64,000 bases of DNA, from NCBI RefSeq assembly GCF_037975245.1, contig NC_092572.1:7827501-7891500 (forward strand), read 5' to 3'. The position numbers were made by a program, and so were the translations under genes. Below the pieces are notes generated by a model. The model did no database searches and was not told where the DNA came from. It was given only the letters and a program-made list of their open reading frames with translations. The stretch comes from Apostichopus japonicus (Eukaryota > Echinodermata > Holothuroidea > Aspidochirotida > Stichopodidae). Within the stretch, counting starts at the first letter, position 1; each line of letters opens with the position of its first letter. Positions 1-64,000 of the stretch are shown here, in pieces.

Positions 1-1657
1 TTCACTTGTATTTCAGCACATCGCATACATTATAAATTATTCAAAATGGCGACGATGGCGTCTTGTGACATTTTTACACAATAGAGGAATTTCGGTTGCG
101 GGCGCACTTCTGTTATTGGTAAAATCGGATCAAGTTGAAGTTTGAATAAACATGACTTGACTTATCGTGTCGGGTAAGTGAAACATGTCTCGCTGAAATG
201 AAATATGTAACTTTAAAGACACTGCAGGCTGTATTTTGGTTTTGGGTCTTTTAAGAGAATATGTAACTTCAACAATGACAAATAATACGTGTTTTTTTTT
301 AAACGTTTCTAAAAAAACGCACATATATATCTTATATATAGTATGTTGAAGATCCTATTGTTAATTTTAAAAGCCATAATATTCCACTCGCTGTTTCCAC
401 TATCACCTCAAATATAGCCGAATCTTCTTATTTTCTCTACTGTTAATATAAATAGGTTTCTAATCCCATGTTTAGAAGTTACAATTTCGGAAATGCAAAT
501 GTTTTATTGAGGGGGTAGGTAAAATTCGTTCCGTGGTCAAAACAAATTTCCTATCAAACATATCTCAGCAGAAGAGACGGAAAGTTGTATGGCTGGGTGT
601 CACTGGCATGGCAGGTATCGTAATTGGGAAATTATGAGATTCAGAAAATTATGAAAATTATGATATCTCATAAGAGGTTGTCGATTCATTTTGAGCATAT
701 CCTTGCAGTATCGTTTAACAAAACCGTCAAGACAATATGGTTTTTTAACATGATTTAAACAGTTTTTATTCGTTAACAGTTTAGTCAATTGAAAATGTCC
801 TGGTTCGCTTTCTCATTTGTTTAAGAAAAGATGACTCAAAAGTTTCCAGAGAGAGAAATCGAAAAATTACCTTAATTTCATCAATACTTGGTTTAGATTT
901 GGTGAAAAATGCAGCACAGTGGTAACCAAACGTTCAACGTTGTGTGAATATAATACGTTAACAGTGGCAGTAGAGCCTGGGGTTTGTGGCCCCTCCACTA
1001 TCCTGTCCTTTGAAAAAGTCCCCACTTCATACATTAAAAGTGTGACCCTCTTTGTCAATGAAAGGGATTTTTTATGAATCTTAATGATTCTATCTTTATA
1101 TGCAAATTTAGTATTACTATATTTTAGCACCATTTCGTACAATATAAACAAATATCACCTTTAATTTCTACGAATTTAATATTTTCGTGTGCACTTGTTC
1201 ATAAAGCAAAATCATGTAGTCACGCATTAAAAAAACGTCTACATAACAAATATTCAGAATAGAGGCCCATTTAAGGATTCCACAACAGTTCCCTTATAAC
1301 TTCCATCAAAAATATCCAAGACTTTCAACAGAGCCAGTACAGTGGATCTGTGAAGCTTCCAAATTCGTAACTGTCGGTCTCCACTATACACCTTCCATGT
1401 CCCCCCCCCCCCCACACACACACATACACATAATCTACCAAATAGAGCTAGAAATTTAAATGCTACAAAGAAACACATATTTTTTCTTGTCTTTTCAATA
1501 GCATAAACATGTAATGGCAGAAAATACATACATATATATAATGGAATGTTAACTACAAACATAATAATATAGTTAATCTCCTAAAGCAAACTTCATTTAC
1601 TCTCGAAATTAGCGCTTTTTCCAATAACCATGGTCTTCCATCCAAATGATACGAACA
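1..1657. other. Intergenic, duplicated, no gene recognised
   Basis: This AT-rich stretch is matched by 33,535-33,847 plus 38,635-39,764 in copy B, the match being split by the 4.8-kb element. The uninterrupted copy A sequence shows the empty insertion site near 310. A poly-C/(CA)n microsatellite lies at about 1,398-1,432 and is repeated at about 39,645-39,675. The longest reading frame, on the minus strand at 867-1,151, is not kept open over its full length in copy B and shows no domain, so I do not call a gene. Confidence 0.6.
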
Positions 1658-1960
1658 TTAGCGTAGCTAGGTTGGTGTCAATACCTGGGGCCCGGGTTGC
1701 AGGGGTGTCGGTGCGGGTTGGTGTTGGGCTTGGATGCGGTAATTTCAAACACAGGAAAGAAATAACCGCTCATTTGCTGCATCTCAAACGGGTCCCATGT
1801 TCTCTTTGACTATGAAGGAGCCACATCCTTGCGGCTAGAGGTATCAGAAATCAAAACTTGATCATCCAAGCCCAGACCAATGGTTGGCTTTGTGTGAGTT
1901 GTCTTTGTACCATACTTTTATTGCTGTAATGGGGCACCATTGCTCTTTGCTACGCCACTG
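1658..1960. mobile_element. MITE with AGTGGCGTA-type inverted ends, copy A
   Basis: This is a roughly 300-bp non-coding element. Its left end reads GCGTAGCTAGG (AGTGGCGTAACTAGG in the copy B version) and its right end GCTACGCCACTG, which are inverted relative to each other. Imperfect 8-bp flanks (atacgaac and ataaaaac) resemble a hAT-type target duplication. The same insertion is present in copy B, so it predates the segmental duplication. Assignment to hAT rests only on end sequence and flank length. Confidence 0.55.
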
Positions 1961-2289
1961 ATAAAAACCTATCTACGTTTTTGTGAAACATGATTCGAAA
2001 CAACCAGTCTAAACTAGAAAACATGGAGTTATACTATTTAAATTTAAATTTAAGATCATGTTTACAACTAAGTACTACAAGGACGTGTAGTGCATGTACA
2101 ACAGTAATATGAGTACAACGAACAATTATAATCATTAATTGGATGAGAACTATGCTTTAATGAGAGTTGTGGAACTTAGTCGTAGAACAATAGCTAGGTT
2201 TCAAAATGACTCTAGTACAAATAACATTACAATATATAACTGTTAATGTAGAATGAATACGACATTACATAGTGAGAGGTATGAACAGT

Positions 2290-2830
2290 CATGAATATAC
2301 TATACCATAGATGATATAGAACTGAACAACATCAGACAAGAATTCAAAATGCCCGGTAATATATTTTCGTACATAGAGCACGGTATCTTATACTGTACCT
2401 ATATCTTTTCAAATGTCTGGTATTAACAAACAGGACAGAAAAGATACTATACTATGACATGGAAAAACAGTAAGGTATCAATATTATACACAGACATATC
2501 AGGTATTTTATGAGTAGACAGGACAGAGCAAATATTAGCTATGGTATGGCAAACAGTGAAGCATCAATAAGCATATTATGTCTTGTATTAGCAGTCAGGA
2601 CAGAGCAGGTACTATACTACAATCATGGTCAAAACTGTGAAGTATCAGAAATACCATGTCTTGTATTAACATACAGTACGGAGCAGATATACCACGAAAT
2701 ACAAACACAGTGAAGCATCACTAATAGACACAGACATATCATGTATTAGCTGACAGGACAGAGCAGATGCTATGCTATGACATGAAACACCGGTGAATTA
2801 CCAATAACATACACAGACATGTGTATCAGT
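2290..2830. repeat. Minisatellite, units of about 75-80 bp
   Basis: Several imperfect head-to-tail units share the core words gacaggacagagcagata, ctatactatgacatg and cacagacatatcatgta. Unit length varies and no reading frame is maintained. A related array lies at about 40,390-40,850 in copy B. Confidence 0.7.
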
Positions 2831-3369
2831 ACAACGATTACTATATAGAGTTCTAACTTCATGATACTGCGTTCAGAAGCCCTATATGGTATATTAGCTG
2901 ATGGTCACAATAGCAAATATGCCTGATTGCTACTGCTGTCCAGTGTTAAAATCAACTATTTCTATTCGTATCAATATTCAACGACTAGTCGAACACGCTG
3001 ATTGTGGTTAGTCAGCATCAGTTTGAATCGAAGTAACATTCGTCAATACTCGAGGATCTCAAGTCTTCGCAAGGCGCTACCAGAATTCATCTACAGACCA
3101 ACCCCTACCCTTGTAATTAGTAAGGTACCTTTAAATATATAACTGTATCTTAGCTTAAGTTAAGTGTTATAGTAATTACAGCAATTGAGTTTACCCTAAC
3201 AATAAGAATTGTACAGATTGGTGAAGAAAGGTGATTGAACGAGAATTATATTTGTTCGAATAAAAACTACGCCATCTTTCCATTTATTGTCTACCTCGTT
3301 ACGTAGGCTACATTAGTTGATGATTTAGCTGGTGCCGTTTCGTAGCCTATGAAAAACGTTAAAGGAAGT
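2831..3369. other. Intergenic, duplicated, nothing recognised
   Basis: This is unique-looking AT-rich sequence matched by about 40,850-41,460 in copy B. I see no exon-like frame, RNA gene or element ends in it. Confidence 0.5.
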
Positions 3370-3960
3370 ACTACATACCCTAATAATACCATATAATATT
3401 ACTATACTATATAATACAATATATGTTATATATATGTTGAAAAATATGCTTAATAACACATACCTTAAAAATATAATAAATATTCTATACTTCATATGTG
3501 TACATGTACTATATAATCTATACTATACAAAATACACTATATATACTATATTAAATACTGTAATATTATATGTACTATACACTATATACAATACTATGTA
3601 GTATACACTTTATAAAAAATACATTACTATATGTATAAAACACTCTATAAAATATAATATATATATACCTTATACAATATGATATATAAACTATGAACTA
3701 TATACATATATTGTATCTACATTATGTCATATATAATATACACTATAAAATATATGCTATACACACTACATTATATGCAAAGTAAATACCATATACAATT
3801 ATATACAACCTACTGTACACTATATACTTTATTATGTAATATACACTAATAAATGCATTACTGTGTATAATAGACATTTAATAGATACTATACTGTATAC
3901 TGTAAACTATATAATATACTTCATAATACTTATATATTATATATATTAACACTTTCACGA
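3370..3960. repeat. AT-rich low-complexity block (TATAC/TATAA-rich)
   Basis: The stretch consists almost entirely of short variants of tatactata, tatataca and similar words. Copy B lacks it and instead holds an unrelated insert of about 1.2 kb near the equivalent position (41.5-42.7 kb). The block probably arose by slippage expansion. Confidence 0.75.
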
Positions 3961-4360
3961 CTAATAACCAATTATCACACCAAGCAGTAACAGTTGTTTT
4001 TTTTACAAAGGGCCGATGGAGGTCTTTAACAAGTCATGTCACATACAAACTGACACTGGAATTAAGAAACTTGCAAAGCAGCTAGCCCAGAATATAGGGT
4101 TTCTTATTGGGAAGGATAATTGTAATGCTATGATAGTAATGCATTATGCTAAGACAAACAAAGTACACATATAAAAAGTGCTCTAAAATTCTACTTATAG
4201 ATCCAAGTGATGGCAGCTTCAACAACAAAAATTGGGTTAGCTTCTTAAACGTTGGAAAAATAATTTAATTTGAAGCAAAAATATTACACCAAAAGTACAT
4301 AACTAATTATTTATGTATCTTCTTCTACATTGAGCAATTTACTACTTAGATGTTATATAT
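3961..4360. other. Copy-A-only intergenic stretch
   Basis: I found no counterpart of this 0.4-kb stretch in copy B. It has no recognisable reading frame, element ends or RNA gene. Confidence 0.4.
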
Positions 4361-4885
4361 CTTATATATGCTACTGATTTGAAACGTATCTACCTAAAGT
4401 TCATACTACTGAGTTCACAGATATATTTCATTTAACCTTAATACTTCTGAGCTGACACATATTTTACCATCAATTTCATACTACTGAGTTGATATACACA
4501 TTACTCTTAACTTCATACTCCTTGGAAGATACATATCTTACCTTAAACTTCCTACTTCTAAGTTGATACATTTTTTTACCTTCAACTTATACTACTGAGT
4601 TGATACATATCTTACCGTTAACTACATACTACTGAGTTGATAAATATCTTACGTTTAACTTATACTTTTGAGTTGATACAATTCTTACCTTAACCCTCAT
4701 ACTACTGAATCGATACATACATTACCTTTATTTTCATACTTCTTACTTGATAATAAACATACTTTTAACTACCTACTACCGAGTTCATACATTGTACCTT
4801 CAACTTCATACTACTGACTTTACGCTACTGAGTTGATACATATTTTACCTTAAAAATTAATACTACTGAGTTGATACATAAAGTC
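4361..4885. repeat. Minisatellite, units of about 38-42 bp
   Basis: About a dozen imperfect units share the core tactactgagttgatacata followed by tcttacctt and a variable ttaacttca spacer. The same array, slightly shorter, lies at about 42,765-43,175. Units adjoin without distinct spacers, so this is not a CRISPR-like array. Confidence 0.75.
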
Positions 4886-7270
4886 TTTCATATTCTCCAT
4901 AATAGCTCAGGTGATCTGATGTTCACGTTGAGCTGTTTTCTTCGACTGCATGTCCAGCCATTTCGTAGAAAGCAACCATTTTCTTGGGCATGCCGACTGC
5001 CTTGTATAATGAACATTACCAGGACCATCCAGTACAACGTAAGAAAAAAGTACTGCATACAATGTGTAAGTGAAAATAGGTTGAAATTGCGGTACAGTAC
5101 TTTCTCGCCTTCTTTTGGTTCTTCGAATCATCAACGTTATGTCAATTATTGGCCGAGACCGTATCTTTTATATACATGTAGCCATTAATATCAAATTCAT
5201 GTCAAATTGTGCATTGCACGTCATCACTTGGTCTGGACTAGGCAAGCCAAGCTAATTTTGGCTAAGAAAGGATTCTTACTACATACTGAGTCCTGGTAAT
5301 GACAGTGGACGACAATATTCATGTCCAAAGTCAAAAGTGAAAAATTGATGCTAAATCTGAGGTACATGGTGTTCTAAAGATTTTAAAGATGTTGACATGC
5401 TCGATGTTGATTTATGAGAAGCTTGCTCAGATCATTACTGTGTTTAAGAACGGATAATAATTAATCCGGTATCACACTTCAAAATAGTGTTATACAAAAT
5501 AGTCAGATTGCTATATAACTAATAAAAAGATGTTTAAAAGTGTTTGTTCACAGGACCCTTGATATTCTAAAGAGAATATTTTCAGAACCTTCAAAATTGC
5601 TTCACAAATTTGAGCAAAAAATTACTCCCTGAGAAGATCTAAATGTTATCTGTTATACAACCCAATAGACCCTACTCCTCAGCATCGATAACAATTTCCT
5701 TGGTTGATATTTATAGATGCGATGTATATAGATATTTATATCAATAGTTTGTCAATTGTTCCACTCAACTGATATAATATTTTGTGAAATTCTTTTGCTA
5801 TGTACATGACATCAACCATGAAACACTGATACAGATTATTAACCCCTAACTCTGTAATTCAATAAACAAATTAAACCGATCACAAGTACTTAATTGCTTG
5901 TTTGTTTTCTTTTTAATAAACAAATGAAATAAATCACAACTACTTTATTTAATAAAATAAATTCTTAAATTACTCACTTCCCTAAATAGTAAATATGTTA
6001 CCCATCAACTAAATTGTTTGCTAAAATATATTTCGATAACTTCACAGAGGTTTTGTTTTTTTAATCTAACAAAGTTTTTCATGCATCTGCTTCTTTGCGC
6101 TTTATCTTGTGATATCCATCCACACGATTACACTGAGTATGCTGTAAATAAGCACAGCAATGACTTCCTCGCAGCAAAATATCAGCATCTCTTCTATGTT
6201 TTCGCTCAGCGAGTAAACTCTCAGGATTTGTCAATATAACCATCATCACCACTATTTGTTTATACGTTATAGAGCCTAAGTTTTCTTCAGTGCTATTTTC
6301 CTTTGTTTCGCTACACCTTTGTTATTTGAGTATTTTATTCTTTTTTTTTCTGTCATATGCACTTATTTTTATCATGTACACCAAACAAATGTGTAATTTG
6401 GTTTTGTGTATATGTTAGAACATAAATTTGAATATCAAGTGTCACTTTACGCCAAAGAACATGATAAAAAGGAACTTTACTTCATGGATAAGTGTCATCG
6501 ATAATTAATACTTAATTGGCATTTCTTTCATTGCCCTGTCTCCACGAGTACTATTACTTTCACAATCATTATTAGGAATTACTGTAATACTGGCTTAATT
6601 ATATTGTAACTCAGAACACAATGTAACCGAATTGTTTCTGCACATCCCATAACACTCTAATTGAGGAGGTTACTAGAAAATATTTACAGACACTTGTGAA
6701 TACTTACAAACCATCGAATATCATATTTTTCCTCTAGAGTTGGTACACAAGTGAAATAAAACGTGGCTCCTTTTCTTTTCATTACCAAAGTTGCTGAAAA
6801 AAGTTAACCTTTTTAACTGCAATGTTTTCAACCTTGTCATGAAACAATTTGAAGATAAACAAAGTAACTGATCAATTTATTTACACCCTTGACTCATTTA
6901 AAGGTGACTTTGTGCATAAAATTAATGTTGATATGTTGTAGAATGTTAACACTACTCTACTATCAGTCTAGGATGTATTTTTTAACAATTTGTATTATTT
7001 TGAGAAGTGTTACTTTCAATGTCCTATCAGGCTCATCATTGAAAGTGGTTGTTGGACTACTTAGACTAACCTACACAGACCATTGGGTTAGTTCTTCCGA
7101 TGACATGTAAGAGCCCAAAGGAAACCATGAGACAAATCATGACGTCCTAGAAACATGTTTACAATGTACTACAGATTAATTAATGAGGCCATATGCTACC
7201 TGGACATTTAAATGTAAAGATCAATATGAATATCACTGACATGTTTGGTGTGACAACCCAAAATCTTATA
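4886..7270. other. Intergenic, duplicated, nothing recognised
   Basis: This stretch is collinear with about 43,176-45,455. It contains only short reading frames, none of which is both conserved between the copies and recognisable. It may hold 5' regulatory sequence for the downstream Ig/kinase gene, but no specific site can be supported. Confidence 0.5.
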
Positions 7271-7764
7271 GTATACTGTATGTATAAACAGCTTAACAAC
7301 AATCAGTGTGATTAAAATACTCGTTCTTAAAGTTTGCTTAATACTCCCATGGAAAGAAACTGAGAAAAGATCTTTTGAGATGCAATTCGTCAGCTCTTAC
7401 TTAGCAAGGAAGTCAAAATAATCAAAAGAAAAGGGACAGCTTTGTTCATTTTCGTATATTAACAGTACTTAGTGATAAAGTAGTAAAGAGAAGGTGGAAC
7501 CATTAAAGTTGAATAACTAGAATGATTTTATTCAACTTACTATAGAAGAAGACATCTCAAAACAAATGAACTTTACTATTAACATATGAGAAATATTGAA
7601 GACGTAAAGTTAAATTTCAAAACATAGTATTGATATTATTTGAACATCAATAGAGATATATTCAAGGCAGTGATCATCGTATGCAACGACCGACAACGTA
7701 TTATCTTAGTTCAAATTTATTGTAAATATTTAACCGAAATTTGGCTTTCCAAGTTGACTTTCAG

Positions 7765-8910
7765 TGTGGCGTCTATATTGGAGTCTTACACACTTGAATC
7801 AGGAACCAAATATAATTGGGGTATTGCTTGTAAGTCTAATATTATTTTCAAGTTTTCTGAATATACTCAATAAACCATTCAAACTTACTTTTGAATACGG
7901 TAGAGCGAACGAAAATATCCTATCGATGAGACGTTAGCCAAACCTTTATCAATTTATATTGAACTATGTTTATTTTAGTATCGAGTAAATTTTCAACCGT
8001 CAGATTAACATCAGCCTTAACGTCTTTTGGAGAAGATTGGTATGTTCCTCTATGTTGTTAGAAGAGTTGACGTGTATCGACACCAGGTCATAAACCGGTA
8101 TTAGTTCACCCCATGAAGCAACATTTCTTGCAGTGCGTTATTAAACCATCTACTAGAATATTGTTTTTTCTGAAGAAAAGTGTTAAAGATGTTAGTAACT
8201 CCATGGTTTGTACACCTTATGGTGTACTAAAAGGAATGGTTTCGTATGGACTTTATATGGACTTTATATTTTGCATTTACATTTGACGATGACAGGTGAA
8301 GATGTCATCAGCACTGAACATAAGACTGTTATGTCAAAAAACATACAAGTTTTATACATGTGTGTTAAAGGTATTGATGATGCGCCATCTTTCTTTAGAT
8401 GAATATAATCTAATAGTTATAACCGTTATTTTGTGAAGCAGTTGAGTAAAGTCTCCTTGCTTTGGAATAATACTGTAGAAGAAAAAATTAATACCGTACC
8501 TTCGAGAGATTTTTCTTCGTGCTTTGGTTTTGGCTTTTAATTTCTGGCCTACATTCCCTGATATAAGAACAGATATGAAATGTATTTGAACAAATGCATA
8601 AACAGGACCACATTGTGGACAGAGACTATGAAGTAATAAAGATATAACGTCCTTCTTACCATGTATGGATCCGCAACGATGAGTGTAATAGTATCTACAT
8701 ACGATAACAATATATCATAATAAAACTATGGTCGCTTCAACTTTTGTGCCGCTGTCAATATACGACATTATTTGAAGGAGCTTTGTTAATTGAATTGTTC
8801 TTTTCATATGATTAAATAAGAGGTTAATCAACGGTCTACGTGCGTCTATTGCAGAATAATTAATTAACGACGATTTAACGAAAGTGAATCACGAGGCACG
8901 AGGTTCGTAC
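7765..8910 (-). pseudogene. Decayed fragment of an Ig/NACHT receptor gene
   Basis: Read on the minus strand, this matches the intact Ig/NACHT gene between about 23,960 and 22,195. It covers the intron upstream of the first linker exon, both linker exons with their donor sites still visible (near 8,660 and 8,508), the start of the NACHT exon (about 8,135) and a later part of that exon (about 7,765-8,040). About 450 bp that would hold Walker A and Walker B are deleted, and frame and stop lesions are present. No Ig exon was found beyond 8,910. Copy B has no equivalent: the match resumes directly after its Academ-like insert. The relic suggests the cassette was once repeated further to the left. 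Confidence 0.8.
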
Positions 8911-10200
8911 TTTACCTAATGGTTTGCTTTTCTCTCCAAAAATACCAACGTAGCATATTGTTAATCCCCAATAGAACTTAAAGCTGGAAGACAACGTATT
9001 AAAGAAAATAGCATCATCCCATGAAACTGTGTGATCCCTTTCAGGACTGACTATTGTTCTCAAGTTCTAGTTGAGTCTTTGAGTTTGTAAGCCAAAAGGG
9101 GCTGCAGATTAAGTGTTATACTCAGTATTTTGTATTCATCTAAGTGGAAGGTCCTACCTTTGCAATACATTATAAATATGCAAACTACCCCAGTTTTTTG
9201 ACAGCATAGAGCTAAATATGTTATACGTTTTGTACTCAACCAGAAATAGCGTTACTACAATACAGTGATAATGTGTGTACCGCCATTTCATGCTGTTATC
9301 GGATATTGCATTAGTATGTACTTATTTGAATAAACTTTTAGTTTCGTAAATACATGTACATTTGTTACGATGCTCCTGGCAATATAAAGTGTGAATATCA
9401 TAGTAGCGCATAATCACTTAACGCTAGAATGTCACATATTTGAATCAGTCTTTTGAGCGAAGTGTGTAAAGCTTGACAGAGAAATATGGCGGTATTGAGT
9501 AACATTCTGAACAGCGATGGTTTACTGACAATACTTATAGGTAAGAATTTTATTTCTGAAGGTTATATACAAATAAAATGCTATCAGTAAACAATTTAAG
9601 GCCACTAGCTTAGAAAATAATAAGAATCGGTGAATAACAAATTACCTCTTTCTACTTTCACAAAATGGCAACTTAACATCTGCTTGGCATTATCTGTTTT
9701 GCCGAGAGAATTTGCAGACACATGTAAAGTAACACACAACATTAACCGTTATAGTTAAAACATAACTCAGGATGAAGTCAGTTTATTTCAGTATGTAAAA
9801 AGATTAACGAAATATGGTGAAATGTGCAGTTAGATAGTCAATGCGGTTTTCTGTTTGTTTAAGCTTACATATGGTATACAATAATCACAGAATATCAGTT
9901 CGTGATAGTTCTGCAGGATTCTCTGTTCCAAGCATTGCAGTTTTTCTTGATATTCTCTTTAAATTTGTGTAGAAAATGTAATGTAGCAGACAAGCATATC
10001 TCGATAAAAGTAGCAAACCCTACAGTTGAATGACAACCTTTCTTACTGGCTTCGAACAACTGCAAATAAAGCCCGTTTTAAAAGCCCAATTGGTTAAGGC
10101 GACAGCATGCAGAGTTGGAGGCTGAAGATTTTGCACTGTTCTGTAATTTCTAATTCATTACCGTTTCAACTATATTCATTTATATAATTGTTCTTTTCAG

Positions 10201-10542
10201 TGTTTTTGAGCATTTCAAGTTCCCCAAAGAACAAGATTAAAGTTGAGGCGATTACAGATTCTATAGTGATGGCAAAACTACACGAAAATGTATGTCTAAA
10301 GTGTCCTGTCTTGTTTTATGAGAATACAGGGTTAATATGGAGACTGGGATTTAATCAATCGTATTTATTTAAAGGTGAAGCTAGAACTTACGACAACAGG
10401 AATTTTCCTTTGACAATAAACGTGTGTGAGTCGATGCACTACGCACTGGGACTACTCAACGTCGCAATTGGTGTCAATGATGTAAGGTATACGTGTTGGA
10501 GAAAGAATCAACTGATATCTTCATTTGTGGTTCATATCCAAG
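10201..10542 (+). CDS. Ig-like domain 1 exon, Ig/kinase gene copy A
   Basis: This phase 1-1 exon of 114 codons has acceptor ttcttttcag and donor G|GTAAAT. The protein shows Ig landmarks: Cys pairs in VCLKCPV, Trp in LIWRLGF, and a late Cys in RYTCWRK. It continues the hydrophobic start MAVLSNILNSDGLLTILIG from exon 1. Copy B (50505-50846) keeps the same frame with 14 amino-acid changes and no indel. Confidence 0.8.
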
Positions 10543-10868
10543 GTAAATTTAAAGCATACTTTCAGTGGTTGCTAAACAAATATAGCTATTTTTCAGCAAT
10601 AAATTTTCAAATAAGCTAATCATTTATATTTATCAGAGTTTATTTAATCAATTTCCTTGTGCGGTAGAACTTTGACTATAAATGTATACAATTGGGCAAC
10701 AATTGAGCTTTGTGTTAAGAAATTATCACATTTCTAGCCAATTCCTTACATAAATTAAAGCACTTGATTCCTTTCCTATCAAGGACATATCTTTAGAGAT
10801 AACAATATAGTTCTAAGGGTGCCCCTCATTATTAACACATTCCATGTTTTCCTTCTTATCAATTATAG

Positions 10869-11242
10869 TAACACCAACAATTGAAATTGTTGGGGAAAGC
10901 GTGGTTGTGAATACGGATACTAGCAGGACACTTTCGGCTATTGAGGGTTCGGATGTTGCGATACAATGTGCTATTTTCAACACAATCCTACCGTTAAACG
11001 TGACGTGGTTACAGAACGGAATTTATAACAGAACTGACACTTTTACTGACGTCACGAAACTAGAGATGAAAAATTTGACATCAAATTTGAAGTTCGAAAT
11101 GAGAGTCAATATTCAAAATTTCACATGTAAAGTTAATGGCAGATATGTTGTAAACCAAGAGAGTGAAATTATAATTCACATCCAAAATCCTAAGTCCAAT
11201 ACGACAGACGACACATCAGATAATAATTTCGTTCATTTGTGA
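10869..11242 (+). CDS. Ig-like domain 2, reading into an early stop in copy A
   Basis: The acceptor tatcaattatag opens an Ig2 exon with Cys in AIQCAIF, Trp in NVTWLQNG and Cys in FTCKVNG. At 11,219 the expected donor is lost because GT has become AT. Read-through adds DNNFVHL and a TGA at 11,240-11,242. A transcript ending here would encode a secreted two-Ig protein without the membrane helix. Whether such a transcript exists cannot be told from the sequence. Confidence 0.6.
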
Positions 11243-11508
11243 CTTCCATATAATTATAGCTTGGACTCGCAACGAGATACCTCAGTAAACATGTTATTGA
11301 AGCTCGGTACAGTTTTCAGACAAGCTATGCTCTAGTTGTTTGTTCGTTCTCTAAATCAGTGGATATTTGGATCACGAAGAGAATACTAAATAACAATTGT
11401 GAACCGGTTGTTCATTATTTAAAGGAACTATGTGGATAATGAAGTGCCCTTGACACAAGCCAAAAAAAGTTCTAGAAATCTTTTTCTTTACTAATTAAAT
11501 CTATACAG

Positions 11509-11607
11509 GTACTGATGAAGGCAAAATGGGCGTTTATTATTTTATCGTACCAATCCTCTTCACTATATCGACCTTGACGAGTTTACTTATGTTTTATAAA
11601 GTTCAAA
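11509..11607 (+). CDS. Transmembrane exon, Ig/kinase gene copy A
   Basis: This 99-nt phase 1-1 exon encodes a short polar start and then the hydrophobic run VYYFIVPILFTISTLTSLLM, followed by FYKVQ. It is nearly identical in copy B (51402-51500). A basic exon (RLRSQRMG, 12319-12358) follows, as expected for the cytoplasmic face of a type I membrane protein. Confidence 0.75.
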
Positions 11608-13137
11608 GTACGTAAAAATATCTAAGTAATCTGAATTACTGAATTAGGAAAACAAACTACAAACTTTAAAACATCACTGAAAACGTACATATTTAATAGG
11701 GCAAACGAAGCTTCAAAAGTGATTTTCCACAAAATCTACAAAATTGAGACTATATTTGTATATCACGTGGCCAGTATAATATTTGGAAGATCATCAAATT
11801 GCTGGAGTGTCTATTCCCTGTCGCCCTTCTAGCAATTGGTAATCTTTCAAAGGAGCTGTTAGGCACGACTTGAGAATGTAAGTAGCTTGGCATTGTAGTC
11901 CATTGACTGAGATTAATTTCAAAATAAAAACAAAGTTTAAAGAGCAACCCTCTTCTATGAATTTTGTGTCCGAAAATAGTTAATAGCTATAAAATTGCTG
12001 AAAATTCAATCCGACTTTGACATGAATTCACCTCATCTTGATAAGCATTTCCAAAATGAATTAAAACTCAGTTTCTGAATAAGAATAAACATTCCTGTTG
12101 GGATTAAACAAGTATATATTTAAAAAAGAAGAGAAAATGTAAGGATATTTCATTTCTGCAAATTAAAAATAAAACAAACATAAAAGAAAAACAAACACAA
12201 AGATAAAACTTTAGTAAATTTAAAAAAATCAGGAGCATAACGTGATGTCCTTTTAATGTCTGCGCTGTGACAGAATTGGTATATGTCATTATATTTCACA
12301 CGCTGTATTTTTTTTTAGGGCTGAGATCGCAGAGGATGGGCACTACAGAGAGAACAAAGTAAGTCACTTCAACCTCCTTATCTGAGCATTAAACACATAT
12401 TCAAGTTAACATGAAGTGCCAAATGAAGTTATACTCAGCTATACTTAGCTCGTATAATTTTTACAATTTTGGGATTTGTGTCCAAATGTATGCTTCTTTC
12501 TTCACAGGAAGAGTAACATATTTTGTCTTCATATTATCGCATATCTAAGATTTATATTTTCTTTTCTCCGTTTGAAGTATCCGCATACTGAATTTTTCAT
12601 AAAGCCCATTTGTAATAGTCAATATTTAGTTAATTTAGTAAACCGCTGTTCTTTTGATGTTATTTCAAGCATGACAACAACAACATTTAAAACAATCAAC
12701 ATACCTGTGAGTGAAGAAGTACAATATGAATCTCCAGACGATATGGTTGGTGGTAAGTTCTGTTTTCTTTCTAAAACCTGCTGATTTATCAATTCCGTAC
12801 GATCAGAGTTGTGGGAAGTCGATGATAACTACAATTCATTGTAACAAAACTAAATTGATTACTAAGACAGATTTTGGAATAAAGAATGTTTATTAAATAT
12901 GTGTTGTAATGTCTAATATGCAATATTGGTAAATTCTTAATCTGTACACTTAGTACGCAAGATACTTTGGGTTTTGACTGCCGTCCCTAGACAAATAAAA
13001 AGGCAATATAGGGTACGAAAACAACCAATTGGTTGACAGTTCAGATGAGCTGTGTTTAAAACTGAGGTCACTGCTTCGACTACCGTTCTATCCATAAGTT
13101 TCTTTACTCTTTCCCATTTTCTTTTGGCTTTTCAAAG

Positions 13138-16100
13138 AGTTCTACTTCTATGGAGACAACACTGTGTTAAATCGAGGGGACATTATACTGACGAGCTCTA
13201 TACCTTGCACGGGACGCATGAAGAGATGTATAGCATCTACGAAAGGAAAAGATCGATCGCTTATTGTAGCAAATACTTTGTGTGGTATGTTAATGTTTGT
13301 TGCATAGCTTCCTGATTAATTCACTATACTCTAACTACTGTTTAATTAAGTATATATATGGCCTTTTGTACTTTTTAAGAAAAGGTCGCACAGGAAAGAA
13401 CCTGGGCACGAAAGCCAAACTACTGAACGACTGATCCGCTTCCAACCCCAGTCCCCTTGCATCGGGACTGTGACTACGTGATCATCGTCAGGTGTGCATC
13501 ACCATTCGCCTCGAGAGGGAACAGATACTACACATGATCTTAGTCAATAGGCCGAGAAGCATATAGGTTGTGTGTAATGTAAATGTTTGTTGCATAGCTT
13601 CCTGCTTACAAATTCTGCCTGCACTCAGCATAAGACTTGACTATGACAAGAAGCCGTTTGTTTGTGGGCTCCTCCAGTGTATCAGAAACAGCAGCGGGTG
13701 CTATATAAGTCATGAGATGGAATCTAGATGATACGTCCAACTTACTGCACACTTATCTTAAACGTTGTACACTTTTCAAGCAAGACGATCAGGTTTAATG
13801 GTTTAGCAGGTTAACGACAACAAATTTAAAGGTTGAAAACAACACATTATTTGTGAACACAATAACTGAAAGGTGGAAGGGGATGGGGGGGGGGGGCAGA
13901 TTTTCCCAGGCTGGGCCGTATTTTTATGTAAAGACCAGCGGTGAATGAAGGTTTTTTTTATTTTACTGAACTGAAATGGAACTCAGAGATATATATTCTG
14001 TTTTTGCAGATAACTCAGCAAACGAAGACTGGCTTCAAATCAGATTTCTGGCTGAACATCTCAGACATATTCCGAAGCACAGAAATGTAGTAGAAATTGT
14101 GGCGGCTGGCACAGTACAAAGTAGGCAATAAATTGTTTAAAATAGTTTACATAAAATATGCACCTGTCACTGAGATTTGCTTTATCAACAATGTCTTTTA
14201 TTTTTTTATTTGCTTCATGTTTGGAAACAAATTGAATTGCTCGATATAATATATTCTTGTTCCACTTTATGATCCAAAAACTGTAGTTCCTTACTACATT
14301 TACACGGAATACATCACAAATGGTACTTTAAGGGATGTCCTTTGTAAAGCGAAATACGACGATTTCTATTCCAAGACTATATACATGCAGGGACTAAGTA
14401 GATCTGCTTAATCGTCCAATGCCCTACGGATTGGATCATTTTTATTGGAACCTCTGAAGGCCCTATTCTTTCTTGAATCAATAGACGTGAGCAACAGTGT
14501 CATTTGTATCAATCAACTGACTATAGTAAAATGCATATGCGAATGGTTCTGACGTCGCTCCGAACTTGTATCTGTTTTGTGACATATCTAACCCAGAGAT
14601 TACAGTATGAGCTATCAATGATAAAATAAGTCTTTATGAAAAGTCCTAAGCACTTAAGCACACTAAAATACAAATTTATTTTACAGTGTGATCATCCTGC
14701 TATTTGTTCGAGAAAGGTTCCTTTAACACCTAACATGGTGTGCAAACTGTTCGACTTCAACTTGCGATCAGCTACCAAGAAAATGCTCTCAAATATCAAG
14801 CTTGAGGTGAGGAAAAAAACTGTTTTAGTTTACTTTTTTTTTGAATTGTGTAAAATGCAATGATGATCTAAGTTCTTTCAAATGTATAAAGCAGTACCAC
14901 AATATTTAACAAGAGGACAATCCATGAAATTACAGATCTCATCACCTCCGCACAATTTAGGGCAATTTGAAATTTGATCTACGTTAACCTTTGACCTCGA
15001 TCCTTTGCAACCACATAAGTACTATTAAAAAATGTGTCCAATATTCTCTACATAACTTGCGGTATGATAAGCATGTGATGACAAAACACGTTTTTACATC
15101 TGACCGATGACGTTACCAATCATGTATGCATGAGTTTCGATTGTCAGGGACAAAGTTTAGAATTGATTAGACCTGCAGTGTAGGTGGAGTCTGCGACACT
15201 TTTTTTTAACAATTTAGGCCAACTTGACCTTTGACCTCAATTGACCCTTGACCCTGACCCAAAAAGTATCCTAATTTAACATTTCTTCTCATCATTCGTT
15301 ACATATCGAGTGATTTAGTGCCGTTGACAAGCAGAAATATGGTTAAAACAATTTTTAGGGGTTTGTTTGACCTTTGACGTAAGACGCTTTCAATCTCTAA
15401 GACACGAGTTTACACTATCAGACATCTAGCAAACAAAACTGAACTTGATCAGACTTGCGGTCTATGAGGAGTTTAGACACACTCTTTTCCTCACTTAATC
15501 ACACTTATCCACGTACTGACATTTATGATAGGTAACAATGTCATATCCCTATCCATCAAAGGTAGGGAGGTACGATAATGAATTTATTTATAAATGAACA
15601 TGCAATTGAATGTTTTATAAATTATCATAACATGTTTCTTACTGTTGTGAATTACATGAACGTGCTCAAAATTTGTAGGAAAACCTTCGTCTTCCATGGT
15701 TTGACCCGGAGACCATCTTCAAGAAATATTATGACCGAGAAAGTGATGTTTGGTCCTTTGCCGTTTTCATCTGGGAGATATTTTCTCAAGGTAAACGTTT
15801 TTGGTATTAAATTTGAAGTATACACTTCGAACGCAATAAACATAAAGATAGCTGTTTATTATAAATATAATATATTTTATGTTAAGTCTAATTCATGTAT
15901 TTTTCAAATTTATTTTTAATATTAACATGAAATGCAAATTACTCTTACTTTTAAGGAAGAGAGTATGAATACAACATATTGTATTCCCCATTTCCTTTAA
16001 GAGAAGCAATTAATGTACATGAGCAATGAATGTACTGTTAGAACATACATTAAAGGAAATAGTGTCTTGTAATTGTTTCTGTTTAACTCAAGGTACTTCT

Positions 16101-16599
16101 CCGTTTGATGGATTAGATATTATGAAGTTTGCTGCTCAGTCTTTACCAGTTCTCTCAAAGCCTGACTTATGTTCAGATTCTCTGTGAGTTATGTTCTGTT
16201 TAGTTGTTGGTTTGTTACTATTGGACTGTTGAATTATATTATATATTACTGAATATGAAAAATATACTTCACATGCTAAATGCCTTGTTTGGAATTTATC
16301 ATACCCTAAATATTGTTTACAATTATTTATTCTTAAGAGCAAATGTTGCTATAGAAACCGTTTTCATTTTTGGATTAAAATCACCCTGGAAATACATTAC
16401 GATGCATCAGTTTAATTCAATTATTTGAATTCATACCGATATTTGCTATATAAAAGTACAATGCAATTTTACATTCTCTGTAACATTGTATTCAATTTCA
16501 GATACACAATTAGTCTTGTTGAAGGTGGATCCTGCAGATCGAATTAGCCTCACAGCGTTAAAGACAAAGCTTTTTCAGCTAATAGAAAATATCGATTGA
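13138..16599 (+). pseudogene. Pseudokinase domain exons, copy A
   Basis: Seven exons align with the receptor tyrosine kinase fold. The beta-3 strand reads LIVANTL (Asn, 13272-13274, where VAIK has Lys). The helix C to beta-4 region reads IPKHRNVVEIVA. The hinge reads YYIYTEYITNGTLRDVL. The catalytic loop is HPAICSRK (14693 onward) where HRDLAARN is usual, and the activation segment starts DFN (14753-14761) instead of DFG. DPE replaces APE, then [14 protein letters not shown] matches subdomain IX well. Loss of the Lys, the HRD Asp, the catalytic-loop Asn and the DFG Gly makes phosphotransfer implausible, as in known pseudokinase receptors. The same substitutions occur in copy B. Confidence 0.85.
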
Positions 16600-18556
16600 A
16601 AGTTATAAGTACAATATACCGTTCCGAATTTCAAGGCGCTTAGGACATAAATCCTTTTTTTTTTAATGAAAACACAGCTAGTGAAATGATGAGAGGTACA
16701 TAATACATGGACCTGATGAAATGGATTATTCGTCTTAAAGTTTTTTTGGTAATATCAGCTCTGTTCCTTTTTGCATCAGGTTAGTTGTGGTAAAGGACAG
16801 TTTTATGTAAAAAAGAGTTTACTTTGTTGCTGTAAGATGTATTTTCTGTCTTCACGTTTCCTTGTTCATTACCAGCATGTTCATACATATTGAAGAAGCT
16901 AATACTCTATTTTTTTTTTTTTTTTTAAAGTTCAGAGTAGGACTATATATCAGAAGATATGCTAAACTACAGCAACGCGGTCTTAAAGTGGTCGATATTC
17001 AGATGAGATTTACCCACGTCCGAGCTACCGCATTTTTTTCCCCATATTGCTACGATATTACATAGAACACTTATATCATGCAGGCAAGAGCAACAAAGGC
17101 TATCGAAAAAAAACTGCATATGAATAAATTATACTTGTCATTTGGTATTACCTCAAATTGCAGCAATCTGCTTGTATCAAGTCGTTTATACCTGTACATA
17201 AAACGTTAACACATGCGCAGTTCCCTGATCGTGTAATAAATACGTATAAGATGGAAAAATTGTAGTATTTCCGCAATGTATTCATCAATAAAAAAAATCG
17301 CTGACTATGTTAGATCAGTTGTTTAAACAATTTGCACAAGGCAATAATTCTGAGGAAAAAAATGTACAAAGCGCAACAATTGGCTAGTATGCAACAACTT
17401 TAATCATTGGAAATACAAAAGGTGTAACCACGTATGCCAATCTTGTTTAACATATTATCAGGCAGAGGGGAAATTAAAATAAGGAGGCAAGATTGTGTAA
17501 GGGGACACTTTTAAACACCGTTCTCACCCACTTTTCGTATCTCTATTAGTTAACTTTTAAGTTGAATTGAAGTAGCAATATCATTATTTTTATTTTAATA
17601 CGTAAAACACTTCTGTTCTATAAATATAGATACATTTCGTCGGTTGCGACCGTAGTTTGCACGTTTCCGTTCTCTGAATAAATCCAGGTTAATTACGGTC
17701 TGACTAGTTTTTAGACGGTCTATTTTTGTCATATTCACATAATAGTGATACATATTACAATAGCTGCAGCTGTGGAATTGAACCAGGCAGTTAAAAAAAA
17801 CAGTTGAGAAAAAATCAATAACATTAAGACAATTATTTACTTTGTTAACTAGTTATCATGTTATCAACTCAATTAGATGAATGTTAAATAGGAAATGAAG
17901 ATTAAAGTTATTCGATATTTACAATATTGATAGAATAAAGTATTAAAACAAACAGTTTTCATTATTCACTGTTAATGCGTATCATAAAGCAATCACTGTC
18001 AAATTTTGCACTTTTCGCACTTTTTGTTATTAACACAAACTATTGTTAACTACTGTTGTAAGCTGTGATAAAGATAAGGTTTATTTTATTGATAAATCGT
18101 TTATAATTGTCCAAAAAATCTAAGCGGTTGCTATTCTGGTTAACAGTGATAAACATTTCGTTAATACATTACCGAAAATTATTGAGCTATGAGCAATGTT
18201 TATCGGCCAATAATGTAGTTTTGATAATTAATAAGTATTTGACTTCCACTACAGAATTGTTACGTCATAAATATGCTTTAAATATAATTCTATTATGACT
18301 CTTTGATTAAATTTTGAAATATAATTTACCCGGCTTTAAAATATATGTATATCTACGTGAAGAATTACCGATATGTAACAAGATTGAAGAGATGAAACCG
18401 GAATGTGCAAATATAAAGACAAAATTTATAAGGTATTCGTCAAGACGCTAAAAACAACTTCAACCATTTCTATTAACGGATTGAATGTAATTTTTTTACT
18501 CGTGGTTTGGCAAAAGTCTTTCATATATATACACCTTTATATAATATACCTTTATT
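16600..18556. other. Intergenic, duplicated; part tandemly repeated in copy B
   Basis: No gene was recognised. The part at about 16,930-18,065 matches copy B twice (58,389-60,125 and 60,126-61,250). A poly-T tract lies at about 16,911-16,926. Short frames such as 16,862-17,065 (+) are not conserved across the three versions. Confidence 0.5.
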
Positions 18557-19222
18557 CAGGCGTCAATCATGAGGGGGGGGGGGTAGGGGGACACGTGCCT
18601 CACTTTTTGAAGCGTGCATGGGGCACACAACATCAAATGCCCCCCTCCCCCGGTATAGTGACTGACTCGTGTAGGCGCTAGGATTATCAGGCTCATAATG
18701 ATTCGTGTATCTCATAAAAGGAGCTGAAACATTGTTATATGAGATGACTAGTTATTAATGTCTGATATGCGCATTCCCACCCCTCCCCCACCATCAACCT
18801 GTTGCAACAAGAAGTATGGACTTCATACCCAATATTGTGCAAACTTTAAGAATGTTTCCGACTATGGTTTAGGTTTAAAGTATATTGAAAATGATGAAGG
18901 CCCTAAGTAACACCCGCATGTTCTATAGATAATTTAAGTCTAATTCGTTTGTAATATGTGGTTATTGTTGAAATATATTTTGACTGACATATCAATTCAG
19001 GGACCAAACAGAAGCAGACATACATATTTCTGGATGTGAGTCAGCCCCTTGGGCCCCCGCCGGGGCTACTCCCCTGGACCACATCAGGTGCCCTCAGTCG
19101 GGCCCCTGGACCTCACTCGATAAAAGCTTTGCAAAAAGGCGCTCGCAGACGCCTTCAATGTTATCCATGTTAAGTCATTGATGCCCCCCCCCCCCTTACT
19201 TTTCAATTGGGATTGACGCCCT
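18557..19222. mobile_element. Non-autonomous element with CAGGSGTCAATC ends, copy A
   Basis: The left end caggcgtcaatcatg is inverted relative to the right end attgacgccctc. The copy B version (61,745-62,344) ends in aggattgacacccctg, giving a consensus end near CAGGGGYGTCAATC, typical of hAT-type MITEs. G-rich and C-rich runs lie just inside the ends. The flanks (ctttatt and ttttata) are compatible with a degraded 8-bp duplication. There is no coding capacity. Present in both copies, so older than the duplication. Confidence 0.5.
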
Positions 19223-19632
19223 CTTTTATATTAATGAAACCCTTGATGTCTCTAATAGCTAAACAGTCATCAGTTAGTATTAAAAAGAAAGATCCATGCT
19301 GATTCATTTCCATTTAACATTCCATATCTGAAGGTTCTAGAAATAATACGACAGATCCACCAACAACATATAAAGTTCATTCAAGTTTTGTTTTTGAAGT
19401 TTTTCCTGTTCATAAAGTAATTCAAGTTGGTTGACCTAAAATGACCTCTTCATAAACAATATGTGCTCATTTATTGAATCCACATTCGTAGTAGGAAATT
19501 CATGAAACATTCGCTTGTGATATCTCCAGGATCGGTTGATTTCAAACAACTGTAGCAACGCTCACGAAGATTTTAAAAACTCCGGTATTTTGGAATTTGT
19601 TTGAGTACATATTATGACACATAAAAGACTGA
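19223..19632. other. 3' flank between convergent genes
   Basis: This short region lies downstream of the Ig/NACHT stop codon and is conserved with 62,345-62,764. I saw no AATAAA close after the stop on the minus strand. Nothing else is recognised. Confidence 0.4.
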
Positions 19633-20473
19633 TTACATTTCTTTTGGAAAAAATTCATCTTCCCATTTTCCTTTCTTTGGGTTGAATTTTGGTACACTCA
19701 TGTTAGAAGGCGATTTCTTCTTACATTTATATACTAAAAAGGTAGAGAAGAGAGAAGAAGCATAAGTTAATACAATGAACGCAACGATTCTTTGCTATAA
19801 AATATCAACTGCAAGAACTTATACAAAGTATGTTATTAGTATGAACAGCTCCACACATAAATGCACTTTATCGTGAACCGAAAATAACGAAATTTAATGG
19901 AGAGTTGGGTTAATACATATGTTAAAAGTGAGTGAGAAACATTTCATAAAAAATGGAAAAAAAAACGCAAAAACTGAACCAACTACCAATGTACACATAA
20001 TATTGTTTCTATATCTTGTTATTGTATGTTATCCAAAAAAATCGTATTCAAAATATCACTCACTTTTCATGTCCAATCCCTTCAAAGCTGATTCCACTGT
20101 CTGCTTGGCTGCTCCTTTTAATTCGTCCGGTACCAAACATTTTACGAACCTTCATTAGAGATTATAAAGAAATAAATGTAAAATAGTTAATGTATATCTA
20201 TATTTATAAAAAAATAAAAGTCATAATTTATCAACATAACGAAATATAACACTAATCACATCTTACAGATGATTATAACGTAGTTAATGTCAAACATTCT
20301 TACTGTAGGATTTCTGGACAATTTTTATTTGCAAGGCTGGTGATGATTGATACGAATTGGTCTTTGTTGATGCTCATTTCCAGAAATATCAGGATTTTTA
20401 GTGAGGGCATTGTTATTTCTTTAATAAAGTCAATCGCGCACTCTTCTCTGAAAGTCATTACTTTCACTCTCAC
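19633..20473 (-). CDS. C-terminal exons of the Ig-NACHT gene
   Basis: Three small exons: 20473-20304 (phase 0 to 2), 20149-20064 (2 to 1) and 19733-19633 with TAA at 19635-19633. The first encodes a helix/strand unit (SLKILIFLEMSINKDQF) that could be a single degenerate LRR-like repeat. The last ends in a charged tail containing KFNPKKGKWEDEFF. All three are preserved with intact frames and splice sites in copy B (62,765-63,615), which supports their being real coding exons. No effector domain (CARD, DEATH, TIR) is recognised. Confidence 0.75.
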
Positions 20474-23400
20474 CTGTTGAAAGACAAGTAATTAAAGAGA
20501 CGTTAACATTAAGAACGTCATATATTTCCATATTGAATAACCCAACCAACATCATAAATATGTAACAATTTCCACTAATTGAGGCATATCACATTAATAA
20601 GTGTCTTTACAGTTAACTGAAATGGATTTTAGTTAAAACAAAATGATCCATTAAATACCGGTACCGTATAGTATTTCAGGATTTTATATTTGTTTTATAC
20701 ATGTATCAGGTCATAGCAAAGGTAATATAAAGAACTCTCATTTTGTAGAGAAATATGTTAATTAGATATTATAATTATGGTGGGCAATCATCCGGTTGAT
20801 AAAACCAGCTTAGGAATCATTCAGACAAGTTGAACATACAAATTCAAAAGTGAAATAATCCATTTTTTTTCATAAAATAAATTGAATGGATTTCCACTAC
20901 TTACATCGGAAGCATTGCAAACATCGCAGAAATCTGTTAAAGCAACTCTGTGGCGTTTCCTGTCAAGATTAAATATGTTAATGATCATTTTGCTACCCAG
21001 TTTACCCGCTTCATCGTTCATGCCGTTGATAATTGTTCGTTTCTTCTCGAGATTACTCATTTCATAAATACAGTCGATCAAATTGTTCCACATTTTCTGT
21101 TCCTTCAGGAGAGATTTTACGGCTTTATCCAATCTAGCATGATCCATGCCGAACATAAACTGTAATAACCTGACCGTTGCATTGTCTGCACTCTTTTTTA
21201 TAAATTCATCTATCCACGCCCATTCTTTATCACATTCTGGCACATACTGAGCAGCTAGAAATTCCTGAAAGAATTCATGATAAAACATACTTCCAGCATA
21301 GGACGAAAAAGCAAGTTCTTCTATTTGACTTCCTCCGCTTCCTACCTTCTTTGAATACTTGAGAAACCCTACGGCTAAGGCAAGTTCGGTGTCTTTTTTC
21401 CCAAGTTTATTGTTCCAATATTCGCGTTTACCCAATGAAAGGCTCATTTTGTTTTCAAATGCTATTTTACCAAGTCTAGCTTCCAGACTCTTAATATCTT
21501 CTTGAATGGACTGATTATTAACTTTCTGCACGTATTGGGATTCCAAACAAGTTATCACTAATCTTAGTATTGTTGTCAGTTTGTTAACATTCACCTCTTT
21601 ATATTTCCCTGATGGATCTATTATTCTGCATGTAATTATATGAACAATCATAATCAGCAGAAGGGGTGTTTCAGAAAAATTCTGAGAAATTTCGTTTAAT
21701 TCCATACATTCAGTAACTTTTTTTGAAAGTATTTCTAAAGTATCACAAGCTTCCGGGTTCTGCCCGTCGTTTCGTGGAACAGTGTTATCTTTCTGCTCTG
21801 ATTCTCTTTGCTTTACCTCGTGATGAGCAGCGGGAATTAACATTATTGTTACATCATCCAACACCTCGTCAGCTTTAATGTTACTTTCATTTGCTTCATT
21901 TTTGCCATCTTCTGTAAAAATGTCCTCGTCTTTTTTTTCTTCGTTTTGAAATTTTTCCACATCAACTGTTTTGGTTTGCTCCGTTATGTCTTGTTCTTTC
22001 TCTTCCGAGGTTTGTTTATTTTCTCCGTTAAACTCATTTATGTTTTTATCATTCTTTTTCCTATTCATCGGATTTTCATACTTTACATTTTCGGCATTGT
22101 TACATCCTCCATCTGTCACCGGCCGGCTGTCGGTATTTGTCGTTTTTATTTCAATCGTCTCTTCGTTGTTTGAATCCGATTTGGTTTGTTGTGTGGCGTC
22201 TAACTTAGATTCTTTCATCTTTGATTCGGGGATCAAGGTGAGTTGGGGTATTGCTTGTGATTTAAAGTAATATTTGCAGGTTTTATGAATATACTCATTG
22301 ATTTGAGAATTACTGAAACCATTCAAATTTACCTTTGAATATGGTAGGGCAAATGACGCCTTCATGTCATCAACTTCACGGGACGTTACCCAAACTTTGA
22401 TCTTTTTAAACTTAACAGTGTTGATTTTATTTTCGAGTAAATTTTCGACCGTTAGATTAGCATCATTTTCACCCTCCTCTTGAAGGAGATTGACACGTTC
22501 TTCTTTATCGTTAGTAGGATTCTCAGGAGATGTATTGGTACTAATCGTAGACATCGATAGCTCATCAAGCCCATCTAAGAGTACTTGAAACTCAAAATTC
22601 ATAAATATTTTAACAATATCGTCTACCGTCAAATCGATTCCAGCAGGCATCATTTCTTTGACAAGTTCGGAAAGAATCATGGAGGGATCAACCTCTTTAA
22701 GGTGAATATATATTAGTATAGTTTCCCTGAATTTTTTCTTTTTGTCAGTTTTCGTTGATATTATCTTTGATACCCAATCGCTAACCAGGTGCTGAGTGTA
22801 GGTTGTTTTCCCGTAACCTAAGTCTGCTATAATGAAGACCCGATTATTATCGAAATTAAACTCCTGTGTAGACATAATGTCGCTAGCGTGATGGCTGACG
22901 TCACCGTTCACGTTAGTGAGGGTGCACTGGCATGTAGTGTAAAGGGCATGTATCGGTATTGGTTCACCCCACGGTAGCGGCTTGATGAAGCCAAATTTCC
23001 CGTAGTACTTCATTAGCCCCTCCACTAAAGTATTTCTCATCTCTAAAGAAAAAAATAAATATATTAATGACTATTATGACATTATAGCAAGGAATGTTTT
23101 CAATGAGCAAGATATTTGCATATTTACATTTTGCATTAAAACTTGAGTATTACAGGCAGGGATGTCATCAGCAATAAACATAAAACTTTTATGTCATGAA
23201 CGCAATATGTATGATATATGTATTGATGATGCACTATCTTTCGTTAAATGAATGTAATTCATTTCTTACAAATAGCAATCTCCTTCATTTATTTTCATAT
23301 TTCTATGAACCTCCTTTTTGCAATATTAGGCTACAGCAGCAAACTGGTCTTTCTCCTTTTCCAGTTTTAAAGATCGACTAGGATGTTTTTGTTTTTTGCT

Positions 23401-26400
23401 TATTCACACATGTTACTGAATGTGTACACTTTACTAAAATCGTACCTCATAACGGAGACTGTGAGTTATTATATCAATACATTTTTACAGCAGTCGCGTC
23501 AAGTCTTTTTGCTTTGGAATCATAATGTTGAGGATGAAAAATTATATCGTACCTTCGGGTGATTTTTTCTTCGGTTTTGGTTTCGTATGTTTGGTCTGCA
23601 TTTCCTGATATAAGAACAGATATGAAATATATTGAAACAAATGGATAAATGAGACCACATTGTGGACAAAGGATATGAAGTTATAAAGATGTAACGTCCT
23701 TCTTACCGTGGATGGATCTGGAGTTGTCTCTTTAGTCGTATCTAAATCAACAAAAACAAAAATAATAAAAATCTGGTCAGTTCAATTTTTGTGGTTTGAT
23801 ATATAATGTCTGTTGTTAATATACATAATTATTTAATGCACCTTTGTAAAATGCGTTGTTTCTTATATGATTAAATAAGGGGTAAATCAACGGTCTACCA
23901 TGCAGCTAAGGCAGCATAATGCTCCAACAACTGTATAACGCAAGCGATGCACGAGTTCGTAGGTCGCATACATCCAGCAATAGCGTTACACCTTCGTTCA
24001 TTCATACAACACACTCAATAATCAATAACATCAATTTTCATCTACAAATGTTGCAATTTCTTGTAAACTTTAAAGGGGAAAAAACAACAATGTGTCCAAA
24101 CGGTGCAAAGAAGTTCTCTACTTATATAATAGTTAAGTCTCAAAACAAATTAGATGCAGAAGTAAAATAACAAGAATAACAGAAATATGCTATAGTGTAT
24201 GTAGTGCACAAACAACACCGCATTATACAATGAAATCAGCCTGGATAAGACCCAATGTAACTGTATGAACTTGCAGTGGCGGCAAAAGAAATGGCAAGTT
24301 TGGGGGTGGCAAGGAACAGTTGGGGGGAGGGGGAGGGATTTGAAAATACAAAAAGGGTACCTGAATAAAGTGCAAATCACAAGAAAATTCATCCGTTACG
24401 ATAATTTAAATTGATGAATATTTGCGACCGATTCACAACGACTAGCTGAGCAATGTTTCGAGAGAAACAAAGGAGAAAAAAAAATGAAACCTTTCTTTAT
24501 GATTACAATTGTGCACAGTTTCTACCTGCGAGTGCATGACCCTCAAAAGCTGCAGCACTATTAGATACTTCTTGTTCGCCCTTGTAGAGATTATGGAGCG
24601 CAAAAAGAAAAATATGTTTGAAAGTATGCTTGAAATATTCTAGCATTCTTGAGATAAATATAATCTGTTGTGACACCAACTAACATCGTTCCTTTCTTCT
24701 ATAAAGAAATTGTGATGCATAAAAGTTTGCAGTTGCCAACAAAGAACCTGCTACTTATTTGGGAGTTGCAACGATAATGGTTCTCTATGTTGTTGGTATG
24801 GTCGGAATATTGAACGTTATTAGGTCATTTCAAAACACCATACTTATTCTTACCATTTCTTCGGGCCCAAAAATTTGCGTTACCTCTTTTGCCATACAAA
24901 CAGCAAGCAATGAGGACGAGTATTAAAACAAAGAAAATTATAATTCCAATAACGACAAAGGCCCAGGCGACTTGACCTTTAGGGCTACTCGTGGGTTCCA
25001 TTGAAGGAGGCTCTTTGCAGGCTTCTGAAACGACATAATCAAGACAACGAAGATTGTACATGTCAGGTTACACAGTCTTGTATATGGATAGCGTAACATA
25101 TCTGAGAGCTATGCCTTTCCTGTGTTGTCGGCCAAAATTGAGATGTTATCATAAACACGCTTTAAATGTAAAGTATAACATCCTCCCCATACTGGTTTGT
25201 GCGCTGTCGCAATTACAGTTATCATTAGCCTTTTCCTCTGTATACCTGAAAGAATAACACTTTTATTGTTGTGAGTCACAACCCCTGGTTTCACACCTAT
25301 TATCATATTGCGATTTCAAATTATTTTGTCTATAGGTTTGCTTTGCAAGGACTTATAATTTCACTTTTGTTAAGGGTATACGTTTTGCCCTAATTGTGGA
25401 TATAGTAAAACAAAACAGTGATGCATTTTCTTACTAGCACAGATGTCTACCTGATTTGTGCAACTTTATGGCCACTTAATACCATCAAAACATAACTATA
25501 CATATAGCTATGCATTATGTTCATATCCCTCCGTTCTACATTGTCCTTCTGGTATGTTCAAAATGTGTACGTAAATCAATTCAACAGTAAAAACTAAGTC
25601 TTGATGAAGCTTTGGAATCTTCATATTACTTCTGTTCAATCAACGGACAAATTATAAACTGTCGTGTTACCTGTATGTATCCTTACAGTGCTAGAGTAAG
25701 TATCAAGGAGAGAAAGAAATGGAAAGTCTGACAAGGAAGCGATGCATCTGAAAGTAGCATCTGCTCCACAATCAGGTGTTGTGTATTCAATGGTTTTCCC
25801 AGTGTACCATCTGTCACCCATTTCTTTATGAGTTTGCTCTTCTTTAGTGAAGCTCACTCCAGACTGGTTAGTTACAATCCAGTCTACGTCCATCATTGGT
25901 CGAGAGCCACTCACATAACAAGTCAATGATCCGGATGTCGTAACGTTCACTTGACATCCAGTACAGGTCAAACCACAAGCATCAATCAGTGGGCAAGGAG
26001 GATCGGGTCGACCTGTCAGGATAAAACGTTAAAGATATTTACTCAGTGTTGTTGACGAGAGTGAAAATTTGTTTTTCAATTGATAAACCAATATATTAAT
26101 ATGACTGGATTCAAAGTGTTACAAGTGCATCGCTAACTAAATATTAATATTAAAAAAAGGTTATGTTTATTACTGTAAATCAAAAGCGCCGTGTTTGAGG
26201 TATCTTGTTCAAAGTTGTCAAAGTAAGCAGTCAGCGTATAGCTGCTTTCATGTTGTAACTGGCTATTAACGATTCTAAGAGATCCATTGATGGTTAACTC
26301 AAATTCCCCTTTGCGGTATTCGCTGCCACTTGATATGCCATCTGCGAGTGATAACAAAGGAGCGGTGCTCGTTGTTAATCCTTTGTACCAATACAAGTCG

Positions 26401-27086
26401 TAGTTGGAACCTAAAACGTAGCATGGAAGCTCCACTGACTTTCCCATTTCTGCAAAACACTTGGACTGACACTGAACACTACTTGCGTCTGTCAAGAAAA
26501 CATAATATTCCATATATCTCTATTTACATATTAACGGAATGAGCCTCGGTGTTTTTAAAACAATTATTTGATATATGGTTATTCAATAGTATCATATACA
26601 AGGCAAGAGACAGTAAAGATTGATTAAACAAACGGTAATCTGCAACTATTAAAACATGGACTTGTTGCGTTCAGCATATAACTGCTGTATTTACGTTTTT
26701 GCATACATTAATATGGACATATCATATACCATTCTGAATATTTTCCGATAGTGTCTAAAATAATTTTGAATTTTAAAAACAAGCATCAGTTATGCAGAAG
26801 CCATTTTAAGAGACACGGAAATGTAATATTGGTGAACACAAAGACGGAGTTTATTAAGACTGGGGATTAATTTTACATTCAGAAGCCTCTACCCGTCTTT
26901 TAATTCTCCTACTTGGATTATTTAAAAAAAAAAATCCCCTACTTTGAAATCTTGTGCATGCCACTGATTACTGATTTATGATAACAATTGAAAAAAATTT
27001 GTCTTACCCACAACATTCATACATGACATGATTACAACCAAGGCTGCAACGCACAAAATAATATATCTCCGTATCAAATCCATCAT
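19633..27086 (-). CDS. Transmembrane Ig-NACHT receptor (NLR-like), complete gene model
   Basis: Ten exons, all with GT/AG borders and matching phases: 27086-27008, 26488-26174, 26012-25671, 25024-24854, 23741-23707, 23595-23553, 23042-20905, 20473-20304, 20149-20064, 19733-19633. They total 3,480 nt, that is 1,159 codons plus TAA. Predicted order by residue: signal peptide 1-26, Ig1 27-131, Ig2 132-245, membrane helix about 264-289, basic linker 303-328, NACHT region 329-1041, tail 1042-1159. The NACHT module is an STAND-class ATPase used in NLR innate immune sensors; here it would face the cytosol behind an extracellular Ig pair. Extracellular binding with NACHT oligomerisation inside is inference. 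There are no stops or frameshifts. It converges on the Ig/kinase gene. The main doubt is whether the Ig/TM exons and the NACHT exon are spliced together; the agreement of all phases argues that they are. Confidence 0.85.
20905..23042 (-). CDS. NACHT ATPase exon of the Ig-NACHT gene
   Basis: One large 2,138-nt exon. A leading motif YYGKFGFIKPLPWG precedes the nucleotide-binding core. Walker A is ADLGYGKTT (GYGKTT, residues 404-409 of the full model), Walker B is LLDGLDE (483-489) and sensor 1 is WVTSR (546-550). The LDGLDE form with a following small residue and the TSR motif are NACHT hallmarks. Residues about 600-759 form a low-complexity Glu/Lys/Asn/Asp-rich insertion between the KYYF segment and the ETPLLLIMIV helix. 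FYHEFFQEFLAAQYV matches the H-x3-FQEFLAA signature of NLR winged-helix regions. No leucine-rich repeat array follows. An ATG at 23040-23038 could start a cytosolic form from an internal promoter; this cannot be excluded. Confidence 0.92.
24854..25024 (-). CDS. Transmembrane exon of the Ig-NACHT gene
   Basis: This 171-nt phase 1-1 exon has acceptor tgtcgtttcag and donor G|GTAAGAA. It encodes a Pro/Ser-rich stalk (EPPSMEPTSSPKG), a 26-residue hydrophobic run beginning VAWAFVVIGIIIFFVL, then KRGN and a WARRN basic stretch. Positive charge after the helix predicts a type I topology with the NACHT part inside the cell. If the donor were ignored the frame would stop at 24,825, giving a shorter membrane-anchored Ig protein. 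Confidence 0.85.
25671..26488 (-). CDS. Two Ig-like domain exons of the Ig-NACHT gene
   Basis: Two phase 1-1 exons, 26488-26174 (105 codons) and 26012-25671 (114 codons), separated by a 161-bp intron. Ig1 shows Cys in VELPCYVLG and Trp in DLYWYKG, but the late position where Ig folds normally have Y-x-C reads SYTLTAYF, so its core disulfide is atypical. Ig2 has Cys in SLTCYVSG, Trp in DVDWIVTN and Cys in TFRCIAS, a standard Cys-Trp-Cys pattern. Each domain in its own 1-1 exon is the usual arrangement for shuffled Ig domains. Confidence 0.8.
27008..27086 (-). CDS. Signal peptide exon of the Ig-NACHT gene
   Basis: The start is the ATG-ATG at 27086-27081 and the donor reads G|GTAAGAC. It encodes 26 residues: a basic start (MMDLIRRY), then a hydrophobic core (IILCVAALVVIMSC). 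This is a conventional cleavable signal sequence, and the phase 1 end fits the next Ig exon. Confidence 0.75.
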
Positions 27087-27355
27087 GTTCTTGAAGTATC
27101 AGGCGATCACTGTGCATCTAGAAGGTAACAATTTAAATGGTAGTTAGACAATTAAAATAGTTTACCTACATATTCAAATAAGCATGGAAAATATATTTGA
27201 TGTACAAGTAGTCGTCGGTAAATGAATAAAAGGAATTCGTTCCTGTCCGTATTCTCTTTATGTGTTTCAAAGTTTCAGTGACAGTTTCTAATAAACTAAT
27301 ATTATAGGCCACATGTTGGGAATTACTGCAAACTTAAAAGTAATTTGTTTCAAAG

Positions 27356-28450
27356 GACTGTAGGAAACCCAAGCCGGATCATCGGGGAAAGAGACACAGT
27401 AACTTTGGGAGGGAGGCTATTGCGGAAGCTGAAAGGGTTGAGGAAACGGTGGCCGCCGGCGAAAGTATTTTGGCTGAATATGGGGAAGCAGGTCAAGTCA
27501 AACTGGAGGCGGGCGCGGTTAAAGCCAGGGACGTGGGCGTGCCAGTAAGCGTAGGTTACGTAGGAGAACACAATGTCGAGGTGGTGAGGGATACCGGATG
27601 TAACACAGTAATAATTAGTAGGAAATTTGTGGGAAAGTCGGAGTTCACAGGGCAAGTACGACCATTGAAGTTGCTGGACAGCACAAAGCGGTGGCTTCCT
27701 GCTGCTAGAATTAAGATCGACACACCCTATTTCGTCGGATAGGTAAATGCGTTGGTGGTAGACAGCCCCTCTCACGATCTGATTATCGGGAACATAGAAG
27801 GAGCTAGGGATGCAAACAATCCAGATCCATGCCGGCAGCCATCAACAGTTAGGGAAGTGGAAGCGTTAGGGGGAGCTGTAGAGACGCGCGCACAGAAGAT
27901 AAGAAAGGAACGTCCGTAACAGCGGCTTAAATGTAAAGGGGCAGTCGGCCCTGTCATCGATAGTAAGGAGTTGTCTAAGGCTCAGAATGATGAGCAAGAA
28001 TTTGCTAAGTTTTACAAGTTGACAAAGAACGGGGAGGTAAGAGTATCGCGAAGGGGTAGTGAGGTAAAGTACGAAGTTTCTAAGGGGATACTGTTGAGGA
28101 AATTCAAAAGTGCCAAAGTTGAAAATGGGAGAGAATTTAATCACATGATTGTTCCAAAACTTCTTCGTGACAGTGTCATGAGCGTAGCGCACGACGCTCC
28201 CTTCAGGTCATCTAGGGGCAAAGAAAACCGCTGATAAGGTGACGAGAAGCCTCTATTGGCCGGGTGTTCAGCGCGACGTTAAGCTGTTCTGCGTTTCTTG
28301 CGACATTTGTCAAAGAACTGTGTCCAATGGATCTGTACCTAGGGTCCCCCTGGGGAAAATGCCTCTTATTGATACACCTTTTCATAGAGTCGCGATAGAC
28401 TTAGTAGCGCCCCTCGCTCCGATAGCTGATCGCAGAAATAGATATATTCT
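27356..28450 (+). pseudogene. Ty3/gypsy retroelement fragment, Gmr1-like (protease then integrase)
   Basis: One frame starts with the end of a gag zinc knuckle (CRKPKPDHRGKRH) and runs into a retropepsin-like segment with DTGCNTVI and the later LIIGNIEG. Stops interrupt it at 27,740 and 27,916. It then passes directly, without reverse transcriptase, into an integrase zinc-binding segment (GHLGAKKTADK after a frameshift near 28,200; CVSCDICQ) and the start of the integrase core (RVAIDLVAPL, RYILTL), breaking off near 28,450. PR followed by IN is the order described for Gmr1-like elements of deuterostomes; an RT deletion from an ordinary gypsy element is the alternative. It is more GC-rich than its surroundings. 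No LTRs were seen. It is a broken relic. Confidence 0.75.
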
Positions 28451-30848
28451 CACACTGGACCCGCGACAATGTGTGTGTCTGCGTGTCTTAAAGTTTATTT
28501 TTTTCCTATCAATGTATTACTGCTTGAACAGTACTTGTTTAACTACGATATTATTTCGCAGCAACTCCTCTACATCAAGGTACCGTTAATATTTTCCCTA
28601 TATTTGAATATGACGTATGTACTTAATGTCACTCAGACATAATTAGGTCTTCTTATGGTACTTAAGTTGAAGATCATTTATTTGCTTATCAGTTGTCTAA
28701 TTAAATATGTATGTTTATGGCTTCATCCTGCCTAAGTTCTGTCAACCACTGCTGCGCCTAAAGAAAATTCTTCTCTCTAGCATTGGAAAGTGTAAGCTAT
28801 ATGATATCTGTCCTTTGACCACATTTATTGGCAAAGATTGAAGAACTCATGGACAAAGATAACTTAATTCGTAACATTTATGAGGGACATATAACGAAAT
28901 ATTGGAAGTTTAGTAGTTGGACCGTGCTGAATGAAATATAGTAACTTTAATGGTATACTAAATATAGATCTGATGTAACGTATGCGAAGTCAGAGAAATG
29001 ACGAATTTAAGTGCAAATGGTGTAGCTGTTATATGTAATTTAAGAAATTATGTCGTCATCCTAAATAACTCATTTTGGTATTTCAATCAAATTCATGATC
29101 CTGTGACTACCATTCATTCAATATCGTAAGCTGCGTAACATGCATAACTTTTCAGTTTCTACTTAAACAGGAACGTCCATCTATTGCATGGATGGCTCTG
29201 GAGACAATTTCCATGCAGGAATATTATCAAGGGTAACGTTGCATGGGAATATGCTGTGCTATTATGGAGTTATTTTCTTTTAATAATAACGATACTCTAC
29301 ATATAACTGTTCCTAGTATATTAATGAATGCGGTGGTTCGGTTATTTTGCTATGTAATCGATTCCGGAGAATTGATATGAAAGAAAAACATATTTTTGTT
29401 ATATTTACTCTCCAAGTTGTTTATCTGAAATCATTGTTTGTATTATATTAACTTGTGTTGGGGGACTTTCAAGATATGATCACTGTATAAATTATGTTGG
29501 GCTCTACAGTATTTACAATACTTCTAATATCAGTTAACGTGATAATTAGTATCCTCTTGACATTTACACACACTTGTATTAGGACAAAGGTCAATGGCAA
29601 CTGATAACATGAAAGCTATATATTCTCATGTAGAAGATCACATTTTAATTTTTTTTTTTAAATTATCATATGAAGGAGAAATGGGAATAAATTAACAAGA
29701 CAAACATCTAACTTGATTTCTTTATCTTTAACTGAAATCCCATTAGCAAGAGTAAGTGCCTCTGAGGTTGACAAACAAATCAGAGTGGGATTTATCTGAC
29801 CACAATCTCTTTGTTGTCCTTGAGCTGTATAGAATTTATTCATTTTAACTTTGAACAATTTGTAGCGTTGATAAAGATTTAAGAAACGTTTCTTTGCCTT
29901 CTTTTGCACAACCCTTGCCTGCCTTAAGTGAAACAAAAAGTAGCTAATGGTAGTCGTGGTCGATCTTCTGACAAGATATTCATTTCATATATGTAATGTC
30001 AATTTACACTTGAAACAGTGGAACGGAAAGAGGCATATCATAGCGGTATGATTTCAAACCGATATTTATGAGGGGTAGTAAAGTGCCCCCCCCCACTCTT
30101 TCACCCTCCCACCACAACCCCATATCATGATATCATAAATGATTTTGCTGCAGAGTCAGCTACCCCGAAAATTGTAAAGAGCAAACTTAAAAAGGAAACT
30201 TAACGTAATTATAGTATGTCGATAAATTATTGAACGTGGTGTTACAGATAGTTAGGTCCTTTTAGCCGACTAGTCATTAGTATTACCGTTTTCTTCACAG
30301 GTATGTTATTATGCTATCTTCTTGGAGTACCAGAAAAGGGAGCGACCTAAAATTAGTACGATAGCAACAAATATGGTGTCAAAATCAAAACAAGTAAGAA
30401 TGACAGGTAGTACTACTACAGCCCCTTAGTATAGGTATAATTAGTTAACGGGTTCAGACATGAAATCTGAAAGCTTTAAATATGTATAGTAGGATAATAA
30501 ATTTACCAGGAACAATATATATTTATACCAGTGTTACCAACAAGGAAATGTAGAGATGCATTTTGCTTTCTGTGACTCACCAATGACTTTAATTAAGGAT
30601 AAAGATTGCAATAAGAAACATGTAATGCAAAACTTCTATCCTATCAAGGGACGTGCAGTGCACATTTAACAGGAAAGAAAGTCAACCAGAGATATGTCGT
30701 TCATTTTGAAATGTATATTGGGGTAAGGTTAATATTCGCGGGCTCAATGTCAAGTTGGCTCTGGTTCTCGAAGCCTCTGACAACGACAGGTTGTTAAACA
30801 TTATCGGAAATTATGCCTTGGTTCGAAGTAAGAACGTTAACGCATACG
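28451..30848. other. Intergenic, nothing recognised
   Basis: AT-rich sequence with short frames only (for example 29,658-29,936 on the minus strand), none recognisable. A poly-C tract lies near 30,089. The stretch lies outside the part of the duplication visible here. Confidence 0.5.
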
Positions 30849-30856
30849 CTCTATAT

Positions 30857-31258
30857 CAGGATTGTCCAACCTTTTGCAGAGGAGGGCCACATGGAATGAT
30901 TATGATGAGGGAGGGGGCCGCATGAACCCTACGCTCGATTTTTCGATTTTCTGCCCGAAGCCCAAGGCAACAAAATGTGAGCACTGCGCGCGGAACGCAC
31001 TGATTTATTTTCCTTCCTGATAAAACAGATGAATAAAGTTCAGCCGCCCCCCCCCCCTCCGCTGAGAGAGTGTCACACAAACTGACCTGTATGCAGTTTT
31101 TGGACCCAGAAGGCTCGAATGATTGATTATATAGCTTCAAATTGTTATCAATAAATCTGCTCACTAAAATTTCGCACCGTAGATCATCTCTGGCGGGCCG
31201 GACGCAACCCTGCGGCGGGCCGGACTGTGGCCCGCTGGCCGTAGGTTGGACAACCCTG
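30857..31258. mobile_element. hAT-type MITE, 402 bp, with perfect 8-bp target duplication
   Basis: The left end caggattgtccaacctt and the right end aggttggacaaccctg are inverted repeats of about 16 bp. The element is flanked by identical 8-bp sequences ctctatat at 30849-30856 and 31259-31266, the hallmark of hAT insertion. The interior is GC-rich, with gcgggccgga repeats near the right end and a poly-C run near 31,045, and has no transposase. Ends and interior resemble a family found widely in animal genomes. Perfect TSDs indicate fairly recent insertion. Confidence 0.88.
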
Positions 31259-31307
31259 CTCTATATCATACCTTATTAAAACTACATGCTCTTTGATCTT
31301 TTCCATA

Positions 31308-31441
31308 TATAGAGGGAACAACCACCGTTACCCGCCTCGAATTAAACCAAGACACAGCCAAATCTAACCCAGTGACCGGCGTGGAGGATTCTGTCCATTC
31401 GACGTCAAACTTCGTCTTCGAGTTAAAAGTTTCCAACAAAT
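31308..31441 (+). other. Possible orphan 3'-terminal coding exon
   Basis: After tatatag a frame without ATG runs GTTTVTRLELNQDTAKS and ends in FVFELKVSNK and TGA at about 31,441. Its base composition is richer in GC than the surroundings and it looks like a terminal exon, but no upstream exons with matching phase were found. Function is unknown. Confidence 0.25.
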
Positions 31442-33120
31442 GATTATGTCTAATTGAATATCATACGTGATCATTGCATTAATTACAATGTTGCAGTTTA
31501 CTACTTCAGAACGCTGCAGCAATTAATCGTTCCATTAAATGGACACACTGAAGTTGTCACTTTCAGGGCCTGTCAAAGCAAAGATATACGTTTTCAACTG
31601 ACATCTCCTACAACCTCAGGGTATCGGAGGTCTTTTCTTGTCATGTCTCTTGCAAATTTGCATATCATGACCGTTTTACATTTGAAAAGCATTTGGAGAG
31701 GAGTAAGCTTAGCTTACTGAACACAAACCTTTCCGTCTGCTCACCCGGAGTATTATCAACATTCAACTCAATAATTTCACAAATAGTTTAGCTAATATAC
31801 TGGCATCTTTAGTCCTTATTTTCACACTAGCTTAACTTTGATTGATGCTATTTCACATAAATGCAGTAAAGCAATAATGGTAACTAATAATATGCCAAAA
31901 CAAGCATTACATTAGGTCATTTTAGCTTTGGTTTATTCAAGCGGATGTACATTAACCTATTATGGTATGCTACCTATATAAGATTAGTTCCCTACAGTGA
32001 CACAATAGGCCTTCTCGTCTTAATTAACACTTACGGTAGTGACTACAATGATAACTGCATTTTGTGCAAAGATGATTTACTTGGTACGTGTTAAACAACC
32101 AGCATACTGAAATGAAACTATAAATCCTATTTGTATTAATTAAATATTTAACCTGCTCAAAGTACACACTAAAGATAATTCGTACTAACGATCTATGTAA
32201 GCTTGTTCAACAGCTATTGTGCCAAGAGCGTCTATTATTGATAAACACCATTTTATACCCGGTATGATGATATGATAAATGTGAGAACCAGCCGGAAGAC
32301 TCCTCTTATTTATTACCAATTGCAAACTAGGGAAGCATGGGAATTAGCGGGATTAGGTTTAGTCACAGGTGCGGGGTTAGAATGTATGCTGGAAAACATG
32401 GTAGATACTAGGAATACATGAAGAGTACGAATGAATAAAACCAGGTGAAACAAGTGGCATTTGTGCTTTCGACGCCTTTGGTCACCTTGGAACTTGGAGA
32501 CACACACCCATTATCCACGACTTCGCCCTTCTCCACCACTTTACCACACACATACGCAGTTGTTTTCTCTTATGTTCCGGCGTATGTTCTTAGTCGAAAT
32601 CTCACCACAACCATTACACAAGTTAACTTATATTTTTGTAGCCTATAGGCTAGACATAGGAACCCAAAAGCTATGATGCTGGGTAATCCAGGCTTAACGT
32701 TCAATAATCCAGGAATTTTGCCGAAAATGCATGTTTATCTAAATTACTTTGATTAGCCTGAATTTATCAATTGAAAATCTCTAATTGTCTGTTGATATTT
32801 GAATGTTATTCTATAATTCAGGTTTACCAGTCGAAAATCCTAGTTTATCGGCGACATTTTCTCAATCAATCGATCGAGTATTGGACATTTGGTTTGCCTA
32901 CACGTCCAAATAATCAGTTTTGATCACACTCCCTCCCTGTACAAACCCGTTCGTTTTAACGGCCTATAAATAGCACTGTCTGATCGGCTTTAGAAGTCTC
33001 TATTCTATTACAATTAATAGGCCTACATAATTGTGCTTGAATATATTATGATTATGCTCGCGTTCCCAGTTTGCTTGTAGTCTTGTGATATAGAAAGACA
33101 GACGCCTGCTAGATAAAACA
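31442..33120. other. Intergenic, nothing firmly recognised
   Basis: A frame at 31,454-31,720 (+) lacks splice support. Near 32,680-32,870 the word taatccagg and a gaaaatc-type motif recur loosely. No RNA gene or element with clear ends was found. Confidence 0.4.
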
Positions 33121-33790
33121 TAGCAAAATATATAATACAGAGGCAGATACATAGTTTTATCCTTTAAAAAACTTACCCTTTAGAAAATGGCTCCTGTGAA
33201 TTCACTTGTATTTTTGCACATCGTATACATTATAAATTATTCAAAATGGCGACATGGCGTCTTTTGACATATTTACACAATAGAGAAATTCCGGTTGCGG
33301 GCGCATTTCTGTTATCGGTAAAATCGGTTCAAATTGCAGTTTGAATAAACATGACTTGACTTATCGTGTCGGGCAAGTGGAACATGTCTCGCTGAAATAA
33401 AATATTACTTTGAAGACACGGCAGGCTGTATTTTGACGGCAGGCAGTAAAATGACAAAATATATAATACAGAGGCACATACAAAATGTTATCCTTTAAAA
33501 AGTAACTTACCCTTTAGAAAATGGCTCCTGTGAATTCACTTATATTTCAGCACATTGTATACATTATCAATTATTCAAAATGGCGACATGGCGTCTTGTG
33601 ACATTTTTACACAATAGAGGAATTCCGGTTGCGGACGCACTTCTGTTATCTGTAAAATCTGTTCAAATTGGAATTTGAATAAACATGACTTGACTTATCG
33701 TGTCGGGCAAGTGAACATGTCTCGCTGAAATAAAATATTACTTTAAATATACGGAAGGCTGTATTTTGGTTTTGGGTCTTTTAGGGGAAT
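33121..33790. repeat. Local tandem duplication (about 335 bp x 2) at the left edge of copy B
   Basis: The stretch from about 33,121 (aaaatatataatacagaggc) to 33,450 repeats from about 33,456, both units containing gaaaatggctcctgtgaattc followed by the sequence that opens the window. The first unit is slightly shorter and diverged. This places the junction of the large duplication in or next to this tandem pair. Confidence 0.8.
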
Positions 33791-35734
33791 ACGTTACTTC
33801 AACAATGATAAATAATACGTGTTTTTTTTATATTTAAAACGCTTCTACACTGAAAAAATAAACTAGTCAATATTACCACGGACTGACGTTAAATTAGTCT
33901 GTAACGTTAGTCAATGCACACGGACTAGCAAAAATCTTCGTTTCATCGCTGCTTCTTAGTCAGTTTACACTGACTTAGGAAAATATAATCGCAGCTTAGT
34001 CGGTGGCGACGGACTAAGGTATTTTAACCCATGGACTAAGAACGATACGGACACCCGATTTACGCCATAATCGTAGCTTAGTCGGTGTCGACGGACTAAT
34101 GTATTTTAACCCACTTCGATTCACTTCAATTTGGAAACCGAGAGGCAACGGCAGCTTGCTGGACTTGGCATAGTTTCATACGATCACTCTAAGCAACTTT
34201 CAACCGTAAATCACCCAAGATGGTCTTTACAAGAATGGAGGTATTAACTGCCAACATCGGCCTACCTGTTATTCCTTTAACTTGAAGGTAAAATTAAAGT
34301 TAATTGTTAGGCCACTGGCACTAGTACTGTATTATGGTTAGTGTAACGCTACCGTTGTCACGCTGGCGTTTCGCAATACACAAGTGCAATGACAGTGAGT
34401 AGCCTATAGGCTTCTACTGGGTACTGCAGTGCATTCTCAACACTAAAGTGTGCATTCTAAACACCAATTAACAATGTGTTATGTGTGTATTGGGCTAGAT
34501 TGAACAGTGGCACATAATCTTCTAATTTATTCCCAAACAAATGCTGGAACTATAAGTCTCAATAGTATATTTGAAGTCTACACTCATTTGGTAAAGATTT
34601 CCTGTAATTTACAATGTGAATCTAAATGGGTAGGCTTTGTGATATTGAATAAGCAAGGCTAGACCTTCAAACGTACAGTCACAGTAGGCTGAACAAATTA
34701 TGTTGGCTAGTCAACGGTATTATATGTTGCGAGCAGTCAGGATGCACGCTTCAGTTCTATTTAACCTTTTCATTTATCATTTTTTAGTATTTAATTTCCG
34801 GTCACGCCCAGGAAACAATTGCGACATTCCTTCACGGTCGACTTGTTTACTGTAAGAAGTATTAACCGTTTTTTTCTCAGGAAAGCTTGATAGTCTGAAG
34901 TTATTAGAACATGTGCTTTTAGTATACTGCCAAAAGAGTAAGTTGTTGTATTTGTATTGATATTTTATGTAGAAGTAACGGAAAATTTAGTATGTTTAGT
35001 TTGGTCTAATTGCACGTTGTTTTCTGTCCAATGTAATGCAGGGTTCACTTGCGCGAATTCAAATTATTCTGTTTATGTATATGTATATGCATCGATTCGT
35101 AGATTATGATGTTTTTTGGACATTTATTTGTAATTCAAGCATATCTGTTTAGTAGCAAAGTTTAAAGGTTAAGATTAATTAGTTTCTCTTTTTGATCCTA
35201 GATTGAATGAAACTCATTGACGTAAATAATAGATCAGATGATACAGTTTAACGCAGTTGCTAAAACTCTGGGTATTCTCTAGTCTTTGCCGGTCCATTGT
35301 GTACTTTAGTACTACTAGTAAGACTAAATCAAAACGACCGAAAGACAAACTTAGTGTAACAAAGTACTGATTCTCCTCTAGCCTAGGTCTAAACAGGCTG
35401 GTTATGTGAGCAAGCAAAATAACAACTAAAAACGATTAGGCCTATAAATAAGTTGGCTCAGTGCATTTCTGTTTCTAAAATTTTATATTTTTAAAGATCA
35501 TAAAAACAAACAAAGATTTAGCACATGTGTTATTATCTCTGTATTCTGGGCATATGATTCTGGTTGCAATGGTGATGACACTCTCGTTCAAATTTTCAGC
35601 TTTATACAGTCTGCTTCAAACTTTGGGATTGTTTTTTGAGACTATAGTGGAAGCAAATCTCACATAACTTTGTGGTGACAACTTCATTTAATTTTTTTTC
35701 AAATGATGAATACTTTGCTGTTTCTTTTTTCCAG

Positions 35735-35945
35735 CAGGAATTGAGAAGCCAAATATCTAAGTCAAGGGTGAGGTTTCATGTGATGTACGACACCAGTGTG
35801 GAGGCAACAACAGAAGAGGAGAACTGTGTTATATATGGCCTAAAGACATGTTTTAAGATGATATATCGGTACCCTTCGCAGAACAAAAGAGTTTATCCAA
35901 GAGTCCAAAAAGCAAAGGAACAAGTACCATAGAGAAAAAAGATGG
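35735..35945 (+). other. Unrecognised exon-like frame inside the TA-flanked element
   Basis: Bounded by ttttttccag and gaaaagtgagt, a frame encodes QELRSQISKSRVRFHVMYDT and continues to a TAG at 35,930. A second exon-like piece at about 37,873-37,953 (acceptor tgttcacag) encodes VNNGADFGFLKTSGRPFVV and ends in TAA. These may be captured host exons or remnants of element genes. No domain is recognised. Confidence 0.3.
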
Positions 35946-36087
35946 AAAAGTGAGTTTAACTATTGTACCCAACTGTTTAATGATATTAAAGATACTTTTC
36001 ATAACCTGTTTAAAAAAAAAAAACAGTCTAGTATATCATTAACGTGCAAGCTTCATAAGTTTGGTCAAACTTTCACTGATCTGTAGA

Positions 36088-37609
36088 GCGGGAGTCCAGA
36101 GGGTTTGGTTAGCTGGGAAGGTAACCAATTACCTTGTACATCACAATGTTCACAATGCATTCCTGTATATGAAACCAGACGACTGGCAAACCGTCTGTGG
36201 TGGATGTGGCTGGGAGAGCAATTTTAAAGTCACCTAATAGCTAACCTAGATCAGCTTTCATGGTAACCACATCAAAGTAAGAACAATGTGTCAGGTATGG
36301 CCCCAAGAGCAACAAATGGCCATCGCCAGTAATTATTGGTGGTGGGGTACCCCTGCCAGTGATCTATAATTGACCCCTCACGGCTGACCTAGGTCAGCTC
36401 ATGAGGTAACCACTTGAAACCTACTGGAAAATGTTGGTTAGGACTTCAGATACAAGGGATGGTCATTGCCAGTAATTTTTATTGGTGGGGTACCCCTGCC
36501 AGTAGACCTCCAATATGCCCATCCCCCATTGACCTAGGTGAGCTCATGATTTGACCAGTTGAAACCTACTGGAAAATGATAGGTATCACTTCATATGTAA
36601 GGATGGGCATTTCCAGTATTTTATATTGGTGGGCCACCACTGCCAGAGTCCGCCCATCCCTTACATATAGAATCCTGTCAATCATTTTCCAGTAGTTTTC
36701 AACTGGTTAAATCATGAGCTGACCTAGATCAATGAGGGGGGGGGGGCATTTTGGGGGTCTACTGGCAGGGGTACCCCAGTAATATAAATTACTGGAAATG
36801 CCCATCCCTTACATATAGAGTCCTGCCAATCATTTTACAGTAGTTTTCAACTGAATACCTCATGAGCTAATCTAGGTCAATGGGGGATGGGCATTTTGGG
36901 GGTCTACTGGCAGGGTTACCCCACCAATGTAAATGACTGGAAATGCCCATCCCTTACATATGAAGTGATACCTATCATTTTCCAGTAATTTTTCAACTGG
37001 TTATCTCATGAGCTGACCTAGGTCAATGAGGGAATTGGCATTTTGGGGGTCTACTGGCAGGGGTACCCCCCCCAATATAAATTACTGGAAATGCCCATCC
37101 CTTACATATGAAGTGATACCATTTTCCAGTAGTTTTCAACTGGTTACATCATGAGCTCATCTAGGTCAATGGGGGATGGGCATATTGGAGGTCTACTGGC
37201 AGGGGTACCCCACCAATAAAAATTACTGGCAATGACCATCCCTTGTATCTGAAGTCCTAACCAACATTTTCCAGTAGGTTTCAAGTGGTTACCTCATGAG
37301 CTGACCTAGGTCAGCCGTGAGGGGTCAATTATAGATCACTGACAGGGGTACCCCACCACCATTAATTACTGGCAATGGCCATTTGTTGCTATTGGGGCCA
37401 TACCTGACACATTGTACTTACTTTGATGTGTTACCATGAAAACTGATCTAGGTTAGCTATCAGGTGACTTTAAAATTGCTCTCCCAGCCACAACCACCAA
37501 AGTCGGTTTGCCAGTCGTCTGGTTTCATATACAGGAATGCACTGTGAACATTGTGATGTACAAGGCAATTGGTTACCTTCCCAGCTAACCAAACCCTCTG
37601 GGCTCCCGG
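36088..37609. repeat. Large imperfect palindrome with repeated inner units
   Basis: The sequence beginning gggagtccagagggtttggt at about 36,091 reappears as its reverse complement ending near 37,607. The arms are roughly 0.7 kb and meet near 36,850. Within the arms, units of about 150 bp carry ggtaccccaccaat, attactggaaatgcccatcc and gagctgacctaggtca. A transcript through it would fold into a long hairpin. Confidence 0.85.
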
Positions 37610-38634
37610 TCTATTGGGATCATTATTAACATGATTAACATAATTATTAAGCTTTGAAAAATAACTTGGTGTTATGCTGTGCAAAGCTAATAATTATTTG
37701 GTAAAGCTGCTATTCCTGGCTTATAATTTGAGGGACCTAGATTTAAATGTATACCTCCCAATATGTTATAAAATTTTAATGTAAATGTATGTTTATGATA
37801 ATGTGAGTTATCATGTGGCATGTGCTATATCTGTATCTGTGCTTACACGTATATCATATTTTCTGTTCACAGGTCAATAATGGTGCAGATTTTGGCTTCC
37901 TGAAGACAAGTGGGAGGCCATTTGTAGTTAAGAGAAACACTCTTTGTTCGTAAAGACTTAACTGGTGTCGATTTGGGGTACCACTTTAAAACGAAAGTCA
38001 TGAGGAACCCTTGCCCAAGATTCAACTTTGCATTATTGTGCAGTGCTATACTTTTGCGATTCATGTTTGATCCATTAACTTGTCTTAACTTTGTTGGAAT
38101 AAAATCATATTTTCAGATTTTTGTTTACAGTGACTTCTTCTCAATCTGTCAAAAGTCAGCCTTTGTAGACATCAGAAGTTTTATCAGAAATAAATACTGC
38201 CAACGTACACATTATTTGTGTTTCTTCTGCTCTCTTTTCTTTCAGTGATGCTAGTCAGTGAAACTAGTCGGGTTTAATTCTTTCAGTGATTCTAGTCAGT
38301 GCAACTAGTCAGTCGATACCGACTAAGAAAGGTTAGTCGGGAGAGGCACCATCCTGACTAATGTAAAACCTGCTATAAACTAGTCGGTGGCTCATATAAA
38401 TTAGTCGGTAAAGACCGACTAATGTCACCAACTAATGTAACCGACAAATATACATTTAACGACTAAGAAATTGTTGATCGACTAGGCTGACGGACTAAGA
38501 TGACCGACTAAGAAATCCAACTGACTAAGGAATAAATTAGTCGGTATAGCAACTGACTACGGCTATGTTAGTCGGGAGAGGCACCAGATGGACTAACGTT
38601 ATGTTAGTCGGTGAATCAATTTAAGTTTTCAGTG

Positions 38635-39764
38635 TAAAAGGACGCACATATATATCTTATGTACAGTATGTTGAAGATCCTACTTTTAATTTTAACTCTC
38701 TGTTTCTACTCGCTGTTCCACTATCACTTCAAATGTAGCGGAATCACTTTCTTTTCTCTTCTGTAAATATAAATAGGTTATTAATCCCATGTCAAATTTT
38801 TTATTGAGGGTGTAAGTAAAATTCGTACCGTGTCAAAATAAACTTCCTATTAAATCATAGTCCAGCAGAAGAGACGGAAATTTGTGTGGCTGTGTGTTAC
38901 TAGCATGTCAAGTATCGCGATTGGGAAATTAGGAGATTTAGAAAATTATGAGAATTATGATATCTCGTCAGAGGTTTTCAATTAATTGTGAGCATATCCT
39001 TGCAGTACATTTTACAAAACGTCACAACAATATGGTTAATTAACATTATTTGAAGAGATTTTAGTCATGAACATTTTAATTATTTGATAACGTTCTGGTT
39101 CGCTTCCTCATGTGTTTAAGAAAAATTGACTCAAGGGTTTCTATAGAAAGAAATCTAAAAATGACCTTAACTTCATCAATACTTGGTTAAGATTTGGTGG
39201 AAAAGCAGCACAGTGGTAACCAAACGTTGTGTGAATTTAATACGTAAACAGTGGCAGTAGAGCCTGGGGCTTGTAGTCCCTTCATCTCCCCTATTCTTAA
39301 AAAAATCCCCACGTCATACATTAAAAGTGTGACCCTCTTTTTGACTGAAAGGTATTTTTTGATGAATCTTAATGATTCTATCTTCATAGGCAAATCTAGT
39401 ATTTCTATATTTTAGCACCATTTCTTACAATAAATGCAAGCATCACCTTTACTTTCTACGAGGTTAATATTTTCGTGTGCACCAACGCTTACCAACAAAC
39501 ATTCAGAAAAAAGGCCCCTTTAAGGGTTCCACAACAGTTCCCACATAACTGCCATCAATAATACCCAAGACTTTCAACACAGACAGTACAGTGGATCTGT
39601 GAAGCTTCCAAAATCGTAACTGTCGGTCTCCAGTATAACCCCCTGCCCCCCCCCCCTACACACACACACATACACTCAAACACCCAATTTACCGAATAAA
39701 GCATATAATGCAAATGAGACAAAGAAGCAAATATTTCTTCTTGTCTTTTCCAAATGATGCAAAC
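38635..39764. other. Intergenic, copy B counterpart of 310-1,657
   Basis: Collinear with copy A, including the poly-C/(CA)n tract at about 39,645-39,675. No gene was recognised. Confidence 0.5.
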
Positions 39765-40073
39765 AGTGGCGTAACTAGGTTGTTGTCAAAACCTGGGGCC
39801 CAGGTCACAAGGGTGGCGGTGCATGTTGGTGTTGGGCTTGGATGCGGTGATACCAAACACGGGAAAGAAATGACCACTCATCTGCTACATCTCAAACGAG
39901 TCCCATGTTCTCTTTAACTCTGAAGGAGACACATCCTGGTGACTAGAAGTATCAGAAAACAAAATTTGATCACCCAAACCCCAGAAATATGGTTGGCCTT
40001 TTCATGTGTGAAGTTTCTTTGTATCATATTGTTATTTTTGTTATAGGGCAAAATTGCTCTTTGCTACGCCACT
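39765..40073. mobile_element. MITE with AGTGGCGTA-type ends, copy B
   Basis: Better preserved than the copy A version: agtggcgtaactaggttg on the left and ttgctacgccactt on the right, flanked by atgcaaac and atacaaac. Same insertion as at 1,658-1,960. Confidence 0.6.
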
Positions 40074-40389
40074 TATACAAACCTATCTACGTTTTTGTGA
40101 AACAACCAGTCTAAACTAGACAACATGAAGAAATACTTTTTAAATTTAAATTGAAGATCATGGATGCGTCTAAGTACTACGAAGACGTGTAGTAAGTGTA
40201 CAATTTTAATATGAGTACAACGAACAATAATAATCATCAATTGGATTAGTAAGAGCACTAGGCTCTAACGCGAGTAGTAGCACTTAGTCGTAGAACAATA
40301 ACTAGGTTTTCAAAATGCCTCTAGTACAAGTTACATTACAATGTACAATGAATATACGAATTATGTACTGAGAGATATGAACATACATG

Positions 40390-40850
40390 AATAGACTATA
40401 TCATAAATGATAAGTACTGAACAACATAAGATAATAAATCAAAATGCCCAATAATATATTCGTACATAGAGCACGGTTTCTTCTGCTGTACAAATATCTT
40501 TTCATATATCTGGTATTAACAGACAGGACAGAGCAGATACCAAGTATCAATATTATACGCAGACATATCATGTACATTATTAGTAGACAGGGCAGGGCAG
40601 ATACTATACTATAGACATGGACGGAACAGCAAATATCAATATTATACACCACAGACAGATCATGTATTGTAATAACATACAGGACAGAACATATACTATG
40701 CTATGACATTGAAAACAGAAAAGTATCAATAGTATACACAGACTCATCATGTCTTGTATTAGCAGATAGGACGGAGCAGATGCTATGCTATGACATGAAT
40801 ATGACATGATTTATCAAAAGCATACACAGACATGTGTTTTAGTATAACAA
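40390..40850. repeat. Minisatellite, copy B of the 75-80 bp array
   Basis: Imperfect units with gacaggacagagcagata and cacagacatatcatgta, fewer than in copy A. Confidence 0.65.
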
Positions 40851-41499
40851 GATCTACCTTGATAATACTGTGTTCAGAAGCCCTATATGGCCTATTAGTT
40901 CATTGTCATAATAACAATATTGTACTACAACGGCCACAGACCTACCCTATCAGTTATTACATATTATCCTGTTGGCATCACTTTAAATAAACCTGATTGC
41001 TACTGCTTTACAATGTTAACATACACTATTTCTATTGGTATATATATTCAACGACTAGTCGAACACGCTGATTGTGGTTGGTTAGTCAGCATCGGTTTGA
41101 ATCAAGGCAATATTCATCAATACTCGAGGATCTCAAGTCTTTGCAAGGCGCTACCAGAATAAATCTACAGACCAGCCCCAACCCTGGTACTTAGTAAGGT
41201 ACTTCTAATTATATAAATGTATGTAAGCGTAAGTTAAGTGTCAAAATAATTACAGCAATTGAGTTTACCCTAACAATAAGAATTATAGAGATTGGTGAAG
41301 AAGGTGACTGAACGAGAATTACATTTGTTCGAAAAATTAAACGACTCCATCTTTCCATGTATTGTCTACCTCGTTACGTAGGCTACATTATTTGATGCTT
41401 TAGCAGCTCTATTCCGTAACTTATTAAGAAAGATAAAGAAATTACTACTAACTTTTATCATACCATATATCAGGACTATATTATATAAACAATATATGT

Positions 41500-42720
41500 G
41501 TGAGGATGCGCAGGCAATAAATAGGCAGGGGAGAGTGCTAATGACTACCACCGCTTGTTCTGTTGGCCAAGTTGTTTATTATATCTTCTCTAACTTAGCA
41601 TGTTCGAGATTATTTTAAATGACTACATAAACAAAAAGGACGGTGCAGCACCTTCAGGTGGTTTCCCTGAAAGATACTAATAAAGAAACAAAACATAAAA
41701 ATAAAGTCACTAAATTGTGTATCAGACTAACTCCACTCTCTGTGACCCAAATAGGCTGGTTTCTACGCTGTCTGTACAACTACAATAACAAGGGTAGAAC
41801 TGGGAGCATCACTATATTAAGACATAATAGGAATGAGACTGTGACATTTAAATCTAGGCACGTCTGCCTTACAATCTCTCTGTCCATTCCTGGGCAGGGC
41901 ATTACACTAATTAAACAATAACACAATTGATTTAGTCAATTATACATCGTCGAACACTAATTGTGGTTACCACAGCAGCGAGAGGCACTTTGTCTAAACC
42001 AATTTCAACAAAGGTGAACTTAATCTTAATCAGTGCTGGTTAACACATAAAGTGGTGAATAATGAAAGAAACTACCTTAATAAATAATTAGATAACGTTT
42101 TCGCCGGCTCACTCGGGTATGCCTATGACACACATATTTGCTAACGATAACACGGGCGCAGCCATCTTGTTTGTTATGGGAGGGTGATGTCTCGGAATAT
42201 AGTACGAAATACTTTACACACCAAACAATTCACCGCAAAGCACGCTTAGCCTAGATAATGAACACACGATGCCCTCGAATACAACAATTACAAGGCATGT
42301 GAACTTATAATAATATATTTTAAGGGTACACAACTTAACTACGAAATTACTCGATTTGAACTTGAATACCATCGTTATGCATTCTCGGAAAAAATCAACC
42401 TAGGCCTACCCACACGATATCACGATAGTCTGTAACCCACGCTGAGACTAGGTCCACGTTGTACGAAGAAAATACGAATTGTGGGTCACAAACTCACTAA
42501 AACTTCCGAATCCTAACATGAGCCAAAGCTTAAATATAATATTTATATAATAACCTCAATTACGTCTTAAAAGCGGCATCTTCAGTTATAAACTCTACAT
42601 TTGAAACTACAGAGCGTTACTATTTCTTGTGTTTGTAATAATTATAATGTAGAAAGTTACAGCAACGAACACCGAAAGGGACAACTGTACAACCGAAACA
42701 TGGCTCCCTGTCCGATGCAC
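41500..42720. other. Copy-B-only insert, possible solo LTR
   Basis: Copy A goes directly from tacaatatatg to ttatatatatg (about 3,418-3,436). Copy B has about 1.2 kb between, starting near tgtgaggatgcgcagg and ending near gatgcactaca. It has no coding sequence. TG...CA borders and length would suit a solo LTR, but the flanks are too TA-rich to show a clean target duplication. Confidence 0.3.
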
Positions 42721-42764
42721 TACAAATGTTATATATGATAAACATATGCTGAAACATAACTTAC

Positions 42765-43175
42765 CATCAACCTCGTACTACTGAGTTGATACACATATTA
42801 CTCTTACTTTCCTACTTCTGAGATTATACATATCGTACTTTAATCTTCCAACTTTTGAGTTGACACATTTCTTACCTTCAACATATACTACTAAGCTATT
42901 ACATATCTTACCTTTAACTACATACTACTGATTTGATACAGAAATTACCTTCAAACTTATACTTCTGAGTTGATACCAATCTGACCTTATCCTCCATGCT
43001 ACTGAGTTGATTCATACATTACCTTTATTTCCATACTTCTTATTACATACATCATACATCTTTTACCTTAACCTTCATACTACTGAGATGATACATATCT
43101 TACCATAAGCTTGATACTACTGAGTTGATACATATTTCACCTTAAACTTAATACTACTGAGTTGGTACATAATGT
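42765..43175. repeat. Minisatellite, copy B of the 38-42 bp array
   Basis: About ten imperfect units of tactactgagttgatacata plus spacer, collinear with 4,361-4,885. Confidence 0.7.
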
Positions 43176-45458
43176 CGTTCATATTCACCATAATAGCTCA
43201 GGTGATCTAATTTTCACTTTGAGCTGTTGTTTCGACTGCATGCCTAGCCATATCGTAGAAAGCAATCACGTTCTGGAGCATGCCGACTGTCTTGTAGAAT
43301 AGACAATACCTGAACCATCCAGTACAAAGTAAGAGAAAGTACTGCATAAACTGTGTAGTGAAATAGGCTCAAAATGCAATACAGTACCTTCTCACCTTCT
43401 TTGGTACTTCGAAACATTTCGAAACTTTTTGTCAATTATTGGCCGAAAACGTTACCCTGTTATACAGGAAGAGTGTAGCAATTAATTTAAAATTCATGTC
43501 AAATTGTGCATTGCACACCATCACTTGGTCCGGGCTAGACAAGCCAAGCGTATTGTGGCTAAGAAAGGCGTTTTACTATATACTGAGTCCAGGTATTGAC
43601 AGTGGGAGACAATATCCATATCCAAGGTCAAAAGTGAATAGGAGGTACATGGTGTCCTAAAGATGAAAAAGATGTTGAAAAGCTCAATGTTGATTTATGC
43701 GAGGCTTGCTTAGATGATTACTACATTTAAGGGTGGATACTAATTAATCCGGTATCACACTTCATAATAGTGCTATACGAAATAGTAAAAAAAGTAATAC
43801 AAAGATATATAGCAGTCTTTGTACACAGGAACCTTGATATTCTAAAGAGAGTAATTTCAGAACCTTCAAAATTGCTACAAAATTTGATCACAAATTACTC
43901 CCTGAGAAGATCTAAATGTTATCTGTTATACAACCAAATAGACCCACTCATCAGCATCGTTAAAAGCTTGCTTGGTTTATATATAGATATGCGATATAGA
44001 CATCTATTTCAATAGTTTGTCACTTGTCCCACTCAACTGTTATATTATGTGAAAGTTTTTTGCTATGTACATGAAATCAATTATGAAACACTTAAACAAA
44101 TAGACCCACATTAATCTCTTTAATTCAATAAACAATTTAAACCGATCACAAGTACTTACTTACTTTTTTTTAATAAACAAAGGAAATATATCACAACTAC
44201 TTCATTAATAAACTAGATGTTTAATTCTCTAACTTCCCTAAATAGTTAATATGTTACCTATCCACTGAATTGATTGATAAAATATATATTTCGATAATGT
44301 CACAGATGTTTTTTTCTAATCTAACAATTTTTTTTTCTCATGCATCTGCTTCTTTGTGCTCTATCTTGTGTTATCCATCCACAGAATTACACTGAGTATT
44401 ATGTAAATACTCACAGCAATAACTTCCTCTCAGCAAACTATCATAATCTCTTTTTGTATTCGCTCATCTAGTATACTCTCAGGAGTTGCCAAATTAACTA
44501 TCATATTTTGTTTATAAGTTATAGAACCTGAGTCTTCTTCAGTGGTTATTTCTTTTATTTCTCTTCATCTTTGAAATTTCATTATTTTTTCTTTCTTTTC
44601 TGTTATATGTACTTATGTTAATCATGTACACCAGACACATGTGTAATTTGCTTTTGTGTTTATGTTAGAACATAAATTTGAATATCATTTGTCACTTCAC
44701 GCCAATGAACATGAATAAGTCAAATGTTATCGATAATGAACACTTAATGAGCATTTTTTTCATTGCCCTGTATCCACGAGTACTATTATTTTCATAATCA
44801 TTATTAAGAATAACTTCAATACTGGCTTCATTATATTGTAACTCAGAATATAATATAACCGAATTGCTTCTGCACAGCCCATAAAACTCTAATTGAGGAG
44901 GTTACTAGAAAATATTTACAGACACTTGTGAATACTTAAAACACATTGTTGATACTTACAACCTCAGGTTAGTTTAAAAAGTTCCATCGAATATCAAATT
45001 TTTCCTCTAGAGTTGGTACACAAGTGAAATACAACTTGGCCTCTTTTTCTTTTCATTTTCAAAGGTGCTGACAAAATTAACATTTTTTAACTACAATGTT
45101 AACAACCTTGTCATTAAACAATTCGAAGATAAACAAAGTAACTGATCAATTTATTTACACCCTTGACTCATTTAAAGTTGACTTTTTGCATAAAATTAAT
45201 TTTGATATGTTGTAGAATGTTAGCACATATCTTCAATCAGTCCATGATGTATTTGTTTATTATTTCTTTTTATTTTGAGAAGTGTTAATTTCAATGTCCC
45301 ATCAGGCTCATCACTGAAGGTGGTTGGACTACTTAGACTAACCGACACAGACCATTGGGTCAGTTCTTCCTATGAAATGGAAGAGCCTAAAGAAAACCTT
45401 GAGACAAATCATGACGTCATAGAAACATGTTTACAATGTACTACAGATTAATTAATGT
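43176..45458. other. Intergenic, copy B counterpart of 4,886-7,200
   Basis: Collinear with copy A and without a recognised gene. The match is interrupted at 45,459 by the Academ-like insertion. Confidence 0.5.
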
Positions 45459-45904
45459 TAGGCAGTAATCAGTGGTCGATTTTCGTTTAAGTTCGTGACG
45501 CACATCGGGGGTGGACGTGAAAACAGTAAAATCGTGAAGAGAAAATGTGCTTTCACCGGGCAACAAATTGGCCTTTGACTCGCAATTATGGATTAAAATT
45601 AATTCGTTAATATTTAAAAAAAATGCTTGTTCACAGGGGTGATGAGGAACGTGTTTGTTTTGTACTACCGTCATTTTTGCGAAATATACATACAACTAGG
45701 CTAGTCTGTACAGTAGTGTGAAACCAACATAGCGTTACCAGTACCAGCAAGTCAGTTCCTACGGGTGATGAAAACGCTTGAAATGCTACATGTGCATTTC
45801 ACGTTAAACCAAGGAGCAAATTCGAAAGTTCAATCTCAGCACATGGTCAAGATTTCTTGGTTTCGTGCTAAAATGGCAGCCTCTGAGCGGTGAGCAACAT
45901 CAGA

Positions 45905-48369
45905 TGTTGCCAAGAGTTGCGACGACATTCCCCTACTTCCCCTACCCAACCTGCCACTGCCACATGACGGAGGATATCACAACGTCTGCTACAGTCGGTT
46001 TACAGACAAACAGAGGGTAGAAAGGTGCATCAATGGATTGAAGAGGAACAGACTTTCCCCAGAATTAATGCATCCTTGTAAGTGTGACCAAACAGTTATA
46101 ACGAAGGCGATAACTACTGTTTTCGCCCAACTAGTACTAGTAGTAGTAGAGCATTGGTCTTTTTATTGCACATATGCCTAGGTCCAGTACTATAGTTTGA
46201 TCGTAGAACTAGCACAATCCCTACTATAGGCTACTTCTAGCCAGAACTGAATGGTACCAAAGTTCGTGCACCTAAGCTTCAATTTTTATTCTCATTCTCC
46301 AACTTTTTTACCTTATACTGACATATTATGATGATGTTACCATGGTTCTCTGGTTGATCACCTTCAAAATATTATCATACGTTTATAATACATATTATGT
46401 TTGTCACATAGGCCTTCCTTGTTAAAGGTACACTGGGTATGCAATAAGGCATGTGAAACTGTGGGTTGCAATTTAATTAGGCAGATGTACAGTAGATCAC
46501 TGAGAATGTCGGATAGACGAGACTCAACTTACTACTACTATGTACAGTAGTTTACTGGCACTAGCCTACAGGCTTTCTGTGTTAAGGAAAGTTTTGAGGT
46601 ATGTACGTGGTTACTTAAAGTTCTTACAATCTAGACCCTGGCATTGGAAGTTACTTATCTTCACAAAATGGTCCACACGTAGGCATGATTTAATCAACCC
46701 CAGTTAACATGGTTCTACTGTGTAGTACTTATGATTTCTCTCTATTTTGGTAACTGAATTGGCAAATCAAAAATCTGTTCAGGTGATGCAGAATTTATTT
46801 TGTAGGTGGTTCAAGTCCCTAACAGAAATAAATCAGCCATACAGTTCTAAGAAGGAATTCAAAGACATAAGCATGTTGCCATAATTGGTGTAGAACAGGA
46901 TGATCATTCATAAGGCTAACTGTAGTACTATTACTAGTTTCAGTAAGCCCAGACACTGATGTCTTTGTGCTTGGCATCACATTTCAACAACAACTTAAGT
47001 TTCACCTCCATTTTCACACTGGCAGTGGAAGTAATTTCATAACAGTTGACCCGCAGAAAGTACAGGAACATATTGGAGTAGAAGTATCTAAGGCCTTGAT
47101 AGGACTTTACTGCTTTACAAGTTGTGATAGTGTCAGTGCATTTTATAGTAAAGGAAAGAAGAAGCACTAAAACTATATACTACAAACAGAGACCTCCTTC
47201 TGTTTAGCATTTCAGACAAATGGGAAAGATTTTGAAACACCTCTTTCTATTACACCAGAACTGGAAGCCTTCACTTGCAAGCTCTATGCACAGCACAATG
47301 ACAGTGATGTGATTCACCCAGGTGTATAAATGGGTGACTTGTAAATATAGTTGCTTGCGCCGGTTTGTGGCTGCACCCTATGGGAAGTCCCCCAGGGGAC
47401 ACGTGGCTGTGATGCACTGTGGTGCCCCAGGAAAGATTGTTTGAGTTGTGCACACTTTGGTGTGACAAGTTACCAATGACCAGGGTTAAGTACAGCGCGG
47501 CAAGACTTTATTGTAAGTTGCGCTATATAAGAACTGTTAATTATTATTATTATTATTATTGCAAGATACAACTTGTTTAGATTGGCCAGGAGATCTGAGG
47601 GTAACATGCCTCCAACTAAAGATGCTCTACTACAACACATCAAGAGAGCAAACTGTCAAGAAGGTAAATATTACTGCAAACAATTGTATATTAACATCAA
47701 CATTTTGATTTAATTTTCTAGCAACCATGTATTTAAATTGCTTCCGAGCACAAAAACGTCCGAGCACATCATGAACATAATGCAATAATTTTACAGTAAT
47801 TGGCTTTTCAAAGTCACAAATAATACTCATCAATAAATCATTATTCGTTGGAAAGAAAAGTTACTACATCAAGAGAAGAAACCTTTAAAAAAAATGTTTC
47901 ATATTTTTGGATGATTAACAATTATGTATGTAATTTCTGAAGAACAGTTCTACGGTTTCCAGCAAACAAAAGAAGTTTTTACATGTTATATTCAATTTTT
48001 CTTTTCAGCTTTGTACAAGTTTTCACATGTTATATTCAATTGTTCTTTTCAGCTTTGTTTAAGAGAAGTCTTGAACAAACTCTCAATGTACCATCTCCAG
48101 TTGGAAATCTATGGAAAACGGAAGATGAGGCACTACTAGTCAACTGGATGGATCTTCCTCCTGCACCAGACTGCATCATGGAGCTGTTTAACTGCTCCAG
48201 CACCTGTAAAAAAGGACACAACAATTGCAGTGGTTCTAAAACTTGCACCTGTCTACAAAACAAACTCCTTTGTACTGATTTTTGCAAGTGTGAAGGCAGA
48301 CACTGTAATAATACATGTGGACTTACCCTGTCTGATGACAAACTAGACGATGAAGACTTTGAGGAATGA
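45905..48369 (+). pseudogene. Broken transposon gene: XPG/PIN-like and Cys8 segments
   Basis: Exon-like pieces read in order: about 45,905-46,079 (LPHDGGYHNVCYSRFTDKQR), 46,945-47,305 (DTDVFVLGITFQQQLKFH, then ALIGLYCFTSCDSVSAF), about 47,568-47,660 (RYNLFRLARRSEGNMPP) and 48,054-48,369 (eight cysteines from NCSSTC to CTDFCKC, then an acidic end LDDEDFEE). DTDVFVL and TSCDSVSAF are the acidic motifs of a PIN/FEN-like nuclease fold. At least two frameshifts follow KGKKK near 47,168, and a SINE-like insert splits the frame near 47,310. Not functional. Confidence 0.7.
47309..47563 (+). mobile_element. SINE-like insert inside the Academ-like gene
   Basis: It starts near tcacccaggtgtataaatgg and ends gcgctatataagaactgtta followed by (att)n. 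This head and tail are common in animal SINEs and their partner LINE tails. It separates two parts of one protein family (LYAQHND and RYNLF). The target duplication is not clear and no A/B-box promoter was verified. Confidence 0.55.
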
Positions 48370-49300
48370 AGATTCCTGACACAATACCCTGGAGCCCCAA
48401 ACCCCAACTTATATCCCATGTAATATATAGCCTTATATCACTTATATCCAAGTCTATCACATCAACCAAGTAGAGTGGGCAACAAAGAGTCGCTTGGCAG
48501 CGATGACACCCCCACCATTGAGTGTTTAATTCAAGTCTTCTTGAGACACTGAAGAGATTTGGGAGACCTACAGCCTAATGTTAATATCATTCATGCTCAA
48601 AATCATACTGCAAATATAATTACAAGTTTTTTATATTGGGCCCAAATGTTATTAGCTAGAGCAAACTTGTTGTTACATTATCACTCTGACTAATAGTAGC
48701 CTACTAGTACAACCTTGCAAAGCAATGAGGGCAATGAGGACTGATTATAACTAGGCCTAGGCAAAGAGAGACAATGTAGCCCTATGTTAAAAGGCTCTTT
48801 GGTTACTTAGTGATTGCAAATCAAGAAACATAGGCAATGATCTTACCATGCAGCAACTGCTGGGAAAGTTGGTTGGACCTCTGGAAGTATCAAGACAGCA
48901 TATCCGTGTTATGCAACACAAAGTTGGATGATTCCAAATACCTCTGTAGTGTAAATCACCCTATGGTGTCATAACTTTTAAGAAAAGTTACCTAGAAATA
49001 GGTTTGGTTTAAACACTCAGCTGAACCATAAACCACAGCAACAACTGTCCAAAACAATTCCATTCCCTTTCCCAGTGTTTTTACTGATGGTGAAACGCTA
49101 GGTGTCCTTTCGTCAACATTGGCCTAGTAATTGTTAGCTACACAGTAAAGCATAGTGCACACTGTACAGTACAGCACTGTACAGAATGGGCTTTCGCGGA
49201 ACCAGTCCATGTATTCACCAACAAACCCAAAACGCGGCGAATTTTAGGCAAATTTTCTCTTCAAACACCAAGTCATTGTGAAAACTGATGAGTTGCTCCT
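48370..49300. other. Non-coding 3' part of the Academ-like element
   Basis: This follows the acidic end of the broken gene and leads to the right inverted end. No further domain is recognised. An AT-poor stretch with poly-C lies at about 49,338-49,349. Confidence 0.4.
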
Positions 49301-50504
49301 GACTATTTAATCTTGAGTTTCGTTGACTTCATTTGTCCACCCCCCCCCCGATGTGTGTCACGAAGTGTGAAAAGGAAAGCACTTTTCGACGTACGGTCCA
49401 CTGCCTATGTGGCCATATGCTACCGCGACATTCAAATGTAAAGATCACTATGAATATCACTGACATGTTTGATATGACAACCCAAACACTTACGGCATAT
49501 GAATAACAGCATGTAGCTAAGTATGTTTTACGTTTTATACTCAACCAGAATTAGCGTTACTTTAATACAGTGATAATGTGTGCACCGCCATTTCATGCTG
49601 TTATCGGTGATTGTATTAGTATGTACTTATTGAGTGAACTTTTAGTTTCGTATTTACTTGTACATTTGTTACGATGCCCCTGGCAATATGAAGTACGAAT
49701 ATCATAGTAGTGCATAATCACTCAACGCTAGAATGCCACATATCTGAATCAGTCTTTGAGCGAAGTGTGCAGAGCTTGACAGAGAAATATGGCCGTATTG
49801 AGTAACATTCTGAACAGCGATGGTTTACCGGCAATACTAATAGGTAAGAATTTTATTTCTGAAGGTTATATACTAACAAAATGCTATCGGTAAACAATTT
49901 GTGGCTACTAGCTTTAAAAAAGTAATAACAATAAGTGAATAACAAATTACCTCTTTCTAGTTTCAAAATATGGCAACTTAACATCTGCTTGGCATTATCT
50001 GTTTTCCCGGGAGAATTTAAAGTAACATGTAAAGAAACACACAACATTAACCGTTATAGTTAAATAATTCAGGATGAAGTCACTTTATTTCAGAATGTAA
50101 AAATGTTAAACGAAATGTGGTGAGTTATGGAGTTAGATAATCAATGCGGTTTTCTGTTTGCTTAAGTTTACATTTGGTATATAATAATCACAGAATATCA
50201 ACTCGTGATAGTTCTGCATGATTCTCTGTTCCGAACACTGTAATTTTTCTTGATACTCCATATAAATTTGTGCAGGAAAATGTAATTTAACAAACTAGCA
50301 TGTCTCGATGAAAGTGACAAATCCTACAGTTGAATGACAACCTTTCTTACTGGCTTCGAAGAACTGCAAATGCGGCCCGTCTTCAAAGCCCAATTGGTTA
50401 AGGCGACTACGTGTAGAGTTGGAGGCTGAAGATTTTGCACTGTTCTGTAATTTCTAACTCATTACCGTTTCAATTAAATCTATTTATATAATTGTTCTTT
50501 TCAG

Positions 50505-50846
50505 TGTTCTTGAGCATTTCAGGTTCCCCAAAGAACAAGACTAATGCTGAGGCGACTACAGATTCTATAGTGATGGCAAAACTACACGAAAATGTATGTC
50601 TTAAATGTCCTGTCTTGTTTTATGAGAATACAGGGTTAATATGGAGACTTGGATTTAACCAATCGTATTTATTTAGAGGTGAAGCAAGAACTTACGACAG
50701 CAGGGATTTTCCTTTGACGATAAACGAGTGTGATTCGATGCACTACGCACTGGGAGTACTCAACGTCACAATTGGTGTCAATGATGTAAGGTATACGTGT
50801 TGGAGAAAGGATCAACTGATATCTTCATTTGTGGTTCATGTCCAAG
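50505..50846 (+). CDS. Ig-like domain 1 exon, Ig/kinase gene copy B
   Basis: Same length, phase and Cys/Trp landmarks as copy A (VCLKCPV, LIWRLGF, RYTCWRK). Substitutions are scattered, with no stop. The next coding exon (Ig2) is damaged, so the usable transcript is uncertain. Confidence 0.7.
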
Positions 50847-53707
50847 GTAAATTTTAAACATACTTTTAGTGGTTGCTAAACAAATATAGCTTTTTTCAAC
50901 AATAAATGTCAAATAAACTAATCATTGATATTTATCAGGGTTTATTTTAATCATGATGATGACTATTTCCTTGAAGTTCGAAATGAAAGTCAATATTCAA
51001 AATTTCACGTGCAAAGTTAATGGCAGATATGTAGTCAACCAAGAGAGTGAAATTTTAATTCACATCCAAAATCCAAACTCATTTACACCAGACGACACAT
51101 CAGGTAATCATTTCGTTCATTTGTGACTTCCATTTAATTATAGTTTGGACTCATAACGAGATACCTCAGTGAAACGTTATTGAAGCTCAGTAAAGACTCT
51201 TCACTGTCTCAGACAAGCAAATGATCTAGTTGTTTGTTCGTTCTTTAAATCAGTGGTGGTTTGGATCACGAAGAGAATATTAAATAACAATTGAAAACCG
51301 GTCGTTCATTATTTACAGGAATATGTAATTAATGAAGTGCCCTTAATACAAGCCAAAGCAAATTCTAGAAATCTTTTTCTTTACTCATTTAATCTATACA
51401 GATACTGATGAAGGCAAAATGGGCGTATATTATTTTATCGTACCAATCCTCTTCACTATATCGACGTTGACGAGTTTACTGATGTTTTATAAAGTTCAAA
51501 GTACGTGAAAATATTTTTGCTGGTATTGCTAGTGGAGTAATATATTTTTACTGACTTAAAACAAATTACAAACTCTGAAACGTCACTGAAAACGTATTAA
51601 TTTAGTGGGGCAAACGAAGCTTTTGAAGTGATTTGGCACAAAATCTACAAAATTGAGACTATATTTGCATATTTCACGTGACCAATAATTATAAGATCAT
51701 CAAATTGCTGGAGTGTCTATTCCCTGTCACCCTTCTAGCAAGTGGTAATTTTTCGAAGGAGCTGTTAGTTACGTTTTGAGAATGTAAGTAGCAATTAGCA
51801 TTGAAGCCCACATGACTGAGATAAATTTCAAAATAAAAACAATGTTTCAAGAGCAACCCTCTTCTGTGAATTTTGTGTATCCGAAAATAGTTAATAGCTA
51901 TAAAATTGAAACTAAGTCTCTGAAAACGAATAAACATTCTTATTGGAATTAAACAAGTCAATATTTAAGAAAAGAAGAGGAAATGCCGAGATATTTTAGT
52001 TCTGCAAAATCAAAATCAAAACAATGGAATAGAAAAAGGAAAAGCAAACACAAAGATAAAACTTTAGCCTATTTTAAAATCAGGAGCATAACGTGATGTC
52101 CTTTTCTTGTCTGTGTTGTGACAGAATTGGTATATGTGATTATATTTCACACGCTGTATTTTTTTTAGGGCTGAGATCGCAGAGGATGGGCAATACAGGG
52201 AGAACAAAGTAAGTCCCTTCATCTTCCTTATATGAGCAGTAAACACATATTCAAATTAACATGAAATTACCAAATGAAGTTATACTAAGCTCGTATAATT
52301 TGTAAAATTTGGGATTTGTGTCCACATTTATGCTTCTTTCTTCCCAAAAAGAGTTCCTTTTTTTGTCTTCCTATTATCGCATATCTAAGAATTATATTTT
52401 CTTTTCTCCGTTTGAGGTACTGAAGTTTTCATAAAACCTATTTGTAATAGTCAATATTTAGTTAATTTAATTTTTTTCAAGCGTGACAACAACAACATTT
52501 GAAACAATCAACATACATGTGAGTGAAGAAGTACAATATGAATCTCCAGACGATATGGGTGGTGGTAAGTTCTGGTTTTCTTTCTAAAACCTGCTGATTT
52601 ATCAATTCCGTATGATCAGAGTTGTGGGAAGGTCGATGAAAACTATAATTCATTGTTACAAAACTAAATTGATGACTAAGAAAGTTATTGTAATAAAAAA
52701 TGATTGTTAAATATGTGTTGTAACGAGTAATATGCAATATTGGTAAATTCCTAATCTGTACACAGAGTACTTAAGAGATTGTGGGTTTTGACTGGCGTCC
52801 CTAGACAATTAAAAAGGCAATATAGGGAACGAAAACAACCAATATTTTGACAGTTCAGATGAGCATTGTTTAAAACTGAGGTCACTGTTTCTACTACCGT
52901 TCTATCCATAAGTTTCTGCACTCTATTCCATTTTCTCTTGGCTTTTCAAAGAGTTCTACTTCTATGGAAACAACACTGTGTTAAATCGAGGTGACATTAT
53001 ACTGACAAGCTCTATTCCTTGTACGGGACGTATGAAGAGATGGATAGCATCAACGAAAGGAAAAGATAGATCGCTTATAGTAGCAAATACTTTGTGTGGT
53101 AAGTTAATGTATGATGATAGCTTCCTGATTAATTCACTATACTCTAACTACTGTGTAATTAAGTTTATATAATGCCTGCATTACTAATATACTATGTGTG
53201 AAGAGATCGATGGCATCGACGAAAGGAAAAGAGAGATCCCCGTGTAGTAGCAAATAGGTAGTGTGTTATAAAAATGTTTGTTGCATAGCTTCCTGGTTAA
53301 TTCAGTATACTCTAACAACTTTTTAAGTACACATTCTGCCTGCATTCAGCATAAGACTTGACTATGTCAAGAAATCGTTTGTTTGCGGGCTCCTCCAGTG
53401 TATCAGAAACAGTAGCGGGTGCTATATCAGTCATGAGATGGAATCTAGATGATACGTCCAACTTACTGCACACTTATCTTAAACGTTGTACACTTGTCAA
53501 ACAAAACGATAGGATTGAAAGGTTTAGCAGGTTAACGACAACACATTTAAAGGTTGATAACAACACATTATTGGTGAACACAATAACTGAAAGGTGGAAG
53601 GGGAGGGGGGTGAATTTTCCCAGGCTGGGCCGTATTTATATGTAAAGACCAGCGGTGAATGAAGGTTTTTATTTTAATGAACTGAAATGGAACTCAGATA
53701 TATATAT

Positions 53708-55400
53708 ATCCGGAAAATTGGGGAAATAAAAAATCTTCCCTTATCTTCTCTGTTAGTTACCTTGGATGTGTCTTCGTTATACACAAATATCCCTAACGAA
53801 GAGGGCATTTCGGCCTGCACAAAAGCATTCAAACCGAAACGTGGCAAAACCCCACGAAGAAAGAATTGGCCGAATTAATGCAACTTATCTTGACCAACAA
53901 TAATCTGGTATTTGGCAACAAACACTACCTCCAAATTCATGGCACCGCAATGGGTACCAAAATGGCACCGTCTTTTGCCAACATCTTTATGGGAAACCTC
54001 GAGAAAGAATTTTTATCTCGACAAAACTTGAAACCACACACGTGGTTACGTTACATTGACGATATCTTTATGATATGGACCCATGGTGAGGCAAATCTAA
54101 AACTCTTCATTGATGACATAAACTCGTTTCATCACACTATCAAATTCACTGCTGATTTTTCTGGACTTGGCGTTCACTTTCTGGACACCACCGTGACCCT
54201 ACAAAATGGTTCACTCAAAACAGACTTGTTCAATAAACCCACGAACAAGCACAACTACCTCTTACCAAGCAGTTGCCATCCACGTCACTGTACCAGAAAT
54301 ATTCCGTACAGTCAAGCGTTGCGCATTCGACGCATTTGCTCCTCTGAAGTCGATTTTGATTCACGCACTAAAGAACTGTCACAACACCTCCTAAACAGAC
54401 AGTATTTTCGGGGTACTATTGAAAATGCCATCAAAAAGGCTAAAAGCAAACCCCGTACCGAAACATTGACGTACAAAACTCGTCAAACCAGTTCCAAAAG
54501 GGTACCATTGGTTACTGAATTCCACCCTGGTCTCCCACCACTGGCTAATATCATTCAGAAGAATTTTCACCTACTTCAAGGCACCGAACGCCTGAAATCA
54601 GTATTCCCAGAATTACCTGTCATCGCTTTTAAAAGACCCAGCAACCTACGGGATATCCTAGCTCGGGCATCCTTTCGGGATGACACCCCATTAGGGGAAA
54701 GCAACACAGAAACTACAGGATCATCGCCCTGTACACAAAATTGCAAAACGTGCTTACTTGTCGATTCGACCGGGGCCTTTCAGAGCAACCAAACCAAACG
54801 CACGTTCCAAATTCGGCACAAAATTAACTGCCTATCCAAAAATGTAATTTACCTCATCTACTGTAATATTTGTAACTTACAATACATTGGAGAGTCAAAA
54901 AACACTCTTAGAATGAGAATGACACAACATAGATCGGCGATCAAAACAAAAAAGATCTACCAACCTGTTGCAAATCACTTCAATCTCCAAAATCATTCAA
55001 TTGAGAATTTGCGTGTCATTGCCATTGACCACAACGATTCTTGGACAGATAAATCTAGGAAAGCGAAAGAAAATTTCTGGGAACTAAACCTAAAGACCAC
55101 GGCACCATTCGGTTTAAACATCAGAAACGATTTGCCGTCCCAGATAAACCAAAACAATTCCTTTACAATTACGACGGAATCGGATTAAAATAATCCGAAT
55201 TTCTAAAACTTCTGCTCAGTTCAGCAGAAATCAGTAAGCCGCTTTGCCCTTACAACCATGCCGACATCTCCTCTATAAAACAGTTTCAATTCCTGCTACT
55301 CCTTGTCACTTTCGGTGATCATGCACTGAAGAAGAGCTAGTTTTGCTCGAAAGCTCTGCAAAAACCATACATTGGCTGTTTTACTTCCAATCACTTACCT
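53708..55400 (+). mobile_element. Penelope-like element, 5'-truncated, RT plus GIY-YIG
   Basis: The coding part starts inside the reverse transcriptase at [19 protein letters not shown] (motif A region), shifts frame near 53,850, and continues in one long frame (53,866-55,188) with motif B HGTAMGTKMAPSFANIFMG, the YIDD catalytic box (residues 63-66 of that frame) and, near residues 326-355, a GIY-YIG endonuclease start (IYLIYC...QYIGESKNTLR). This RT plus C-terminal GIY-YIG combination defines endonuclease-bearing Penelope-like elements. The N-terminal RT part is missing. It interrupts an intron of the Ig/kinase gene; copy A has the empty site at about 13,990. TA repeats border both sides. 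Confidence 0.93.
55326..55352 (+). ncRNA. Hammerhead-ribozyme-like motif at the Penelope-like element's 3' end
   Basis: The sequence reads CTGAAGA, then a GAGC/GCTC four-base stem with a 7-nt loop, then GAAA, matching the conserved CUGANGA...GAAA core of hammerhead ribozymes. Such ribozymes are known in the terminal repeats of Penelope-like elements. Stems I and III and the cleavage site were not resolved, so activity is unproven. Confidence 0.5.
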
Positions 55401-55401
55401 A

Positions 55402-55449
<48 letters not shown>

Positions 55450-55470
55450 GTATATATATATATATATATT
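55401..55470. repeat. (TA)n microsatellite
   Basis: An almost pure TA run lies between the Penelope-like element and the polypyrimidine tract of the next exon. In copy A the same site is only gagatatatattctg, so the run expanded with or after insertion. Confidence 0.9.
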
Positions 55471-58388
55471 CTGTTATTGCAGATAACTCAGCAAACGAAG
55501 ACTGGCTTCAAATCAGATTGCTGGCTGAACATCTCAGACATATTCCGAAGCACAGAAATGTAGTAGAAATTGTGGCGGCTGACACAGTACTAAGTAGGCA
55601 ATAAATTGCTTAAATAGTTTACATAAAATATGCACCTGTCACTGAGATTTGCTTTATCAACAATGTATTTTATTTCTTTATCTGATTTCATGTTTGGAAA
55701 AAAATTGAATTGCTCGATATGATATATTCTTTTTCCACTTTCTATGATCCAAACATTGTAGTTCCTTACTACATTTACACGGAATACATCACAAATGGTA
55801 CTTTAAGAGATGTCCTTTGTAAAGCGAAATACGACGATGTCTATTCCAAGATTATATACATGCAGGGACTAAGTAGATCCGCTCAATCAACCGATGCCCT
55901 ACGGATTGGATCGTTTTTATTGGAACCTCTGAAGGCCCTATTCTTTCTTGAATCAATAGACGTCAGTAACAGTGTCATACGTAACCAACAGACTAACTAG
56001 AGTAAGATGCATATGTGAATGGTTCTGACGTCGCTTCGAACTTCCAACTGTTTTGTGACATATCTAACCCAAAGATTTCAGGATGAGCTATCAATGATAA
56101 ATAAGTCTATCTTTATGAAAAGTACTAACCACTTAAGCACACTTAAATACAATTTAATTTTACAGTGTGATCATCCTGCTATTTGTTCGAGAAAGGTTCT
56201 TTTAACACCTAACATGGTGTGCAAACTGTACGACTTCAACCTGAGATCAGCTACGAAGGAAATGCTCTCAAATATCAAGTTTGAGGTGAGGGAAAAATGT
56301 TTTGGTTTACGTTTTAATTGTTAATTTGTGTCAAATGCAACAATGAAAGTTCTTTCAAATATATAAAACAGTACCACAATATAATAAGAGGACAATCCAT
56401 GTAATTACAGATCTCATCTCCTCCGCACAAGTTAGGTCAATTTGAACTTTGACATACGCTGACCTTCGACCTCGATCCTTAACAACCACATAAATACATT
56501 TATAATATGTCTAAATATTCTCTACATAACTTGCGGTATGATTAGCATTTAATGACAAAACACGTTTGGGGTATTTTACATCTGACCTATGACGTCACCA
56601 ATCATGCATGCACGAGTTTCGATGATCAGGGACCTACCTCAGTTTTGAAATTGATTAGACCTACAGTGTAGGTGGAGTCTGCGACACACTTTTTCAACAA
56701 TTTAGGCCATTTTGACGTTTGATCTCATAATGACCCTTGACCCTGACCCAAAAAGTGTCCTAATTTAAAATTCTTCTCATCATTCTTTACATATTGTGTC
56801 TTTTAGGGCTGTTGACAAGCAGAAAAATGTTTTGGGGGTTTGTTTGACCTTTGACATTAGACGCTTCCAATCTCGTAAGCACGAGTTTACACGATCAGAC
56901 ATCTAGCAAACAAATTTGTACTTGATCAGATTGCGGTCTAGGAGGAGTTCACGACACACTTTTTTCCTCACCTACTCACACTTATCAACGTACTCACATT
57001 TATGATAGGTGAATTATAATGCCAAATCCCTATCCATTAAATGAAGGGAGATGAGATAAGGAATGTATTTATGAATGAACATGCCATTGAATGTTTTATA
57101 AATTATCAAAACATGTTCCTTATTGTTGTGAATTACATGAGCGTGTTCAAATTTGTAGGAAAACTTTCGTCTTCCATGCTTTGCCCCGGAGACCATTTTC
57201 AAGAAACATTATGACCGAGAAAGTGAAGTTTGGTCCATTGTCGTTTTCATCTGGGAGATATTTGCTCAGGTGAAACGTTTCCATTACTTAATTTGAATTA
57301 AACACTTCGAATGCAATATACATAAAGATTGCTGTATATTGTAAATACAATTTATATTATGTTAAGTCTAATTAATGTCTTTTTCCAACAATTCATTTTT
57401 AGTAACAAGGTGAAATGCAAATTACTCTTATTTTAAGGAAGAAAGTATGAATACAACATATTTTATTCCCCATTTTCTTTTAGAGAAACAATTAATGTAC
57501 ATGAGTAATGGATGTACTGTAAGAACCCACATTGAAGGAAATAGTGTCTTGTAATTGTTTCTGTTTAGCTCAAGGTGCTTCTCCGTTTGATGGATTACAT
57601 ATTATGAAGTTTGCTGCTCAGCCTGATGCTTTACCAGTTCTCTCAAAGCCTGATTTATGTTCAGATTCTCTGTGAGTTATGTTCTATTTATTTGTGGGTT
57701 TGTTACTATTGGACCGTTGAATTATATTTTATATTACTGAATATGAAAAATATACTTCACATGCTAAAATTCAAGTTAGCATTTTATCATACGCTAAATA
57801 ATGTTTACAATTATTTATTCTTAGGAGAAAATTTTGATATAGAAACCATTTCAATGTTTGGAATAAAGTCTCGCTAGAAATACATTACGATGCATCAGCT
57901 TGATTATTTAATCCCCTACTGGTATTTGTTTTGTAAATGCACGATGCAATTTTACATTCTCTGTTATATTTTATTCGATTTTAGATACGCAATAATGACG
58001 TCTTGCTTGAAGGTGGATGCTGCAGATCGACTTAGCCTTACATCGTTGAAGACAAAGCTATTTTAGCTAATAGAAAATATTTAGTGAACGTTATAAATAC
58101 AATCTAACGTTCCGAAAATTCAAAGCGCTAAGGACATACATACTTTTTTGATGGAAACACAGCCAATAAAACGATGAGAGGAGCATAATATATGGGACCG
58201 GATGAAATGGATTATTCATTAGAAAGATTTTTGTTAATATCAGTTTAGTCATGGTAAATTACAGTTTTGTGTACATAGGAGTTTACTCTGTTGCTGTAAA
58301 ATGTACTCTCTGGCTTCACGTTTCCTTGTTCATTATCAGCATGTTCATACAAATTGAAGAAGCTTATATGCACTTATTTTTATTTTGA

Positions 58389-61250
58389 AGTTAAGAGTAG
58401 GACTATATGTCAGACGACATGCTAAATACCGCAACGTGGTCTAAAAGTGGTCGAAATTCAGAGATTCACCTATCTCCGAGCTACCAGAAGTTATTCCATA
58501 TTGTTACAATATTAAATAGAACAATTATGTCATACATGCGAGCGCAACAAAGGCTATACACAACTACATATGAAGAGTTTATACTTGTCATTTGGTATGA
58601 CGTCAAGCAGCAGCAATATGCTTGTATCAAGTTGTTTGTACCTGTAATTAACAAATTAACACATGCGCAATGACATGATCGTGTAATAAATACGTATTAG
58701 ATGGAATAATTGTAGTATTTCCTCAATTTAATCAATCAATCAACCAAAACGTCGACTAAGTTAGAACATTAAGCAGTATATGCACAAAACAATATTTCTT
58801 TAAAAGAAACTGTACAAATCGCAATATTGTATTAACTATGAACACATGTTCAACTGCAAACAATTGTCTAGAATACAAAAGCTTAAACAATTTGACGTAT
58901 ATTAACGAAGCCTATCTTCTTTAACATGTTCTCATACAGAGAGGGAATTAAAATAATGACGCAAATTATGCAACTGTAATTGAAAGTTTTAAAACCGTTC
59001 TCATCACTTTATTAGTTAACTTTTACGTTGAATCGAATTAGCTATATCTATCACTTCTATGTTGATATGTAAAACATTTCTGTTTCATTAGTATATATTT
59101 ATTTTTTCGGTTGCGAGTGTAGTTTTGCACTTTTCCGTTGTCTGGATAAATGCAAGTTATTTGCGATCTGCTTAGTTTCTAGACGGTATTTTTTATTAGT
59201 TTTTTCTTCTCCAAGTATTGATGCATTTTGCAATAGCTACAGCTGTAGAATTCAACAAGGCAGTAAAACAAGAAAAACAAGAAAAAGATGAGCAAATGAA
59301 GATAATATTTTTCCTTTTATTATGTTATCAACTCGATTGGATGAATATTAAATAGGAAACGGAGATTGAATTCATTCGATATTTACAATATTGATAGGAT
59401 AAAGTATTAAAACAAACAGTTTTCATAATTCACTATTAATTCGTATCATAAAGCATAAAGCATAAGAGAAGAATAGGAAGTTTTCTTAAATTTTGTTCCA
59501 AAAAAAATCAGGCTTAATTATGAGAATCTTGTACATAGAGTCAATGAATCTGCTAGGAATGAATTTAATAGGAATACGACTGGTCAAAAATATTCAAACT
59601 TCTAACGAACATCCGCTACATTCCAAGCTTAAGTCTCTGTGCAATAAAACAAATTACAATTTGAGAAATCCAAATATTACGCCATCTTTTAGAATTATAC
59701 TTTTTAAGAACTCGTTTATTTACAGAGCAGCCATTTTTGTACAAAACGGCTCCTTAGATCCCTTATTGTAGCTTTTTGATAATGTTTTAGAATTTTTACT
59801 CTTTAAGAAATCGTTTTATTTATAGAACAGCCCCTTTTTGTAAACTGGTAAAGACAGCTTCTTACATCCTTTGTTGTAGCTTTTTGTTAATTTTGATAAC
59901 TTTTGTAACGCTCTTTATGTTTTCACTATTAACTTAGTCTCATACACTTTTATTTGTCGTAACCTGTATTTTGATGTTTTGTATATTGTTATATTTTTAT
60001 CCTATTTATAAATTTCTCTGTAAATTTATACTGGAATAAAGAAATGAAAAAAAAATGAAATCACTGTGGAATTTTTCAAAGTTCTCGCACTTGTTTTCAC
60101 TAACACAAACTATAACTGTTGTAAGCTGTGGTTTATAGTAGGACTATATTTCAGAAGATATGCTAAACTACCGAAACGCGGTCTAAAAGTGGTCAAATTC
60201 AGGTGGATTAACCCATCTCCGAGCTACCGGAAGTTATTCCATACTGCTTCAATATTACATGGAACACTTATGCCATACAGGCGAGCACAACAAAGGCTTA
60301 AAAAACTAGATATAAATAGTTTATACTTGTTATTTGGTATGAATTCAAGTTATAGCAATCTGCTTGTATCAAGTCATTTGGACCTGTAATTATAAAAGTT
60401 AACACATGCACATAAAAACGTATGAGATGGAATAATTGTAGTATTTCCTCAATTTCATCGATTAATAAACAAAAATATGGACTATGTTAGAACCTTTGTT
60501 TTAACACTATATGAAAAAAACAATAATTCTGAAAAAGAAACTGTACAAATCACAATATTGTATTAACTATGAACACATATTGAACCGCAAACAATTGTCT
60601 AGCATGCAAAAGCTTTAACCATTTGACGTATTTTGACGATGCCGATCTACTTTAACATATTCTCAGACAGAGAGGGAAGTAAAACAAGGACGGAAACTAT
60701 GCAATTGTAAATGGACACATTTAAAAAGCGTTCTCATATTAGTTAGCTCTAACGTTGAATCGAAATAGCTATATCTATCACTTTCATTTTGATCTGTAAA
60801 ACACTTCTGTTCTATTAATATATATATTTATATTTTCGGTTGCGAATGTAGTTTTTCACTTTTCGGTTTTCTGGATAAAGTCAAGTTATATAAGGTCTGC
60901 TAAGTTTGTAGACGGTATTTTTTATTACTTTTTTTCTTTCATAATAGTGATGCATATTACAATAGCTACAGCTGTAGAATTGAAAAAGGCAGTTAAAACA
61001 CAGTTTAGCAAAATGAAGACAATAATTTACTTTTTATCATGTCATCAACTCGATTGGATAAATTTGAAATAGGAAATGGAGATTAAAGTTATTCGGTATT
61101 TACAATATTGATAGAATAAAATGTTAAAAACACACACTTTTCACAATTCACTATAATGCGTATCATAACACAATCACTGTAGGATTTGTAAACGTTCTCG
61201 CACTTGTTGTCAATTACAGAAACTATAACTTTTGTAAGCTGTGATAAAGA
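58389..61250. repeat. Copy-B tandem duplication downstream of the Ig/kinase gene
   Basis: A sequence starting agtaggactatat at about 58,394 recurs at about 60,136, and both match 16,933 onward in copy A. The first unit (58,389-60,125) also contains the LINE fragment; the second runs to about 61,250. The junction lies at gtaagctgtg (about 60,120). Confidence 0.75.
59462..60055 (+). mobile_element. 5'-truncated non-LTR retrotransposon (LINE) tail
   Basis: This copy-B-only insert sits between cataaagca and tcactgt, which are adjacent in copy A (about 17,985). It holds a frame (59,493-59,771) ending in YNLRNPNITPSFRIILFKN, resembling the segment after the RT domain in LINE ORF2 proteins. Its 3' end reads gaataaagaaatgaaaaaaa, an A-rich tail. 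Stops follow immediately, and the clade is not determined. Confidence 0.6.
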
Positions 61251-61744
61251 TGAGGTTTGTTTCTTGATACATTTTATTTACCTGTCCAAGAAGATATTAG
61301 CTGTTGTTATTCTCGTTAACATGTAAAACACATGTTTGTTTGTTGATACACTGACGGAAATTATTAAGCTATGAGCAAAGTTTATCGGCCAATATATAGA
61401 TTTGGTTATTAACAATTATTTTTCTTCCACTACAGAGTTGTTACGTCATAAATATGCTTCAAATAATTTTATATTATGGCTCTTTGATAAAATTTTGAAA
61501 TATAATTTACCCGGCTTTAAAATATATGAATATCTATGTGAAAAATGACCGATATGTAACAAGATTAAAGAGATGAAACCGGAATATGCAAATATAAAAA
61601 CAAATATTATAAGGTATTCGTCAAGACGCTTTAAACAACTTCAACCATTTCTATTAACGGATTGAATGTTATTTGTTCTCTCGTGATTTGGCAAAAGTCT
61701 TTTATAGACTTAAACAGAAAAAATAGTGTCAATATACATTTATT
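61251..61744. other. Intergenic, copy B counterpart of 18,066-18,556
   Basis: Collinear with copy A. No gene or element ends were seen. Confidence 0.4.
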
Positions 61745-62344
61745 CAGGGCGCGAATCATGGGGGAGGTAGGGGGACACGTGCCTTACTTTTTGAAGGGTG
61801 CATGGGGCACACAATATCAAATAGCCACCCTCCTCCTATGAGAAGACTAGTTGTTAATGTATCATTATGCCCATGTTGCAACGAGAATTATGGACTTCAT
61901 ACCCAATAATGATTTCATACTAGAGATAATCTTTATAGCAAGGTGTTTTTAGTCTCGTGTGCACACTTTAAGAATGTTTCCCAATTTGGTTTAGGTTTCA
62001 AGATTTTTTAATAATGATGAAGGCCCTAAGAAACACCCGCATGTTATATAGATAATTCTTTATTAATTTAAGTATAATACCTTGGTAATATGTGATTATT
62101 GTTGAAATATATTATGACTGACATATCAGTTCAGGGACCAAACAGAAACTAACCTACAGAATCCTGGATATGAGTCCGCCCCCTGGACCCCGCCTGGGCT
62201 TTTTCCCTGGACCTGCCCTTAGTCGGGCCTCTGGACCCTACTCGATGTAGGCTTTGCACCAAGGCGCTCGCAGAGGCATTCAATGTTATCCATGATCAGT
62301 CATTTACACCCCCCCCCCACTTTCAATTAGGATTGACACCCCTG
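61745..62344. mobile_element. Non-autonomous element with CAGGGGYGTCAATC ends, copy B
   Basis: Left end cagggcgcgaatcatgg, right end aggattgacacccctg; about 600 bp, with G-rich and C-rich runs inside the ends. Same insertion as 18,557-19,222. Confidence 0.5.
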
Positions 62345-62764
62345 CTTATATTAATGAAACCATTGATGTCTCTAATATCTTAACAGTCATCAGCTAGAGT
62401 TAAAAAAAAGGATCCATGATGATTGATTTCCTTTTAACCTTTCATATCAGAAGGTTTCAGATATAATACGAAGGATCCACCAACAACATATAAAGTTCAT
62501 TAAAGTTTGACCTTTGGAGTTTTTCCTGTTCACAGAGTAATTCGAGTCGGTTGACCTAAAATGACCTCTGCATAAACATATGTGCATTGTGCTCACTGCA
62601 ATGAATCCACATTCGTAGTAGGAAATTCATGAAACATTCGCTTGTGAAGTCCCATGATCGGTTGATTTCGAACAACTGTAGCAACGCTCACGAAGACTTA
62701 CAAACTCCGGTATTTGGGAAATTCGTTTTGATTACATTAAATGACACATAAAAACTGATTACAT

Positions 62765-63615
62765 TTACAAGTCTTTTGGAAACAATTCCTTTTCCCATTT
62801 TCCTTTCTTTGGGTTGAATTTTGGTACCCTCATAGTAGCAGGCGATGTCTTCTTACAGTGATATACTAAGAAAAGTAGATAAGAGAGAAGCGGCAAAAGT
62901 TAATAAACCGAATGTAAGGATTCTTGTGATACAAAATATAAACTGCATGAAAAAAGAACGTAGAGAAGGCCTGTTATTAGAAGCTTATGAACAGGTCCAT
63001 ACATGAATGCACTTTATCATGAACCGAAAAATAACTTAATTTAATAGAGAGATGGGTTAGTATAAATTTTAAAAGTTAGTGGGAAACATTTTACGAAAAT
63101 TGAAAAAAAACGCACAAAATGAACCAACTGCCAATGTACACACAATATTGATTCTTTATCTGGTTATTGTATGTTATCCAAAACAAATCGTATTCAGAAT
63201 ATTACTCACTTTTCATGTCCAATCCCTTCAAAGCTGATTCCACTGTCTGCTTGGCTTCTTCATTTAATCTGTCCGGTACCGAACATTTTACGAACCTTTA
63301 TTAAAGATGATAAAGAAATAAATATAAAATATTTAATATATATCTATATATAAAGAAATAAAGTCATAATTTATCAACATAACGAACGATCACACTAATC
63401 ACCATTAAAAGATGATTACAACGAGGTATTATCAAACATTCTTACTGTAGGGTTTCTGGACATTTTCGATTAGTAAGGCTGGTGATGATTGATACGAATT
63501 GGTCTTCATTGATGTTCATTTCAATAAATATCAGGAATTTTAATGAGAGCAGTGTTACGTCTTTTATGAAGTCAATAGCACACTCTCCTCTAAGTGTCAT
63601 TCGTCTCAGTCTTAC
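62765..63615 (-). CDS. Second Ig-NACHT gene, C-terminal exons only (rest outside window)
   Basis: Three exons match the tail of the complete gene: 63615-63446 (170 nt), 63295-63210 (86 nt) and 62865-62765 (101 nt, TAA at the end). Lengths, phases and splice dinucleotides are identical. The first exon has about 15 amino-acid changes in 56 residues, with no stop or indel, for example SLKFLIFIEMNINEDQF against SLKILIFLEMSINKDQF. The NACHT exon should begin just beyond 64,000. Clean frames suggest this copy is still functional, unlike its kinase-like neighbour. Confidence 0.8.
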
Positions 63616-64000
63616 CTGTTGGAAGACAAAAAAATAAAAGGACGTTAAAGTTAAGAACGTCATATATTTCCATGTTGAATAACCCAAAGAACAAAACAAA
63701 TTCAACAATAACCACTGATCGAGGCATATCAGATCATTAGGTGTCTTTTTAGTTAATTGAAATGGATTTTAATTAAAACAAATGATCAATCAAATTACGA
63801 TACCGTATATGATTTCAGGATGTTATATTTGTTTTATACATGTATCAGCTAATATAAAAACGATATAAAGAGCTCACATTTTGTAGAGTAATATGTTGTT
63901 TTGATATAATAATTATGGTGGGCAATCAGCCGGTACATAAAACCAGCTTAGGAATAATTTGTTGTCAAGTTGAACATAAGATTCGAAGATTAAATAAACC
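63616..64000. other. Intron of the second Ig-NACHT gene
   Basis: Collinear with 20,474-20,880, the intron between the NACHT exon and the first tail exon. It has no coding content and is cut by the window end. Confidence 0.6.

Follow-up and report, generated by a model that had tools for sequence, protein, structure and literature searches.

The sea cucumber Apostichopus japonicus carries, on the minus strand of contig NC_092572.1, a gene that is probably a tandem-duplicated immune-type receptor of the immunoglobulin (Ig)–transmembrane (TM)–NACHT kind published for these animals. Its protein would cross the membrane once with two Ig domains outside, and clustering of these would engage an inner NACHT module and lead to uptake or cell death. 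What the sequence itself shows of this explanation is the structure of the gene, its domains, the membrane helix, the balance of charges around it and the duplication. The window analysed here comprises 64,000 nucleotides (positions 7,827,501 to 7,891,500 of the contig), and its GC content of 35.1% is compatible with the 36.75% reported for the species, a weak agreement.

Between positions 19633 and 27086 of the window, ten exons join into one open frame encoding a predicted protein of 1,162 amino acids (131.8 kDa, pI 5.47; Table 1). A preliminary description of this DNA had proposed ten minus-strand exons with splice phases 1-1-1-1-0-1-0-2-1; all ten are found at their positions with AG/GT borders and these phases, and its count of 1,159 codons is corrected to 1,163 including the stop. 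The exon junctions are predicted from the DNA. All nine donors agree with the 9-base consensus at 5-8 of 9 positions, and each of the acceptors shows 11-15 pyrimidines among the 16 bases between -20 and -5. A candidate second donor in the TM exon, at 24884, would leave the phase unchanged and remove 10 residues. No stop interrupts the 749-codon run that holds the NACHT exon; when the whole window was resampled 100 times under a first-order Markov model, the longest such run was 191 codons (mean 140). A chance chain of exons was ruled out by the length of the open frame, the phases and the Pfam scores.

Table 1. Positions in the window of the Ig–NACHT gene, its motifs and its additional copies.
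Feature	Position	Strand	Basis or remark
Exon 1: start codon and signal peptide MMDLIRRYIILCVAALVVIMSCMNVV	27008..27086	-	second most hydrophobic 19-mer of the protein
Exon 2: first Ig domain (V-set)	26174..26488	-	Pfam V-set 3.8e-7, above cut-off
Exon 3: second Ig domain, additional cysteines	25671..26012	-	exon alone: Pfam C1-set 0.005, ig 0.0092, both below cut-off
Exon 4: stalk, membrane helix (~24959..24903), basic inner flank	24854..25024	-	hydropathy
Exon 5: predicted cytoplasmic linker	23707..23741	-	exon chain
Exon 6: predicted cytoplasmic linker, lysine-rich	23553..23604	-	exon chain; decayed relative at 8437-8895
Exon 7: NACHT module	20905..23042	-	Pfam NACHT 1.8e-8 on piece 22260-23040
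Exon 8: C-terminal piece, LRR-like by eye	20304..20473	-	without Pfam match; open in second copy
Exon 9	20064..20149	-	second copy open, splice sites agree
Exon 10: basic C-terminal tail and stop codon	19633..19733	-	open in second copy
Walker A	22818..22801	-	derived from motif residues
Walker B	22581..22561	-	derived from motif residues
WVTSR	22392..22378	-	derived from motif residues
Acidic insert in exon 7	22227..21742	-	
HD1/GxP-like hydrophobic helix in exon 7	21675..21619	-	derived from motif residues
NLR-like FYHEFFQEF in exon 7	21285..21259	-	likened to the FQEF motif
Second copy, exons 8-10	62765..63615	-	63615..63446, 63295..63210, 62865..62765; open, splice sites agree
Decayed third copy: exon 5/6 region and NACHT-exon piece	7729..8895	-	stops and indels

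The joined protein has the order Ig, Ig, membrane helix, NACHT, with the second Ig domain below the Pfam cut-off and the exon joining predicted. The Pfam search of this protein, which the preliminary description had proposed, returned V-set (residues 39-127) and NACHT (5.1e-7, residues 400-586) above the gathering score; four further listed families fell below it, including Commissureless (0.012), which is taken for a chance match. Of the two Ig domains described earlier, the first is borne out and the second is matched below cut-off only. By eye, the first is without the usual F-strand cysteine, and the second has cysteines 163 and 221 in Ig-like places. The NACHT core is complete, as had been described: its motifs GYGKTT, LLDGLDE and WVTSR start at residues 407, 486 and 549, and Walker A, Walker B and sensor 1 of a NACHT-type STAND ATPase are in place. 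The hydrophobic helix that follows in exon 7 is HD1/GxP-like, and FYHEFFQEF resembles the FQEF motif of NLRs; a possible WHD/HD2 region is suggested by an NLRC4_HD2 match after NACHT (E 0.16, below cut-off). Neither CARD nor LRR was matched by Pfam at E up to 1 in the joined protein, nor was any family in exon 8 at E up to 10 despite its LRR-like look, and the C-terminal LRR of a strict NLR (NACHT plus LRR) was not found by Pfam. Searches of solved structures gave no sequence match to the whole NACHT exon up to E 1, and two and one matches at chance level (E 0.26-0.43) to two pieces of it; NCBIfam gave one irrelevant match, far under cut-off, to the exon and two pieces. Folding of two NACHT pieces without an alignment reached mean pLDDT values of 33.0 and 36.4, too poor for fold searches.

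The gene lies in a tandem unit of roughly 40 kb. Tail to tail with it, on the plus strand, an Ig–TM–pseudokinase-like gene has been duplicated alongside; its kinase-like domain reads HPA in place of HRD and DFN in place of DFG. Aligning the Ig domains of the two genes gave 33% identity in a 57-column stretch, which is not significant (E about 10-14) and so does not establish a common origin of their fronts. It is a rather unlikely proposal that the unit is a pair of surface receptors with Ig–TM fronts, one with an inner NACHT and the other with an inner pseudokinase-like domain, co-duplicated because they are paired, the latter serving as co-receptor or regulator.

The second copy includes exons 8-10, and its remaining exons would fall past the right end of the window. 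Compared with the gene, these exons have a dN/dS of 0.73 (118 codons), with changes by codon position of 16/13/19, and are identical at 311/357 positions, as against 935/1,091 outside exons; constraint on them looks weak. This ratio, together with the plainly decayed third copy close by, would fit a pseudogene with decay under way, which is nevertheless improbable given that the frame stays open over all 1,162 codons with its splice borders intact, and that 21 of the 22 indel events in the aligned stretch lie outside exons, the remaining one being a gap of 6 bases that falls on the final codons of exon 10. A split into two adjacent genes, a short Ig–TM receptor that ends at 24825 and a NACHT gene that begins with exon 7, is very unlikely too. 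Exon 4 does stay open as far as a stop at 24825 and exon 7 does have a methionine (residue 333) at its start, but exons 5 and 6 span the gap in phase, and in 24824..23760 a lone ATTAAA was found, about 1 kb from that stop, whereas an AATAAA stands at 19475, about 160 bases past the full-length stop. In addition, AjNLRC4 (PMC8699970) and AjNLR-new (PMC13133943) are each described as single proteins in the passages on them. The short form ending at 24825 could be an alternative transcript of the one gene.

The single-pass Ig receptor with a cytoplasmic NACHT put forward in the preliminary description is supported by a signal-like N-terminus, one strong helix and an asymmetry of charge. The strongest hydrophobic stretch, residues 268-286, has a mean hydropathy of 3.55 and a biological-scale sum of -6.73, and is followed by four K/R and no D/E within 15 residues, with one of each in the 15 residues before it. 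The N-terminal stretch (mean hydropathy 2.57) resembles a signal peptide, with a candidate cleavage site at V26-D27-A28 that agrees with the -3,-1 rule. Taken together, these features argue for a single pass with the Ig domains outside and NACHT inside. An extracellular NACHT ATPase would be unusual, and the inverted arrangement, in which the N-terminal stretch is a true first helix, the Ig domains are cytosolic between two helices and NACHT faces outwards, has very little probability here. That stretch is hydrophobic enough to pass for a helix, but it has the layout of a signal peptide and precedes Ig domains that are rich in cysteine and carry sequons at 94, 154 and 180, and the basic residues follow helix 268-286. 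The inverted arrangement was published for AjNLR-new (JBC 2026), whose authors set the Ig domains between two helices, citing TMHMM, and report that added recombinant NACHT bound coelomocyte surfaces and was blocked by antibody, that recombinant Ig showed very little binding, and that in 293T cells a fragment of the last TM plus NACHT co-localised with a dye for membranes (PMC13133943, in the passages on this protein). In our judgement, binding by added protein and co-localisation with a dye are silent on the side of the membrane that the native domain occupies, and the published extracellular NACHT may reflect TMHMM taking a signal peptide for a helix. The third most hydrophobic stretch, residues 792-810, lies past the NACHT match, and its mean of 1.70 and sum of +6.67 compare with 3.55 and -6.73 for the main helix. 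It shows the P-L-L-L layout of the NLR HD1 GxP helix, and both an NLR-like FQEFLAA segment and the NLRC4_HD2 match come after it. A second crossing at this point, placed as is helix 776-795 after NACHT 600-757 in the passages on AjNLRC4 (PMC8699970), is hardly to be expected; the published second helix is probably an NLR HD1 helix.

With the Ig domains outside and NACHT inside, the signal peptide would direct the protein into the membrane, which it would cross once, and the two Ig domains would bind a ligand, probably sugars on the surface of microbes or a partner at the cell surface. Their clustering would draw the inner NACHT-HD1-WHD modules together, and the resulting complex could act through actin-based uptake and/or a caspase-1-like/MLKL death route. 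By analogy, we infer that the gene may act like AjNLRC4, with nucleotide binding by NACHT as a putative switch. According to the passages on AjNLRC4 (PMC8699970; PMC11932488), that protein is found at the membrane, binds microbes through its Ig part, dimerises and internalises after Vibrio challenge, binds beta-actin through NACHT and forms complexes with caspase-1 via the Ig part. Oligomerisation of its recombinant Ig part in vitro, and a crosslinked band of dimer size after infection (PMC8699970; PMC11932488), speak for the clustering in the earlier idea of ectodomain-driven NACHT oligomerisation; the other half of that idea, oligomerisation of the NACHT ATPase as the signal, has no counterpart in these passages.

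If this reading is true, surface receptors with an inner inflammasome-type ATPase would connect two branches of immunity that vertebrates keep apart. The present gene adds a full exon structure and a duplication history for a further Ig–TM–NACHT case, as well as sequence grounds for doubting two published topologies, the two-pass AjNLRC4 and the inside-out AjNLR-new. This makes the orientation of the receptor in the membrane, on which the sequence bears, directly testable.

Vertebrate NLRs such as NLRC4 and NLRP3 are cytosolic and carry CARD or PYD and LRR domains; they share with this gene NACHT and, possibly, its HD1/WHD-like continuation. The NACHT exon of the gene has no sequence match to a solved NLR structure. 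Sponge NLRs include NACHT proteins with predicted transmembrane segments, and no Ig–NACHT combination is named in the passages on them (PMC12909245). In another sea cucumber, Chiridota heheva, an Ig V-set NLR is named among six NLRs with other domains, and the authors state that NACHT with Ig V-set was not found in sea urchin NLRs; their main text nowhere uses the word transmembrane (PMC8913654). The preliminary description knew of no well-described family with the order Ig, TM, NACHT, but AjNLRC4, with functional work (PMC8699970), and AjNLR-new (PMC13133943) have both been published, and by its domain order the gene is a further case of a design already described in sea cucumbers. As described in part, AjNLRC4 has an Ig-like and an Ig domain, a membrane helix and NACHT in that order, without CARD or LRR, as here (PMC8699970; PMC11932488); its outer part is 482 residues long against about 267, and its authors count two helices where the present sequence argues for one. 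An LxxD caspase-1 site is reported in its Ig part (PMC8699970; PMC11932488), whereas residues 1-262 of the present protein contain no LxxD motif; since the passages on AjNLR-new (PMC13133943) do not name LxxD, the motif was not used to define the kind. Compared by description, the closest published relative in length, mass, pI and domain order is AjNLR-new (PIK48001.1), with an Ig-like and an Ig domain between two predicted helices and a C-terminal NACHT (1,197 amino acids, 136 kDa, pI 5.34; PMC13133943), for which its authors place NACHT outside and Ig inside, the opposite of the orientation favoured here.

The gene under study has ten exons with AG/GT borders and phases that are consistent along the whole chain, which bears out the exon structure of the preliminary description; joined in frame they encode a predicted protein of 1,162 residues, where that description gave 1,159 codons. 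Its NACHT exon (exon 7) is contained in a 749-codon stop-free run, as compared with a longest run of 191 codons, taken as the chance level, when the window was resampled 100 times under a first-order Markov model. The proposed domains were largely recovered when the joined protein was searched in Pfam, with V-set (3.8e-7) and NACHT (5.1e-7, or 1.8e-8 when its piece alone was searched) both above the curated cut-off. Of the two Ig domains, the first is the one matched by V-set; the second scores below the cut-off and is called Ig from its weak scores, two cysteines and position. An acidic insert of 162 residues (604-765; 41 D/E and 23 K/R) separates the NACHT core from an HD1-like helix.

Comparison of the window with itself (pieces of at least 150 bases) matches, in unchanged order, 1-7185 to pieces of 33201-45457 and 9201-20861 to pieces of 49506-64000; the matching pieces are ∼69-91% identical, with insertions between them. 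These collinear matches reveal a repeated tandem unit of roughly 40 kb, seen in 1-20861 against 33201-64000. The second unit contains exons 8-10, encoding the C-terminal end, of a second gene of this kind. Between the two copies of these exons, coding constraint is visible in indels and weak in substitutions: 21 of 22 indel events fall outside exons, the remaining one being a 6-base gap in the last codons of exon 10, whereas dN/dS is 0.73 over 118 codons, substitutions by codon position number 16, 13 and 19, and identity is 311/357 in exons and 935/1,091 outside them. Because of the 6-base gap, the equal exon lengths are partly a matter of chance.

Features of the window, with positions and strands
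Feature	Position	Strand	Description
Ig-TM-NACHT gene under study	27086..19633	minus	ten exons
Acidic insert	22227-21742	minus	within the gene under study
Second gene copy, exons 8-10	63615..62765	minus	open, matching splice borders; remainder would fall outside window
Decayed third copy	8895..7729	minus	exon 5/6 region and NACHT piece; stops and gaps
Ig-TM-kinase-like gene	10188-16599	plus	two Ig-like exons, hydrophobic piece, kinase-like pieces
Ig-TM-kinase-like gene, again	50492-58063	plus	as above
Reverse transcriptase	53797-55188	plus	GIY-YIG domain (Pfam), inside second unit; Penelope-like by domain order
Retrotransposon remains	27344-28589	plus	adjoin exon 1 upstream; integrase H2C2 zinc-binding 1.5e-12, aspartyl protease weak (0.13)
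Cysteine-rich open frame	47941-48369	plus	no match in Pfam; resembles a transposon-type cysteine-rich tail
Local repeats	36084-37613		direct and inverted, ∼150-600 bases

The Ig-TM-kinase-like gene, tail to tail with the gene under study, was duplicated jointly with it. Seven kinase-like pieces were marked out, and six were searched in Pfam: the piece at 15679-15807 hits PK_Tyr_Ser-Thr at 6e-11, and the remaining five have no match. Its Ig-like exon at 10865-11185 reaches ig at 0.008, below the cut-off; the exon at 10221-10541 finds nothing in Pfam, and its copy at 50525-50845 only a weak unrelated match. By eye, the catalytic loop reads HPAICSRK and the DFG position DFN, likewise in the second copy. 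We take HPAICSRK to stand where kinases have HRDLAARN; because HRD would then read HPA, and DFG reads DFN, the neighbour is perhaps a pseudokinase receptor. In the available text, five gene families of the A. japonicus genome are listed as expanded and as distributed in clusters, and these include NLRs and tyrosine-protein kinase receptors; a GC content of 36.75% is reported for that genome (PMC5638244). The GC content of the window, 35.1%, is compatible with a sea cucumber host, which the receptor architecture suggests.

A 19-residue hydropathy scan of the joined protein ranks three stretches highest, 268-286 (3.55), 8-26 (2.57) and 792-810 (1.70), and topology was read directly from the sequence. 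Stretch 268-286 is the predicted membrane helix, and 8-26, at the N-terminus, resembles a signal peptide. Among the 15 residues following the helix are 4 K/R and no D/E, and the preceding 15 carry one of each. Taken together, helix, signal-like N-terminus and charge balance point to Ig domains outside and NACHT inside, in agreement with the single-pass receptor with cytoplasmic NACHT originally proposed.

The opposite orientation was published for AjNLR-new, an A. japonicus Ig-TM-NACHT receptor whose NACHT its authors place outside: according to the available text, added recombinant NACHT bound the cell surface and antibody blocked this binding, the recombinant Ig part bound little, and a TM-plus-NACHT fragment co-localised with the membrane in 293T cells (PMC13133943). 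In our judgement none of these results reports the side of the membrane. For the gene under study, an external NACHT seems to us very improbable. Compared by description, the gene under study has the domain layout of AjNLR-new and nearly equal length, mass and pI, and hence the correction to a cytoplasmic NACHT may apply there also. TMHMM is known to take signal peptides for helices, whereby a type I receptor would appear inside out on paper; we predict that the inverted topology may come from this misreading.

The third stretch, 792-810, matters because AjNLRC4, a second published A. japonicus receptor of this kind, is described with a second helix (776-795) directly after its NACHT (600-757) (PMC8699970, available text). 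Stretch 792-810 is placed similarly, beyond the NACHT and the acidic insert. From the Pfam NACHT start (400) to 792 there are 392 residues; without the insert, and without the ∼40 residues by which the interval from Walker B to sensor 1 is enlarged (a rough estimate by eye), ∼190 remain, compared with 176 in AjNLRC4 (600 to 776). The P-L-L-L layout of 792-810 is that of the GxP helix in NLR HD1. Layout and like spacing together suggest that the published 'second helix' would be part of HD1.

The gene most likely encodes a receptor that would sense with its Ig part and cluster its NACHT modules, as reported for AjNLRC4; these functional steps are carried over to a gene described here by structure alone, and may differ in it. 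As a whole, a tandem-duplicated Ig-TM-NACHT receptor gene acting in this way is an explanation we hold with good confidence, slightly lessened by the gap in exon 10. The LxxD motif of AjNLRC4 was looked for in the outer part of the protein (residues 1-262) and is absent there.

The preliminary description was mistaken in knowing of no well-described family, since the architecture is already published in AjNLRC4 and in AjNLR-new (PMC13133943). In Chiridota heheva, NLRs with a V-set domain are named among 6 NLRs with other domains (PMC8913654, available text). Sponge NLRs with predicted membrane helices are also described (PMC12909245), and the available parts of PMC12909245, PMC11797021 and PMC13228809 name no Ig–NACHT protein. 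As far as the available texts report, AjNLRC4 is membrane-located, binds microbes through its Ig part, dimerises and is internalised after Vibrio infection, and binds beta-actin through its NACHT (Kd 5.87 uM) (PMC8699970); it also forms a caspase-1 complex via the Ig part, with MLKL cleavage (PMC11932488). To these published receptors, the gene under study adds the topology point, its exon structure from end to end, and its duplication as a pair with the neighbouring gene.
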